Positions 1 to 64,000 of a DNA stretch of 64,000 bases are shown here, piece by piece. Location of the stretch: the NCBI GenBank assembly GCA_010094045.1, contig ML986658.1, positions 1 to 64,000 on the forward strand. Reading direction: 5' to 3'. How positions within the stretch are numbered: the first letter of the stretch is position 1; every line of letters begins with the position of its first letter. Under the pieces are notes generated by a model. The model ran no database searches. It was not told the origin of the DNA and saw only the letters and a list, made by a program, of their open reading frames with translations. This DNA comes from Lojkania enalia (lineage: Eukaryota; Ascomycota; Dothideomycetes; Pleosporales). Both the position numbers and the translations under genes were made by a program.

Positions 1-2694
1 ACAGTTAGCCCCTTGGCAGGTCCAGGGATATATATGTAGCATGTCTCGCATTTCTAGTCAATAGACGCAGTTTTTCCAATCCTCATCAGAGCCAGCCAGC
101 TCTGACATTTACCGCTCTTTGATTACCTCTTAAAGTGCGAAATGCATTTTTTTTTTTTTTTTTGAAACCGCAAGGGAGCTTGTTATTGCTACTTTATTTT
201 TTTTTTTAGCCGCGCTGGAATCAGCCTTTCGGGAGTGATTTTCTAGATTTTAGGTGAATTCGTGACGGGAATCATAGCGACCCTAATAATCACTGCAACG
301 ATCGAAATCTAGCTTTCGAGGGGGGTTACTATCCGACTTCTCATAATCATTACTCTAGACTCTAGTGTATTTACTGCTGTAGTTATCACAAAGTCCATTT
401 TTGGTTGTTAAATTCGTAGGAATCGGACGGTAAGAATCGCACTAGTGGCCCTTTTCAGCAACTACCTTAGCGGCTCAGAAACACTGCTGACGGTCTCTCT
501 GATTCCACGAGGTATTTGGCTACATCGTGGTCTACCATCGGAAGATGGTTCTCTAGATACACATCTGCTAATTCAGCTTTGCAGTATGAATCGCAGAATT
601 GGCCGGTATCGGTTACCACTTTAGCTGCTAACACTGACGAGAATCCGGTCTAGCTACCATGAAGTGTACCTTCTCCACCCATCTAGAAGCTTCCTCTTAG
701 TCATCATAATACTATCAAAGTGGTTAACCCGCATAGCAAAAAATCGTCTGTCGGACACTCTTCCATTTAGTGAAAGGTACGATTTGGCGTTTTCTAACAT
801 CTAAGTATAGCTGCTGAATGGAGTTTTACTAAATAGCAATAATACTGCAACTTCCGAAGGTTCACTTATATCCAGCAATAGAAAATTCCACGTCAATGCT
901 TTATATAAAGCTTTTATGGCTTGACATGTGCCTAGAGGACTATTTCAATCATGAAAGGATAAAGCAAGATCAATGATATTCTTACGGCATTCTTCAACTG
1001 TATTATTAAGCTTAAAGTTTTGTAACTAACATTCTTGGGATGTTAGCTTATCGTTGTCACTTACACACGTGCTTAACCCGGCTTAAAGCTCGGGTTTACT
1101 GTAACTTAGCTCCGTGTGGATAGATATATAGACAATAATTAATAATTTCTACTCATTATATATATTTTTCTATACCTTTATCTACGCAAATTGTGAAGAA
1201 TTTTAGTAGCTAGAACCACCAATTGTACTTGCACCGTAAACTGTAATTGTTTCTTTCGCGTAAGCTTTACTAGAACTATACGGAAGTCTCTTAAACATAG
1301 AGTATACCCTTACTCCGGATTCTCAAAGGAATCTCAATCTAGTAATAGGCTTTTCTGTCCTAGTAATATCCGTAACCCAAATCGGGCCATCTTCTCAGCC
1401 GAATTCCCTGCACAAGTAATCATAAGGCCAGTAGGTACTTGTAAGAGGAGTAAAACCATTCTTGATAAGCTAGACAATATTTATAAACTATCAGGGCTAA
1501 TAAGTAGGAGAACTCCGTTAATTCATATCTATGGAGGATCAAGGCTATTTATACTATCTATCCTAATATCACATTATATCAGGGCTAGTCCTTAATAAGG
1601 ATCGTGCCATATATAGAACCTTACAATATCAAAGGTACTAAGATATTGAAGGCGCTGTCTTAAACGTCACAAATTCGACATTACTCTGGAAATTGAATCT
1701 CACGGCACCTCTTGGGATAGTCCTTAGCTTCAGTGGCATAATAGTGCTATCTATACGGTTAGTAACATTCCCTAAACAGAAAACTGACCGCCCTTCCACA
1801 ATGAGATGCTAGAAATAGGTAGTGTAGTTCATTAGATCAAGATCCGTTCTATTCCTATTTGTTTCATATCTATTCACAGGATAGTCAACGCCAAGTAAAT
1901 AATGCCCCAATAGCTCCGAGGCACTTTCAGGGATGTCGGAATACCGGCACGCTGCGAAATTTGATCACATGCATTGTGCTTCATGCAAAGGCCCAATTAG
2001 AGCTAGTTACGTAGAAACAACCATATCGCTAGGCTTTTGCTTCTGATCGAGCTCAAGGCCGGCTTTCCACTGCATTGGAGGCGAATAGGGCGGGGTCAGC
2101 AGCTCGCATTTCAATTCCACTCATAGACGATATATGCAATTCCCTGTTCCACAAAGCTCTCAAATACCGCTAATAATGGTGAATACTTTCTGATATTGTG
2201 CATTCGACCTTAAATCAACTGCTATTGACTGCTTCTCCCTCCACTATCTATCTTGGCTTAATTATGGGAATGACAAATAGACCCTAGCGACGGAAACGAT
2301 ATCCCATTAGGGCCATTACCAGCCATGTCAGTCATATCCAAACCTACAACAATTGTAAGAGCCTCGACATCGTTGACGCTGTCTTCAAAAAACCGCGGAA
2401 TCATTCATGCAATTCCGGCTAGGCCTATGCACCGCTCGAGCGGTGTATCTGTACGCTAACACAATATTTTTCAGGGCAAAAGCCACGCTACGCTCGTGTT
2501 GTAATGGCAATGAGATGACAATTTGCGATGCGCTTTAATAGTGAGGATGATTCATATCACGGACTTCATGAAGCTCTAGGTCTATGCAACACCATGTAAA
2601 ATTTGAAAAACGAATGACTATATGAACAAGAAAATATTACATTACTGTACGATTGCGCCGCCTACCAATCCACCTTTGTCTATCCACATCTCCG
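1..2694. other. gene-poor left end, probable eroded sequence
   Basis: No open frame of useful length exists here on either strand. The sequence is moderately A+T-rich with two poly-T runs (around 147-163 and 198-210). The stretch 1950-2500 reads on the minus strand as a stop-riddled but compositionally coding-like frame that I could not assign to a family. It could be an old gene or transposon relic. Confidence 0.4.
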
Positions 2695-5526
2695 CTACTC
2701 CTCAGGCACCTCTTGCCCAGTCCGCCAGTTTGTCAAAGGCATAGTACCACATTGCTTGACTTTCTCTCCAGTGACCTTTGCAATAATGGCCGGCTCGTTA
2801 CTCATCAGCGTCGCGGCACCGGTCTCAGTGTCATTCGCCATGAACATCTTCGGATATACGCCTTCGCGCTCATAGATGCATAGAATTGGAACATAGATGC
2901 CATCCGATGGGTCCGCGAGAACGAGTGTTGGATCTTGAGCAGCTAGGGCCGTTGAGTTTTCGCTGGGCTCAAGCAGTGCCGAGAAAACAACTGGCCAAGC
3001 CGTTTTCGGAAGTTCATCGGGCTTGTGCAGTCGCAGCCGGCTGACACCATCATTTTGAATAGTATCCAGGTAGCCATGGAACATTCTACCTAGAGAATCA
3101 CCGAGGGTGATGGTGCCAGACTCATCCGACGCGAACCATCCGGACCACTCCTGCTCTTTGACGTTGGTTGGGACTTTCGCTTCTGGAACAGCATACACAT
3201 TGCCGTTAGGCGAGTAGCGGATGTGCACGCTGCCATCAGGATTGCCCATGGAAGTGTAAATGCCGCCATCGAAGGTGGTGTTGCCGAGGGAAGAGGGAGG
3301 GGACGGGAAGCTTGGCGCCCTCTTATTCCAAACTGGTAATGAACGTCGCTGAGGGCCAATTCTAGGACTAGTTAGATCTGGAAAAATGCTGGATGGAAAA
3401 AAAGGACTTACGTAATGCATTGGTCGAACGTTGGGCCTTCGAAGGTCGTGAGGGTGAAGCTTTTCTCCAGTTTGGCAAGGACGAAATCAACGGAGACTTC
3501 ATGCGTAAAGCCAAGTTCGATTTCCACGCCCTTGCAGTCTCCAGTGAACTGAGTGCCATTCAGACCGAATTCGGCTTCTGTAGATGCAGTGATCGCCAGT
3601 CTAGGTTTGTTGACAAGACCAGCAGAAGCTTCAAATTTGCCGTTAAGAACGTCCACACCGACAGCAAGCTTAAAAGAGAGGAACACTCCGGTGCTAATCG
3701 CAAGCTTTCCATCAGCCTCGAAGACTGGCTGAATGTCAGGCACAAATCCAACTGCCTTGTTGTTATCATTGTCCTTAAGATCTAGGACTGCCTCGATGTT
3801 CCCCCAAGTAGCAATAGCGCCAGCAAGAAGTTTTCCAGATGCCTCAAATGTCAAGTCGAAGCCAGTTGCCAAGGATGCTGACGGGCCAATGACCAAAATG
3901 CCAGGAATGCTGAAAGGGCTGAGAGGGATGGTGACAATGCGCTTCTCGAACTCCTTCGTCTTCTCTTTCTCTACACTCGTTTCCAGTGACAAAGAGCCAG
4001 CAAATCCAAATTGAAGCGCAGCCTCCATGTTGCCCTTGATGCCAATCTCGGCCTTTTCGAGCCCCTTTCCAATACTAAACTTAAGAGCACCCCGGATCTC
4101 GAAGTCGCCGCTTGCGCCACATTCAACGCAAAAGATTTGGATATTTGCTTGAGCGTCGGGATCCTCGAATTCTAGAAGCTTAATACCACGAAGCCCATCA
4201 AAGGGGGTTTCAACGAAACCCGCATTGTTCGTCGTGTCGAAACCAACACCCTTAGTGAAGCTACGGTCAAAGGTGAAGAAATCATTTAGCTTCTCACCGA
4301 CATCTTTGGCGAAATCGACGATAGCCTCTCCAGCTTTCTTAACCACCTCAACGACCTTCTTAGCGACTTCTTTGACTTTCTTGACAACCTTCTTCGCCAG
4401 CTTCTTCAATCGGTCGCCGATCCTTCTCTTCCGGAGATTCTGTGTCGCCGACTCAGGCAGATCGCTATCCCCGAAAAAGTCATCGAGAGTGAAGTTGTAC
4501 TGTTTGAAGTTGTTGTTCATAGTCTCCATGTCTATTTGGCCGATCTGATAGTCAAGAATCTTATCGAAACTGGAGTCGCCGCTAGGATCACGCAGTGGGA
4601 TTTGTGTATTGGTTCCATTCTCAGAAGGACTTGCGCCAGGAGCATCGCTATCGACTTGGAGTCCAGAGGGATCGTTGGCAGGGTCGAAGTCACCGAATTC
4701 GATATCGTTGAGTGTGTCCTCGTCAACAGCATCGCTAAGGGGAACTGACTCTACATCACAAGTGATAGACAGCGTCTCATCGTCTCGCTCTTCTGTTTTC
4801 GCACGAAGGAATCGTCGCTCTTGGATTGCGTCCGCCCCATCCCAGCATCCCGGTGCCTCGGTGACGACGAGATAGTCGCCGTCAGGTCGGACTTCATTGT
4901 GCCAATTGTTCCATGCATACTCGTACGCGCCCTTATCCTTGAATTGCATGTTGATCTTCTTAGGGCCGTCTGTTCCTGCCTCGCAGGTGATCGACTGCAG
5001 CTGGTCACTGTTTTGAAGCTGAACGGTAGGCAATGTCATATTCGGCATGGTGAGCCAGACGATGGGTGTCTTGAGAGCCGGTTCTGAGAGTGCACGTGAG
5101 CGATATCGACTGGGTATTGGAAAGAGCCAGCTACGTACTATTTCCCATTTGAACAGAGTCGTCGGTGTACATCATCTTGCAATATTTCTCTGCTTTCAGA
5201 TTGTCGTATCGGCCTGCATCAATCCTCCAATCGCGTTTGAGAGCCAATTTCTTTGGAGACTCCCACGGGCTAGGGGTAGGAGTGGGCTTTTCATCGTTCT
5301 GACATGGGCATGGCGTCTCTGATGCATTTTCCAACGCCGAAGACGCGGTTGCCGTGGAATTGTAATGACTGTCCTTTGATTTCGTGTTCACCGCGTACTC
5401 GGGAACCACATATTCAGAGACCGCTGTCGCTGTCGAGGATATAGATGTGTCGCAAGGAGTGGGTTCACCATTAGGAAGGGAGAGAGCAATAGTACTGAAA
5501 AAAACTAAATTCAGTAACGACCGCAT
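2695..5526 (-). CDS. large secreted protein, DUF7029/DUF7223-like
   Basis: Three exons on the minus strand give 910 aa: 5526-5139, 5083-3412 and 3367-2695. The introns are 55 and 44 bp (donors GTACGT and GTAAGT) and the phases join exactly. The protein starts with a signal peptide (MRSLLNLVFFSTIALSLP). A low-complexity Ser/Thr/Pro region runs to about residue 100, then a domain begins near TPIVWLTMPNMTL with paired cysteines. An acidic linker leads to RKRR near residue 346, a Lys/Val-rich amphipathic stretch (about 346-400) and a beta-rich C-terminal half. This order resembles fungal secreted proteins annotated DUF7029 plus DUF7223; that naming is from memory and the function is unknown. The RKRR could be a Kex2/furin-like site. 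The protein is intact with no internal stop. Confidence 0.75.
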
Positions 5527-6265
5527 CTTGCTACTCGAATATAGGAAATATTAAAGAGAAAAAAAAAAGAGATTTTAGTGTGCAGTCCGAAAAGCACTTG
5601 CATCCTTCCCACCCGGCGGGACCCTACATTATAAGTAGTTTACATTGTTTGTAGTTATTCTACCTCTGTATAGGCCGCCAAAATAGTACTTTTCTTGGTC
5701 AGCTACGGGGTAGAGTAGCTGAATGTCACAGCCATCACAAGACTTCACGGAAATTCAGGTACCGGGGTTTTTGGTCCTTGCACGAGGCTTGGGCTCCTGT
5801 GCCGTTCGATCCGAGCGAGGCTCATGGCATGATTCCCCTTGGCCCGAGCGTCTTCAAGAACATTGGCAGAGCCAGACAATCCTGCAAAAGTCGTTGGAGC
5901 CAAGCATTTAAGGTGCTTGGTTGGACTTGGCCTCAGCTCGCTTGGCGCTTGCGATTTGAGGCCAAGGAGTCTAGCTGCTTCAATGGGGGCTTGGACTCAG
6001 CTTCTCGCCCTGCGGCTTTGAATTGCACGTGGTGCATCATTTAAGCTTCTCGTATTCTCTGGTGGACAGGGGTTTAGTCATAGAAGATATTCTTAGAGGT
6101 TGCACCTTATGGAAGAGTTTTAGTAGAAAATTCCAACATGGTGGTTGGTCCCTCAACGTTCATTTCTGGCAAGTACTTCCACACGGATGCAACAGGTGCG
6201 ATACAGTGACATTTCATCTCCTTTTCGTATCTTAACGATTAGTCTGAAATACCCTTGACCGCTAT
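5527..6265. other. intergenic region
   Basis: This contains the upstream region of the secreted-protein gene (A-rich run 5556-5570) and the 3' flank of the GPI-protein gene. The short plus-strand ORFs here show no recognisable domain or splice logic. Confidence 0.5.
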
Positions 6266-7235
6266 TCACCAGCTCAGAAGAAGTCGAAAGCCTGCCAGCA
6301 CAAACAAAGCCGTTGCTCCAATTGCCGAAAGACTCGGCCCCAGCTCTATTCGGGCCGAACCCCCAGATTCACCATTGGCATCCGTTGCCGTCGTAGAGAC
6401 AGTGCTTCGCGTGCGCGTCGATGAAGTGGATGCGGTCGCGACTACAAACATCATCAGTGAGTATCCATCACCTATTTACCATTCTCGGGAATCGAAGGAA
6501 AATATTAGCACATACGTACTGTCTCTTCGCCACCACGTCTCTCCGCTGCGCGTTCCGCACTTAACATAGCTCAAGGAGCCGGTCGTCCTCAAATTGTCTT
6601 CGTTGTAGGCGGCTGTGATGCAATATATGGACGCACTGTTGTATGAGTGCATGAATGTGATTAGCGGTTGACTTGACCTAGAAGCGATGCATGCTATTGA
6701 CTGAGGACTGTTGAAGGGTATGGCCGATTTCCGCGTGAAATTTTGTCCACATGATTAAGTTTTCAGATAGGCAAGAAGGAAAAGCACTCACTCGCATTTG
6801 TACGTCGTATCCGGCCCCGCAACCGAGCTTCCGTAGCATGTTGTCAAAATCTGTGTGCCGCAGCCAACGAACGTGCTAGGCGTGCGAAAAGTATTGCTTC
6901 CACCAACGCGCGACTTGCAAGTCCATTGTTCGACCTCTACAGCCAAACAGCACTGTTAGCCCCTATAAAACTCGTCCCATCTACAACACGTAAGACCTAC
7001 CTCCACTACAGTATTAGTATCCGAAGTGGTACGGGCTCATCGTTGGATAATCCTTGTATAGCACATAATCCAGCATGTACGCATCTACAACGGCTCTATT
7101 GTTTATTTCGGATGCGGGTGTGATGGTCACTTGTGGCGGTACAGTTCGCGCAACCTAGGCTACGGTGGCTGCAGCGGCTGCGGGTGCGGCGCTCAGCGCC
7201 ATCCAACAAAACCGAGACATAAAAATGCTTGCCAT
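6266..7235 (-). pseudogene. GPI-anchored cysteine-rich surface protein, 5' part disrupted or unresolved
   Basis: Several minus-strand exons can be read. One is a signal-peptide start at 7235 (MASIFMSRFCWMALSAAPAA...). A middle part near 6936-6793 carries WTCKSR..CGT..TTCYGS..YKC and ends at a GTGAGT donor. An exon near 6637-6491 contains IYCITAAYNED and YVKCGT. A last exon (about 6448-6266) is Ser/Thr-rich, with small residues followed by a hydrophobic tail ending FVLAGFRLLLSW, a typical GPI-attachment signal. Phases of the last three exons join cleanly. In the 5' part the same frame continues after the signal peptide but is broken by TAG (7157-7155) and TAA near 7016. Both could derive from CAG/CAA by CpA to TpA change. 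A 5' intron that removes them is possible but I could not make its phase fit. Confidence 0.55.
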
Positions 7236-8339
7236 CGTGAATTGATATTATATTTACAGGACCAAGTGCGCGAGACGAGGACTTTTTTGAAGAGTACCAA
7301 AAGCAAACAAGACGGAAAACGGGCCCTGCGCTGATTAGAGATTGCGCTACTTGATCTGTACCAAGTGCATGACGTCTACGCCGCCACAAAGGCGACTACT
7401 AAGCACGCCGTCGCCAGCCCTCAACGCCCCATCAGTCCTCAGATGGCGAGCACTGAACGCCAATGCTCAGCCGCACCCTACTAAATATGTGCTTAAATCA
7501 ACATTTGTGAAGGCGAACCCTGTAATAGTCAGAGACTTAATCGGCCAGGTGATAATGTTTGTCGGTACCTCCGGTTGTGCTTGGCCTACAGTTCGTTCCC
7601 TTGCATTACGCTCTACACTACTGCCACTATCCAAGCTTGCCCTCAGTCGTCCAAAAAATTCTACACCAACCTTAGCAAGGGGTTCATAACTCAATCAATA
7701 GTGTCAAGATGTAAGCTCGGGTCACGTGCCTAGTCAGCTGTACAGCCCTTGACTAAGCAGTCTCATGTACTATATATTCTCCAGCCGTACCTTGACCGAG
7801 AGGTCAAGGGGCCTCATCAATACATCCATCTATACCACCCTATACAGTCTCCACCCCCCTCCTGCTTACACAAGAACATGATAATTGTCGAAACATCCTC
7901 CAGAATCGACCTATCCTGAGAAGCTCCAAGAACCCCCAATCAGTTATTTTAAGGCAGTAACTGATTTAATCGCGAATATTACGCTTTGACCTCGTCGCTA
8001 CTTTGAAGGGTCCGTCCTTCGGGCGTCGTACGGAAAGGAGAAACAAAGAGATCCCTGGAGATCCTTTTGTCACTCGCAAAAACCCATTTGTTTTAGGCCT
8101 GGCATATTTTACGAGTATTTTGATCACAATATCAAATGAAGTCCTATATAGATGTATGTCATTCATTAGGCGTATCATAGCTTGATTAGACCCTCAAAGC
8201 TGGCATGCTTCATAGTTCATTTTATTGGAGCCAAGTCAGAATCGCTGCATACTGATCCTATCCTCCCGTTTCCCTCGAATTTGAACAAAGCCATCTCCGC
8301 AGCCCTTCGCTTTGCTACAAAAATTCGACTCGATCGAGA
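7236..8339. other. intergenic region between GPI gene and peptide precursor
   Basis: Two overlapping short ORFs (7342-7689 plus, 7467-7694 minus) have no recognisable domain. A short palindromic pair lies near 7790-7812 (cttgaccgagaggtcaag). No tRNA was recognised. Confidence 0.4.
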
Positions 8340-8765
8340 TCACACATCCTCCCCTTTACCATAGAAATCTGACTCGATTGGAGATCTTTTCTCCTCCCCT
8401 TTCCCATAGAAGTCTGACTCAATTGGAGATCTCTTGTCCTCCCCTTTCCCATAGAAATCTGACTCAATTGGAGACCTCTTGTTCTCCCCTTTGCTATAGA
8501 AATCGGATTCAATAGGAGACCTCTTGTCCTCTCCTTTCCCGTAAAAGTCTGATTCTATTGGTGATCTTTTATGCACCCCTTTGCCATAGAATCCGGACTT
8601 GGTTGGGACCCGCTCGGCAATTTCAATAGTAAGAGATTCAGGCACTATGTCATATCAGATAAGGGAGCCGCGTAGTAAAAGCCTAGTATTCGTACTCAAT
8701 GGTAATGCCAAGGCGGATGTTGCCAGGGCAAAGATTATATAGGTGGCATAGTTTTGGAAACGCAT
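8340..8765 (-). CDS. Kex2-processed repeat precursor peptide (dikaritin/KexR-type RiPP precursor)
   Basis: Two minus-strand exons, 8765-8696 and 8644-8340, encode 124 aa. The 51-bp intron has donor GTACGA, branch CTGAT and acceptor ATAG; splicing removes an in-frame TGA at 8657-8655. Residues 1-20 form a clean signal peptide (FALATSALA). After a short leader, a degenerate unit (SGFYGKGVHKR) precedes five 15-residue units of form SPIESDFYGKGEDKR, starting at residues 51, 66, 81, 96 and 111. The last unit lacks KR and ends at the stop. Lys-Arg pairs at 49-50, 64-65, 79-80, 94-95 and 109-110 are Kex2 sites. Variation is limited to G/S after Tyr and D/N/E before KR. Signal peptide plus KR-separated tandem cores containing Tyr is the hallmark of UstA/PhomA/asperipin-type precursors, and two UstYa genes are adjacent. 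The product is unknown. Confidence 0.9.
8343..8603 (-). repeat. in-frame 45-bp tandem repeat array (peptide cores)
   Basis: Five 45-bp units lie at 8564-8520, 8519-8475, 8474-8430, 8429-8385 and 8384-8343 (the last without the KR codons). A diverged 39-bp unit precedes them at 8603-8565. Synonymous third-position differences between units, with nearly invariant peptide, point to selection on the encoded core rather than a very recent expansion. Confidence 0.9.
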
Positions 8766-9444
8766 GATGGGACTCTTCACTAAAGATTAATGATAGAAAA
8801 AGAAAGTTGCAAGGCTTTAAAAGATCTTGGAACAGTTGACTCGGAAATTTCTCCCTTTATAATGTACAGTTTACCTGGAATCAGCACACCATCAGCCGAT
8901 AATTGTCAGCGGGACTGCAGTTGAATGTACTATTATCTTGTATCCGGAAGGTCAGGTTCCCCGGTAAACTGCAGAAGCCGGTTACGGAAAATACAGCTAG
9001 CGGTGACGAGCGAATGAGCACTAGAATCTAATGGGTTGGTCTTCACTATTGGATCAGAAAGCGCTATCAAAACCGGTTCAAACAAATCCATACTCATATT
9101 TTCCGTTGTAAATAACCGGTAAGCCACATTTCTAATAGTTAATTCTTGCCCGATGTGGGGAAGGTGGGAAAGCACATGGCATAACTAGCTCGGCCCTATG
9201 TGGCAATTCAAATGTTCGCTAGGAGCATTTGAGTGGTTACTGTAGTGCTTATCAGCGTCAGCAACCATGCAAGAGAGCATCGAGTACGCGGTTGTCCAGG
9301 AAAATTCTGCTCCCATCAGCTTTCTCATGGATGCCTGACCTGGCTGAACTGTACGGTGATATTAAACGATATTAGATTCTGATGCCATATCTTCACGCAG
9401 GCCCGCGCGATATATTTCCAATATTATCAAAGAGTTTTATCATC
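8766..9444. promoter_or_regulatory. divergent promoter region of the RiPP locus with repeated CCGG motifs
   Basis: This 679-bp region separates the precursor (minus) from the first oxidase gene (plus). Four related motifs lie within 165 bp: ccggtaaa at 8961, gccggtta at 8978, aaccggtt at 9071 and aaccggta at 9114. CGG-containing palindromes are typical targets of Zn2Cys6 regulators; assignment to this locus is inference. A TATA-like ATAAAG lies about 100 bp upstream of the precursor ATG. The 80-codon minus-strand ORF 8933-9175 inside it has no recognisable domain and is probably chance. Confidence 0.4.
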
Positions 9445-10506
9445 ATGCCCTCCAATCCAGAATATTTGCCGGTTGAGCAGCGAGAACTGGACTCCAACGA
9501 CCTCCAATACTCGAAACTACTCGATGAGGAGAATCCAGAACCAAAATCATCCCGTTTATACCTCCTTGAGAGACTTAAATACCCGATATTGTGTATCACA
9601 GCAGTCAATTTTTGTATTCTGGTTTTATCAACAACCCTCTTTATATCATCTTATAGGTCACGGTCAGACGCACTTCTAGGGTTGCAGTACGCTAGAGAAG
9701 AGAATCGTCATTTCGCTGATCACTGCAATGAAAGAACTGGAACCTACTGTAAGTGTGGTCTTGTCTTCAAAGTATACACCTAACTCCGAATCAGCACCTG
9801 CATGGGAGGCGATCCAGTACAAGACCGTTGAATTCGCGGGAACTTTTGATTTGCAAAACGTATACAAAGGAACGCCGCGTCCAGAGCTTGATGAAGCATG
9901 GGATGCGCTCATACATGGTATGCGGAGATCTGCATTTCAGGAAGCATTCTGACATTTCTATAGGAGGTAACTTTGCCATTGATGAAGACGCAATGCATCG
10001 CATCAACAAATCGCACAACCTCGAGTATGCAGTTAAGTTTCCAGAAGAAACTGGAGGCGGGTATGTCGCAGGGTTAGAAATGTTTCATCAAATGCATTGT
10101 GTGAATTTCCTTCGTCAATACACATACCGTGAGTATTACGAGAATGATATCCAGGCGTTCACGGATGGCCCGGAACTCCTCAGGTTACATCTAGGTCGGT
10201 AGTCTCTTACATGTTTAGATATGTTAACTTGCTGATGGGAATCAAGATCACTGCATTGATATGCTCCGGCAGGTTGTCATGTGTTATGCGGATACGACAC
10301 TTCTAACCGGTGTTTGGGTCAAAGGGTATCCCAGGCTATCAGCGGACTTCAATACTCAGCACAAATGCCGAGATTACGAAGCATTGAAAGATTGGAATAA
10401 GAAACATGCAGATAGACCAGAAAGTTATAGTCATATCAGGAAACCTGAAGGGGCAAAGGAAATGGAAATGCCTTCGTGGGTTGCTTTGCAGGAAGATGGA
10501 TACTGA
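9445..10506 (+). CDS. UstYa-family (DUF3328) oxidase 1
   Basis: Four exons, 9445-9748, 9795-9917, 9964-10194 and 10247-10506, give 305 aa. Introns of 46, 46 and 52 bp have CTAAC, CTGAC and CTGAT branch points and all phases agree. A cytosolic N-terminus is followed by one transmembrane helix (about 47-68) and a lumenal domain beginning SPAWEAIQY. The two family-defining HxxHC motifs are present: HQMHC at 184-188 and HLDHC at 218-222, the latter completed only after splicing exons 3 and 4. UstYa proteins act in the secretory pathway on Kex2-released core peptides, forming oxidative crosslinks in ustiloxin-, phomopsin- and asperipin-type peptides. Divergent adjacency to the repeat precursor supports this role. 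The start at 9445 (MPSNPEYLPVEQ) is preferred to 9382 because it gives the usual short cytosolic tail. Confidence 0.9.
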
Positions 10507-11208
10507 CAGGGATATGCACCGTACTCGCGGTAGCTTGAGCATCCTAGAACTGATGAACTTTATTGGCTACAAGATGCGTTCATTGTGGAAACACGCCGCA
10601 ATACGTTATAGATTCGTGATATCTACCTATGCCGTGGGTCAAGCCGATAGGTGTTAGGATTAAGTTTAAGTCTTTCAAACAAGCACCACGGGCCAGAATC
10701 AAGCTCTGAACGGCCTAAAACTATGTCTTACGCTATTAGGATGCTGGTCCACATCATGCATATGCAACCAATTGATAAAAGGCATTCCCCACCTCTGCAA
10801 TGATGCTGACGCTATCATAAATTAAGCTTACGACGAATTCGGGCAACTTCAACGGGGATTGCAGATCTCTAAAGGAGATATTACCGAGTTTAGAGATATA
10901 GAGGGACTTTCTAGCTTCGGCCGAACCGTTTCGCGTTCCAGGCGATGCCGTGGTAATTGCCTTCAACATCTTATTTGCCCGGGTGTATGCACAAACCGTC
11001 TGTCAGCAAAGACCCATTAAAGCCACAAGTGCTGCTTATTGAATGATGCTACAAGTAGAAAGAGCCGAGTTGTTGGGTAACACTACGTGGCCATAATGTA
11101 CGTGACACTGAGCAGAGCACCTCAACACTCGGGAACCGAATTGCGAGGTATTTTCCTTAGCAATATCCCTTGAAACTTCTTTAATTGTATCACTTTCTTA
11201 ACGTCATT
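10507..11208. other. intergenic region between the two UstYa genes
   Basis: This holds the 3' flank of oxidase 1 and the upstream region of oxidase 2. Short ORFs on both strands (for example 10754-10969 minus) show no domain. Confidence 0.5.
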
Positions 11209-12281
11209 ATGGAGACTAGATATGTCCTGCAGAGTAACGACGCCCGTTTTTCTGCGGATGAACACACACCATCTCCGTCAGAGTATGCTAGTGAGATGCA
11301 AGAAAACTTTGAAAGTTTTAAGGGCTTGAAATCACCTAGGCTTAGGAACAAGAACAGGAGTATTCATGTTTTGTGGCTTACAAATGTCGTGCTGGTGACT
11401 TTGTTGTTTTGGTCCCTATTACAAAAAAGAGATTCTGATCCCACGCTAGCACTTTTCTGTGAGTATCCCGAACATATACATTGTATAAAACTGATTTCTC
11501 TTGGGTAGCTCCAGCAAACCATGTCGTTCGGTATCGGACCGTTGTCTTCGATAGCTTTAGGAATGAAAGGACACCTTACATGCCTCCCGAAGAAGGCGGT
11601 GTTCCCAATGATGATACCGATATGGCGTGGGAGGATCTCTACAAAGGTGAGAGGAACAGGATTTTCAGCTGAAGGATTGTAATTGATGAATGATAGCCGG
11701 AATCAGTCGCGTGCCCAAAAGCGATGCTACCAAACTTGTGAACTGGACGGTTCCGATTCCAGGAGACCAGGACCACTATATCGTAATGCTCGATGTTTTC
11801 CATCAACTTCATTGCCTTGTATGTGGTTTCGAATGCCATGGGAAAATAGTTTTCTAATATCTCGTAGAACATCATCCGCCGGGCGCTATATCCCGAGCGC
11901 TATCACATGCAAATGTGGGATGGCCACCACCTTCGCCCTATTGACAACGAGCATCTTGGTAAGAAAAATTTCAAAACTAGATATTTTGTGCATCTTTGTT
12001 CCGTCGTATTGACTAATATTATCAAAGAACATTGCGTCGATAGTATACGACAACTTATTACCTGCCACTCAGATATAAGCACACATTATTGGCGATGGGA
12101 GGATTGGCACAAACATCCAGGCTCCCGTGTATATTCGCAGACGACTCACACTTGTCGTAATTTCGAGAAGATACAGGAATGGGCTATTGAGCATCGTCTT
12201 CGTGACTTCGACTTCTTCACCAAGGCAAGCAACGAGATACATCCAGAAAATGGGGTAAGAGTCGGAGAGACAGTGTATTAG
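11209..12281 (+). CDS. UstYa-family (DUF3328) oxidase 2
   Basis: Five exons, 11209-11458, 11509-11646, 11697-11818, 11868-11958 and 12028-12281, give 284 aa with consistent phases. Donors include GTGAGT, GTGAGA, GTATGT and GTAAGA, and introns 1, 3 and 4 show CTGAT, CTAAT and CTAAT branch points. A single transmembrane helix lies at about 52-71. The lumenal part starts SPANHVVRYRTVVF and carries both family motifs, HQLHC near residue 165 and HLEHC near 199, the second assembled across intron 4. The C-terminus contains THTCRNFEKIQEWAIEH, matching the C..Y/F....W signature also seen in oxidase 1 (HKCRDYEALKDWNKKH). It differs strongly from oxidase 1, so the pair is not a recent tandem duplication. 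Paired UstYa paralogues are common in dikaritin clusters. Confidence 0.88.
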
Positions 12282-12699
12282 AGCGAGATCATGACTATCT
12301 TCAGTGGAGATGAGATATATTCACTATTTTCATCTCTCTTTGTCTTCGATTGTTTCAAGCTCGATAATGACCTATAGTAGTCTATGCCTCGGAATTTACC
12401 GACAGTGAATGCATACCATTTGAACTAGAACAGGATTTCCAGAACCTAAAATGAAAGCTATTTTCATTCTGGAACCAATAACATGCATCCTGGGCCATCG
12501 ATAAGTGTTTAAAAACTACGGGCGCGTAACGTAACCGGCAAATGAGACGCACGGGCAAGCGAGTAGCGCACCCTACCAACTTTTTTCTACCTTTCCAGCG
12601 GTATATTTTCACAACACATTAAGATACTATAAATATAATATATATATGCGATTAATTAGTATCTATAGTACCCTTATCGCACGTACTTAAGTTATGCAC
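12282..12699. other. intergenic region
   Basis: This is the 3' flank of UstYa gene 2 with an AT-rich stretch near 12620-12660. I see no gene in it. Confidence 0.5.
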
Positions 12700-13550
12700 A
12701 GTCTCTCTGCAGCGGCTGCAGCGTGTAGAAGCATGCCGGCTCGCACCTTACCTTGACGTATTTCGCCATCTAGCTGCTGCTTAACCCCCTTTTGAGCAAT
12801 AATCTTCTCTCCCTCTACCTTTAATAAGGTACCTTGCTTCTGAAACCACTGCTCTTTGTGCTGTTTACATGTTGTGACAGCCTTATTTGCTCTCTTAAGG
12901 CTAGCGATTTTGACCCTTCAGCTGAATGAAGCATTACTTCAACGCCTTTTTTAGGCTAATCAATTGCTGCAATAATAGAGGCAGGTAATAAGCTCTTATA
13001 CCTTCAAATCAGATCACAAATTAATTTTGATTGAGCTTTTGATTCGCGCTAGTTACTTGGTGTTTTAGCTTCCTATTTGAGGACCTCTAGTGCAGGCAGT
13101 GTTGGCGTACGAAGCTTCACATCAAGCTTTAATATCACTACCTCTGGATTATATAGAACTAAACTAGCGCCTTGAAAGCTTGCGCAGACAATATCCTTAC
13201 AGATTGCCTGGAATTCGAGCGAGTTATGGCTCTTATAGCCATCTCTAGCCAACCTACCCAGCGCCGCGCTCAGTAAGCAGCTTATCCGCCATATCTCGTA
13301 CAGTACCTAGAGAGGATGCAAAACCTCGCGAATCTAGGTCGAATATATGCCCAAGAACAATCCCCTCTTCTATCTTAGAAAGCTTCCTTGATTTGGGCTG
13401 GCAATCGCGTTGAGTAGCAAGTCCGGCGCGTCGGTTACGGAGCGTAGTTTCGGGGATGTTAAATACTGTTGCAGCGCATTTTACACTTTGTATCTGGCTA
13501 GAGTTGATAGCTGAGCTAGTAAGGAAGATACTTGCATCTTTATAGGACAA
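12700..13550 (-). mobile_element. pogo/Fot-type DNA transposon relic, DDE core deleted
   Basis: The minus-strand frame 13550-13254 encodes the N-terminal HTH part of a pogo-type transposase (AAT.FNIPETTLRNRRAG, then RKLSKIEEGIVLGHIFDLDSRGF and VRDMADKLL). Immediately after, the reading jumps to typical C-terminal sequence (SLEFQAICKDIV, FQGASLVLYNPEVVILKLDVKLRTPTLPA), then a Lys/Arg/Gln-rich tail with many stops down to about 12700. The CENP-B/DDE catalytic centre between these parts is absent, so the copy is internally deleted and non-autonomous. Terminal inverted repeats were not identified. Confidence 0.7.
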
Positions 13551-13650
13551 TTGAATTGCTGTTGGCGGAGCTATAGTAGTTGGAAGTTAATGCGGTGCGA
13601 AAAGTTGGTGAGTGTACGGCTTCCCCGCGTCTCACTTGCTAGTTACTTAT

Positions 13651-13652
13651 AC

Positions 13653-13691
<39 letters not shown>

Positions 13692-13702
13692 CGTGTGTGT
13701 GA
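13651..13702. repeat. compound (AT)n(GT)n microsatellite
   Basis: An uninterrupted AT dinucleotide run is followed by GT dinucleotides with a single GC interruption, about 52 bp. Confidence 0.9.
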
Positions 13703-14083
13703 GTTCATTCGTCTGACCTACTATAGACCTACAATTATGTATATACAAGCCACTCCCTATATAACACTATAAAGTACTGATAAGACATGGATTCCCCGAA
13801 TCATTAATAGGCCCTTGCTGTAGCTATTTTTAAAAATTCCGTGCCCTACCAAAGTTTTACAGTAGACTAGTGGTTAATAGAGTTAGTGCAAAACTTAACC
13901 AATCATTAATGGCTTAGCTTAAGAAGACGATAATGCTTATTCAGCACTGAGTAACTGCATTTGTTCGCTAAGGCCGCGGTTTCGCTGGCTCCACTTATAC
14001 CGGCGCAAGGTATATTTCCTCATCACCGGTCTACTCTGCCAATAGCTAGGCTTATAATTTCGCCCCAGTCAACACATTACAGT

Positions 14084-14477
14084 ATGCCATCTAATTATAA
14101 GGGAGAAGAAGAGGAAAAAGTGGACGAGCAGGTCCAAAACGAATTGAAATTGCTGAATCAGTCAATAATCGACAAAGTTGTCCAAATTGTGGACGATAAC
14201 AAGCCAACATCCGACCTTTGGCCTCATTTTCGAAAAACGATTCTCGACTACCAAAAAAAGAGATCCGAGATTCTCGAGTCACAAACTCTGAAATCGGAGC
14301 CTAGCGGTAAGTAATACCGAACCAGCAAAAGCAAACTGTTGCTTGTGCTGTCTAGACCCTGAGCCCGAGCCGGTCCCGAGAGAGATGAGCGCTTCGAACA
14401 TAGAATCCCGAAAGAAGATGTCTGCATTATGTGGCCTTTGTCATCCCCCTTGCAGAAGTTATTTCAGATTCCCGTAG
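14084..14477 (+). CDS. hypothetical small protein, possibly relic
   Basis: A start at 14084 (MPSNYKGEEEEKVDEQ) gives a charged, helical frame to 14306. A perfect GTAAGT donor follows, with a CTAG acceptor at 14355. The second exon (14356-14477) continues DPEPEPVPREMSASNIESRKKMSA and ends after a Cys-containing tail; the join gives 114 aa. No family recognised. It may instead be the 5' part of the kinase-like gene whose remains follow at once, in which case the stop is a lesion. Confidence 0.35.
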
Positions 14478-14529
14478 CGACTCGTGGGGCGGTGATTCAG
14501 GATGGACAGGCATCTATGTTATGTTCGAT

Positions 14530-14750
14530 ACTAAGTAGCCTTTTGCTACGAGGCGAGTTTCTCTACCAATACGCCGTTAGAGCTGTTATCCGCATTCTTC
14601 CGGACACAGTTGTTAAAATAAATACGTTCATCGATCCAACGGAAATACAGGTCCTTCACCACATCCACGAACACTCGCAACGATTTCCAGCACCAATACC
14701 CCTTGGTATGATAACGTGTTGCGTATCAGGGAGCATCAATTGCTGAGGCA
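14530..14750 (+). pseudogene. phosphotransferase/protein-kinase-like (APH-type) gene fragment
   Basis: The frame contains VRAVIRILPDTVVKINTFIDPTEIQ followed by HIHEHSQRFPAPIPLGMI. This matches the N-lobe of fungal aminoglycoside-phosphotransferase-like kinases (beta strands, the VVK lysine, the E..vL..I.EH helix and the hinge P.P.P). The catalytic lobe (HGD, DFE) is absent: sequence after 14750 is unrelated and includes the repeat copy described separately. It appears to be a truncated pseudogene. Confidence 0.5.
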
Positions 14751-14831
14751 AATATTGATGTATTGAAGGAGGGTAAGTGGCCTGCTTCGCTAGAAGCTGG
14801 CAATGGCGAGACTATATAGGCTTGAAAACAG
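14747..14831 (+). repeat. copy A of an 85-bp inverted repeat
   Basis: This begins ggcaaatattgatgta and contains the block ggcgagactata. It recurs in opposite orientation at 17845-17930 with roughly 12 mismatches by eye. The two copies enclose about 3 kb that includes the pepsin-like gene. Confidence 0.7.
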
Positions 14832-14939
14832 ACCAACTATTGTGGTGAGAGGCGAATCTTGTCTCAGGGAGGGAGATGAGGAGCTGAACTGGTTGATTGA
14901 AGATGGCTAGCGGGCCATATTTATGTACATGAAAAAGGG

Positions 14940-15010
14940 GTATATCAGCTGATATCCAGCGTGATATCCGGCGTGATATCGACCGTGATATCGTACGTCG
15001 ATATCTGATA
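14940..15010. repeat. short tandem array of GATATC-containing 12-mers
   Basis: Units of form gtgatatcNNNN are repeated about five times with degenerate four-base spacers. GATATC is itself palindromic, so the array can be read on both strands. I know of no function. Confidence 0.7.
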
Positions 15011-15804
15011 CAGCTCTGCAGACTAGCCGAAAATCCCCATGACAACTATAATAGGATAGTAGAAACATGTGACAATAGAGGCTAAGTGCTCTACTTGCCA
15101 TGGCAATAATATTTATTAGGGAGTCATTTTGTTTGAACAAATAACTTTTATAGGTAACGGAAGATACTTTTGCCGCTATTGCTTTGCAAGGAGGAGACTA
15201 GAACTGAAAGACATTTTACCAAAGCGCCATTGGCACCACAACCACGTTTCGCACTACCTTTGTTAGGGAAATGTAGTCACCCGCATAGGAAGTCTAGCAT
15301 TCTAAAACTTTGCAGTCTTGCACCTAGCTCTCAGCCCGGCCTGATGTTAGTCTCATCAAGCTAGCCGATGAGGATGTGCCCTAAATGTACAAGACAAGAC
15401 ATCAGAAGCCAATACGAGATAGGGTGCAGTCTAGTGAGTGAGACTGAGACGGATCATATGCTATTTATATAAGGGCCAGACGAGTATAGAGATGCATCCG
15501 GTTAGGATAAATGGGGGAACAAGTTTCCTTTCTAAGGAAGGAAAAGTACCTTATCCGTCGTTGAGTCAGGTGTGTGGCCATTTCTACAAGGGGTGAACCG
15601 CTGTTGGAGGTAGCACGAAACAGAAACCGGCATAATAATTGATTGCCTATATGCTAATCTAGCTATTGTGATAGATCGCCTAATTATTGGGAGTCTATAA
15701 GGCTTTTTAACGGCACCGTTGCGACCGGAGCGCTAGCCTAGTTGGTCGATTCTTGCTGAAGAGCAAAATGAAGCGGACAGCTATATGTTCCGAAATTCAA
15801 AACT
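15011..15804. other. intergenic region
   Basis: There is no supported gene. The short ORF 15170-15364 (plus) has no domain. This is the 3' flank of the pepsin-like gene. Confidence 0.5.
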
Positions 15805-17344
15805 TTAAACATAGTTCCCTATCTGTCGTTCTAATGGCTCCGTGACCGGTTCATAACCAGTGTGACTCCTACGTTTTCGAATGCAAGACAGTATCAACCA
15901 ACTCCCCCATGCTGACGTAAATAATGCAATCAAACTCACTGCTATGCCTACTACTACGACTACAACCACACTACTTCTTTCTTCCATTCTTTTACTTTCC
16001 ATGTTAACCGGCTCCACTAATAGTTAACTGTTAGATAGATCCATATATTAGACGCCGTGCAAACTTACACAAAATTACCCTCTCTTCAAGATCAAAAACA
16101 GTCCTAAAGTTCTCCCAGAATGGAAAGCCGAGCTCTACATCGTTATCTTCCCCACGCCATACGCCTGCGCGACAAGCATCGTAGTCCCCGGTATCACCGT
16201 CACCCATATCATCGTGTGGTGGGATATGCACCACGAATGTGTACTGATATGCATCGAGGGTAATCTTCTGCCCTCCTATTCCGATTGTAAAGTCCGGAAG
16301 CTCGTCGCGTGCTTCGCAGGGAATCCCTACCCATGGCCAGAGCATAGTGATATTCACATTTATCTTAGATAGTATCTCATCAATGAAAGGCTTTGGAAGG
16401 ACTACTGCGGGTGTAGTTGAGGAAAAGTATGCGCTCGCATTCACAAAATTGTGGTGGATATCTCCAAAGCTCAAGCTTTCAAGGCTGACCCCCCAATGAT
16501 ATGGTGCAAATTGCAGCGGGAGGTGAATACTGTTCTCTTCATCAAAGTTATCGGGAACATCACCAAGTATCAATTCCCCATTAGTTCTTGGCTCAGACAA
16601 GGGATACCTCTTGCCCTGAGGCAGCACAATAGAAAAGATCTTCCTATTCAACGCTCCTGATGCCGCAATTCCCTGCCAAGCACTAGGAACATGGGGGAGA
16701 TTGTTTGTATATGGTGGGGCGAGCCCCAATGCGCCGTCGTAATCGTTATACCAATTTAAAAACCCGATCGATCGCGCATGCTTGACCTCAAGGAAAGATT
16801 GGTTCGCTACCGCGAGACCACCGATGTTTAGTGTGTCTTGAGCAATCCAACCATCAAAGATGACGCCTTCGTAGGCGAGTTCCAAGGATTCACGGCTAGG
16901 AACGTAGGTAGAGGAGGCTGAGGCGTCGAAGTGCATGTGGTGTTCGCAGACGTAGTCCTCGCAGTCCGTAGACGGAATGAAAAGGGTGTTCCATTGAAGG
17001 TCGAGAGCCATTTTGAAGATCTGAGGTGGGGTGCCCATGAATACGTGTACTGCGTACATGAAAATAGCTGCATCCTTCGTCGCTGTCATTATAAGTTTCT
17101 ACTACTTTGATAGAAATTGCCATACTTCGATTGGAAGACGGAAAGGTCCTTTGTCAAGAATTCCCGGCGGTGTCTGCGAGGCCTCTATAGGATTTTTGTA
17201 GTAATTCTTAATCTATTAGAATGGGATTGTTATCCAATGGGTCTCATGCCTTACGGTTCTTTGGACAAACTCCTCGTTTTGCGTCGGACTCGCGACACCC
17301 GAGGCAAATGTAGCTGCTACCAAGAAAATTGAAAATAAGATCAT
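15805..17344 (-). CDS. membrane-tethered pepsin-like (A1) protein lacking catalytic DTG motifs
   Basis: Exon 1, 17344-17255, carries a signal peptide (MILFSIFLVAATFASG). The main exon, 17098-16069, has the A1 fold (YAVHVFMGTPPQ, then LDLQWNTLFIPSTDC, DTLNIGG, DGALGLAP, GELILGDV). A 52-bp intron (GTAAGT, branch CTAAC) leads to the last exon, 16016-15805, with a transmembrane helix and a basic cytosolic tail. Total about 443 aa. Where pepsins have DTGS the protein reads DLQW, and where the second DTG is expected it reads AVVLPKPF. It is therefore probably proteolytically inactive. The intron after exon 1 (17254-17099) is unusually long (156 bp). Part of it (about 17182-17109) reads as plausible coding sequence ending at TAGTAG, so the 5' structure is uncertain. 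Confidence 0.75.
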
Positions 17345-18744
17345 TGTGCTGGGTCTATGTAGATTGAAAACCACAAAGATGTCCGGGATTGTAAGAAATT
17401 AGAAGGGGAGGGGTAGCTTTTCCAGCCAAAAAAAAGGCCGCCTAAATAGGATTGAGGCGTTGCGATTGTTCGCAGGGCTTGGATGGCGTGGATCGTTTCT
17501 GTTTCCGTTTCTGTCTAATCTAACCCTCGATGAAACGTAGGAATCGGGGCCGAATCACGCATCGCATCGCCTTGCATAGAAAAATTCATAAGCAAACGCC
17601 CCGCAGAATATCCATTTGCACAAGATTAGATGGCAATAGTAGCCATGTTTTAGTATTGAAGGCTTTTATCATCTCGAAAATGCTTTTCGCTTAACATCCC
17701 TGTCATATTGAGGTTTTTGTCTTGATCACGCAACTGATATTTATTATTCGTAAGCAGGTTCTAGCCTGGTATATACTGTCCCTATATGATATAGCTTCAA
17801 ACACGGAACTCTGTCACGTGTTTTACTATCCTATTATAGCTAGCCTGTTTTTCAGGCTTGTATAGTCTCGCCACTGCTAGCCTCTGGCTAGGCAGGCGAC
17901 TTACACTCCTTCAGTACATCAATATTTGCCTTAGAAATTGATGCTGCCTGATACGCGGCAAAATCCGTACATAAGGGTTCTGCTCTCCCCCTACAGCAAT
18001 CAGTTCAGTTCTATACAATTCTTTGATACCTGGAGTTATCCTATAATTGATCATTGGTTACTATCTCAGATTATCCGGCTATTAGGGATGAGAGAAGGAT
18101 AAATTTTAGTCATGAACGAAGAGAAGGATTGAAACTGGAAACTATCATAATATATTGAGGGTCGTTGATCATCCCTGTACAGGGTATTTAAAGAGGAAGA
18201 ATGCTGTTTAGAATAGAGATATTGGCAACTAAAGTCCAAATTCGTGGTCTCCAGCTATTGATTCTAGGCTCTTTGGGTGCCAACGTATCTATTCGAATTT
18301 AATCTTTAGTTGCTCTGAATTTCTACTGCTCACCATCACGGCTCTAAAGAGTGACCCTCAAACAACTGAAGTAGGAGTTGAGTTCCTTTCGCCCACGTTC
18401 TACGTAGAGCACCGTCCCTGACTGTAGATCATTATGACCACAATGAGCCAAACGCTCAAATTTTGCACCGCAAGTCGCTTTGCATATTGATAAGAATTGG
18501 ATTTATCCCTCCTACCACCTTTGAACTCTCGACCATCAAGCCCTAGATTTTTAATTTGAGAGTTAACAACGACTGAGTTGAAGCAAAAACCGATTCAACC
18601 AGAGCCTTCACCCCGAAGTATTGGGACGGAGAGCTTTGTTGAGTAGGCACCAACCTGAGAGCAAGCTAGGCTCATAATGTTCGGTTCTAAAACCTCTACG
18701 CATACTATTCGTCGTCACTCCGCAAAATAGACCTAACTAGGATA
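17345..18744. other. intergenic region containing repeat copy B
   Basis: This is the upstream region of the pepsin-like gene, then repeat copy B (17845-17930). The remainder shows no supported gene. Confidence 0.5.
17845..17930 (-). repeat. copy B of the 85-bp inverted repeat
   Basis: This is the reverse complement of 14747-14831 with about a dozen differences. Flanks beyond the two copies do not match, and I found no target-site duplication. Confidence 0.7.
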
Positions 18745-19500
18745 ATAGTGAGCACCATCTCTGTCTTACAGATTTCGGGCAAGATTCTCGGTTATCTCAA
18801 TGATGTTGAGACGACTCAAAGGAGCGTGCGAAATGCGCTTTTAAAGCCCCAGACCTCCACTCTCTTCTTTTCAGTTTACAATTCCATATCTAGGATGGAT
18901 TCCCAAACAAGTCATGTCATGTTACCGTGAAGACTCCTAGTGTCCAAAATGGGTCGTGTGATCAATTTTGTCAAGCTCTAGAAGACCTTCAAGCTCGGGT
19001 TACCGCAAACAATAGTAGACTTGGAAAAGCAGGCGAATCGCTTCAGTGAAATTTTACGAAACATGAAGTAGTCCATGTACTAGGTAAAGTAAAGCAGTTG
19101 AAAGGAATAATACATCGCGCATTGGAATAAGATCGCATGTACGACAAACCCGCAGCTTAGGAAGTCAATATACTCTGCAAACAATACGTAGCAAGCTATC
19201 TCGCGCGATCAAGACGAGGGTACAAATCATCCAAGAGAATTCCGAAGCCTTCGATTCAAACATAAAATTCATTGACACTTGCATTTCAGTGATAGAAGCA
19301 GAGCTTCATGCAGTGTAGCGGGAACAGGACCAAGTCAGACTTAAAGAGATAATGAGCTCCCTCCCGCGGATTACTCAGTTCAGCAGTCTGATTACATATC
19401 GAGGAGAGAAACGACACCAGGAATGGTTCATAGATTCTGAAAAATCCACCGAGTGGCGCTAAACATATTGGCTATTATGTTCCAAGTCTATTACCTAAGT
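18745..19500 (+). pseudogene. N-terminal part of a fungal NACHT/STAND (NLR-like) gene, decayed
   Basis: The frame starting near 18748 reads ISVLQISGKILGYLNDV, the conserved start of the fungal STAND N-terminal domain. It continues through several stops. Near 19360-19410 it gives LPPADYSVQQSDYISRRE, the linker that precedes NACHT domains. After a one-base frameshift, HQEWFIDSEKSTEW follows (usual form GTGQWFLDS.EF..W). The sequence then ends without any P-loop or NACHT core. Stops and the frameshift make it a pseudogene. Confidence 0.65.
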
Positions 19501-19588
19501 AAAATCTTGGTGACTGTATCGAACAATGTACTCACAGATGGAAATATTATATATTACAGAGCTGATATTTAATCTATGAGCGGCAACG

Positions 19589-21655
19589 TCACATTTTCAG
19601 CGAAATCGAGACCTCCCTTAAATTGGTGAGGCACCCATTTTGTGCGAATAAAACATTACGCATCCATACCGCGGATATGATACCTCTAGAGCCGGAGAAC
19701 CAGTCGAATGGTACGAAGAAGTGGCGTAAGAACTGAATCGTGGTCTCATAAATTTGGTCGAGTGCAATGGAGCAAACCCAAGAATGTCTGTCGAGGAAGA
19801 CGAGCCTAGGGCCATCTGATATACCGATAACATGGGAGACGCGGCTGAGGAAGTGGGAGGGCAATCTTGCGGCTCTTGGGATGATTAAAGCATGTTCAAT
19901 GCTGGTTTGGTCGAACTGTGGGGCGGGCCCAACTATTTCGGAACCTATGGGACCTATTTCCAAAAATTGTAGGCTGCTTGTATTGGCACCGCCGTGAAGC
20001 TCTGATAGCTCTAAAAGAAGGTAAGGGCAACGGTTTATGGTGTACGGCACAATGATTTTCATCTGAAGACCCACTACATCAATGGGCAGTCGTATGCTTA
20101 CGATTTGGGACCAGTCAGCCCAAGTATATATGCCAACGACTGAGCCATCGGTGCAGATAACGTGGTCTTGTGATTTTGGGTGCTGAATCCATTTTCGAAC
20201 ACTAGGGGCATTGTAACTTAACCTAGCACGTTCACGAGGCCCTTCAAAATCCCAGAGGTGGTCAGATTCCCGTGTTGAGAGAATGAATTTACCAGTCGTG
20301 GGCTGAGCAAGTAGTTGAGTAATAGTATTTCCACCATCAAGACGAATATTAAATATTTGCTTCCCAGGCGCGGGGGCTTTATGAGATGGCCTCTGAAGGC
20401 TCCATGCTAGTATCGAATTCGATTCATCAACGCTCATAATATCGGTTTTTGACCAAGCCGCTAGGACGTGAACTTTCGATTTGTGGCGATAAACAAGGGC
20501 CAATTCATTTCCGTTGTCTAAATCATGCACGGTGACCGAACCATCTGTCTTGCCGCAGAAGATGTGCCCGTGCACGTGATCGAGAAGCACGGCACTTACC
20601 CTGACCTTGATATCTGATACGGCTGTTTCAACAAAAGATGCCGGCGCAATAGGAATGTCCCAAACGATAGATGCCCTACGCAATGCTGCAGGTTCCCAAA
20701 CATTGCATTGTGAACCGCGGATATCAACAAAGTGAAGACTATCCCTGCTGAAGTCCAGCTGCTTGATGTACAGATTAGAGGACTTCACTCTATACACTAG
20801 TCGCAGGGACTCAAATCCGTATATATCAATGATTCCAGAACCAGCAGCACCTGCAATCAAACGCCCATCTGGACTAGCCGCTAGCTTGGGACAATTTGCG
20901 CGGACAGTCGCAAGAGTTAAATCGCTAAATGGATCAAAGAGAACGAGTTCGCCGTCTAGATAAGATGCTACGAGGAGCTCGAGGGCCGGATTGGGATTGA
21001 AAACAAGTGATGTCACAAGATGTCGACTAGTCTCACCACTTCCAAGCTTCTTTCCACAGCTTCCGTAATATGAGTCATTTTCGAGATCCCACAGAATTAT
21101 AGGTCTCCATGGGTATGAAACAGCCAGCATACTGTGTCCCAGAGATATCGAGATAGCGGATGGTGGCCGGCGATGTTGGCTGTCTGCCCATTCGTCACCG
21201 GGGGTCCATGGCCTATCCGGTCCTCGTTCTCCATCTTCGTTGAGTTTCCAATATGCCAGGTAGTTCTTGTCACAAGCCGCAATCAGAGAGCCCTTTCCAT
21301 ATGCAAGGCAGATACATCGCTGTGGCGATTGAAACGAGCATCTTGGTTTACCATGGGATATATCCCAAACTCGGATGATCCTAGGCCCACAGGATGCGAT
21401 CAGTCCTGATCTATCTATGAAGAGTAGAAGATTCACGGGCTCGCCATGGTCTAATGTCTTGTATTCTTGACCGCTCACAGCATGATAAAGTGCAACTAGC
21501 CCATTAGATAGGCCGACGGCGAAATAGTCTTCACCGTGACAGACGGCACTAGTCTGCGAACGGAATTCAATGCATGACAAGCGATTTCCCCATTCAGCAT
21601 TTGCGAAGCCGGCAATTGCAAGAGCTCGTCCGGGTTGAGCAGTTTTGAAGATTGC
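19589..21655 (-). pseudogene. WD40/quinoprotein C-terminal domain of a NACHT-WD40 protein, detached
   Basis: A long open frame without stops (663 codons from TTG at 21580, open further upstream through AEWGNRLSCIEF) encodes WD40-like blades: SQTSAVCHGEDYFAVGLSNG, IIRVWDI, ILWDLEND and others. It ends with the RHFFVPFDWF region that usually closes these proteins. Such WGNRL...CHGEDYFAVGLS sequences normally form the C-terminal sensor half of fungal NACHT-STAND proteins. There is no ATG, NACHT or effector domain upstream, because the region runs head-on into the deaminase gene. The frame is intact, so the truncation is recent or the fragment is still expressed. Confidence 0.6.
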
Positions 21656-22149
21656 TGAATTTGTTGGGCCTTTCCCCTCCCGGCTCTGACAAGTTCTGTG
21701 TTGGCGCAGTACTTGCTAATGGCGACACAGGCGAAATTCTATCAACAGGATACTCAATCGAGCTACCAGGCTATATGGAAGGCGACTCTGGGAGCACACA
21801 CGCAGAGCAGTGCTGTTTCATCAAGATTGCTCAAAAGCACGGGCTTCCAGCAGTGCGTGCAGAAGAGCATATCGCTAATCTCCTTCCAAACAACACGGTT
21901 CTCTACACCACCATGGAACCTTGCAATGCGAGACTCAGTGGTAACCGAACATGCTGTGATAGGATTGTGGCCTTGAAAAGTAAGCTAAGAACGGTATACG
22001 TGGGCATCCGTGAACCAAACACCTTTATTGTCGACAATGACAGCAAGAAAAGGCTGGAGGAGGCCGGATTCGGTTTTGAAATGGTCGAAGGCACCCAGGG
22101 GCTCTGTTATGAAGCTGCAATGAATGGCCATGAAAACAAAAGCGAATAG
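21652..22149 (+). CDS. CMP/dCMP-type zinc deaminase (DRAP-deaminase-like), 5' end missing or unresolved
   Basis: The frame encodes about 165 aa of a cytidine/deoxycytidylate deaminase-fold protein. FCVGAVL precedes the zinc-binding THAEQCC, and TTMEPCNARLSGNRTCCDR supplies the PCxxC-type ligands and the SGN typical of pyrimidine/riboflavin-pathway deaminases. A C-terminal VYVGIREPNTF matches the family. The frame opens with TTG; no in-frame ATG occurs before codon 42, and family members normally have about ten more residues starting with Met. The missing start lies where the oppositely oriented WD40 fragment begins, so a rearrangement may have removed it. An upstream exon is the alternative. 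Confidence 0.65.
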   Translation: MLNLLGLSPPGSDKFCVGAVLANGDTGEILSTGYSIELPGYMEGDSGSTHAEQCCFIKIAQKHGLPAVRAEEHIANLLPNNTVLYTTMEPCNARLSGNRTCCDRIVALKSKLRTVYVGIREPNTFIVDNDSKKRLEEAGFGFEMVEGTQGLCYEAAMNGHENKSE

Positions 22150-22618
22150 CCACGCGCAATCTTGGGAATCAGGAAGGCATCGATCCATATTCAGGGGTTT
22201 CGATGTGTGGTTGTCATGCGACTGATATATTTATCTAAGCGCGATTAAACGTATTTTGTGTTATGCTAAGATATAGCCCCTGTTCTGCAAGCGTATAGAG
22301 CGTAAATTATGTATTACTAATCAAACTTCAACCGGGTATTAGTCTTAAATAGCTTCTATTTAAGGGATAAGAACATTAGGCTTATTTATCTTTCCTTCCA
22401 GTTCTATTAAAGTTTTAAATAAAAATATTTCAACCAATAGGGTAAGACTAATTTTGCTCCGATATCTAATTATAAACTATATGCTTGATTTGCAGATTAG
22501 CGTTACGCCAGGAGACTAGAATGCGGCGCGGTTCACTTTGCTTTAAAGTCTGCGACTTCCAGCGTGAGACCCGGGTCACTAGCGCACGCTTCCACCAAGC
22601 TCCCACCAATCTAGACCG
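22150..22618. other. intergenic region
   Basis: AT-rich spacer (22250-22480) between two co-oriented genes. No feature seen. Confidence 0.5.
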
Positions 22619-23815
22619 ATGAACTACGAGGGCGCTCGAGGTTTGGAGTTCGGCGGAGGAAACATTGAAATTGACCCAAGTGTTGCCAAAGGTTGAACCA
22701 ATATGATTTAGTTGAAGTCCGCAAGCTAACGTGCGTCCAGTCCTACCACACGGTTGCCGAGTAGTTTCCACAGATGGGCATGGCGTCAGCTTCCGTGCTA
22801 ATACCGGTCGTATTGATGTCGAGCTGGCTGATGGGACCTCAAGAGCATACTTCATCAAGATAGAGTCCAAAAACGTAGGGAAAAATATGCTCCATAGCGA
22901 ATTCGAGTCAATGACGGCCATCTACCAACTTGTGCCTGACTTCGCTCCAAAGCCTATTGCATGGGGTACATACGAGACGATTCCGGATACGCACTTCTTT
23001 CTCAGCGAATTCCGTGGCATGCTTCTGGATATGCCAGACGCGGATCAGTTTGCTGCTCGTCTTTCGGCGCTACATCAGAACAGCAGATCTCCGAACGGCA
23101 AATTTGGCTTCCATGTCATAACACATGCTGGGAACCTCCCACAGTATACGGGCTGGGAAGACAGCTGGGAGACATTCTTTGCTAAGAGCCTGAAACAGGC
23201 CCTCGATCTTGAGGTGAAAGCCAAGGGACATGATCCAGAGTTCGATACACTGATACCAGCCATCTTCAATAAGGTCATACCTCGCTTGCTTCGACCGCTT
23301 GAGAGCGACGGCAGATCTATCAAGCCTTCTTTAGTGCACGGCGATCTTTGGTTCGCCAATTCTGGCGTAGAGAGTGAAAATGGAAAGCCCTTAGTCTTCG
23401 ATGCTTGCTGCTTCTACGCACATAATGAGTGTAAGCCGAAACATTACTACTTTGGTAATGAATATTGTTTATAGTAACCAAATTTTAGATGAATTCGGCC
23501 AGTGGCGACCCGTATGCAATCGATTCGGTGACGAATACGTTGCAGCATACCACACTTACACGCCGAAATCATCTCCTGAAGAAGATTTTGACGGTCGTGT
23601 AGATCTTTATAAATTGTAATAGGACCCTAAAATCCCTGCATATTATTACTGTTTAGATAACACAATGACAGGAGGTTCAACACACATGTGTCGGCCTTAT
23701 TCTATGATAATCCAACCCTAAGAGAACAGTATGTGTATGTTCATTTGCTCGACTTTGCTAATCCAATGTTAGAATGTTAGGCGATATGAGGGACTTGGTT
23801 GCAAGGTATGGTTAA
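22619..23815 (+). CDS. fructosamine/ketosamine-3-kinase family protein
   Basis: Five exons, 22619-22691, 22741-23430, 23489-23615, 23672-23728 and 23773-23815, join in frame to 329 aa. The protein begins MNYEGARGLEF. The kinase-like fold shows YFIKI (beta-3 lysine), LSALHQNS, the catalytic loop HGDLWFAN and the metal-binding VFDACCFYAHNEYE. It ends QMLGDMRDLVARYG, the normal family end. FN3K-type kinases phosphorylate sugar adducts on protein amines, which then decompose (deglycation). All introns are 44-59 bp; intron 1 uses a weaker GTTGAA donor. No lesion is visible, so the gene looks functional. Confidence 0.85.
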
Positions 23816-24129
23816 CTAAATGGCCAAGACGCAGTGGATATGAGGTGTATCTTGTCGTTCTTCTATAAACAAGTAGATTATGCAGGCGGGTGAGACCCGC
23901 ATGTATGTCAGCAAATCACAACCCAATTTTAGGCTTGGATATCCGATTGAATACTTGAAATTGTATATATTGATGCAAAAGGCTTATTCTGCAAATTTCA
24001 GTGAAGTCTCTCGTCGCAGAATCTATGATTTTTCACCAATTGCACAAACAACTCCCAGAGTTTAGCTTCCCTCTCAGGGCTATACGACTACGGAGCGTAT
24101 CCAAGAGCCCATTGATCTTCATTTAGCTA

Positions 24130-24925
24130 CCATTACCGGGCGATTTGGGCATCTTCCAGATAACTACCACCCAGTCGTTCCAGAGATTTGGATATGGCGG
24201 CCCAAACCGTCGTCGCTCCACCTTGTTCAGGGGTCTTGAAAGGCGTGCCCAAGAAGGGGTTGTTTATGAACGTTTGCATTGCTTTGTCGCTGATTAGCGC
24301 GCAGGTGGGGTCACAATAGCGCCTGGATGCACGCTGAAGGCGCGCAGACCCTAGATTTCGTAGCATCGATCAGCTTCGTTAACAGTCAACATTTTTGCGG
24401 ACTTGCTTTGCCCGTATGCTTTCCACTTGTCGTAGCAACCTTCAAGGTTGTAGTTTTCAAAATTGACTTCGCCAAGGCGGTGACAGACAGGTGAGAAAGA
24501 TTGCCCGGGAATTGGCTTCCGGTGTCGTCGCTAGGAAAAGTGCCGGTCGTAGGAGGAGAAAAAGGAGAAACTAGCTGAGATGGTTGACGCCAAAATGGAA
24601 TTCAAACCTATCAATAGTACGCTCCCCGGGTGTCGCCATGATCACAGCGTTGGCGATACATATGTTTAGCTTGTCGGTTAAACAAGGGAATTTAGTCGCA
24701 CATACGCGGACGGAGGCTAGCGAGTGTTGATCTACTTCTAAAAGGTGTACACGTGGTGAATCGACAAGCTCGGTTCCAAGAGCTTACTTTGCCTTTTCAA
24801 TATTCCTCGCAGGTAGGTATAGAATTGCGACTGCGGAAAAGAGAGTCTTCGCAGGATCGACACCAGTCCCTGAGGAGGCGCTGGAGATGAATATGCTCTT
24901 ACCCACGAGGTCGTTCTAGAAGCCT
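24130..24925 (-). pseudogene. short-chain dehydrogenase/reductase pseudogene
   Basis: On the minus strand, pieces of a classical SDR can be followed in shifting frames. They are a glycine-rich start, PRVHLLEVDQHSLASVR, LNICIANAVIMATP (NNAG motif degraded), FGVNHLS, YDKWKAYGQSKSAN (the YxxxK motif, near 24390-24420), SVHPGAI and a C-terminal EQGGATTVWAA. Frameshifts and stops interrupt it throughout. Confidence 0.65.
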
Positions 24926-25019
24926 TCATCTAGTACAATTTGCAAGGCAGTAGAGCGATCATCACTAGGGCCTTTCGGTGCTTTGTGGACTTAGGTATAA
25001 GGCGTAGGTTGATTGGAGA

Positions 25020-25464
25020 CTTTGCTAAGTTGAGAAACGTAAAGGACAAAAGATGTCTATGAAACCTGAACCCTGGTGAAATATGGAAACGTAAGTACCC
25101 CTCACATTATATGCACAAGATGCTTACGAGGCGACTAGCAACATTACCTGGAACGGAAAGGGCTCTCGCCGCGAGAGATATTTGATTGGATCAGTGATAG
25201 AAGATGGCTCAGGCCGGTCTCTGTTTTTAGTTAGTGCGAAGAGCTTATGTTCATGTTAGCCAATAGATCTCGAAGTCTTTTCGATTCTTACAGAATCAAC
25301 ATTGCCCGATATTTTTTGGAGAGTGCTCGTAAGTGGCAAAATTCGTAGATTTTTGAGCTCTATGGCGATAATCGGGTTTAAACAACCATAATCACTGGTA
25401 GGAACTGCATCTGTGCGTTAGAAACTCGTTGTTAGAAACTCGTTGCTAGACACTAGTTGCTATA
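25020..25464. other. intergenic region
   Basis: No supported gene. Several short near-repeats of the form gttagaaactcgttg occur at 25420-25460. Confidence 0.4.
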
Positions 25465-25469
25465 ATATC

Positions 25470-25634
25470 TGTTGGAGGGTGGATATCGAGGTGATAGACC
25501 TCACAAACATCGGCGTTTGCAGACTAGTCCCGATTCGGACTAGCTCTATTTAGATAGTCCTTCTTGAGAGGGCGCTCCACCAAGCAAGCAATAATTAATA
25601 TGCTTCCTCCCACTCTGTTTACCACAGCTCAACA
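25470..25634. repeat. solo Copia LTR with 5-bp target duplication
   Basis: This is 165 bp from tgttggaggg to agctcaaca, nearly identical to the LTR at 29106-29269. It is flanked on both sides by ATATC (25465-25469 and 25635-25639), the footprint of LTR recombination after an insertion. Unlike the element at 29-48 kb it retains most CpA and TpG dinucleotides. Confidence 0.9.
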
Positions 25635-25639
25635 ATATC

Positions 25640-26357
25640 AAATGTTTTGCCATGGGCTAGTATTAATTGGCTGAGTCTTCGGGGACCCGTATAACTTCAG
25701 GAAATTAATTATATTGATACTAGGTCCTGGGCGAACTTTGAATCCCTCAAGCTTGCTTGATATTCGAGGCCCAGGAGCTTACTTTACAAGTTTTGCATAA
25801 TTTCTATAGTTAAATGATATAGCAAACCACTAACGACCGAGAAATGATTAAATATCGTATATGGGGTACATTTGAGAGTCTAGATATAAACTGTCGTTTA
25901 AATACGGAACAGATAATGGTGTGGTTGCAAAAACGTTCGGTGCGTCTATGAGCGTGTTAGAAATAGTACCATACACGGCTGGCATATTGCAGCGCTATAT
26001 TTAAAATACTTTGATCATTGGGGGCTTGAGAAACAAGGCATCCAATATATAAACACGGCTGTAAATTGTTCCCTGCCTTCACCAGCTTGTAATTTAATAG
26101 GTGATCATAGGATATTGGGGCCTAGTAGAGGTAATTTAAATAGGCGATTAACATGCAAGTATGCGGGATAGTACAGGCAGAATTGTAATAGAGAAAATTC
26201 GTGCCATGCATCCTGCAAACAACTCTGAAATTCTCTCACATACCAGATTGATACAAAGTATTAGCTATGAGTGCCCTCAATTTCAACCATGATAGAATAC
26301 TTTGCATCCTCGTTCCATCACCGCCTATCCCAAATAAACAACTCAAAATTGCCCCTC
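25640..26357. other. intergenic region
   Basis: AT-rich spacer on the 3' side of the permease gene. No feature recognised. Confidence 0.5.
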
Positions 26358-28334
26358 TCATACCTTCTCTGATTCCACATACACGGTCGTCGTATCCTTC
26401 AGCTTAACTCTTTTTAATAGATGGCTATTTCCTCCCCCCAGCCCGGATGGGCCAACTGTATCAACCAGTATATTTCCAGCATCGTCATGAGTCGTATCCC
26501 ATTTCTCAACCTCAGCATTTGATATTCTCAACAGTTTATGTGTGACGCTGCCATCCTGATCAGAAACAAGTGTCTCAGTTCTTATCTGATATCCTCTTAA
26601 TCTGGGAACAAGATGGATCCAGAAATAGTAATAAACACCACAGGCGACCATGAGACCAATGCCTACAACGCAATATGTCGCATACCAAAATGATACATCA
26701 CCGCCGTCGTCCGGTGGATACCATGGCATGATGAGTAGGAATAGGCAGATCGCAGCGGAGAAAATGAGAGCGGAATGCCATGCCTCAAATGTGGCCTTGG
26801 GAAGCCCTTCTTTCTTGCGGCGGTATCGAAGATAGTATATTCCTACAACCATTAGGAAGAGGAAAACAGAGTCAGGGTAGGACCTTAAGTCCACAAGGAA
26901 ATTGAATGCATCTCCAAACGGTAAGGCGAGTATGACGATAGTCGTAAGTGCCCACTTCAGTAGTATTGGAGCGAATGGTGTTCCGAAAGGTCTTGTGGAC
27001 GCCCATACGTGCGCCCAGGGAAGTACACCTTGGCGTGCGCATTCGCGGATCATACGTGTACTGCCGATAATTACGGCCATTATATTGCCGGCGGCGCTGA
27101 CGGCAACCAGCGCGGGCAATGCCTTGCCTGCTTCCCCGAACACAGCCTCGAAGAAGAGTGCAGCGGCAAGCTCCTTGGACTCGCGCATTTCCTTGGCTGG
27201 AACAGCTGAAAAATAGGCGACATTAGCCAGAACATAGAGGATAGCGACTATAATTAGTGAAATCGGCGCCACTCTCTTCAAAGTGTAAAAAGGGTTCTGT
27301 GGAAAATATTGTCAACTACGAATTAGCAACTTCGCAAACATCTTACTTTAATTTCTGCAACAACGTTAAATGCGTTTGCATAACCCTGGTATGCAAAGTT
27401 GATATTCACAAGCGCATTTACAATACCATTTCCGTTGCTTGTAATCCCCTCAAAGCTGTCGCGGAAATTTGCGTTCGGGTCTTTGACTCGGGTTCGGCCA
27501 CCCAGGACAGCGAAACCGGTAATAGCGATAAAGACCAATATAATCAACTTTACTGCAGAGATGACGTTCATCAATCGGATAGACCATCGTGTCGATAATA
27601 GGCAAAGAAAAGCGAGAAATGTATAAGCTGATACGGCTAGTCCTTTGTTCGCCCACTCCCCGGCTTCGTAGCCGGCCGCCCTGTAGATGTACCTTGCGAG
27701 CACTGAATATCATTAGTTGGGTGTATATCATAGAAGTAAATATGTATAATACCAACTGCATTGCTACTAGAAAATGAGAATGCAACCGTGAAGAAAGCAT
27801 AGGCCGTAGGAAAAAGAAAGATAGGTCTTGGATATGCTTGCTCAAGGTATGTAACCTGGCCGCCTGAGCGATTGGGAAATAGCGATGCATACTCCATATA
27901 CACGGCGAGTGCGGCTGCAGGATATTAGCTTCGAGGATCGCAGAGATATGGCGAAGACATGACTTCCCTGCCGCGATAATAAATCCAATAACCCAGTAGA
28001 TGAGACTTAGGCCTACGGAATCGAGAGCTCGAAGGATAGATCCAGCTATGAGGTGTTAATGCATTCTCTACGCAGCTTCAGAGAGCCATGAATACTTACG
28101 CGTGCTGAAAACGCCCGTCCCAACCATCTGACTGACATTCAAGAAAAGAATGCCATACCAGCCGACATGGTAACCCAAGGGACTAACTTGCTCAACTGGT
28201 GCCCCATTTCCATCCTGGTAAACGGGTACTCCATCCACATAGACCTGCTCCCCGATCTGTACATTCTTCTCTTTTGCCTCGCTCAAATCTATATCCGATT
28301 CGTCGCCCCAGAATAGCTTCTTCAAAGTGTCCAT
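26358..28334 (-). CDS. MUP1-like (LAT family) amino-acid permease
   Basis: Five exons, 28334-28100, 28045-27968, 27914-27753, 27702-27347 and 27296-26358, give 589 aa. This matches the size and sequence style of fungal high-affinity methionine/L-type permeases. The cytosolic N-terminus is followed by LGYHVGWYGILFLNVSQMVG with the TG.F substrate-site helix, then MEYASLFPNRSGGQV, SSSNAVVLARYIYRA, FAYQGYANAFNVVAEIK and about 12 hydrophobic spans. Three introns are canonical. The second intron (27967-27915) has an exact phase-correct acceptor, but its donor reads GGAAGT instead of GTAAGT. The protein could therefore depend on a non-canonical donor or be mis-spliced. Expected location is the plasma membrane. 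Confidence 0.82.
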
Positions 28335-29100
28335 CGCGACATGAAAGCGACTTGTCCGATGTTGAGATAACCACGGCGCACAAGGTGGGGAGATCGCAGA
28401 TAAGTATTTGCGTTGTGATACGTATTACATGCTCCCAAGTAATTTATGGGACTTGGAATCTGCATGGGTGCGCGGTGTTGCGGCAGTTTGCCTAGACTCG
28501 CATCATCGAAACCCTTGCTTGATCGCTATACAGATTAGGAAGGAGATCTGTCGGTGAAGTACAAAGTACTACGATTAGTCGGCAGTTTGGGCAGGTCGCA
28601 AGAAAAATAGAAGAATTCTGGCATTGCAGCATATTACGTGAGGAAGTCGTGATGAGTCTTGCTCAAAGGTATGTTGGCGATGATTAGGTGGCCACCGGTA
28701 TTGACAGATGCAGTAGCCAGAGTTTAGTTAGGCTCATAGACTGTAACCCAAAATGTCGCTATCAATTCGAAAGGCGCATGATGGTGGTACGCAGCTTCGG
28801 ATGGAACAGGCGAAGACGTGGAGCCATCACAACATTGCTAGACCGACTCAACGCCGGACTATCATCATCTAATCTATACAACTTAATGGGGTTCCTTGGC
28901 TAGGACAGGCTTACCTAAATTGGCACGGACCATATACTCCGCCGAGTACCCATAAGTAGCCTTGCTACAGTATACATTCTATTTACCTAGAATAAAGAAT
29001 AATACAAATATTCCAATAGCTGGGTACTCAGCTTCGCCGCCTTTATCGTAGTGCATCTAAATGGTGTATAACAAAACGCTAGTGCTATAGTTTTGTATCT
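28335..29100. other. intergenic region, permease promoter and Copia insertion flank
   Basis: No supported gene. The right edge is the AATAG target site of the Copia element (29101-29105). Confidence 0.5.
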
Positions 29101-29105
29101 AATAG

Positions 29106-29269
29106 TGTTGGAGGGTGGATATCGAGGTGATAGACCTCACAAACATCGGCGTTTGTAGACTAGTCCTGATTAGGACTAGCTCTATTTAGATAGTTCTTCT
29201 AGAGAGCGCGCTTCACCAAGCAAGCAACAACAACATGCTTCCTCCCACTCTGTCTGCTATAGCTCAACA
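29106..29269 (+). repeat. 5' LTR of the Copia element
   Basis: It begins tgttggaggg and ends ctcaaca; 164 bp. It resembles the solo LTR at 25470 far more than its own 3' partner, because it has few CpA to TpA changes. Confidence 0.93.
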
Positions 29270-31469
29270 GGTTATAAGCCCTCAGCCGCACTTCCGGCCT
29301 GTAGCAAATTAGATTGATTATTATATCGATCCCTAGCTTACTATTACTAACTAATAGGTAGCCTAATAGCAGCACCTAGTTAACTAACCGAGCTTAGCTC
29401 GCGCCACCAATATAGGACGCGACACTATCACAGCAGACTATAAGGGAGTTATAAACCTAGTAAAGGATGGCAAGAACATTTTACTATAGGAAGCCGCCTT
29501 ACGAAACCAAGTCGTTGGTAAGGCTGCTGAGGATATCCTGGAAGGAGTATCTCCACCACCCAAGCCCAGCAAGCCGATATATTAGAACCTACTACCGCGT
29601 CCAGATAATATAGAGTTATAGGTAATAAGACTTACCTAGTAAAGCAATTTTGAGAATATTCGACGCACTAATAATGCCTATAAGGTATAATATAACTAAT
29701 AGTAGAAGGACTACTGCAACTATATTAAGAAGGAAGCTTTTATTATAAGTATTCTACTTGCTATAGTTTACTAAGAAACACTTAAAGGTCTATACTTATA
29801 TAAGATAGTAGAAGTACTCTTAGATACTATCCTTAAGTACTATAAAGAGTAAGGTTTTATAGAGGAATATACCCTTTAGGCTAATTTCTTTAGCTTATAT
29901 AGTAATTACTATAATAGTATATTTTAATTTACTAGTAAATTTAAAGCTAGTTTTATATAATTAGATAATATTAATCTTAAGCCTAGTTCTAAGAGTATTA
30001 TATTCTAGTTTATTATTACTATTAAAAATTAATTTAAAACCTACGTATAATAATAGTATTAAATTTTATATTAAAGTAGAGTTCTAGATATTAATACTAT
30101 AATTAACGAGATTAATAATAAATTATATTAAAAGAATCTAGTTAAAAAGGTAATAGTATTTTAAGTATAGCTAAAAGATATATAGTAGCCTAGTAGTAAT
30201 TAGTATAAAGGTAAGAGTAAGAGTAATACTAAAACTAGAAGTAAACCTACTAATAGTAAGCTTATAGAAAGAAGGTACTATCCTAGCTACTAATATAAAT
30301 ATCTAGAGGGTAGATTAAACTACTAGTTTATATATCTAGAGAAGGTATTAAAATAATTTTTTAATAAATACCTAGAATTAGTATAAAAATTAATCTAATT
30401 AGCTTAATTAAACTATATATTATTAGCTAATTTTAGTACTATTATTAGTATATTAATAAGTAGCTATAATACTTAGGTCTTATTAATACCGCGATATATA
30501 ATTAAGTAAATACTATAGAGGCCCTATAAGAATTAAATTATTTTTAATACTAGAACTAACAAGTATATATATAATAATAGGACTAAGTTTATCTTAATAG
30601 GATAATCTAGTATAGAATATATAAAAATAGATAGTAGTCTTACTAAAGTAGAAGGTAAAGGTATAATATAGCTTTATATTTCTCTAGCTAGTAGTAGTAC
30701 TATCGATATATACTTTATAAAAGTACTATACTATCTAAGTTTCTATATCTCTATTATCTTTCTAGATTAGCTTTAACTAAAAGAACTGTACTATTATAGT
30801 CTCTATTAGAAGCTACTATATATTAAGGATGATAGTAAGATTGTCTACGTTCCTAAGATTAATAGAATACCTACTTTTTTTAAGTATATAGACGAGGTAT
30901 AAGTAGCTTTCTTAATAGCCTATATTACTATATTCTCTTTCTAAGACTTATAGCTAGCTTAAAAGTAAGAGATTATCTTATAAGAAGCTTATAAAATCTG
31001 AGGCTATATAAATCTAGACGATTTAAAGCAGCTATTTAAGACTATTAATAGCTTAAAGCTTAAAAATACTAAGAAGTTTAACTATAAGATATACTATAAG
31101 ATAAAAGATTATTAATAGATTTCTTATACTCTATAATATTAAGTTTAGTAAGTATTTAATATTATATATCTTAATATTATTAGTTATATCTTATTACCAG
31201 GTCTTAATAGAAAGTAATACTAGTTATTTCTTATAGACGATTTTATATACTATTAATAGATTTACTTTATTAAATCCTGTATAGAAATTACCCAAATACT
31301 ACTTAATTTTAATAGAATAGTTACTACCTAGTATAATAAGATTATTAAGGTCTATTATCTTAATAATAACAAATACTTTATTAATTAGGTAACTATTAAA
31401 TATTTTAAGAAGTAGGGAATATAGTTATAGCTTTTAATACTATATATAGTATACTAGAACAGTGTTACT

Positions 31470-31729
31470 TATAATAATACAAAGAAATCGTTCTACGAAA
31501 AGCTTTATCTTTTCGCTTATCTTATCCTACCCCCAGTTCTACCCCTTTTCCCATCTATATATAGTTATATACTCTCTTATAAGTAGCTTAGTAGTTTTTC
31601 TATATCCTTTTATATAAGGTTTATAGGTGTTAATAGAATTTTTAGGTCTCTAATCCCCTATATACTCCTATATACTTTTAAGTAGATTCGTGCTATATTT
31701 AGACCTATTATCTTACTTATACCGTTATA
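31470..31729 (+). repeat. 5' LTR of Gypsy-1
   Basis: 260 bp, tataataata...ttata. The presumed TG..CA ends are mutated to TA..TA. Confidence 0.9.
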
Positions 31730-34700
31730 TTATATAGAAAAACTTAATACTACTAGTAACAGCCTCTTTAATAATATTATATCGATTGTTTATTTAACTA
31801 CGTCTAAGTCTAAAATATACCCGATTTAGTTTAGATTATAATACTTATATACTATTATATTAAATTATTTAGTTATCTAGATAGGATCTTAAAGATCTTC
31901 TATTAACCGAAGCCTTTAAGTTTAGAACTTTCTATCCCCTACGATTAGAATTGCTTTTAGAAAAGCCGCGTAGAGTATATTTAGGTAGAAACTCGGAGAC
32001 TACTAATAACCTATTAGAATTAGAGGTAACCGCTAATATCTAACTATAATTTACCTTCTAATTCCTATACTAGAATTAATACACGCGTAAGTTGTAGTAA
32101 AAGTAAGCTTCTATCTACGCGTGTAGAACAACTGTTACCTTTTATAGGGGGCCCTGCGACAGGCGGACCCCTCTTTATAAAACTGGTAGTAAAGAACCTA
32201 TCTAATTCGGAGGGAAATTAGAGTAAACTAACCTTTAAGAAATAAATCGCAATTTTATAAGAGGAGATTATATGCTTAATATAATAGAGAACTATTAGTT
32301 CTAATTAACCTCTATAAACTACCGAATTAGTACTAATAATATACTAAGAAACTTTTATAACTTCCCCAGCAAGAAACTTCTTAGCTATCCCTAAACCCCT
32401 TTAAGCCTACCTTACTAAATATATACCTAAGATTAAAAGCCTTATAGATAGTAATAAACCTATATTTAAATAATAACAAGCCTTAATCCTAGACTAACTT
32501 AAGATTAATATAGATTACTATTAGATAGAGCGTGTATATATAGTATTAGTATAAGAACACACCTCTAGTACTGCGAAAGGGTATCTAGAGCTAAAATACC
32601 TAGCTAAATCAGACTAGTATCGGTTTAAGAATACTAAAGAAATGATTTTACTTCTACAATTATATTTTATTATAGGTAATAAAGAGATAGAGGCGTAATA
32701 GGCGTTTCAGGTCCTAAAGATAAATAAGAGAGAAGTATTCTCAACTTTTAAAGCTCGCTTTATTAGTATAGCTATTAGAGGATCCATATCCTAATCTAAG
32801 TAGTTCTTCTACCTATAGGATAAGATTCTCCCTAGCCTGAGGATACTAAACCTTAGCTTTAAGCTTATATAGAAAGGCTCCTTTAATACTATAGTCACCT
32901 ACTTAACAGCCTACAATATAGAAAGGAGAAACATTCCTAACCTTCTAGAACAAACTACTAGCCTATAGGTTACAGCTAAAATAAATTCGGATTAGTACTA
33001 GAAGGCTTCTAAAAGTTTATCTAAAGTAACCTATAATCTAATACTACCCCGATTAACCCTAGTATTAACACCTTATTCTACTATAATTACTCCCTAATAA
33101 CCTAGTAAAACTCCCGCATCTAAAAGATATACGACTCTAAGTAATTACTATAATTATAGTAAACTAGAATACTTTATAAACAAATATATAGTCCTTAAAA
33201 TATAAGAAATAGAGGTTAAATAAGAGGAGATTAAGGAAGAAGAGTTCTTAGACGTAAATAAGTATTACCTAGATAGTTCTCGGGTGGGAAATAGAGACGC
33301 CTAAGAAAACTCTCCGTCCTAGGCTTAAGTAAGTACGATTTATTAAACATTAATTTATTATATTTATTTAGAGGAAAGTACTTTTAAATCTCTACTATTC
33401 TATATTTAAAAGGTGTTAGTATACAACTAAACGCCTTTATTAATATTAATACCTAAGGCTTCCTATTTCTTAATTTTATAGTAGCTAGATCGCTCTTCTA
33501 AGCCCTATATATATTAATATAGTATTTACCCTTTAAAATTACTATTAAAGGTTTTTAGAATTAAATCTAAACCCTAGTTAATTAGTATATCTACTTACAC
33601 CTATAAATTAATAGGAGAACTATTTAAAACTACCTATTTATTATTATAGACCTAAGTACTTAGGATTATATTATTAGTATTAAATAGTTACGTTACTTTC
33701 AACTCCAGCTAGATATAGATAAGAATTAGATTATATAGCCCTCTAAGTATTCTGCTACTTATAATCTATTACCTCCTCTTCTTATATAATTAACTCAGCT
33801 AGTATATAATAAGAAGGTAAAGCTAGATATTTAGTAACACGACGCTCTATAGGAAAAGAACTAGTATTAATAGTCTTGTAGTCTAACTATCTATTATATT
33901 AAAGGTTTATTAAGACTACTAAAACTATATTAATCTTCTATAGCCTATAGTCTAAATAAGTTTAGAGCTCCTATACGCCTATATATAATAAAGTCTAAAT
34001 CTAATCTAAAGAAAACCCGCTCTTCTATTATTACTCTTATTATAGCTAATACTTTCTACTTTAATATAAAGAGGAAAGAGAACGAGTTTTTCTCTACATC
34101 TCTATACGAAATCGAGCGGCTAATTAAAAATAAGCAAGCCCTAGAGCTGGAAGATAAAGCTGAAAACGAAATACTAGTAAATCTCTAATTACTATCTAAA
34201 TACTATAGGTATTAGAATATATTTAGTAAAACTGCGGCTTATTAATTACTAGAATACTACTCTTACAATTATAAGATTATCCTTATAGAACCCCTCTCTA
34301 ATAGTTACAGCCTGTTATATAAATAGAATGTTAAGGAGCTAGAGGTAACTAAGAAGTATATTATAGATAATCTATAGAATAGGTATATTAAGTAGAGTTT
34401 AAACTCTTTTATATCTCTAATCTTATACGTTTATAAACCTAATAGTAACTTATATATCTATATAGATTATTATAAACTTAATACTCTTACCTATAAGAAT
34501 ATATATCCGATACTGCGTATAGATAAACTCTTATCTAGGCCTACTAAAGTAGTAATCTTTACTAAGTTTAATATTCGCGCAGCCTTTAATAAGATTAAAA
34601 TAGACTCTAGTTCTAAGAAATATACTACCTTTCAGACTCGATATAAAACCTATAAGTATAAAGTTCTACCTTTTAGATTATATAATAGCCTAGTAACTTA

Positions 34701-35626
34701 CTAGTACTATATAAATAATATACTAATTAACTACCTAGATAACTTCTATATTACTTACCTAGATAATATTCTTATCTACTCTAAAGACGAGGTAATATAC
34801 GCTATCTATATTAAGAAAGTTCTTAAGAGATTACGTTAAGTAGGGTTATAAGTTGATATTAAAAAGAGCGAATTCTATATTACCCGAACTAAATACCTTA
34901 GCTATATCCTCTTAAATAAAAGCCTTAAGGTTAACCTAGAAAAGGTAGAAGTACTATATAACTAGCAGCTACCTACTACTATAACGGGTGTAAAATCCTT
35001 CTTAAGTTTTACTAAATTCTATTAATAGTTTATACCAGAATTCTCGCATATCGCAAAGCTAATTATTATACTATAGAGTCCTATAACTTCTTTTATATAG
35101 ATTTTAGAATGTAATATTACCTTTAAGAAATTAAAGTCAGCCCTATTAAGTATACTTATACTCTACTACTTTAACCCTATATTAGAAACAAAAATAGAAA
35201 CTAATACCTCTAATAGAGTAGTTGCAGGAGTACTATTATAGAAACATTCTAACGGAAAATAGTACCCTGTAATATTCTATAGTAAAGTTCTATCTAGTTT
35301 AGAACTAAACTAGAAGATTTATAATAAGGAACTATTCACAATTATTACTACGTTTAAATAATAGAGGGTAGAACTTACTTTAGTAGCTACTAGGACTCTA
35401 GTATATACTAATTATCACTTACTTAAATATTTTATAACTATAAAAGTACTTAATACTTATTAAATTTATTAGACTAAGAAATTAGCTTAGTATTAGTTTC
35501 GAATTAAGTATACCCTAGATAAGAATAATACTAGAGTAGATATCCTTAGTTATTACGAATAAGATATAGAAAATTTAAAAGTAGCTTAAACTAATAACTA
35601 GTTAAGAGTTCTATTTAAACTGTATT

Positions 35627-35993
35627 TATTATAGACACCCCTGTAGGAACCCCTATACTAGACCTAATTAAGACCTAGGATTCTATATAGCTAGAAGAAT
35701 AAGGCTAATACGAGGCACGTAACGCGCTTAGTAACTTAGTCTACTAAGCTACTAAGTATACTCAGTAACTCAGTTAACTGAATAACTAAGTAAGAAAATA
35801 ATAAGGGAACTAAATTGTATTTAACAACCTTACAACTCTAATCTTTATAGCTCTTTATAGTTAATTTAAATATCCTTATATACTCTACTTACGTACTTCT
35901 ATTATAAGTCTATAAGAATAATATACCTCGCAGCATATAATTACCCTTAATTATTACCCGCCCTATAACTAGCCTTTAAGACAGGCCTTTATA
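35627..35993 (+). repeat. 5' LTR of Gypsy-2
   Basis: 367 bp starting tattatagac and ending ctttata. It includes an internal cluster of short cttagtaa/ctaagta palindromic units near 35728-35795. Confidence 0.9.
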
Positions 35994-38900
35994 CTTTAAC
36001 TACCCTCATAAAGCTAGAAGAAGTGAAACTAGTTAGACTACCCTGGTTATAAGGAAAAGAGATACCTTTGGTAAGTAACGTAGGAAACTCACGCAAGTAG
36101 AATGTTGGGATTAGCTAGTAAAGCTACCTCTTCAGAGGCAGGTATAATAACTATATTTATAAGAATGCAGAACGAATTAGTATAATAATAAGAACAGCTA
36201 GTTCTAGTAGATAAATAGATAAGAAGTCTAAAGGAGACTTAAGACAGCCTTCTTAAAAGTCTTAAAGGAATATAAGGAATAGTTAATAGTAAATAAGAAA
36301 TGGGACTTGCGGGAATTATCTAAAAACTCGAATAAGTTGAAAGAGTATTACTAACAATGTATTACTAATAATAAATTAAACTAGTACTACTTAATAAATT
36401 TAACAGAACTAGGTCCAAGCTTAAAGGATTCCTAGTAGTAGTAAGGATCTACATTAACGCTAACCTTAATATTATCTAATATAAGAACGAGAAAGTACTA
36501 TTTATAGGAGTATATTTAACAGGTAAACTACTCGACTAGTTCTAGTCCTTTCTAATAGATTTTAAGAACTATGCGGAGGAATACTAGAAGAGTAAAACTA
36601 AGGTAATATTTATAAGTCTAGTATACTTCTAATAGAAACTTGAACTAGTGTTTAGAGATATTAATAAAGTACGAGTAGTAGAAGACAGACTTTATAACCT
36701 AGTTTAACTAGAATCTATTACCTTATATATATTAAGCTTTTAATAGCTCTCGAATAAAGTCGCCTAGAACAACTATAGTATAATAGTAAAGTTCTGTAGA
36801 GAACTAAAAATAGAAATAAGAAGAGTAATAATGTATATAGAGCAACTGTAGGACCTAGCGTTATACTTCTAACTAGCGAAGAGAATTAACGACGAACTAT
36901 ACTAGTTTAAAAATAAGGAAAGATAAGTATACTATTAAAGAGTATACTTTTTAGTAAGGGCTGCCGACGCGGGTGGACCTATAGATCTGAGCGCTACTAG
37001 GGAAAAGAAGTCTAAACTATAGGCGACTTAAGAAAAGAAGACTTAGAAAAAAGATATTAAGTATTATAATTATTAAAAACTAGAATATATAGTAAAGGAA
37101 TATCGAAGTAAAAAGAAAGAAAAGAAAAACTAGCCTATAGAAGATAAACCGCAGGAAGCAGGTAAAGAAAAACTAGCTGTAACTATAGAATATAGAACCT
37201 CGTATTAGTCTTTCTATAATAAAGACAAGTATTAGATATACTAACAACTTAAAGAAGCTATAGGATATTAGCTTTAGAAGAAAATATAACTTACAGCAAT
37301 ATAGGAACGTATAAAAAGATAGCTAGAAGAAGTTTAAGAAATATTAGATAAGGATAAAGAAATAAACACCCTATTATAAATAGAAGAAGCTACTACTAGA
37401 GCACTAATACCTAAACCAGTACTTAGAGCATATTCTATATACCGATAAGGAATAATCGAGTATAAATAGGGAACCCCGGCTCTTATAGCTACCCTATAAG
37501 AAAAACTACCTATAAGATTCTATAATAAAAATAGACTAGGATAAGATATTATCGACGTTTACGAAGAATAGTAAAACACCTACCCTAGGGAAATCCGCTT
37601 CTCACACTTCCAAAAATAGATAGAAACTACGAAGGTAGTAGAAGGACACCTTAATATAATAGACTGAGATAAGGCTATATATATAGTATAGAAAGTAGTA
37701 GTTTTCTTATAAAGTAAAGTACTAGTAAAATACTAGGTACTAAAAGCATCGCGATATAAATAAGAATAGGACTACTAAGTTAGAGAAAATAATAACTCTT
37801 ATATAAACTAATACTACCTAGTACATTTTAAAATAGTATAGATATCGTGTATTAAACGATAATATAAAACCTACTAAGGAAGAAAGGAGAGTATAGGTAT
37901 ATAGCTAAGACAATTAAACGAAGACGAAGTACTAGAAAACTTTATAAAGTAAGAAGCTATAATAGAATAGGAAGTTATTAAACAAACCTAAAACTATATA
38001 GTACTTGAACCTGGACCTCTATTACCTAAAGTATGCGTTAGAGGAAGGCTATAGTATAAATGCCTAGAATAGAAGTATCTAAAATATATATCTATAAAAA
38101 AAGTAATAGCTTACTAGCCTAAGACAACTTAGTTGTATAGAAATATAGGAGAATACTACCTCACAATACCCGGACGGTACCACAGCTATAAAGTATATAT
38201 ACTCATCAACAGTAGAGTAATAAAAAATTTTATAGCTAGTAACTATATTACTAGAAAAGGAATACTTATAATACAACTAGAACGACCTTATATAATTTAA
38301 ACGATAGAAGGGAAAGACTTCTAGAAGAAAGTTATATATATTACAGAACTAGAAGAGTTTAAAATTCCAGGAACAACCTAATAAGGACAAATATTCTAAA
38401 TTATAGAGATTACCAACTATAATATTATCCTAGGAATCCTATAGTTAAGAAAAGAAAACCCTTAGATAAATTAGTAAACGGGACGAATCATCCTTAAAAA
38501 CTTGGGTTAACTAATTAAGGAACAACTCGCTGTAATAGTAAAAGAAGTAGTAAAAGAATTATTCCTAATAGGAAACGCATTATATAGCATACCTAAAGAA
38601 TACTAACATTTGATAAAACAGCTCTAAGAACTACTATAATACCTACCTAAATACGGAGAATACGATTATAAAATTAAACTATAACCAGGAAAAGAACCTA
38701 GATACGGACTAATATATAGCCTAATACTAAGAGAAATAGAGGCTCTAGAACAATATATAGACGAATACCTAAAGAAAGGAATAATTAGAGAATTAAACTT
38801 ACTAGTAGTATACCCTATACTCTTCGTAGATAAAAAAGGAACGACTAACCTACGAATATATATTAATTATCGCACCCTTAACAACATTATAATTAAGGAC

Positions 38901-41900
38901 TAATATCCTCTACTATTTATTCGTAATTTGAGAAACTAATTAAAAGAAGCTACTATCTTTATAAAATTAGATATCTAGAACACGTACTATTAAATCCGCA
39001 TTAAAGAAAGAGATAAATAGAAAATAGTATTTAGAATAAAAAGGGGACTCTTTAAATATCTAGTTATACTATTCAGACTTACTAACGCACCAGCTACTTT
39101 CTAAAAATGAATTAATAAGGTACTAAGACCCTACTTTAGACAATTCTATATAGTATACTTAGACGACGTTCTTATATATTTAAAAATAAAATAGGAATAT
39201 AAGAAATATATTAAACAAGTACTACGCGTATTATAAGTAGTAAAACTATACCTTAAAGTAAGGAAATGCGAATTTTATACTACGAGAATAGACTACTTAG
39301 GATTTATTATCGAACTAGGATAACTACGAATAGACCTAAATAAATTAGTGGTAATTAGAAACTAGCTAACTCTAAAATTAGTTAAAAATGTCTAATCCTT
39401 TATAGGATTTTATAACTTCTATTAAACTTTTATCGACGATTAGAGCGATATAACTACACCCTTAACTCAACTATTAAAAAAAGATGTTACCTTTACATAG
39501 GGAAACAAATAAGAAAAAGCCTTCTAAGAAGTTAAGAAATAATTCTAGTAAGAACCGGTACTAAAACTTTACGACCTAGAAAAGAAAGCTCTTATAAAAA
39601 CCAACGTATTAAGAACGAGAATAGCTGGAATTCTTATATAAATCTATAATAGGAAATAATATCCAGTAGCATATTACTTACGAAAACTTACACTAGTAGA
39701 GATAAACTATAATATATACAACTAAGAACTTCTAGCTATTATAGTATACTTTAAAGAATAGTGTATATACCTATAAGGAGCGAAATAGTAAACCGAAGTC
39801 TATTACGATTATAAAAATCTTACTACCTTTCTTACTACTAAAACTCTTACCCCTAGATAGGTTAGATAGTTATAAAAACTAGCTATATTTAACTTTAAGA
39901 TTATCTATATTAGTAGAAAATAGAACCGAAGAGTAGACGTACTAAGTAGACTATCAGGATACGAGTAAGAGAAAGGAACTACAGCTATACTACTAAAGAA
40001 ATAACAAGATAGAAGTATAGTATATAATTACCTACAACTCGTAGTAATGACTATTATTAAAGAAGTAAGCTAGATAATACTAATTAGAACAGTAATAGAT
40101 AGGATACCCGAAGAACTCTAAGAATAAAAACCGGAATAGATAGACGGACTATTATACGTCTATAATCGAATCTATATACCAGCTAAAGTTAGAAAAGAAT
40201 TTATTAGGCAATTTTATAAAGCCCCTACCTACGGATACTAAGGAACTGAAAAAATGCTAGAACGAATTCTTAGGGGATTCTACTTTTCTAAAGTAAGGGA
40301 ATAGGTAAAGAATATATTACGGGAATATATAGACTATTAACGGAATAAACCTAGTAGATATATACCCTATAGACTATTATAAAACCTAGAAACACCTACT
40401 AGACTATAGACGGAAATTACTATAGACTTTATCGTTAAGCTACTAAAATTAAAAGACTACCCTAAGGGAGAAGTATATAACTCTATTATAATAATTGTAG
40501 ATAGACTTATAAAATACACCTACTTTATCCCCTGTAATAAAGTATTACCCGTAGAATAAGTTGTAAATATCTTTCTAAAATAGATTATAGTATAGTATAG
40601 AGTACCCTAAAAGATAATTATAAACTAAGATACTAAGTTTACCTTAAAGTTTTAGTAAACAATTATAAACTTACTAGAAATTAAATATAAAATGTCTACA
40701 GTATTTTACCTATAGATAGATAGATAGATAGAATAAATAAACTAAACAGTAGAGTAATACCTATAGTACTACCTTAACTATAGATAAAATAATTAGATAA
40801 TACTACTACTAATAGCGCAACTCGCGTATAATAGTATTATATATAGTATAACTGGAGTATTACTATTTATAGTAAACTATAGGTATAAACTAAAAATATA
40901 TAACACCCTGATTAAAACAGTATTATAGGCACCCTAAATATAAGAATAAGTTGAGATTATTTAATAAACGCAAGACTTACTAAAGAAAGATCTCTAATTC
41001 TTATAATATATTATAAAGAAATACTATAATAAGAAATATAAACAACCACCTTACTTTAAGAAGAGAGAAAAAGTTTAGCTGCTAAGACGAAATATTTAAA
41101 GTAAACAACTAAGCAGTAAACTAGACTATATTAAAATCGGACTATATAAGATTGAAGAATAGATATTACCCGTAAACTATCAACTTAAATTACCTACGAC
41201 TATAAAAATCTACCTAACCTTCTATATTATACTTATAGAAAAGGTACCTTAGAATGCTAAATTAGTAGTATATAACATAGACGCGTACGGAGAAGACCTA
41301 GAATAGAAAGTTAAGAGAATAATAAGGTATAAAATACGGAATAGTAAATAGTACTATCTAATAAAATAGTTAGAAATAGATAAATACAGGAACTTATAGA
41401 GCGATACTTAGGAACTAGAAGAAAACCTTAGCTCTACAGCGTTACAGGTATATTATAAAAACCGAATTTACGAAGAAAACTAGGAGATAGAATAGTAGGA
41501 TTAAATAATATTAGCTGTGTTGCGGGAGGCAACTCCGCCTTAAAAAGGAAACCCGCCTTATAATCCGCCTCTTCTTCTTTCTTAAGTTGCTTCTACGCAT
41601 ATTTATAACCCTCCGCCTACCTATACTTCGCTTGTTTACAAATTTTATAAAGACGCTGGATTCTTATATAGGCTACCACCACCTTATTAAAAAGTTATTC
41701 TAACTCCTCCTAGGCTAGATAGATCTCCTCCTCTAACTTTACAACTTTAGCATCCTACTTCGCTACTAGGAAGAATCAGGAATAAACTAGCATTATGGGA
41801 CTATAATATATAAGTAATCTAAGTATCGCGATCTGCGTCGCACGACGAATATATACTAGTATAAAGATACTCTAAGTAATACAATTTCTTAGGTATCTCC

Positions 41901-42130
41901 TTCTTATCTACCTTATAAGTTAACCCCTTATAAGAATACCGGGAATAAGGTATAATTGTTTTACCTAAACAGTCTATACGATCCGTATAATAGTATCTAT
42001 TTAGAGTTAAATAACGAAGAGAAAATATTAGGAATATATATAGTCTCAGTAAAAACAGCGTACTAACCCTACTATATACTAGTTTAGAACGGGAAAACTC
42101 TCGGGCTGAGAGCTTAAAGGAGGAAGGTAG

Positions 42131-42497
42131 TATTATAGATACCCCTGTAGGAACCCCTATACTAGACCTAATTAAGACCTAGAACTCTATATAGTTAGAA
42201 GAATAAGGCTAATATAAGGTATGTAACGTGCTTAGTAGTTTAGTCTACTAAGCTACTAAGTATACTTAGTAACTTAGTTAACTAAGTAACTGAGTAAGAA
42301 AATAATAAGGGAACTAAATTATATTTAACAACCTTACAACTCTAATCTTTATAGCTCTTTATAGTTAATTTAAATATCCTTATATACTCTACTTATACAC
42401 TTCTATTATAAGTCTATAAGAATAATATACCTCGCAGCACGTAATTACCCTTAGTTATCACCCGCCCTACAACTAGCCTTTAAGACGGGCCCTTATA
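42131..42497 (+). repeat. 3' LTR of Gypsy-2
   Basis: This pairs with 35627-35993 at equal length. Differences are nearly all C/T or G/A transitions. Confidence 0.9.
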
Positions 42498-45245
42498 GTA
42501 TTAACTTCACCCCTGAATTAATGCCGAATTAGCCTAGTTCTATATTACCTAAATAACAACTTAAGCGGCTATACTAAACGTTATTAAAGGCTAAGAGTAA
42601 ATTATATTACTAGACTCTCTAGAGTTAATTAACATATTATTATAGGAAAACCGAGTCTCCTTCGCGTAGGAACGTATACTTTTACCCCGCAAGTATTAGA
42701 TAGAGAATAGACTACTCCTCTATAATAATCGCTTATATATCCTATTAGATTCAGGCCTTTATATATAACTTATATAAGAGGCTTATAACTAAATATCCTC
42801 CGCATACCTAAGCGCTACTAAAACCTATTAGTTACTATCCCAGAAGTACTACTAGAAGGGTATAGAGGCTACTTATAAACAATATATATAGAATTGCATC
42901 TTATACTATAAAACTTATCTAATACAAACCTAAACCCTAGGTTTTATCTACCTACTTCCTATACTAAATTAACTAATACAGCACCTATATATTAACTTTA
43001 AAAATTTTCCTATAGATAAGTCCGGATATAATTAGATTATAGTAATAATCGATCGCCTATCTAAATAAGCTATATCTATTCCCTACTATTATATAATTAA
43101 CGCAAGGAGAATAGCCGAATTATTTATTTAATAGGTATACCGCTTTAACTATATATCTAAAACTATTATTTTAGACTAAAGACCTTAGTTTATATCTAGT
43201 TTCTAGTCCGAATTCTACCGTATCTTAAGCGTAAAGGTTAAACTATCTACTACTTATTATAAAGAGACTAATAGATAGATAGAGATTATAAACAAGTATA
43301 TCGATTAGAGACTGCGTCCTTTTATATCCTTCTACTAAGACAACTAGAGCTCTCTATTACCTATAATTAATCGAGTATAAGTAATTCTACCCTATACAAC
43401 TATTAAAATATCCCCGTATTAGATCCTATATAGATTTAAGCCCTATTAGAGTTGGGATTAGAAATATTCTATTAATCCTATTACTGCGATAGATAAATTA
43501 AATTATAAGGACGCTCTAGCTCTAATAACTTATATATATACAGCCTAGGAAACTGTAAAGGCTAATATTAAGAAGGCTTAGGATTATATATAATCTATTA
43601 TTAACTATTACTAGTAACCGATTAATTAGTAGATTAGTAATATAGTCTACTTAAATACTAAGAATCTTACGGTCTAGAGACTAAGCTAAAAGCTATCCGA
43701 TTAATAGGAAGGTTCTTTTAAAGTACTAGAGTAGGTTAAAAACTCGTACCGTTTACAGCTACCCCTAGGGTTAAGTATATATAATATCTTCGCACTAAAC
43801 CTGCTATATAAGAATCTCTAGAACCCTCTATTTAGATAAGAAGCTCTAAAACCACCCGCTATCGCTATTAATAGGGTAGAAGAGTAGGAGGTTAAGGAAA
43901 TACTAGCTAGTAAGTTATATTATAAGAACCTTAAATACCGTGTAAAATAGGTAGGATACAATCCTAACCTAATCTAGTATAAAGCCTCAAACTTTATAGG
44001 TTCGCTTTATAAGCTGAAAGCTTTTTATAATAAGTATCTAAATTGCTTAGGACCCCTAAAAGCTCTAACTAAATAGATTAAGGTATATAAGAATAGTATA
44101 GAAAATATAGATTACCTAGTAGATAATAATATATAAGAGTTAAGCAGTGGATTTTTTAAAAAAACTAAAGTATAGGCCCGAAATTACTCCTCTATAGAAT
44201 CTAGAGGGTCTAATAGTAGGCTATTAGATACCTCTCTAGTCCTCTCCTCCTCTACCCTCCTTCCTCTTTCTTCCCTCCGGACTTCTTTTAAACCTCCTCT
44301 ACTTTATTCTTAGCTGCCTAAGAGCGCCGCGATATCAGCTTAAAGGCTAGATACTAGAGCCTCTAGGGCTGAAACCTAATAGAGCAACTTAGTACCCTAG
44401 TAGAATAAAGCTACCTAGATACTAGCTGTAAGAAGGTTATCTTCTTAACTTCTTACAATCTAGGCTATAAGCGCTAGGCTGTAAGCGGACTCCGAAACAG
44501 CTTTAAAGGCTACTTTTTTATCCTCCTTATCCTCTGTATATCGGGCTGCTACCTATAGTTTAAGATGGCCCCGGAGGACTAGAAACTTCTCCTTATAGTA
44601 GGAGGGGATCTATAAGTACGTTAGTAGTAAGTACCCTACTAGTATTAGATACGATTCGTACGGGGTTATACTTTTTATTTTATAAGGTATAATACTCGCA
44701 TTTTTTTAATCTTAAAGACTAAAAGGAAAATATTATATACTACCCGTAGGCGAGCGCGCGTATAGCCTAAAAGTAGATAATTTAGAAGGCCTCTAAAAAG
44801 GCTTTAAAAGGTAGGTAGAGTAGTATATTAATTAATTTTTTTCTATAAGGCGTTAGTAATACTTTAATAATTAACGGTTCTAGGGACGTATAATAATACG
44901 TATAGAGTAGAAGTTATTATTTAGTTAAGGAAGCTTAGTTAATAGCAACCTAATAATATACTAAGGCTAGTAAACGCTTATTACTATACGCGACGAAATT
45001 GCAATATTAATAAACTATTATAATAGTAGTTACTAGCTAATATATAGGTTAATTATACTTACTATAAAAACCTTACTTAATATTACGTTAATAAACGTAT
45101 CTCTATAAGTAACCGCGCGTATTAGCTCTTACTAGTAAATACCTCCTTAAAGAAATTTCTTTATACTAGAACCTATCCGTAATAGCCCCGATTCCCTCCT
45201 AAACCAGCGTAGATAGGGACTATTAGCCTATAAGGAGGGGGGTAG

Positions 45246-45505
45246 TATAATAATGCAAAGAAATCGTTCTATAAAAAGCTTTATCTTTTCGCTTATCTTA
45301 TCCTACCCCTAGTTCTACCCCTTTTCCCATCCGTATATAGTTGTATACTCCCTTATAAGTAGCTTAGTAGTTTTTCTATATCCTTTCGTATAAGGCCTAT
45401 AGGTGTTAATAGAATTCCTAGGTCCCTAATCCCCTATATACTCTTATATACCTCTAAGTAGATTCGTACCGCATTTAGACCTATTATCTTACCTACGCTA
45501 TTATA
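45246..45505 (+). repeat. 3' LTR of Gypsy-1
   Basis: This pairs with 31470-31729 at equal length (260 bp). Differences are mostly transitions. Confidence 0.9.
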
Positions 45506-48091
45506 TTACTAAGGCTAGTAATAAGCTTACTATAGATAAAGTATAATATATCTTTATTAGAGCGCTATACCTACTACTAATATTCTAGCTATATACTATA
45601 AAGTATATAGTATAGCTTTTTAATCTATTACTTACTATAGTATTTACTAATAGTAAAATACCTTTATAAATATTTAACAAATTCTTAGGTTGTTAAAATC
45701 TAATACTAAATCTCTACAACCTTTACTATTAGAGAGAGATTAGTTATATACTTATTCTAAAGGAGTGTTATATTAAGAGTAAGAAGTTTAAAGAATATAG
45801 CTATAAGAGTTATATAATTAGCTATAAGAGATCTTAGATATTCTTTATATAGAATTTATAGAGTAAGAAGGTTATATAATTAAGCTTTATAACCTTTCTT
45901 TAATACCTACTAGTTGTAGGCCGCGTATTTTATTAAGCTTAAAAAGCTTAATATAATAAGCGTCTATATATCTAGAAAGAGAAATCTAACTATCTAGAGG
46001 GTATATAAAATTTAGAGAGTATATTACTACTATAACTAATATTTCTATAGATACCTTTATAGTTAAATAATAATAAATATATTAATCTCCTTAAATAAGG
46101 TAGAGGATACGATTTTAGGTAGAAGTAATAAGAGATAGATAAGTAATAGAGTAATAAGAATAATCTATTACTATTACTACTACCTCTACTACTAGTAAAG
46201 AAGCTTTATAGCCGTCCTCGTAAGATAGTAGCTCTACTAGCTAAGCCTATATATTAATCCTTATATTATACGCTCTAATAGTTTAATCTAAATATAGTAT
46301 TAATAGTTAATAATATATCTCTTTAAGATAAGATAATACTAAGTATTTTTATTACTCTTATATAAAATTTTACTTTAGTAGTTATAACAGATACTTATAG
46401 TATAAGAGATAATTTAAATCTCTTATCTAAGCCTATTTTACTAAAGTAGGCGCGTATATATTAATATTTAGAGTAGTAGTATAAGATAGAGGAAGAAGAA
46501 ATAGAATTATATATAGAGAACAGTACCTAGTAGATTATTAATTATATACTAGCTAGAACTACTATACTACCTACTAAATAGGTATATAAATATAAGTTTA
46601 ATAATAAAGGATATCTAATATAATATAAAGTACGCCTTATTATCTACAGTAATTACTAATATTTAGATTTTTAAGAAGATATATATATAGAAGTAGCACG
46701 CTCTACAACTATTAAGTTAATTCTAGTACTAGTTAATATTCTTAATCTAGAGTATAACTAGATTAATATTATTATAGCCTTCTTAAATAGAAAAATAGAT
46801 AAAAATAACCCTATTTATACTTAACTACTAGATAGTACAATTATACGACTTAATAAAGTACTCTATAGTTTCTACTAGTTACTATAACTTTAGTATAAAG
46901 AGATTAGTCGCTACTTAATATTATATAGATATAAACTTCTTAATTCTAATCTATATATCTTTATTAGTAAAGAGCTATAATAGATTATTATCGTATATAT
47001 TAACGATCTACTCTTTATTTATCTAACAGCTAAAAATATAGTAGCTATAAAACAAATAGTTATAAGTACCTATAAATATTATAATCTTAACCTACTAAAC
47101 TACTACCTTAGAATCTATATTATATACGATCGTATAATATATATAATAGAGTTCTTTATAGAATTATATATTAAGAAACTTATATTAATACTTTAGTAAG
47201 AGAACTGCTGTAAGTATAGTATACTATTTAATCTCTTAGCTATTAAACTTATAACTCGCCCTAAGAAAGACGTCTATAATACTAAATTATTTAATAAATA
47301 TTAGTTAGTTATTAGTAAGTTACTATATCTTATATATCTTATATAACTAGATATTATATATTATATTACCTTTTTAGAATGCTTTAGTAGTAATCTAATA
47401 AGCCTATATTATAAGTATATATTATAGATTGTAGATTATCTCTATACTATATATAACTATATTATAAAGTTTTTAGTACTAGATAGAGCTTAAAGAGTAT
47501 TAATTAAGTACTTTACCTATATACTAGAAGTACCTCTTATAAGCTATTTAGATTTATTATATACTAATTATAAGGATTATAAATCGATAGCTAGATATCT
47601 ATTTAAGCTGTTTAGAGGAACAATTTACTATTAATCTTTTAAGGAGCGGTTAGTAATAATATTAATAATAGAAGCTGAATATATAGCTATTATATATATA
47701 GCTAAGGAAGCAGCGTAGCTTTATTAACTTTATACTAAGCTAGGTATATTATATAAACTACTTCAACCCCTAAAGCTTTATATTAATAATCTACTAGCTA
47801 TTAAGCTTACTAAATAGGAAGAATACTACTAGTAAACTAAGTATATTAATATCTATTATTACTAGATTAAAGAGTAAGTAGCTCTTAGTTAATTACAACT
47901 CGAATATATTACAACAGTTAATATAGTAGTAGATAGTCTAACTAAGCCCCTCTCTACTAAAGCCTATAATTAATTCCTATAATAACTAGATATAGGAGAA
48001 GTATTAATTGCTTATAGTTAGTACTAGTAGGAGCTACTATTAAGTAATATATATAGATATATGCCGTAGTTTCCGTTTAATCTAGGGGGTA

Positions 48092-48255
48092 TATTAGAGG
48101 GTAAATATTAAGGTGATAGACTTTACAAATATTAGCGTTTATAAACTAGTCCTAATTAGGACTAGCTCTATTTAAATAGTTCTTCTAGAGAGCGCGCTTT
48201 ACTAAGCAAGTAATAATAATATATTTCCTTCTACTCTATCTACTATAGCTTAACA
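48092..48255 (+). repeat. 3' LTR of the Copia element
   Basis: 164 bp, tattagaggg...cttaaca. It is aligned position by position with the 5' LTR but carries many extra C to T and G to A changes. Confidence 0.92.
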
Positions 48256-48260
48256 AATAG

Positions 48261-49210
48261 TAATAGTATATAATAAGTAATAAAGGGAAGAAATTGCGTT
48301 AAGTCTATAGGTGGTTTAGGTTGTAATAAATATCTAGATATTAGATTTAGATAGTAAATTATTAGATTACTTTATATTAATTCGTATAATATTCTTTCGA
48401 GTTCTTATCTACACCTAGTTATATATATCTAGATTTAAACTTAGATACTTAAAAATGCTATAAGAACAATGATTGTTTCTCGAACGATTTCCCGTAATAT
48501 AGTAAGTAAATATAGAGCTTAGAGCAAGCTAAAGAGCGAGTAGCAGTATAAGAGTGCGAAATAAGAATATAGGAAATAGTTTAGGGGTATATAATTAGAT
48601 CTAGCTCGATTATCAACTTGAATTTAATCGAGTATATAATAAAAGAAGCGTTGGGGGAAGAGAACGCCGCGACGTAGTAATATTTCGTATTCGTCCAAGA
48701 TTGTTATACCCTTAGATTAAGGAGTACTAGTTGTAGTTTTAATTATATAAGTACCTGTGCTTAAAAATTAGAAGAAAAAGATAGCTACTAATGTGGAATA
48801 TTATGGAGGTGTAGAAAGGAAATTGGCATTCATAGTACATTCTAATGGCCTCTTCTAAACTCTTCTATTAATTGCTGGAGATTTGAATAATTGATTGAAA
48901 TTTAATCTGCTGAGCCCGAGGCTCGGACTTAAAAAAGTGCTTTACATATAATCCAGTGAGGGTTATTTGATAGTAAAATGCCTAGAAAATAAAATAGTTT
49001 AACATGCGTACTTTTAGACAATCCTAGTGATATGTATATAGAAGCAAGGAATTATATTTAGGCTCGAAATGAGGTATACTCCCTTCTCTCCAGAATCTTG
49101 ATAATATCACGTATAGGATTGAAGTTTTATCGAAAGTTAGAATTATTTCCTTATTATCGGTTCATTAGTACGAACTACGGTAAAACGAGGTTTGTTCATG
49201 AAGCTATCAT
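48261..49210. other. AT-rich flank of the retrotransposon block
   Basis: A/T enrichment and TA-rich texture continue to about 48780 and then fade. No gene or repeat recognised. Confidence 0.5.
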
Positions 49211-49213
49211 GTG

Positions 49214-50083
49214 TTATCTACTATGCCTGGGCAAAAGTCTCATGACATTTGCAGATAAAGGTCGAAGTGTATTATGAAAGGTCATCATCGCTCTATGCCA
49301 GCAAGTCACCCACAAATGGGCAAAATCTAGCTCGGCAACGTCCGCCGCCACCACAAGGTGATATCCCAAGCCTTTAAAGCAGGTTATAGATGCTTCCGAG
49401 CTACTCAATATATCACGTAGTTATCGCCATGGATAGGGCGTATCTCGAGTCGAATGGGTGGCCCAATCATATAAGGAACCACTATAGGACGTACCTTGAA
49501 GTTCCCATCGCTCCTGCCGCTTATACAGGCTAGGGATACGAGCATACCTAGTCCTAAGGGAAGTATGGGAAGGCGGCTCCAGTTCAGGATGACTGTGGCC
49601 CTCCCGCTTGTTCATACTAGAAATCCGACCATATCCTGCTCAAGATAAAGTATGGGGCGAAGGCTACAAACTAAGATGGACTAGGTGCACAGGCACCCAA
49701 TGGCCAACCCGGTTGCGAATAAGCCGCTGACCCGCATATTTAGGTGGTATCTCATCGCGGCCCTTGCGGCGAGATGATGAGTTGCCCGTACCGGAATTAG
49801 GGTCGGGGAAGAATCTAGAATGGCCCAAGCTCGGTGGACGATTGTTCATGCCGGAATGGCCAAAAGGCTCGAGGCAGGGATCCTAACCACTAGGAATTCG
49901 TATGATAGGGTCGAGGTTCTTCAGTGCCATTGCTAGAGAGGGAACTAGAATGACCGGGGGCTGCGTAATGACCAACCTCGCAATTAGAATGGGAGCCACC
50001 AAACCAGGAGGAGCAGTTGGACATACAGAATGGATTGCTGCAAATATGTGTGTGTTCAAGTCTTGAACTTCTGGATCAGGCAC
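49214..50083 (-). pseudogene. eroded coding-like stretch, family unknown
   Basis: Four open segments (50083-49883, 49849-49664, 49615-49421, 49408-49214) lie in the same minus-strand frame, separated only by a few stops. This suggests one former gene of about 290 codons rather than chance ORFs. Content includes NSGTGNSSSRRKGRDEIPP, YARIPSLYKRQERWELQG and FKGLGYHLVVAADVAELDF. A GTACGT donor-like site at the end of RWELQG could mean that part of this is intronic. No family recognised. Confidence 0.35.
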
Positions 50084-50897
50084 TCAGACTGTTTCGTGGC
50101 ATTATGCTGTCTGTATGTCTACTGTAATGGGGAAGAGTAAGTGAGAAAATTTTCTAGCTTCTTTATACTTCGATTGAGGAATTCAAGTGTTTTTACAAAT
50201 ATACTGCGACCTAACCGCGTAAGGGCATTTTGCGGAGGTGTAGTTGAGGCATTCAGGTTTTGACAAATCAATGTTAATCATGTCCTTTAAAAGTAAGCTC
50301 ATTAAACCAGATCAATATTTCCTTTGCGTCCAATGCGCTTTGCTCATTTGCAATGCACGTGAAAATGCCATCCAACAACCAAACAACTCATTGAAATTGA
50401 ATGTTTTACAATAAAAAGAATGTATGGAAATCATCAAATCGAGTTCTAGGGATGGAAGAATATGCGTTCCTCTTTCTTCACAATGCAATATATTTTAAAT
50501 AAGAATATCTGCTACCTGTTCATGTAGATAATCTAGAAAGAAATGTGAAATAAACGATTCGCTAATATAGCGACAAGAAAATAGTAGAAACGCCTTTACA
50601 CGTAAGCGCTTCAATCGCTTCGTTGATAGGCAAACACCGAAGTAACTATATAATTAAATACGCTCCGAGTATTTTACGAAACCGTCGTTGAATTATATAG
50701 GGATAAGGCTCACAAGTGTATAATCCGTGCACTCCAGATAAACTTCGAAAGCTTTTTCATAAGGTATTTCCCAGTTACAAATCCAATTACTATGGCGGAT
50801 GAGAATTTTGCTGCTAGTATATCGCACTCTTACAACCAGGGGCTACAACCTCAACATGTTCCTGAGCAATGGGATGCTGGCGTGATGAATTACCAAT
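50084..50897. other. intergenic region
   Basis: No supported gene. Confidence 0.5.
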
Positions 50898-51587
50898 TCA
50901 ACTTCCATTATTCTCAAGTAACTCCCTGCCTTTAGCAGCGATCCTCTCATTCCATACTATCCCATCCTCCTTGCTCCCATGAACCACCATATCCGCAATA
51001 AAAGCCCCTAACTCCTCCGCTCGAATCGTATACCTCCTGCCCACTACCCTCTCCACTACTCTATCATAGAATTTCCCCGTAAGTACAGCACCTGGCCTCA
51101 ACAAAAAAGCCTGCCAGACGTCTTTATTCCTCTGCGCTAATTCTAGAGTTCGGGTATCGGCTCGGCCCTTGACACGCCTCGGGTTTGCGTAAAACAGCAA
51201 CGAGCGACTTTGATCCTGCTCCACAAACGCGCCTGAGATATGAATATATCGAAACCGCTTCCCATTGCCGTCCTTCATATTTTTCAAAATTCGAAGGAAA
51301 GCTTCCTGGAAGGCGAGTGGGTAGTTTATATTCGCGTCTTCATTTCCATCAGACGTTCCCAGCGCAAAAACCATGGCATCCGCGTCGCTGATCTGGCTAA
51401 GAGTTTGCTCGTCATAGTTTTTGAAGTCTGAACTAATAATTGTTTTAAGTTTGGGGTTGTTGGATATGGAAGACGGGAGGGGCCGGCGGGAGAGCGCAAT
51501 GACTGATGTTATAGAGGGGTGGTTCAGACAGTGCCGAAGGCTGGCACTGCCGATTATGCCTGTTGCACCAGTGATGAGTACTTTCAT
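50898..51587 (-). CDS. NAD(P)-binding Rossmann-fold protein (atypical SDR/NmrA-like)
   Basis: A single exon of 229 aa begins MKVLITGATGIIGSASLRHC, with the glycine-rich GATGIIG nucleotide loop right after the first strand. SVIALSRRPLP (second strand with Arg, suggesting NADP), DAMVFALG and FRYIHISGAF follow, then an LLRPGAVL segment. There is no convincing YxxxK, so it belongs with atypical SDR/NAD(P)-binding proteins whose substrates are unknown. Length fits the small family members. Start at 51587 is set by the fold. Confidence 0.8.
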   Translation of the reverse strand: MKVLITGATGIIGSASLRHCLNHPSITSVIALSRRPLPSSISNNPKLKTIISSDFKNYDEQTLSQISDADAMVFALGTSDGNEDANINYPLAFQEAFLRILKNMKDGNGKRFRYIHISGAFVEQDQSRSLLFYANPRRVKGRADTRTLELAQRNKDVWQAFLLRPGAVLTGKFYDRVVERVVGRRYTIRAEELGAFIADMVVHGSKEDGIVWNERIAAKGRELLENNGS

Positions 51588-52202
51588 TCTACGAGTCTTG
51601 AATCAGGGAGTTTGAGATTGGAGTGATGTTGGCAACTTGAATTTGGTGGATGTAGACTCAGGTAGATAGGGGCAGTGCGAAAACGTGGGTTCGTCACTTT
51701 TTTGGTCACCACATCTGATTCCATTAAATAACTAAAGAGTAGATTAATTCGGACGAAGAATACCATGGAAATAGCATTAGCAATGAAGGAACTCCTCTTG
51801 TCTCCGTCGTCGGTCGTATTCTCGCGGACGAATTCCTAGCCGCATCGGGCTGGATTGCGCTTGCTGTGACTAATACAGACTAGGAATCAGTGGACAAGTT
51901 AGAGAAACTGATCTACGACATTTCTCGTCGCCTTTAGAGGTATGATCCCATCCAGAAAGCGCAGACCTACAAAACGTTATGTTGAACAAGGTCTTCGACC
52001 GCTACCTACAGATGACATAAGGCTGATCTCCTAGGCTATAATAAGACATCCTAGTCAGGACTAGCCAAACTGCAGGGCTACCGAAGTATCGCCGTCTCGC
52101 TGAACCAAGCGAGTAATCTATTCCCGCCCGCACGCCTCAACGTCTACCAAGGGCTCAGATACATATAAATCTCTCATAGAGCGAGTCATTCCCCGAACTC
52201 TA
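51588..52202. other. intergenic region
   Basis: Contains coding-like scraps near 51790-51960 with stops, not assignable. Confidence 0.4.
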
Positions 52203-52220
52203 TTGCAGAAATTTGGAGCC

Positions 52221-53435
52221 ATGTCTCCGTCTCCCGCCCGACCACCCTTGCTAAGTCTAGTGTCTCTCATTGGGGGTATGGGTAGGTACTGGGTTCTCAC
52301 ACAACGAATGCCCTTGTTGATTGGGTGCTCCCCAATCTTCATGCTAACAACCACTCCAGCTTCGGCAGGGCTGCTGCAAGCCCTTGTATATCCCTTTAGA
52401 CGTCCTCGCGCCCCAACTCTACGCCAGCATGTCCTCTCTGCCGTAATTCGTGCATTCCTTCGACGTGTCATCGTTGCCCAGCTTCGGTACTTGATGCCCC
52501 CGACATCACAGAGATGCCTGGATTTCTGCAAGAGCAAGGGCGAGGAACCAGAGATACTTGAAGTAGAAGTGCAACATAGGAAGGTGTTGGCACACTGGAT
52601 TGGGAGCTCAGGGGCCGACATTGTAATACTCTTTTTCCACGGTGGTGGATACGTGCAACCGATCTCTGTCGGCCACCTGGAGTATATGCATCGCCTAGTT
52701 AAGGACTTCAGTGGGCCAGGGAAATCAAAGTCGCTTGCCGTGCTCGTCCCAGAGTATAGCCTCGCTCCAGAAGCCACACATCCAGCGCAGCTGAGGGAGG
52801 CGGCTGCTGTGCTTTCATACCTTTTGAAGGAATGCAACAGGCCACCTGCTGATATCTTAATTAGTGGTGACTCTGCAGGCGCAGGCCTAGCCTTCACTCT
52901 TCTTTCTCACATGTTACATCCGCATCCCGATGTACCAGCCATTACGCTATCGGAACCCTTGCTCGGTGCGTTCCTTTACAGTCCCTGGATCAGCTTCGGA
53001 ACACGCCACGACAGTTATGTCAACAACGCTAACCTAGATATTCTTGTGCCGAGAGCCTTGCGTTGTTGGTCCGCCATGTACACTAGCCAGAATCTAGATG
53101 ACCCAGAAAGGGATCCTGGTCTCGTCTCCGGCGATTCTTATACTGAACCGCTCATCAACGATTCGAGCTGGTGGGAAGGTCTTCATCAGGTTATTAGTGA
53201 AATTCTTATCTGGGCTGGCGGCAATGAAATTCTGCTTGATGGTATCAATGCCATGGACGCTAAGCTCCGAATAGGCTGGCAAACTGGTGGTGGAGAGCCG
53301 GCTAAGATTTTCTACATCGAAGAGGCGGAAATGGCTCACGCCCAGCCTATCATGGATGCCATGGCAAATGCGAAGATTAAGGGCTCCGGCCAGATTGCAA
53401 TTGAGGAGTGGTTAAGATCGCGACTGGAGCGATAA
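52221..53435 (+). CDS. alpha/beta hydrolase (HSL/BD-FAE-type esterase)
   Basis: The frame is open from 52203, but I prefer the start MSPSPARPPLL at 52221 (404 aa). A hydrophobic N-terminal third may anchor the protein in a membrane. The hydrolase core shows the oxyanion motif HGGGYVQ, VPEYSLAPEATHPAQL and the nucleophile elbow GDSAGAGLA. An acid-region GGNEILLD and a histidine in AEMAHAQP complete a plausible Ser-Asp-His triad. Single exon. The natural substrate (short esters, steryl or xenobiotic esters) cannot be told from sequence. Confidence 0.85.
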   Translation: MSPSPARPPLLSLVSLIGGMGRYWVLTQRMPLLIGCSPIFMLTTTPASAGLLQALVYPFRRPRAPTLRQHVLSAVIRAFLRRVIVAQLRYLMPPTSQRCLDFCKSKGEEPEILEVEVQHRKVLAHWIGSSGADIVILFFHGGGYVQPISVGHLEYMHRLVKDFSGPGKSKSLAVLVPEYSLAPEATHPAQLREAAAVLSYLLKECNRPPADILISGDSAGAGLAFTLLSHMLHPHPDVPAITLSEPLLGAFLYSPWISFGTRHDSYVNNANLDILVPRALRCWSAMYTSQNLDDPERDPGLVSGDSYTEPLINDSSWWEGLHQVISEILIWAGGNEILLDGINAMDAKLRIGWQTGGGEPAKIFYIEEAEMAHAQPIMDAMANAKIKGSGQIAIEEWLRSRLER

Positions 53436-54272
53436 AGTCGAGGTTTCAAATTCGATGCTTGTCCGCGTCTCAAGCCGTCCCTTTTAATTATATCCTGCTC
53501 GGATCGATCCATATAATCATTGGTCAAAATCACGCAAGTCCAGCCTCTGCTAGGGGTCCAGGGTCTTCGCTCACATCCTCCCAGACAACGGACACGATCG
53601 GACAACAATATTCTCGCTTTCCAGTCTACTTTCTCGGCGAGTTGTGAGAGACTATGTCCGATGCTACTTCAGACAATCCATCGGTGATTATAAAAGCAGA
53701 GACCCATAGGGACATACTACTATCCAATATGTCTTACATCCATACAATGCATATGATCGCTTTTCCGGAAACACATAGTCGGCAGTAAAGGCTGGAGGTG
53801 GCTAGTCCGCGGAAGCAAACAGGATGAGCTGACACCAAGTACCTAAGGTTTAGGTTGGCAACCAACGGATAAAGGCGCCTGAACCAGAATTTACGCATTG
53901 CGTACTGAACTATGGCCTGGAGGTTCTAGTTGCATACATAAGGGGATATAGAGCAACTTACACCGGAGTACCAGTATATATTAGAACTAGTGAGGTAATC
54001 GCTGTACCACCTGCGTAGCTTTACGAACGAACCACGGGTGGAAACTATTCGCTTACGCCTCTATCAAAAACAAGTCAAATTTTAATGATATGAGTATTTG
54101 TTTGCTATATACGCGAGCCAATCTCTCCTGGTATAGATCCTTTCCAGAATGCACCCCGTGCTACACCCTACCCTATCATCCTCTTGATTTTCTTCCTTCG
54201 ACTCACGTTGTTGAGTCCGCAGCGCCAATTACTACTTTGCTTTTGTATGTTTCGAGTGTGACGAAGGCTGCT
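53436..54272. other. intergenic region
   Basis: No supported gene. Includes the promoter side of the FAD oxidase. Confidence 0.5.
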
Positions 54273-55976
54273 ATGCGCACCTTCACCCTCCCTCTATTTG
54301 CGTCGTGGCTACCGTCCTCTTCGTCTCCAGCATTTTTCGAGCTCTCTCCACGTGAAGCTGAACTATCGCTTGCCTCTAAGCAGATTAGTACGGGACTCTC
54401 AGTGGGTGCAAACATTGTCTTGCCAAACAGTGCACGATGGCCTGATATGGTATCGCGAGGCTCTTATCCTCGCGTTTCCCCAAGTTACGATGCTCTAATC
54501 GAGGTCGCTACGGAAGAAGACGTTCAGCTAGTTGTATGTTTTCATAGAATGGTCTGTTAGGGGTTCAATCACCTAATCGCATCAGGTTTCTGTGGCAGCT
54601 CGTTACGACATTCCCTTCTTAGTGGTAACAGGGGCTCATGGATGGACCAAGTCGCTCAATAGACTCCAAGGTGGCATTCAAATCAATATGCGGAAGTTGA
54701 ACTCAATTGCCCTCAACTCTAATGGGAAAACGGCGACGATTGGTGGTGGTACTCTACAGTGGGAAACCATCAGAGCTCTCTTCGCCAAGAACAAAATAGC
54801 AGGTGAGTCAAAAGTAATACTATACCGACAAATACTTACTCCATGTTGATAGTCACCGGTCTCTGCGAATGCGTTTCCGTCATTGGGCCACTTCTCGGCG
54901 GAGGCCACAGTTATTTGCAAAGCCAATTTGGTTTCGCATCCGATAACCTTGTCTCCGCCCGTATCATTCTTGCCAATGGCACACTCGTAGAAGCTTCCAG
55001 CACAGAAAATGCCGACCTTTTCTGGGCACTTCGAGGTGCCGGTCACAATTTCGGCGTCGTAACTAGCTTCGTAGTAAAAGTCTACGACATCCCTACCAAT
55101 GATCAATGGACCCTTTATTCGTTCATCTATAAAGGAGATCAACTCGAAGCTCTTTTCGACCAAGTCAACGAACTCGATGCTCCCAATGCTACTCGTCCCT
55201 CTAGGCTCATTACTACGGGTGTTCTCGCACGGGTACCCTTTCTCGATGCAAACGTAAGCGCCACACAAGGCTCCCCTACTCATGCATCTGACTGCTTGTA
55301 GCCTGTATTCATCTATCACGTCGTCATAGAGGGTACAGAAAGCGACCTAGAACCCTGGGCCGCGCCATTCAAAGCTCTCAGCCCCATCTCAACTACTCTC
55401 TCCAGAGACATAAATTACGTCGAGCTCTACACGACTACCGGCAACAACCTCGATAGCGCAGTCTGCAAGCGCAACGAAAATATCCTTGGCTCTGGTGTCA
55501 CACTTCCCAAATGGGACAATGCGGGCCTCCGCAAAGCATACAACATCTTCTCTAACATGACCGCCGACCCGCGGTTTAAAAGCTCGGCCGTGTTATTCGA
55601 GAATTACGGCATGAATGGTGTCCAGAAAATCGACCCCAGGTCTTCGGCCGTCGCTGTGGAAGAACGCATGCATCCCGTCCTCTCGACGCCAATCATTTGG
55701 TATGAAGGGGATAGCGAAGCGAATCACGCCACCGCCTACACTTACGCTTCTAAGATAAGAGATGCGCTGTACGAAGGGGTTATACAGGCTAATGGAAAGA
55801 GGCACACTTATGTGAATTATGCCATTGGGGATGAGCCGAAGCAGGAGGTGTATGGGTATGAAGACTGGAGGTGGGAGAAGTTGACGGGTTTGAAGAGGAC
55901 TTGGGATCCTATGAATCGGTTTCGGTTTTATAATCCTATTGTTTATGAAGAGGAGATGAATGACGATGGGAGATGA
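54273..55976 (+). CDS. secreted FAD-linked oxidase (BBE-like)
   Basis: Four exons, 54273-54533, 54586-54802, 54853-55253 and 55302-55976, give 517 aa with clean phases. A probable signal peptide (MRTFTLPLFASWL) is followed by the PCMH-type FAD domain. TGAHGWT carries the expected His attachment site, and TGLCECVSVIG carries the Cys attachment site, so bicovalent FAD is likely. GPLLGGGHSYLQ, FWALRGAGHNFGVVTSF and the C-terminal WDPMNRFRFYNPI are typical of berberine-bridge-like enzymes. These oxidise alcohols, sugars or secondary metabolites. No neighbouring biosynthetic core enzyme was seen. Confidence 0.85.
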
Positions 55977-56894
55977 AAGGGTCAAAGAATATTGACTAAA
56001 TTATGAAATTGAAGAGGCAGCGAGTGTTCAGGGAGATAGTGGAAGACTGATTTTATGAGTAATGTACACCATAATGTTGAGACGAAATAATCGAAACGAT
56101 AAACATTTAGCTACTTCTGAAGGACAAAGTCAAAATAGTATGCTTGAGTTTATTAACAGGAGAATCCAATTACTTTGTAATCGGTGCCTTTGATAGATTG
56201 GAGCGAGCGACTGACATTCACTATATTGTGGAGGGAGCGCGTAGTTTGGGTACCGAGAGCTCTCTTCATCACGACCACGGCTCGAGTACAGTGGAATGTT
56301 TGCAAGCTCATTCTACTCAATTCTAGTAACGGTAGCATGTATACACAGCAGTTAGCCCATTCGAGGGATAAATGAGCCAGGTCGTACGGAGGCATCGATG
56401 TGCGTAATGATGATTGCGCCAATGCACAACGGGCCGATAGTAAGGCGCACACGAGGATACTCTAGCTTTGGCTGTCCAATCAAATGACAAGAGCCTTTTA
56501 CCGCGACTATTCCAATCCACGGCCGAACCTGATTTTCAGATCGAAAAATGATCCGCCGGCCACTTCTGTCAGGTACAACATGTTCGGGCAACGCTACTAC
56601 TCTGCGATCCACGGATGGTGGACTATGGGACGCTAGGACCATCGGGTATGACGGCCCCAGAAGAATGCGCGGTGATGTAAGATCCGGATACGTCGTCCGA
56701 GCACTATAACGATGATATCAGGGCAAACCATGCGCCAAGATAACATCATACGTACGCATTATCGTAGTCCGGGGTACAATAAGAGCGGGTGTCCCAAAGC
56801 TATATTTTCCGTCCAACAAAGAGATTTTGTTTACTACGCACGCTATTACCGAACCGGTCAACAATTTCAAAGTCGCCCGAATTCTTTTGCAAAG
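55977..56894. other. intergenic region
   Basis: Short overlapping ORFs on both strands without domains. Confidence 0.5.
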
Positions 56895-57271
56895 ATGCAG
56901 AACCGCGAGATCCCCACCGATGAGGACATGCAGCACATCAATGAGTCTCCCGAGGATATCAGCAACATGGCCAAGGGCCACAAAGCTAATTTGAGCAATC
57001 CAAGTACGTGTCCATACGATCCGTACTTGATAATGTAATCAGCCCACTAACGACTTTCTTACTAGACACCAGCGAAGAATCGAAGAAACATTCACGCCAG
57101 GTGCTCAAGGCGCTAGGCGGCGAGGACGCTTTCTACAGCAAGGACGAAGCAGAGAAGGACGCAGCGTGAGTCCATGAACTATCTTCAATCCTAATTTGAT
57201 TGACTGAAATGTATTCCACTCATTCTAACATCAGTAGGGTCACCGGTGAATACAAGCCCGAAGGAAAATAA
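56895..57271 (+). CDS. conidiation-specific protein Con-6 family
   Basis: Three exons, 56895-57003, 57066-57165 and 57238-57271, give 80 aa. After MQNREIPTDEDMQHI the protein reads NMAKGHKANLSNPNTSEESK and HSRQVLKALGG, the Con-6 repeat signature (..GhKa.l.NPntSeEaK..s...L). It is hydrophilic with no membrane segment, as usual for these small proteins of conidia and stress responses. The frame is open upstream to 56712; the ATG at 56895 gives the normal family length. Confidence 0.82.
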
Positions 57272-58358
57272 GTGACGAGGCCTACCAGTCGGCGCCGGGA
57301 GGATTGATACTATGTAAGATAATTAAAGAGGAACGGAAATATGATTGAGCCCAGCTGCTAGCAGCTATGAGTATATGTTGAGGTATATCCTCAGGTAGAA
57401 TTATGATATCACAAATATTAAGTCTTACACGAGAACACATCTTCAAGGTCAATCATATGATTACGAAGGTGCATAATACCCCTTTTCCCACTCAGGGAGG
57501 GGGGCAAGAGCTTGCCTTTACTATATTACATTCTTCGAACTTCTGCCAATTCACCTCTCCTCATGCCCACTCTCAAGCATCGAAATTATGATTAATTCTA
57601 GTAACGATATTTACTTGGTTTGAAACATTCACTAACATCCGCTTAGTATAATTCATAACAGGCAAATTTAAGAAAGGTATCTTAACGTTAGATCGCTAAT
57701 TGTAGTTAGATACTTCACCAGATCAACGCAGCTCTTTGGCCGCTACCAGATCATGCCATTCAACGTTAAATACCGCTACAACTTTTATATTAATGAATAA
57801 AGACACAAGGGCTACGAAAATATCTTATCAATACAGGCAAAGAATGACCTAATTATTCCCTCGTCGAAATACGAAGGAGAGGTCGATCAATATCACGAGA
57901 ATATAGGGAGAGATGGAAAATACTCCGGATTCTTGGAACCTCTCTATATCGCTCCTACAGCATCGAATCTATACAGGAGTTTTATTTCGAAGACGTGTTC
58001 TGCTAGGACCTAAGGCTTACGCAAAAAAATCCAAGCGATATTTTCTGTTTTTTTTGGCATTACATTCAGCGTGTTCTACGGGATGTAGTGGAGCAGCACC
58101 AGCTAGGACTTCCTTCACTGATCATATCGGGCAGCCTCAATTCTCGCTGCGGAATACGGCTTGGCACACCACTCTTCGGGCTTATAGCTCATTTTGGACG
58201 TGAGGAAGTCTGTTCCTATGACCGGTGAATCGAGTTAGGATCTTGCTTATCTTCAATACCTTAAGTGCCCCACCACGAGGCATCACCGCGCCATCAAATT
58301 GTTGGTAAGCTTTATTATTTCTTGCACCTACGTACTCTTATCTATATCAAATTAACTT
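57272..58358. other. intergenic region
   Basis: The ORF at 57913-58203 has no domain and is probably chance. Confidence 0.5.
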
Positions 58359-59203
58359 CTATGCCATATCTCGTAGACACTGCTCATCTTCCCCGGCCTT
58401 TTGATCCTGCTTTCGCTGTTCTACGACTGCCATCGGACTGATATTCCTAATTGTAAATGTGCAAGCAACAATAAATGCAAGCTCTGGCAGGAATGTCATC
58501 ACTAGGTAAGGAGCAGGACTACCTTTGACAGCATTCCACGTCCGATCCGCCGTAATGACGAAGATTAGCGAATACGCTGTGCGCACAAGAAGCAGGGGAA
58601 CGCAGACCCCAACGCAAATAATAATCCATCCCTCCTCTCTGGCGAACTTGTTCCGACAAAGCCAGAAGTATACATACACGCCAACTGTGTATAAAACAAT
58701 GGCTACCATAACTGCTGTACTTGCTCGGCTCCATGGCGTTGGGTCTAGCTGGCCCGATTCTTTCTTCGCAACCGTCACATATCCGCCAATCGAGATACCG
58801 ATATCGATCCAAGTAAGAATCTGAGGAATAATGAATGTCCACTTGTGCACCGTATGCACGACTTTATTTCTAGCAAAATATAATCAGCACTCTTTCTCTG
58901 ATCCGTTTGACTTGGGACATACATGGTCTCCATCATTTCCAAGAGTGTGAATATAAGTAAAAGAATACCAAGCGATTCACAAACGAACACGCCCGTCCAT
59001 AGACCCTTCGAGTCATGTTTCACTGTGCCAACCATGCATCCGGCCCCAACGACGCGCAGTATGGAAAAGAAGCCAATGCAAAACCACCCGATCTTGCGTT
59101 CCCAGCGAAAATGCAGGGCGTACCAGAAGGAGATGGAGAAGACTACGATTTGGGCGATAGCGATGCCGTCGCGGAATCTGAATATCCCGTCGCCGTTTCC
59201 CAT
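58359..59203 (-). CDS. multi-pass membrane protein, DUF7702-like
   Basis: Two exons, 59203-58923 and 58869-58359 (53-bp intron, GTATGT donor, CTAG acceptor), give 263 aa. About seven hydrophobic helices are visible: GIAIAQIVVFSISFWYAL, WFCIGFFSILRVVGAGC, GILLLIFTLLEMM, FIIPQILTWIDIGIS, TAVMVAIVLYTVGVYVYFWL, IIICVGVCVPLLLVRTAYSL and PYLVMTFLPELAFIVACTF. The IGWFCIGFFSILRVVGAGC segment is characteristic of the fungal seven-TM family I know as DUF7702. Function unknown. Confidence 0.78.
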
Positions 59204-60976
59204 TTTCGGAGCGCTAGGACTTAATATTCGGACGACAACTTGGGCTCAAAGGAATTTTCCGTGGAATAGGCCTATGTCTTCCAGTACAATCTTGCGTGCC
59301 TTAGAGCTGGTAACGGCCTCACTGTTCAGTTGATGTGGATATGGTTCGATAGCCGGTTCCGGACGTCGTAAGCTGAACAGTGGGGATGGTAAGAGGTAAG
59401 ATGCAGAATTTGGGCGGGGAGACGAAGACATTTGTTCAGAATCCTCCGTGCCGTTCTGGTGCCTCAAACAGGCGTAGGAGGATTAATGTTCAGCCCTGTT
59501 TCATGGGGTCAACTTTGGCCAATCACGCACAGCTGGCCATATTAGGAAAGTGACTACTATATTTGGGACCGGCTGTGGCAGACGTTCCAAGCCCCCACAT
59601 CTTTATCGTTCTCTGTCTCTCTATACTACTACAGCCACAATACTTCCGGGATGATGATGCCCGAAAGGCTGAAACAAACCCTATTTTCTCGTACAAGTCT
59701 CGTTGAGCGTACTTGAGACTACGATCAGCTTGAATATGCAGGGATACAGTAAAGTCATTAATATGATAAGTCTAATTCAACATCTGGAATCTCATGTTTG
59801 AAGTAGTCATGTCTAAGCAATCCTATTATTTTCCGCAGTCTCCGTCCCATTGGTATATGAATGCATTTCCAAGGATCCTTCTATTCAGAAACCATCCAAG
59901 GTCCCATCGGCATCCGCACTTCATAGACCGATATATAACCTTCGCCCCTTCATATGCGGTTCGCTTGTTTAGTGAATTTAGACCTTCTCTAACCATCGAG
60001 GGCCTATGCTCCGACCCTTCAACTTTCTCGGGAATGGCACTTATAGCGAGCATTAGGGCATGTGAAGAACGAGAAGAATGATTCCCAAGTGGCCGACTTA
60101 CTTTAATCTGATGTAGCTCTTTTCGGTCATGTATCTTGAGAATTTGGGGGATCCTTAGCATTAATCTTGGATTATCGAAAGTTAGCGTCCGCAGCTCGAA
60201 CGCACTAACCGAACTAGTGGATGAAATTCGAAGCAATCTCCATCCTCATGCAGTCAAGCTAGCATGCGTTTTTGATCATTCACCCAGACCCGTCCGTTAA
60301 AGATTAATCCCTGCAGTAAGCTTTGGATATAATCCACGATCTACTATACGGACGGAAGTATTTCGTTGTAATTTCTTAACGTCGACGGAAGAAACGCATA
60401 ATGCCTAATGTGAATCATGGTTTGCGCTACTATTCAAAAGGAGAATATCGGCATTCCTAAAGTGTACGGCTCTAAGCTCCTATATCTCAATGGAGTGCGA
60501 TGAAAGACGGCTGGAATGGCTAGAACGGTCTATAAAAATGTAGGACCTATCCTTTGCAGCGCTTTTGAACAGAGGGCCGAGTATCCTTCCCTTCCATTGC
60601 TTAGGTATTAGTTTGCTAGTCGATGCTGCGAATTTCGTCCGCGTCGCAGCTTCGCACCACCCGTGTATGGCAATGAATATTCGTCCAATTCTCATGCAAG
60701 AACTTTTTAAAAATAGGAATATAATATCGTAATAGACCTCTGAGGCTGTCACTGCGAAAATCGCGGGGTTATAATCGTTCATTGAGATATCCGGCCGTAT
60801 CAACGAGTGTTGTAGTGCTGTGGCGTGCGGAGCTTTCTCGTTGATTCCGCGAGTGGCCTGACTCAGCGCTCTCTGCACGTCATACGCTGGAGCTATACCT
60901 CTTACCTTTACATATTCGACCTTCAACCTCCGTCATCGCGACATCTCCATCCTAACACGCCAAATCCACCTCAGCA
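59204..60976. other. long intergenic region
   Basis: Several ORFs on both strands (59246-59467 minus, 59826-60236 minus, 60480-60926 minus) have no domain, good splice sites or coding texture that I trust. 60480-60926 overlaps the promoter of the next gene. Confidence 0.45.
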
Positions 60977-62045
60977 ATGGCTTTCATTCTGCGGCGGCCA
61001 TTCGCCATCACGGCAACTCTGAAGCAGGCATCGAAGGGCTCGCCGTCCATAACATTCCGGGCCTTCCACAATGCACCACTCAAGCAGCAATCCAACTTCT
61101 TCACAGCGAAGACAGCTCCGTCGCTCTCAAAGTCGCAGCAAGTCTTCCGCGCCGCTTTCCGTCGATCGTACCAGACACAGGCACCCTATAATCCGGTCTC
61201 TCAGGGCGATTTGCGACAGCGACTCCTCTATGGCGCGGGCATTTTCGGCGCCACGCTTCTTGGAATCAACCTCATCTTCAACCGGGAGACTCGCGAGGAT
61301 GGCGGTATGCCACCATATGAGCGCGCTTACCTGAACGACACTTTTATGCACACGGGTTTGGGCATTGGTATCATTGGAATTGCCGCAAGGACCCTTCACA
61401 CCAGCGGATGGAGCTTCAGACTAATGAGCGCAAATCCGTGGGTTGTCATGGGCCTCGGGCTTGTTGGCAGCATCGGCACAATGTATGGATGCATGGCTAC
61501 TGATCCTAGGAAGTAAGTTATACTATTCTCCGTGCCTGGAACTGTAAGCTAACAAGCGCAGCTACGTCCAGAAGTACGCTCTCTGGACCGCCTTCAATGT
61601 AACCCAAGCCGCACTCCTTTCGCCACTAATGTTCCTCCAACCCGCCCTCCTCGCCCGCGCCGGTCTGTATACTGCTGGAATGATGGGGTCCATCGCCTTC
61701 GTCGGTGCCACTGCTAAGCAAGAGAAGTACCTCTACCTCGGTGGTCCCCTCCTCGCCGGCGTCGCTATCGTTGCGCTCTCCGGCCTTGCTCCTCTCGTGG
61801 TCCCCGCGACGGCTGCCAGAACGCTCATGTGGTCTGAGAACATTTGGCTGTACGGCGGTCTCGCTGTCTTCGGCGGCTTCACCCTCTACGACGTGCAAAA
61901 GGTCCTCCATCACGCGCGCATGGCTGAGCGGGGAATGATTCGAAAGGACGCCGTCAACGAGTCCATCTCCCTCGAGCTTGATTTTATCAACATTTTCATC
62001 CGAATGGTACAGATTCTCGGCATGAGCCAAAACAGGAGGAAGTAA
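60977..62045 (+). CDS. mitochondrial Bax-inhibitor-1/GHITM-family membrane protein
   Basis: Two exons, 60977-61512 and 61562-62045, give 339 aa (49-bp intron, GTAAGT, branch CTAAC). The Arg/Ser/Ala-rich, acid-poor N-terminus (MAFILRRPFAITATL..., RRSYQT) is a mitochondrial presequence. Then come YLNDTFMHTGLGIGIIGIAAR and six or so further transmembrane helices. The conserved C-terminus is TLYDVQKVLHHAR and NESISLELDFINIFIRMVQIL, the TMBIM/GHITM (MICS1) signature. Family members sit in the inner mitochondrial membrane and affect cristae and calcium handling. Confidence 0.88.
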
Positions 62046-63167
62046 ACGATGTACGATAGACAGGGTTACCGCACGCTCCAGGACGCGTGGCAGGATGAAT
62101 GGGAAATGGAACGCGTCTAGGCGCCGGGAAAGTGTGTGATTGCAGGATTTTGTGCCTTGGGTACTGGGCACCGTGTGTATTGTAATCCCCTCTTAGCAGA
62201 CTGGAACCGCAAAGAGAATATTTCATTGAATTCTTGATCAAAATACATAGCGAATGTTCAGATTTTGTTCTTGCACCAATTTTCCCTAACTAGCTATCAC
62301 TTTTATCGTCACTCATTGTTTAACCCCTTAGACCATACTCGCACTTGATCCAGCACCTCATCTCAACGTCTTATCTCTCTAATCAAATACTCCAATACCT
62401 ATACCCACGCTCCAGACCACAATCTTCCTATGAGATAATGGTCTTCATAACCATGACACCGTTAGTATGTACGGCTTTACATCCCTATTCCATCAGAAAC
62501 CTCATCCTCCGCCCAATGCGTTGCTATATTTCCTTATACGGGACCATTACCATGACTGACGCGATAAATACGGGGCACCTACACTCGACACTTAGCCATC
62601 TAGTCTTAAAGAAAACCCTCCAATTAGCTAAGCAAGTATGGAGCAGGCATGCATTCCGCTCAACCCGCACACGTGCACAAATTATACGAGCATGTATTCA
62701 AGTCCTTATTGCAAACACTACACTGCCTTAAGAAACCCCAGCCACCGTCACTAAAACTCCACCATCCATCCGCAGTCTGTTCGCGTTAAGACAAAAAACA
62801 TGCGCACGATACCCCGAGATCATGGTCTTAACAAGCCAAATCTTTCCAATATCAGACAATTTTTTCCAGCACGAAAGTGCCGCCAAAGATTCCAATCCTC
62901 CTATCGACATAATGGAACCATATCCAAGAACCCGTAACCAGCTCCATGCTTAAACAAGTCAAATGATATCTCAAATAATCCAAACGCTATGGTAAATACC
63001 CAGCCCCAGTCCAAAGATCCGAATAACCAAATTCGAGAGGAAGGCAAATCTTACAAAACCCTTGTTCCGATAAGCAATAAACGAGACAGAAAAAAAAAAG
63101 TTTACAAATCGGAGATAAGGGGAAAAATGAAAGAACAGCCTCTACAAGCTGTAGACAGTGGCTGAAA
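62046..63167. other. intergenic region
   Basis: The ORF at 62345-62731 has no domain. The region is the convergent 3' spacer between two genes. Confidence 0.5.
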
Positions 63168-64000
63168 TCAAGAGCCCTGGCCCACGCTTTCCAGACCGAA
63201 GCTATTCCTCCCATCGCCGACGGGAGTACCGTCCCCACCATTCATGCCTTGGGGATTCAAGCCCTGCACATTTATGGCTTGCGAGCTCATCGGCCCATTC
63301 ATTCCCGTGCCATTGAGACCCGCACCATTCATTGTTCCGTCGAAGCCACTGACACCTGGTCCCGATGAACCGACGCCGGAAGGACCAAGCCGCGCAGTTT
63401 CATCTTCTTCGCCCATGCCATCGACGTCCGGCCAAAAGCGCTCGATGAGATAGCATATTTGCCGGAATATTTCTTCGCAGCGCTGCATCTCCTCCTTACC
63501 ATCACGCGTGGTCGTGGTATTGGCCAGCTCGTCCACCAGCGCACGGCACGCATCCACAAACTTGCTAAAGGCCGGTGAGGTCCAATTCGGTATAAGAGCC
63601 TGGTGGAGGGCGATGATATGAGAATCAGTGCTCGGTGAGGAGAGGGATGTGCTAAAAGAAGAGGCATACTGCCAAGCGGAGCGATAGCACTGTATTGATA
63701 GTCAGCATCCTCAGCAATATATTGACCGGACTAAGCTCGTACGTGTTCGGTACCCCAGAGAACAACCATCCCCTCAAGTAGAGATGCGCTCGTGCTGCTA
63801 GCACTCACGAAGAGGTCTAGTAGTGCTCGGGTTATCGGTGTGGCGGGCTCCTGGCCTAGGGCTAATCCATACTTGGTCGCCGTAATCTCGAAGAACTGCA
63901 TCTCGCGCCTCATATTATTAAGCGCAGATATTAGAAGATCCATGGTGCGGTACATTGGGTGGAATTGGGAATTGCTCGTCTGTGGCAGGCGAATCTTGGC
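63168..64000 (-). CDS. heme-oxygenase/TENA-like protein, 3' part; gene continues past the right edge
   Basis: Minus-strand exons 64000-63743 (open to the edge) and 63689-63168 are joined by a 53-bp intron (GTACGA...ACAG) in phase 0. The protein reads QFHPMYRTMDLLISALNNMR, YGLALG, SASLLEGMVVLWGTEHCY, RSAWQYA and NWTSPAFSKFVDACRALVDEL, CEEIFRQICYLIERFWPDV. This is helical and resembles the TENA/THI-4 heme-oxygenase-like fold of fungal proteins, where W.TEHCY.R.W.YA is conserved. A low-complexity Gly/Asn/Met tail (NGAGLNGTGMNG) closes it. The N-terminal half lies outside the window. Confidence 0.7.

Follow-up and report, generated by a model that had tools for sequence, protein, structure and literature searches.

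A candidate dikaritin-type gene locus in Lojkania enalia comprising a Kex2-processed repeat protein and two UstYa homologues

Positions 8340–12281 of a 64,000-nucleotide stretch of DNA from the ascomycete Lojkania enalia (contig ML986658.1; this whole stretch is referred to as the window) very probably represent a minimal dikaritin-type (ust-RiPS) locus, i.e. a gene for a Kex2-processed repeat protein (KEP) combined with genes for UstYa oxidases. Dikaritins are RiPPs that derive from KEPs cyclized by UstYa homologues, as described in the portion of PMC10512285 consulted. The dikaritin set-up is well supported, and the putative product is most likely a cross-linked peptide similar in kind to ustiloxin or asperipin. 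Loci of this sort are common, the present one being typical, and the kind of pathway is well known, while the peptide sequence was not found elsewhere in the searches made.

Results

The putative precursor is encoded by a predicted spliced gene on the minus strand

The reading frame of the repeat array has no Met of its own. Intronless gene models and those with a single GT-AG intron of 40–150 nt were enumerated from the ATGs in 8300–9444. Two of them reached the array, but only the single-intron model chosen here provides a hydrophobic leader (MRFQNYATYIIFALATSALA, with an A-x-A end; assessed by hydropathy and by eye). This model predicts a KEP gene at 8340–8765 (minus strand), whose two exons (8765–8696 and 8644–8340) are separated by a 51-nt GT..AG intron (8645–8695; GTACGA...ACATAG) and whose spliced translation is a putative RiPP precursor of 124 aa. 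A reading of the window from its sequence only had proposed such a spliced 124-aa precursor with signal peptide, and the present model agrees with it, the leader being a putative signal peptide. The same reading had named membership of the repeat in a known non-RiPP family as an observation that would speak against it; the Pfam scan of the precursor returned no match.

The repeat units are under protein-level constraint

The array (8343–8609, minus strand) comprises six units of 15 codons, the last one of 14, with the consensus SPIESDFYGKGED-KR, and was also detected by TRF as a tandem repeat (period 45, 5.4 copies, 8347–8591, score 315). In the protein, six units of 13 aa follow each other with a period of 15 residues and with five Lys-Arg sites between them. 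Every unit contains both Phe and Tyr, and P, S, F, Y, K and G are invariant at unit positions 2, 5, 7, 8, 10 and 11, respectively. Thus, the number of FY-containing units previously claimed was correct, but the two outermost units are not regularly bounded by KR: unit 1 (VPTKSGFYGKGVH), a degenerate copy, is not preceded by a dibasic site, and the last unit ends with DV-stop and lacks KR. In unit 1, 6 of 13 positions differ, all of them outside positions 7–11, so that FYGKG is kept. Across the units, FY[G/S]KG varies least. Taken alone, the clustering of conserved positions in FYGKG is weak evidence (0.016 if this five-residue segment is named beforehand, 0.11 for any such segment).

Among units 2–6, synonymous change amounts to 0.65 per site versus 0.043 per site for amino acid change, yielding a pN/pS of 0.066 (0.18 over all six units), and when the same changes were placed at random 20,000 times, not once were so few codons replaced. 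This strong constraint at the protein level argues that the array is a gene and not satellite DNA. According to PMC7329392 (section 13), KEPs are recognized by a signal peptide and three or more tandem repeats, each 8 aa or longer, between KR, RR, KK or RK sites, with units of up to 100 aa. Six units, a period of 15 residues and five KR sites agree with the repeat criteria, and the anatomy of the precursor as a whole appears to fit the published definition, with a putative signal peptide judged by hydropathy and eye, which counts for the dikaritin-type reading.

We also searched for repeat proteins in 264 kb, made up of the window and twenty 10-kb stretches beside other UstYa loci of the genome, using the same DNA reversed as control. 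With a self-identity of 0.93 at period 15, the array was the sole match at a threshold of 0.55, where reversed DNA gave none; at looser thresholds the top match in reversed DNA scored 0.50. No other KEP was detected in the 20 stretches, which come from 9 of the 14 further contigs where UstYa matches occur (contig C2 being covered on a single side). With the threshold lowered to 0.3, the loosest used, 15 matches compared with 21 in reversed DNA, and the scan is therefore powerless for imperfect repeats; it could likewise miss arrays that are interrupted by an intron or run across the border of a stretch.

Two UstYa homologues are arranged divergently to the precursor gene

The first UstYa homologue, U1 (9445–10506, plus strand), has 305 aa and four predicted exons (9445–9748, 9795–9917, 9964–10194, 10247–10506), and matches PF11807 with an E value of 2.2e-62 (211.3 bits). 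The second, U2 (11210–12281, plus strand), has 284 aa and five predicted exons (11210–11458, 11509–11646, 11697–11818, 11868–11958, 12028–12281) and matches with 6.7e-49 (167.2 bits). Both exceed the curated cut-off of 25 bits. Each protein carries one hydrophobic stretch (residues ~49–67 in U1, ~52–70 in U2) and two HxxHC motifs, namely HQMHC at 184 and HLDHC at 218 in U1 and HQLHC at 165 and HLEHC at 199 in U2. Across 65 aligned members of the family, five of the six residues of the HxxHC pair were invariant and the sixth was conserved to at least 90%. The earlier claim of two intact multi-exon UstYa genes with two HxxHC motifs each, divergent from the precursor, is thereby borne out. U1 and U2 are 28% identical and fall into separate clades of a 68-row tree, whose rows were hand-picked from database matches and include none known to be characterized; a recent tandem duplication is therefore ruled out. 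Genes resembling U1 and U2 occur in Cadophora, Penicillium crustosum, Trichoderma, Rhizodiscina and Thozetella.

U2 is identical (100%) to the public Lojkania enalia protein CC78DRAFT_356142, which has 255 aa and begins at Met30 of our model; the U2 junctions agree. The search of the protein database returned neither U1 nor the precursor, and their models are hence without support from an annotation pipeline. The locus had been called hidden, which holds for these two genes in the database searched, but not for U2.

The surroundings of the three genes contain no recognized accessory genes

The precursor and U1 start codons are separated by 679 bp (8766..9444, no strand assigned), presumably a shared promoter, in which a pattern search, made with no estimate of chance, found two matches to CGG-N13-CCG (starts 8945 and 8962). 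The gap between U1 and U2 measures 703 bp. A KEP gene is thus accompanied by UstYa genes, which is the gene set expected of a dikaritin locus. Outside the three genes, a Pfam scan covered 21 open frames, a part of those in the window, and recognized no transporter, methyltransferase, reductase or tyrosinase near the locus among them, which weighs against the dikaritin-type reading. The nearest recognized neighbour on one side is a DUF7029/DUF7223 protein (2.7–5.5 kb), and an aspartyl protease-like frame lies at 16.0–17.1 kb, 3.75 kb past U2. As transposon-like traces we noted a frame at 13254–13586 with an HTH_psq match under the cut-off and an AT-rich block at 30–48 kb.

Tyrosinase (PF00264) had no match on the contig of the window, which extends 8 kb beyond the precursor, and 25 matches elsewhere in the genome. 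A tyrosinase in the cluster, the mark of the ustiloxin/phomopsin subgroup, was thus not found. The genome contains one P_proprotein (Kex2-type P) domain, on contig C125.

The precursor is single and its core was not met in the literature searched

Searches with the motif pattern and with the protein found no second copy of the precursor in the 58-Mb genome. Among ~5.8 billion proteins no significant relative was detected (one candidate); this search needs shared exact words of 5 residues, and distant relatives may therefore escape. In line with the earlier statement that the core is unfamiliar among characterized dikaritins, it was not found in the open-access papers searched. Among 5.39 million such papers, the string FYGKG occurred in two, both unrelated by title. 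Open-access literature likewise gave no match for Lojkania enalia, nor for RiPPs in combination with Fenestellaceae, a guessed family. The genus Lojkania is placed in Pleosporales incertae sedis.

Discussion

Among the known systems that come close is the asperipin-2a pathway of Aspergillus flavus (aprA, aprY, aprT, aprR), for which the consulted part of PMC6514808 describes an FY-containing core, a UstYa-type oxidase and a small cluster with no tyrosinase among its four genes. However, its core is FYYTGY rather than FY[G/S]KG, it has one UstYa in place of two, and its transporter and isoflavone-reductase-like gene have no recognized counterpart nearby among the frames scanned here. The ustiloxin B cluster (ustA, ustYa, ustYb, ustQ and others) shares the two UstYa homologues and, with YAIG compared with our Y[G/S]KG, the Tyr-x-x-Gly spacing, while its cross-linked third position is Ile instead of Lys. 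Its cores are flanked by ED and KR, comparable to GED-KR in two of our units and GEN-KR and GEE-KR in two more; it comprises 15 genes including a methyltransferase, FMOs and a PLP enzyme, and it needs the tyrosinase UstQ, in contrast to the absence of a match on our contig. Phomopsins, epichloecyclins and victorin, which are grouped with the UstYa-made dikaritins, have repetitive Kex2-type precursors as well, but according to PMC9233826 and PMC6514808 they differ in cores and accessory genes.

The earlier interpretation as a locus for a cyclic peptide is partly supported: the gene set, a KEP plus UstYa homologues, stands as a dikaritin/ust-RiPS candidate, but cross-linking, cyclization and the exact core are putative. 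If expressed, the precursor would be carried into the secretory pathway by its leader, and would be cleaved after the five Lys-Arg sites by a Kex2-type protease from another genomic locus. Carboxypeptidases would trim KR, leaving peptides of 13 residues of the SPIESDFYGKGED form, as the site pattern and the ustiloxin case suggest; for ustiloxin, cutting to trideca- or tetradecapeptides has been proposed. U1 and U2 would be membrane-anchored, with the double HxxHC motifs presumably holding a metal, and would act oxidatively on the aromatic core FY[G/S]KG, introducing cross-links most probably at Tyr, either ahead of flank trimming or following it. The product would then be secreted. In the boldest version, which we regard as rather improbable, the two UstYa proteins would, in the absence of a tyrosinase, link the phenol O of Tyr to the beta-carbon of the Lys that follows at the second position after it (Y-[G/S]-K-G). 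The product would be a cyclophane, small and charged, or else a bicycle that includes Phe. Such an asperipin-like ether onto Lys is suggested by the Y-x-K-G spacing, which equals Y-A-I-G of ustiloxin, and by the lack of a tyrosinase match on the contig; a Tyr-Lys cross-link was not described for the UstYa family in the literature passages searched, from which recent UstYa chemistry may have escaped.

The units could also be secreted as linear, unmodified pheromone-, hormone- or effector-like peptides, with the adjoining UstYa proteins acting on something else. Alpha-factor-like pheromones, repellents and effectors share tandem units and Kex2 sites with our precursor and have a signal peptide, for which the leader found here is a candidate, mating factors are linear and, in a published survey, 6,120 of 7,878 KEPs had no UstYa gene nearby. 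We nevertheless consider this unlikely, given two directly adjacent UstYa genes in divergent arrangement; in the portion of PMC7329392 consulted, mating-factor/pheromone KEPs are without UstYa neighbours but for three exceptions. No run of XA/XP dipeptides follows KR as in pheromone precursors, although units 2–6 do begin with SP. The survey further reports Tyr in 65.6% of the repeats with UstYa neighbours versus 38.2%, and a mean of 1.7 UstYa genes near such KEPs; the Tyr-containing unit and the UstYa genes found here are typical in both respects, which speaks for the dikaritin-type reading.

A silent or decayed remnant of a larger dikaritin cluster, whose product is no longer made, appears very unlikely: the group is short, lies near the transposon-like traces and lacks recognized accessory genes among the frames scanned, but all three spliced reading frames and the HxxHC residues are intact, the repeat units are under purifying selection and the asperipin cluster is comparably small. 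Finally, that the array, a 45-bp tandem repeat, is satellite DNA without coding function or belongs to some unrelated family of structural proteins can be virtually dismissed in view of its synonymous/replacement pattern, the lack of a Pfam match and the lack of any other match to motif pattern or protein in the genome.

A published survey lists 1,758 KEP genes with UstYa neighbours, and the part of PMC10512285 consulted counts five characterized UstYa-made peptides by 2022. Since the protein database returned neither the precursor nor U1, our data suggest that surveys of annotated proteins can miss precursors. With three genes, a short core that is well preserved and no match to tyrosinase in the vicinity, the locus offers a convenient test of UstYa enzymes acting by themselves.

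The precursor gene and constraint on its repeats

A tandem array of a 45-bp unit (5.4 copies, score 315) occupies 8347-8591 within a minus-strand open frame, 8654-8340, which has no Met of its own. Joining this frame to an upstream exon (8765-8696) across a 51-nt GT-AG intron yields a putative Kex2-processed repeat protein (KEP) of 124 residues, in which a hydrophobic leader with an A-x-A end and a short pro-region are followed by six 13-residue units with five Lys-Arg sites between them. When precursor models were enumerated (unspliced or with a single GT-AG intron of 40-150 nt, using ATGs in 8300-9444), two reached the array and only the model with the 8765-8696 exon provided a hydrophobic leader. 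Units 2-6 are nearly identical (SPIESDFYGKGED); Gly9 is replaced by Ser in one unit, Asp13 is Asn in one unit and Glu in one unit, and the final unit ends in DV-stop. Unit 1 reads VPTKSGFYGKGVH and has no dibasic site ahead of it.

Comparison of units 2-6 revealed 0.65 changes per synonymous site versus 0.043 per replacement site (ratio 0.066; 0.18 for all six units, i.e. with unit 1 added), and when these changes were placed at random on the consensus, as few replaced codons were obtained in none of 20,000 trials. Thus, the copies have diverged in DNA with the peptide being kept, and the array is a gene. Pro2, Ser5, Phe7, Tyr8, Lys10 and Gly11 are invariant over all six units. Unit 1 is degenerate: 6 of its 13 residues depart from the consensus, all of them outside FYGKG. 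As the chance of such sparing is 0.016 if the FYGKG window is specified in advance and 0.11 if any five-residue window is allowed, it is a hint of the core rather than proof.

The UstYa homologues U1 and U2

On one side of the precursor lie two genes of the UstYa family (PF11807), which we designate U1 and U2. U1 (9445-10506, plus strand; four exons, 305 aa) is divergent to the precursor with 679 bp between the start codons, and U2 (11210-12281, plus strand; five exons, 284 aa) follows 703 bp beyond U1. Pfam scores are 211.3 bits for U1 and 167.2 bits for U2 (cut-off 25), and each protein possesses a single strongly hydrophobic stretch by the N terminus and two HxxHC motifs. Upon alignment of the public U2 protein with 64 family members, His, His and Cys of motif 1 were all invariant, as were the second His and Cys of motif 2, the first His being at least 90% conserved. 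The two enzymes share only 28% identity and fall into separate clades in the tree. No convincing match was found when the model of the public U2 protein was compared with solved structures, and a sequence search of solved structures with this protein turned up no credible relative and no family template. Taken together, the spliced model, the repeat constraint and the Pfam UstYa matches with their HxxHC motifs confirm the Lys-Arg repeat precursor beside two UstYa genes, which had been noticed in the sequence-only reading.

U2 matches CC78DRAFT_356142 of Lojkania enalia, a dothideomycete of the order Pleosporales, with 100% identity over 255 residues; the public model agrees with our splice junctions, the sole difference being its start at Met30. 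In comparison to the public start, the in-frame ATG at 11210 (11210-11296) places 29 residues ahead of the hydrophobic stretch. In the protein search U1 had eight matches at 40-47% identity and no identical entry, and no identical entry was detectable for the precursor, so that, of the three genes, only U2 seems to be represented in the protein set searched.

Genomic context

In the genome, 25 exon-level PF11807 matches were detected, five of which come from the present locus. UstYa matches also lie on 14 other contigs; for 9 of these, 20 stretches of 10 kb surrounding the matches were scanned, and no comparable Lys-Arg repeat protein was found. The repeat-protein scan recovered the array in the window and, at the same threshold, gave no match in reversed DNA. 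The locus is the single clear KEP-UstYa pair among the loci examined, by a scan that would miss imperfect repeats.

The window starts at the first base of the contig, leaving 8 kb visible on the far side of the precursor. Beyond the three genes, a Pfam scan covered 21 open frames, a subset of all frames. To the left lie a DUF7029/DUF7223 protein (2695-5550, minus strand), whose gene is probably multi-exon, and four frames at 6.2-7.7 kb without a Pfam match above cut-off. To the right, a minus-strand frame at 13254-13586 with an HTH_psq match below cut-off is perhaps a transposase remnant, and an aspartyl protease-like frame (16031-17098, minus strand; Pfam Asp, E 2.8e-32) follows 3.75 kb past U2; on visual inspection, this latter frame does not seem to retain the usual DTG catalytic motifs. 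Farther right are a WD40-repeat frame (19589-21715) and, on the opposite strand, an Inv-AAD deaminase frame (21649-22149, plus strand; E 3.7e-49), which overlaps the upstream end of the former; Inv-AAD is the invertebrate AID/APOBEC-like deaminase family, the matching frame being fungal here. A fructosamine kinase and an amino-acid permease also lie to the right. The AT-rich block at 30000-48000 (22-32% GC), where a reverse transcriptase scores below cut-off at 34396-34704, resembles a degraded transposon region, for which repeat-induced point mutation is a candidate cause.

Proposed maturation and relation to known loci

For ustiloxin, Kex2 cutting of the precursor to trideca- or tetradecapeptides has been proposed, the core then being cyclised by UstYa, UstYb and a tyrosinase (PMC6514808). 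By analogy, the precursor units would be released as 13-mers, which U1 and U2 may then cross-link. The genome has one match to the Kex2-type P domain, and none of its 25 tyrosinase-domain matches is located on the contig of the window. If no tyrosinase takes part, a chemistry like that of asperipin-2a is to be expected, in which ethers join Tyr side chains to beta-carbons and which requires the UstYa homologue AprY (PMC6514808). Among KEPs that have a UstYa gene nearby, 65.6% of repeats contain Tyr (PMC7329392), as does the putative core here. Since the residues of Y-[G/S]-K-G are spaced as in ustiloxin Y-A-I-G, where Tyr (residue 1) is joined to Ile (residue 3) (PMC7329392), we propose Lys10 as a candidate cross-link partner of Tyr, with Phe7 as the alternative. 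The dikaritin-type assignment made from the sequence is right in kind, a cyclic peptide being its putative product.

The survey of Umemura reports 7,878 KEPs in 1,345 of 1,461 strains; 1,758 of these KEPs have UstYa genes nearby, and 2,560 of the whole set lack any homologue (PMC7329392). A 2022 review puts the number of characterised dikaritins at five (PMC10512285), Venturia inaequalis by itself has nine dikaritin-type clusters (PMC9632046), and a study of 111 lichen-fungus genomes counted 987 RiPP clusters (PMC12048977). In light of these counts, an orphan KEP adjoining two UstYa genes is an expected form of such a locus; the unit sequence is new within the protein and literature searches made, a novelty that is common for loci of this kind.
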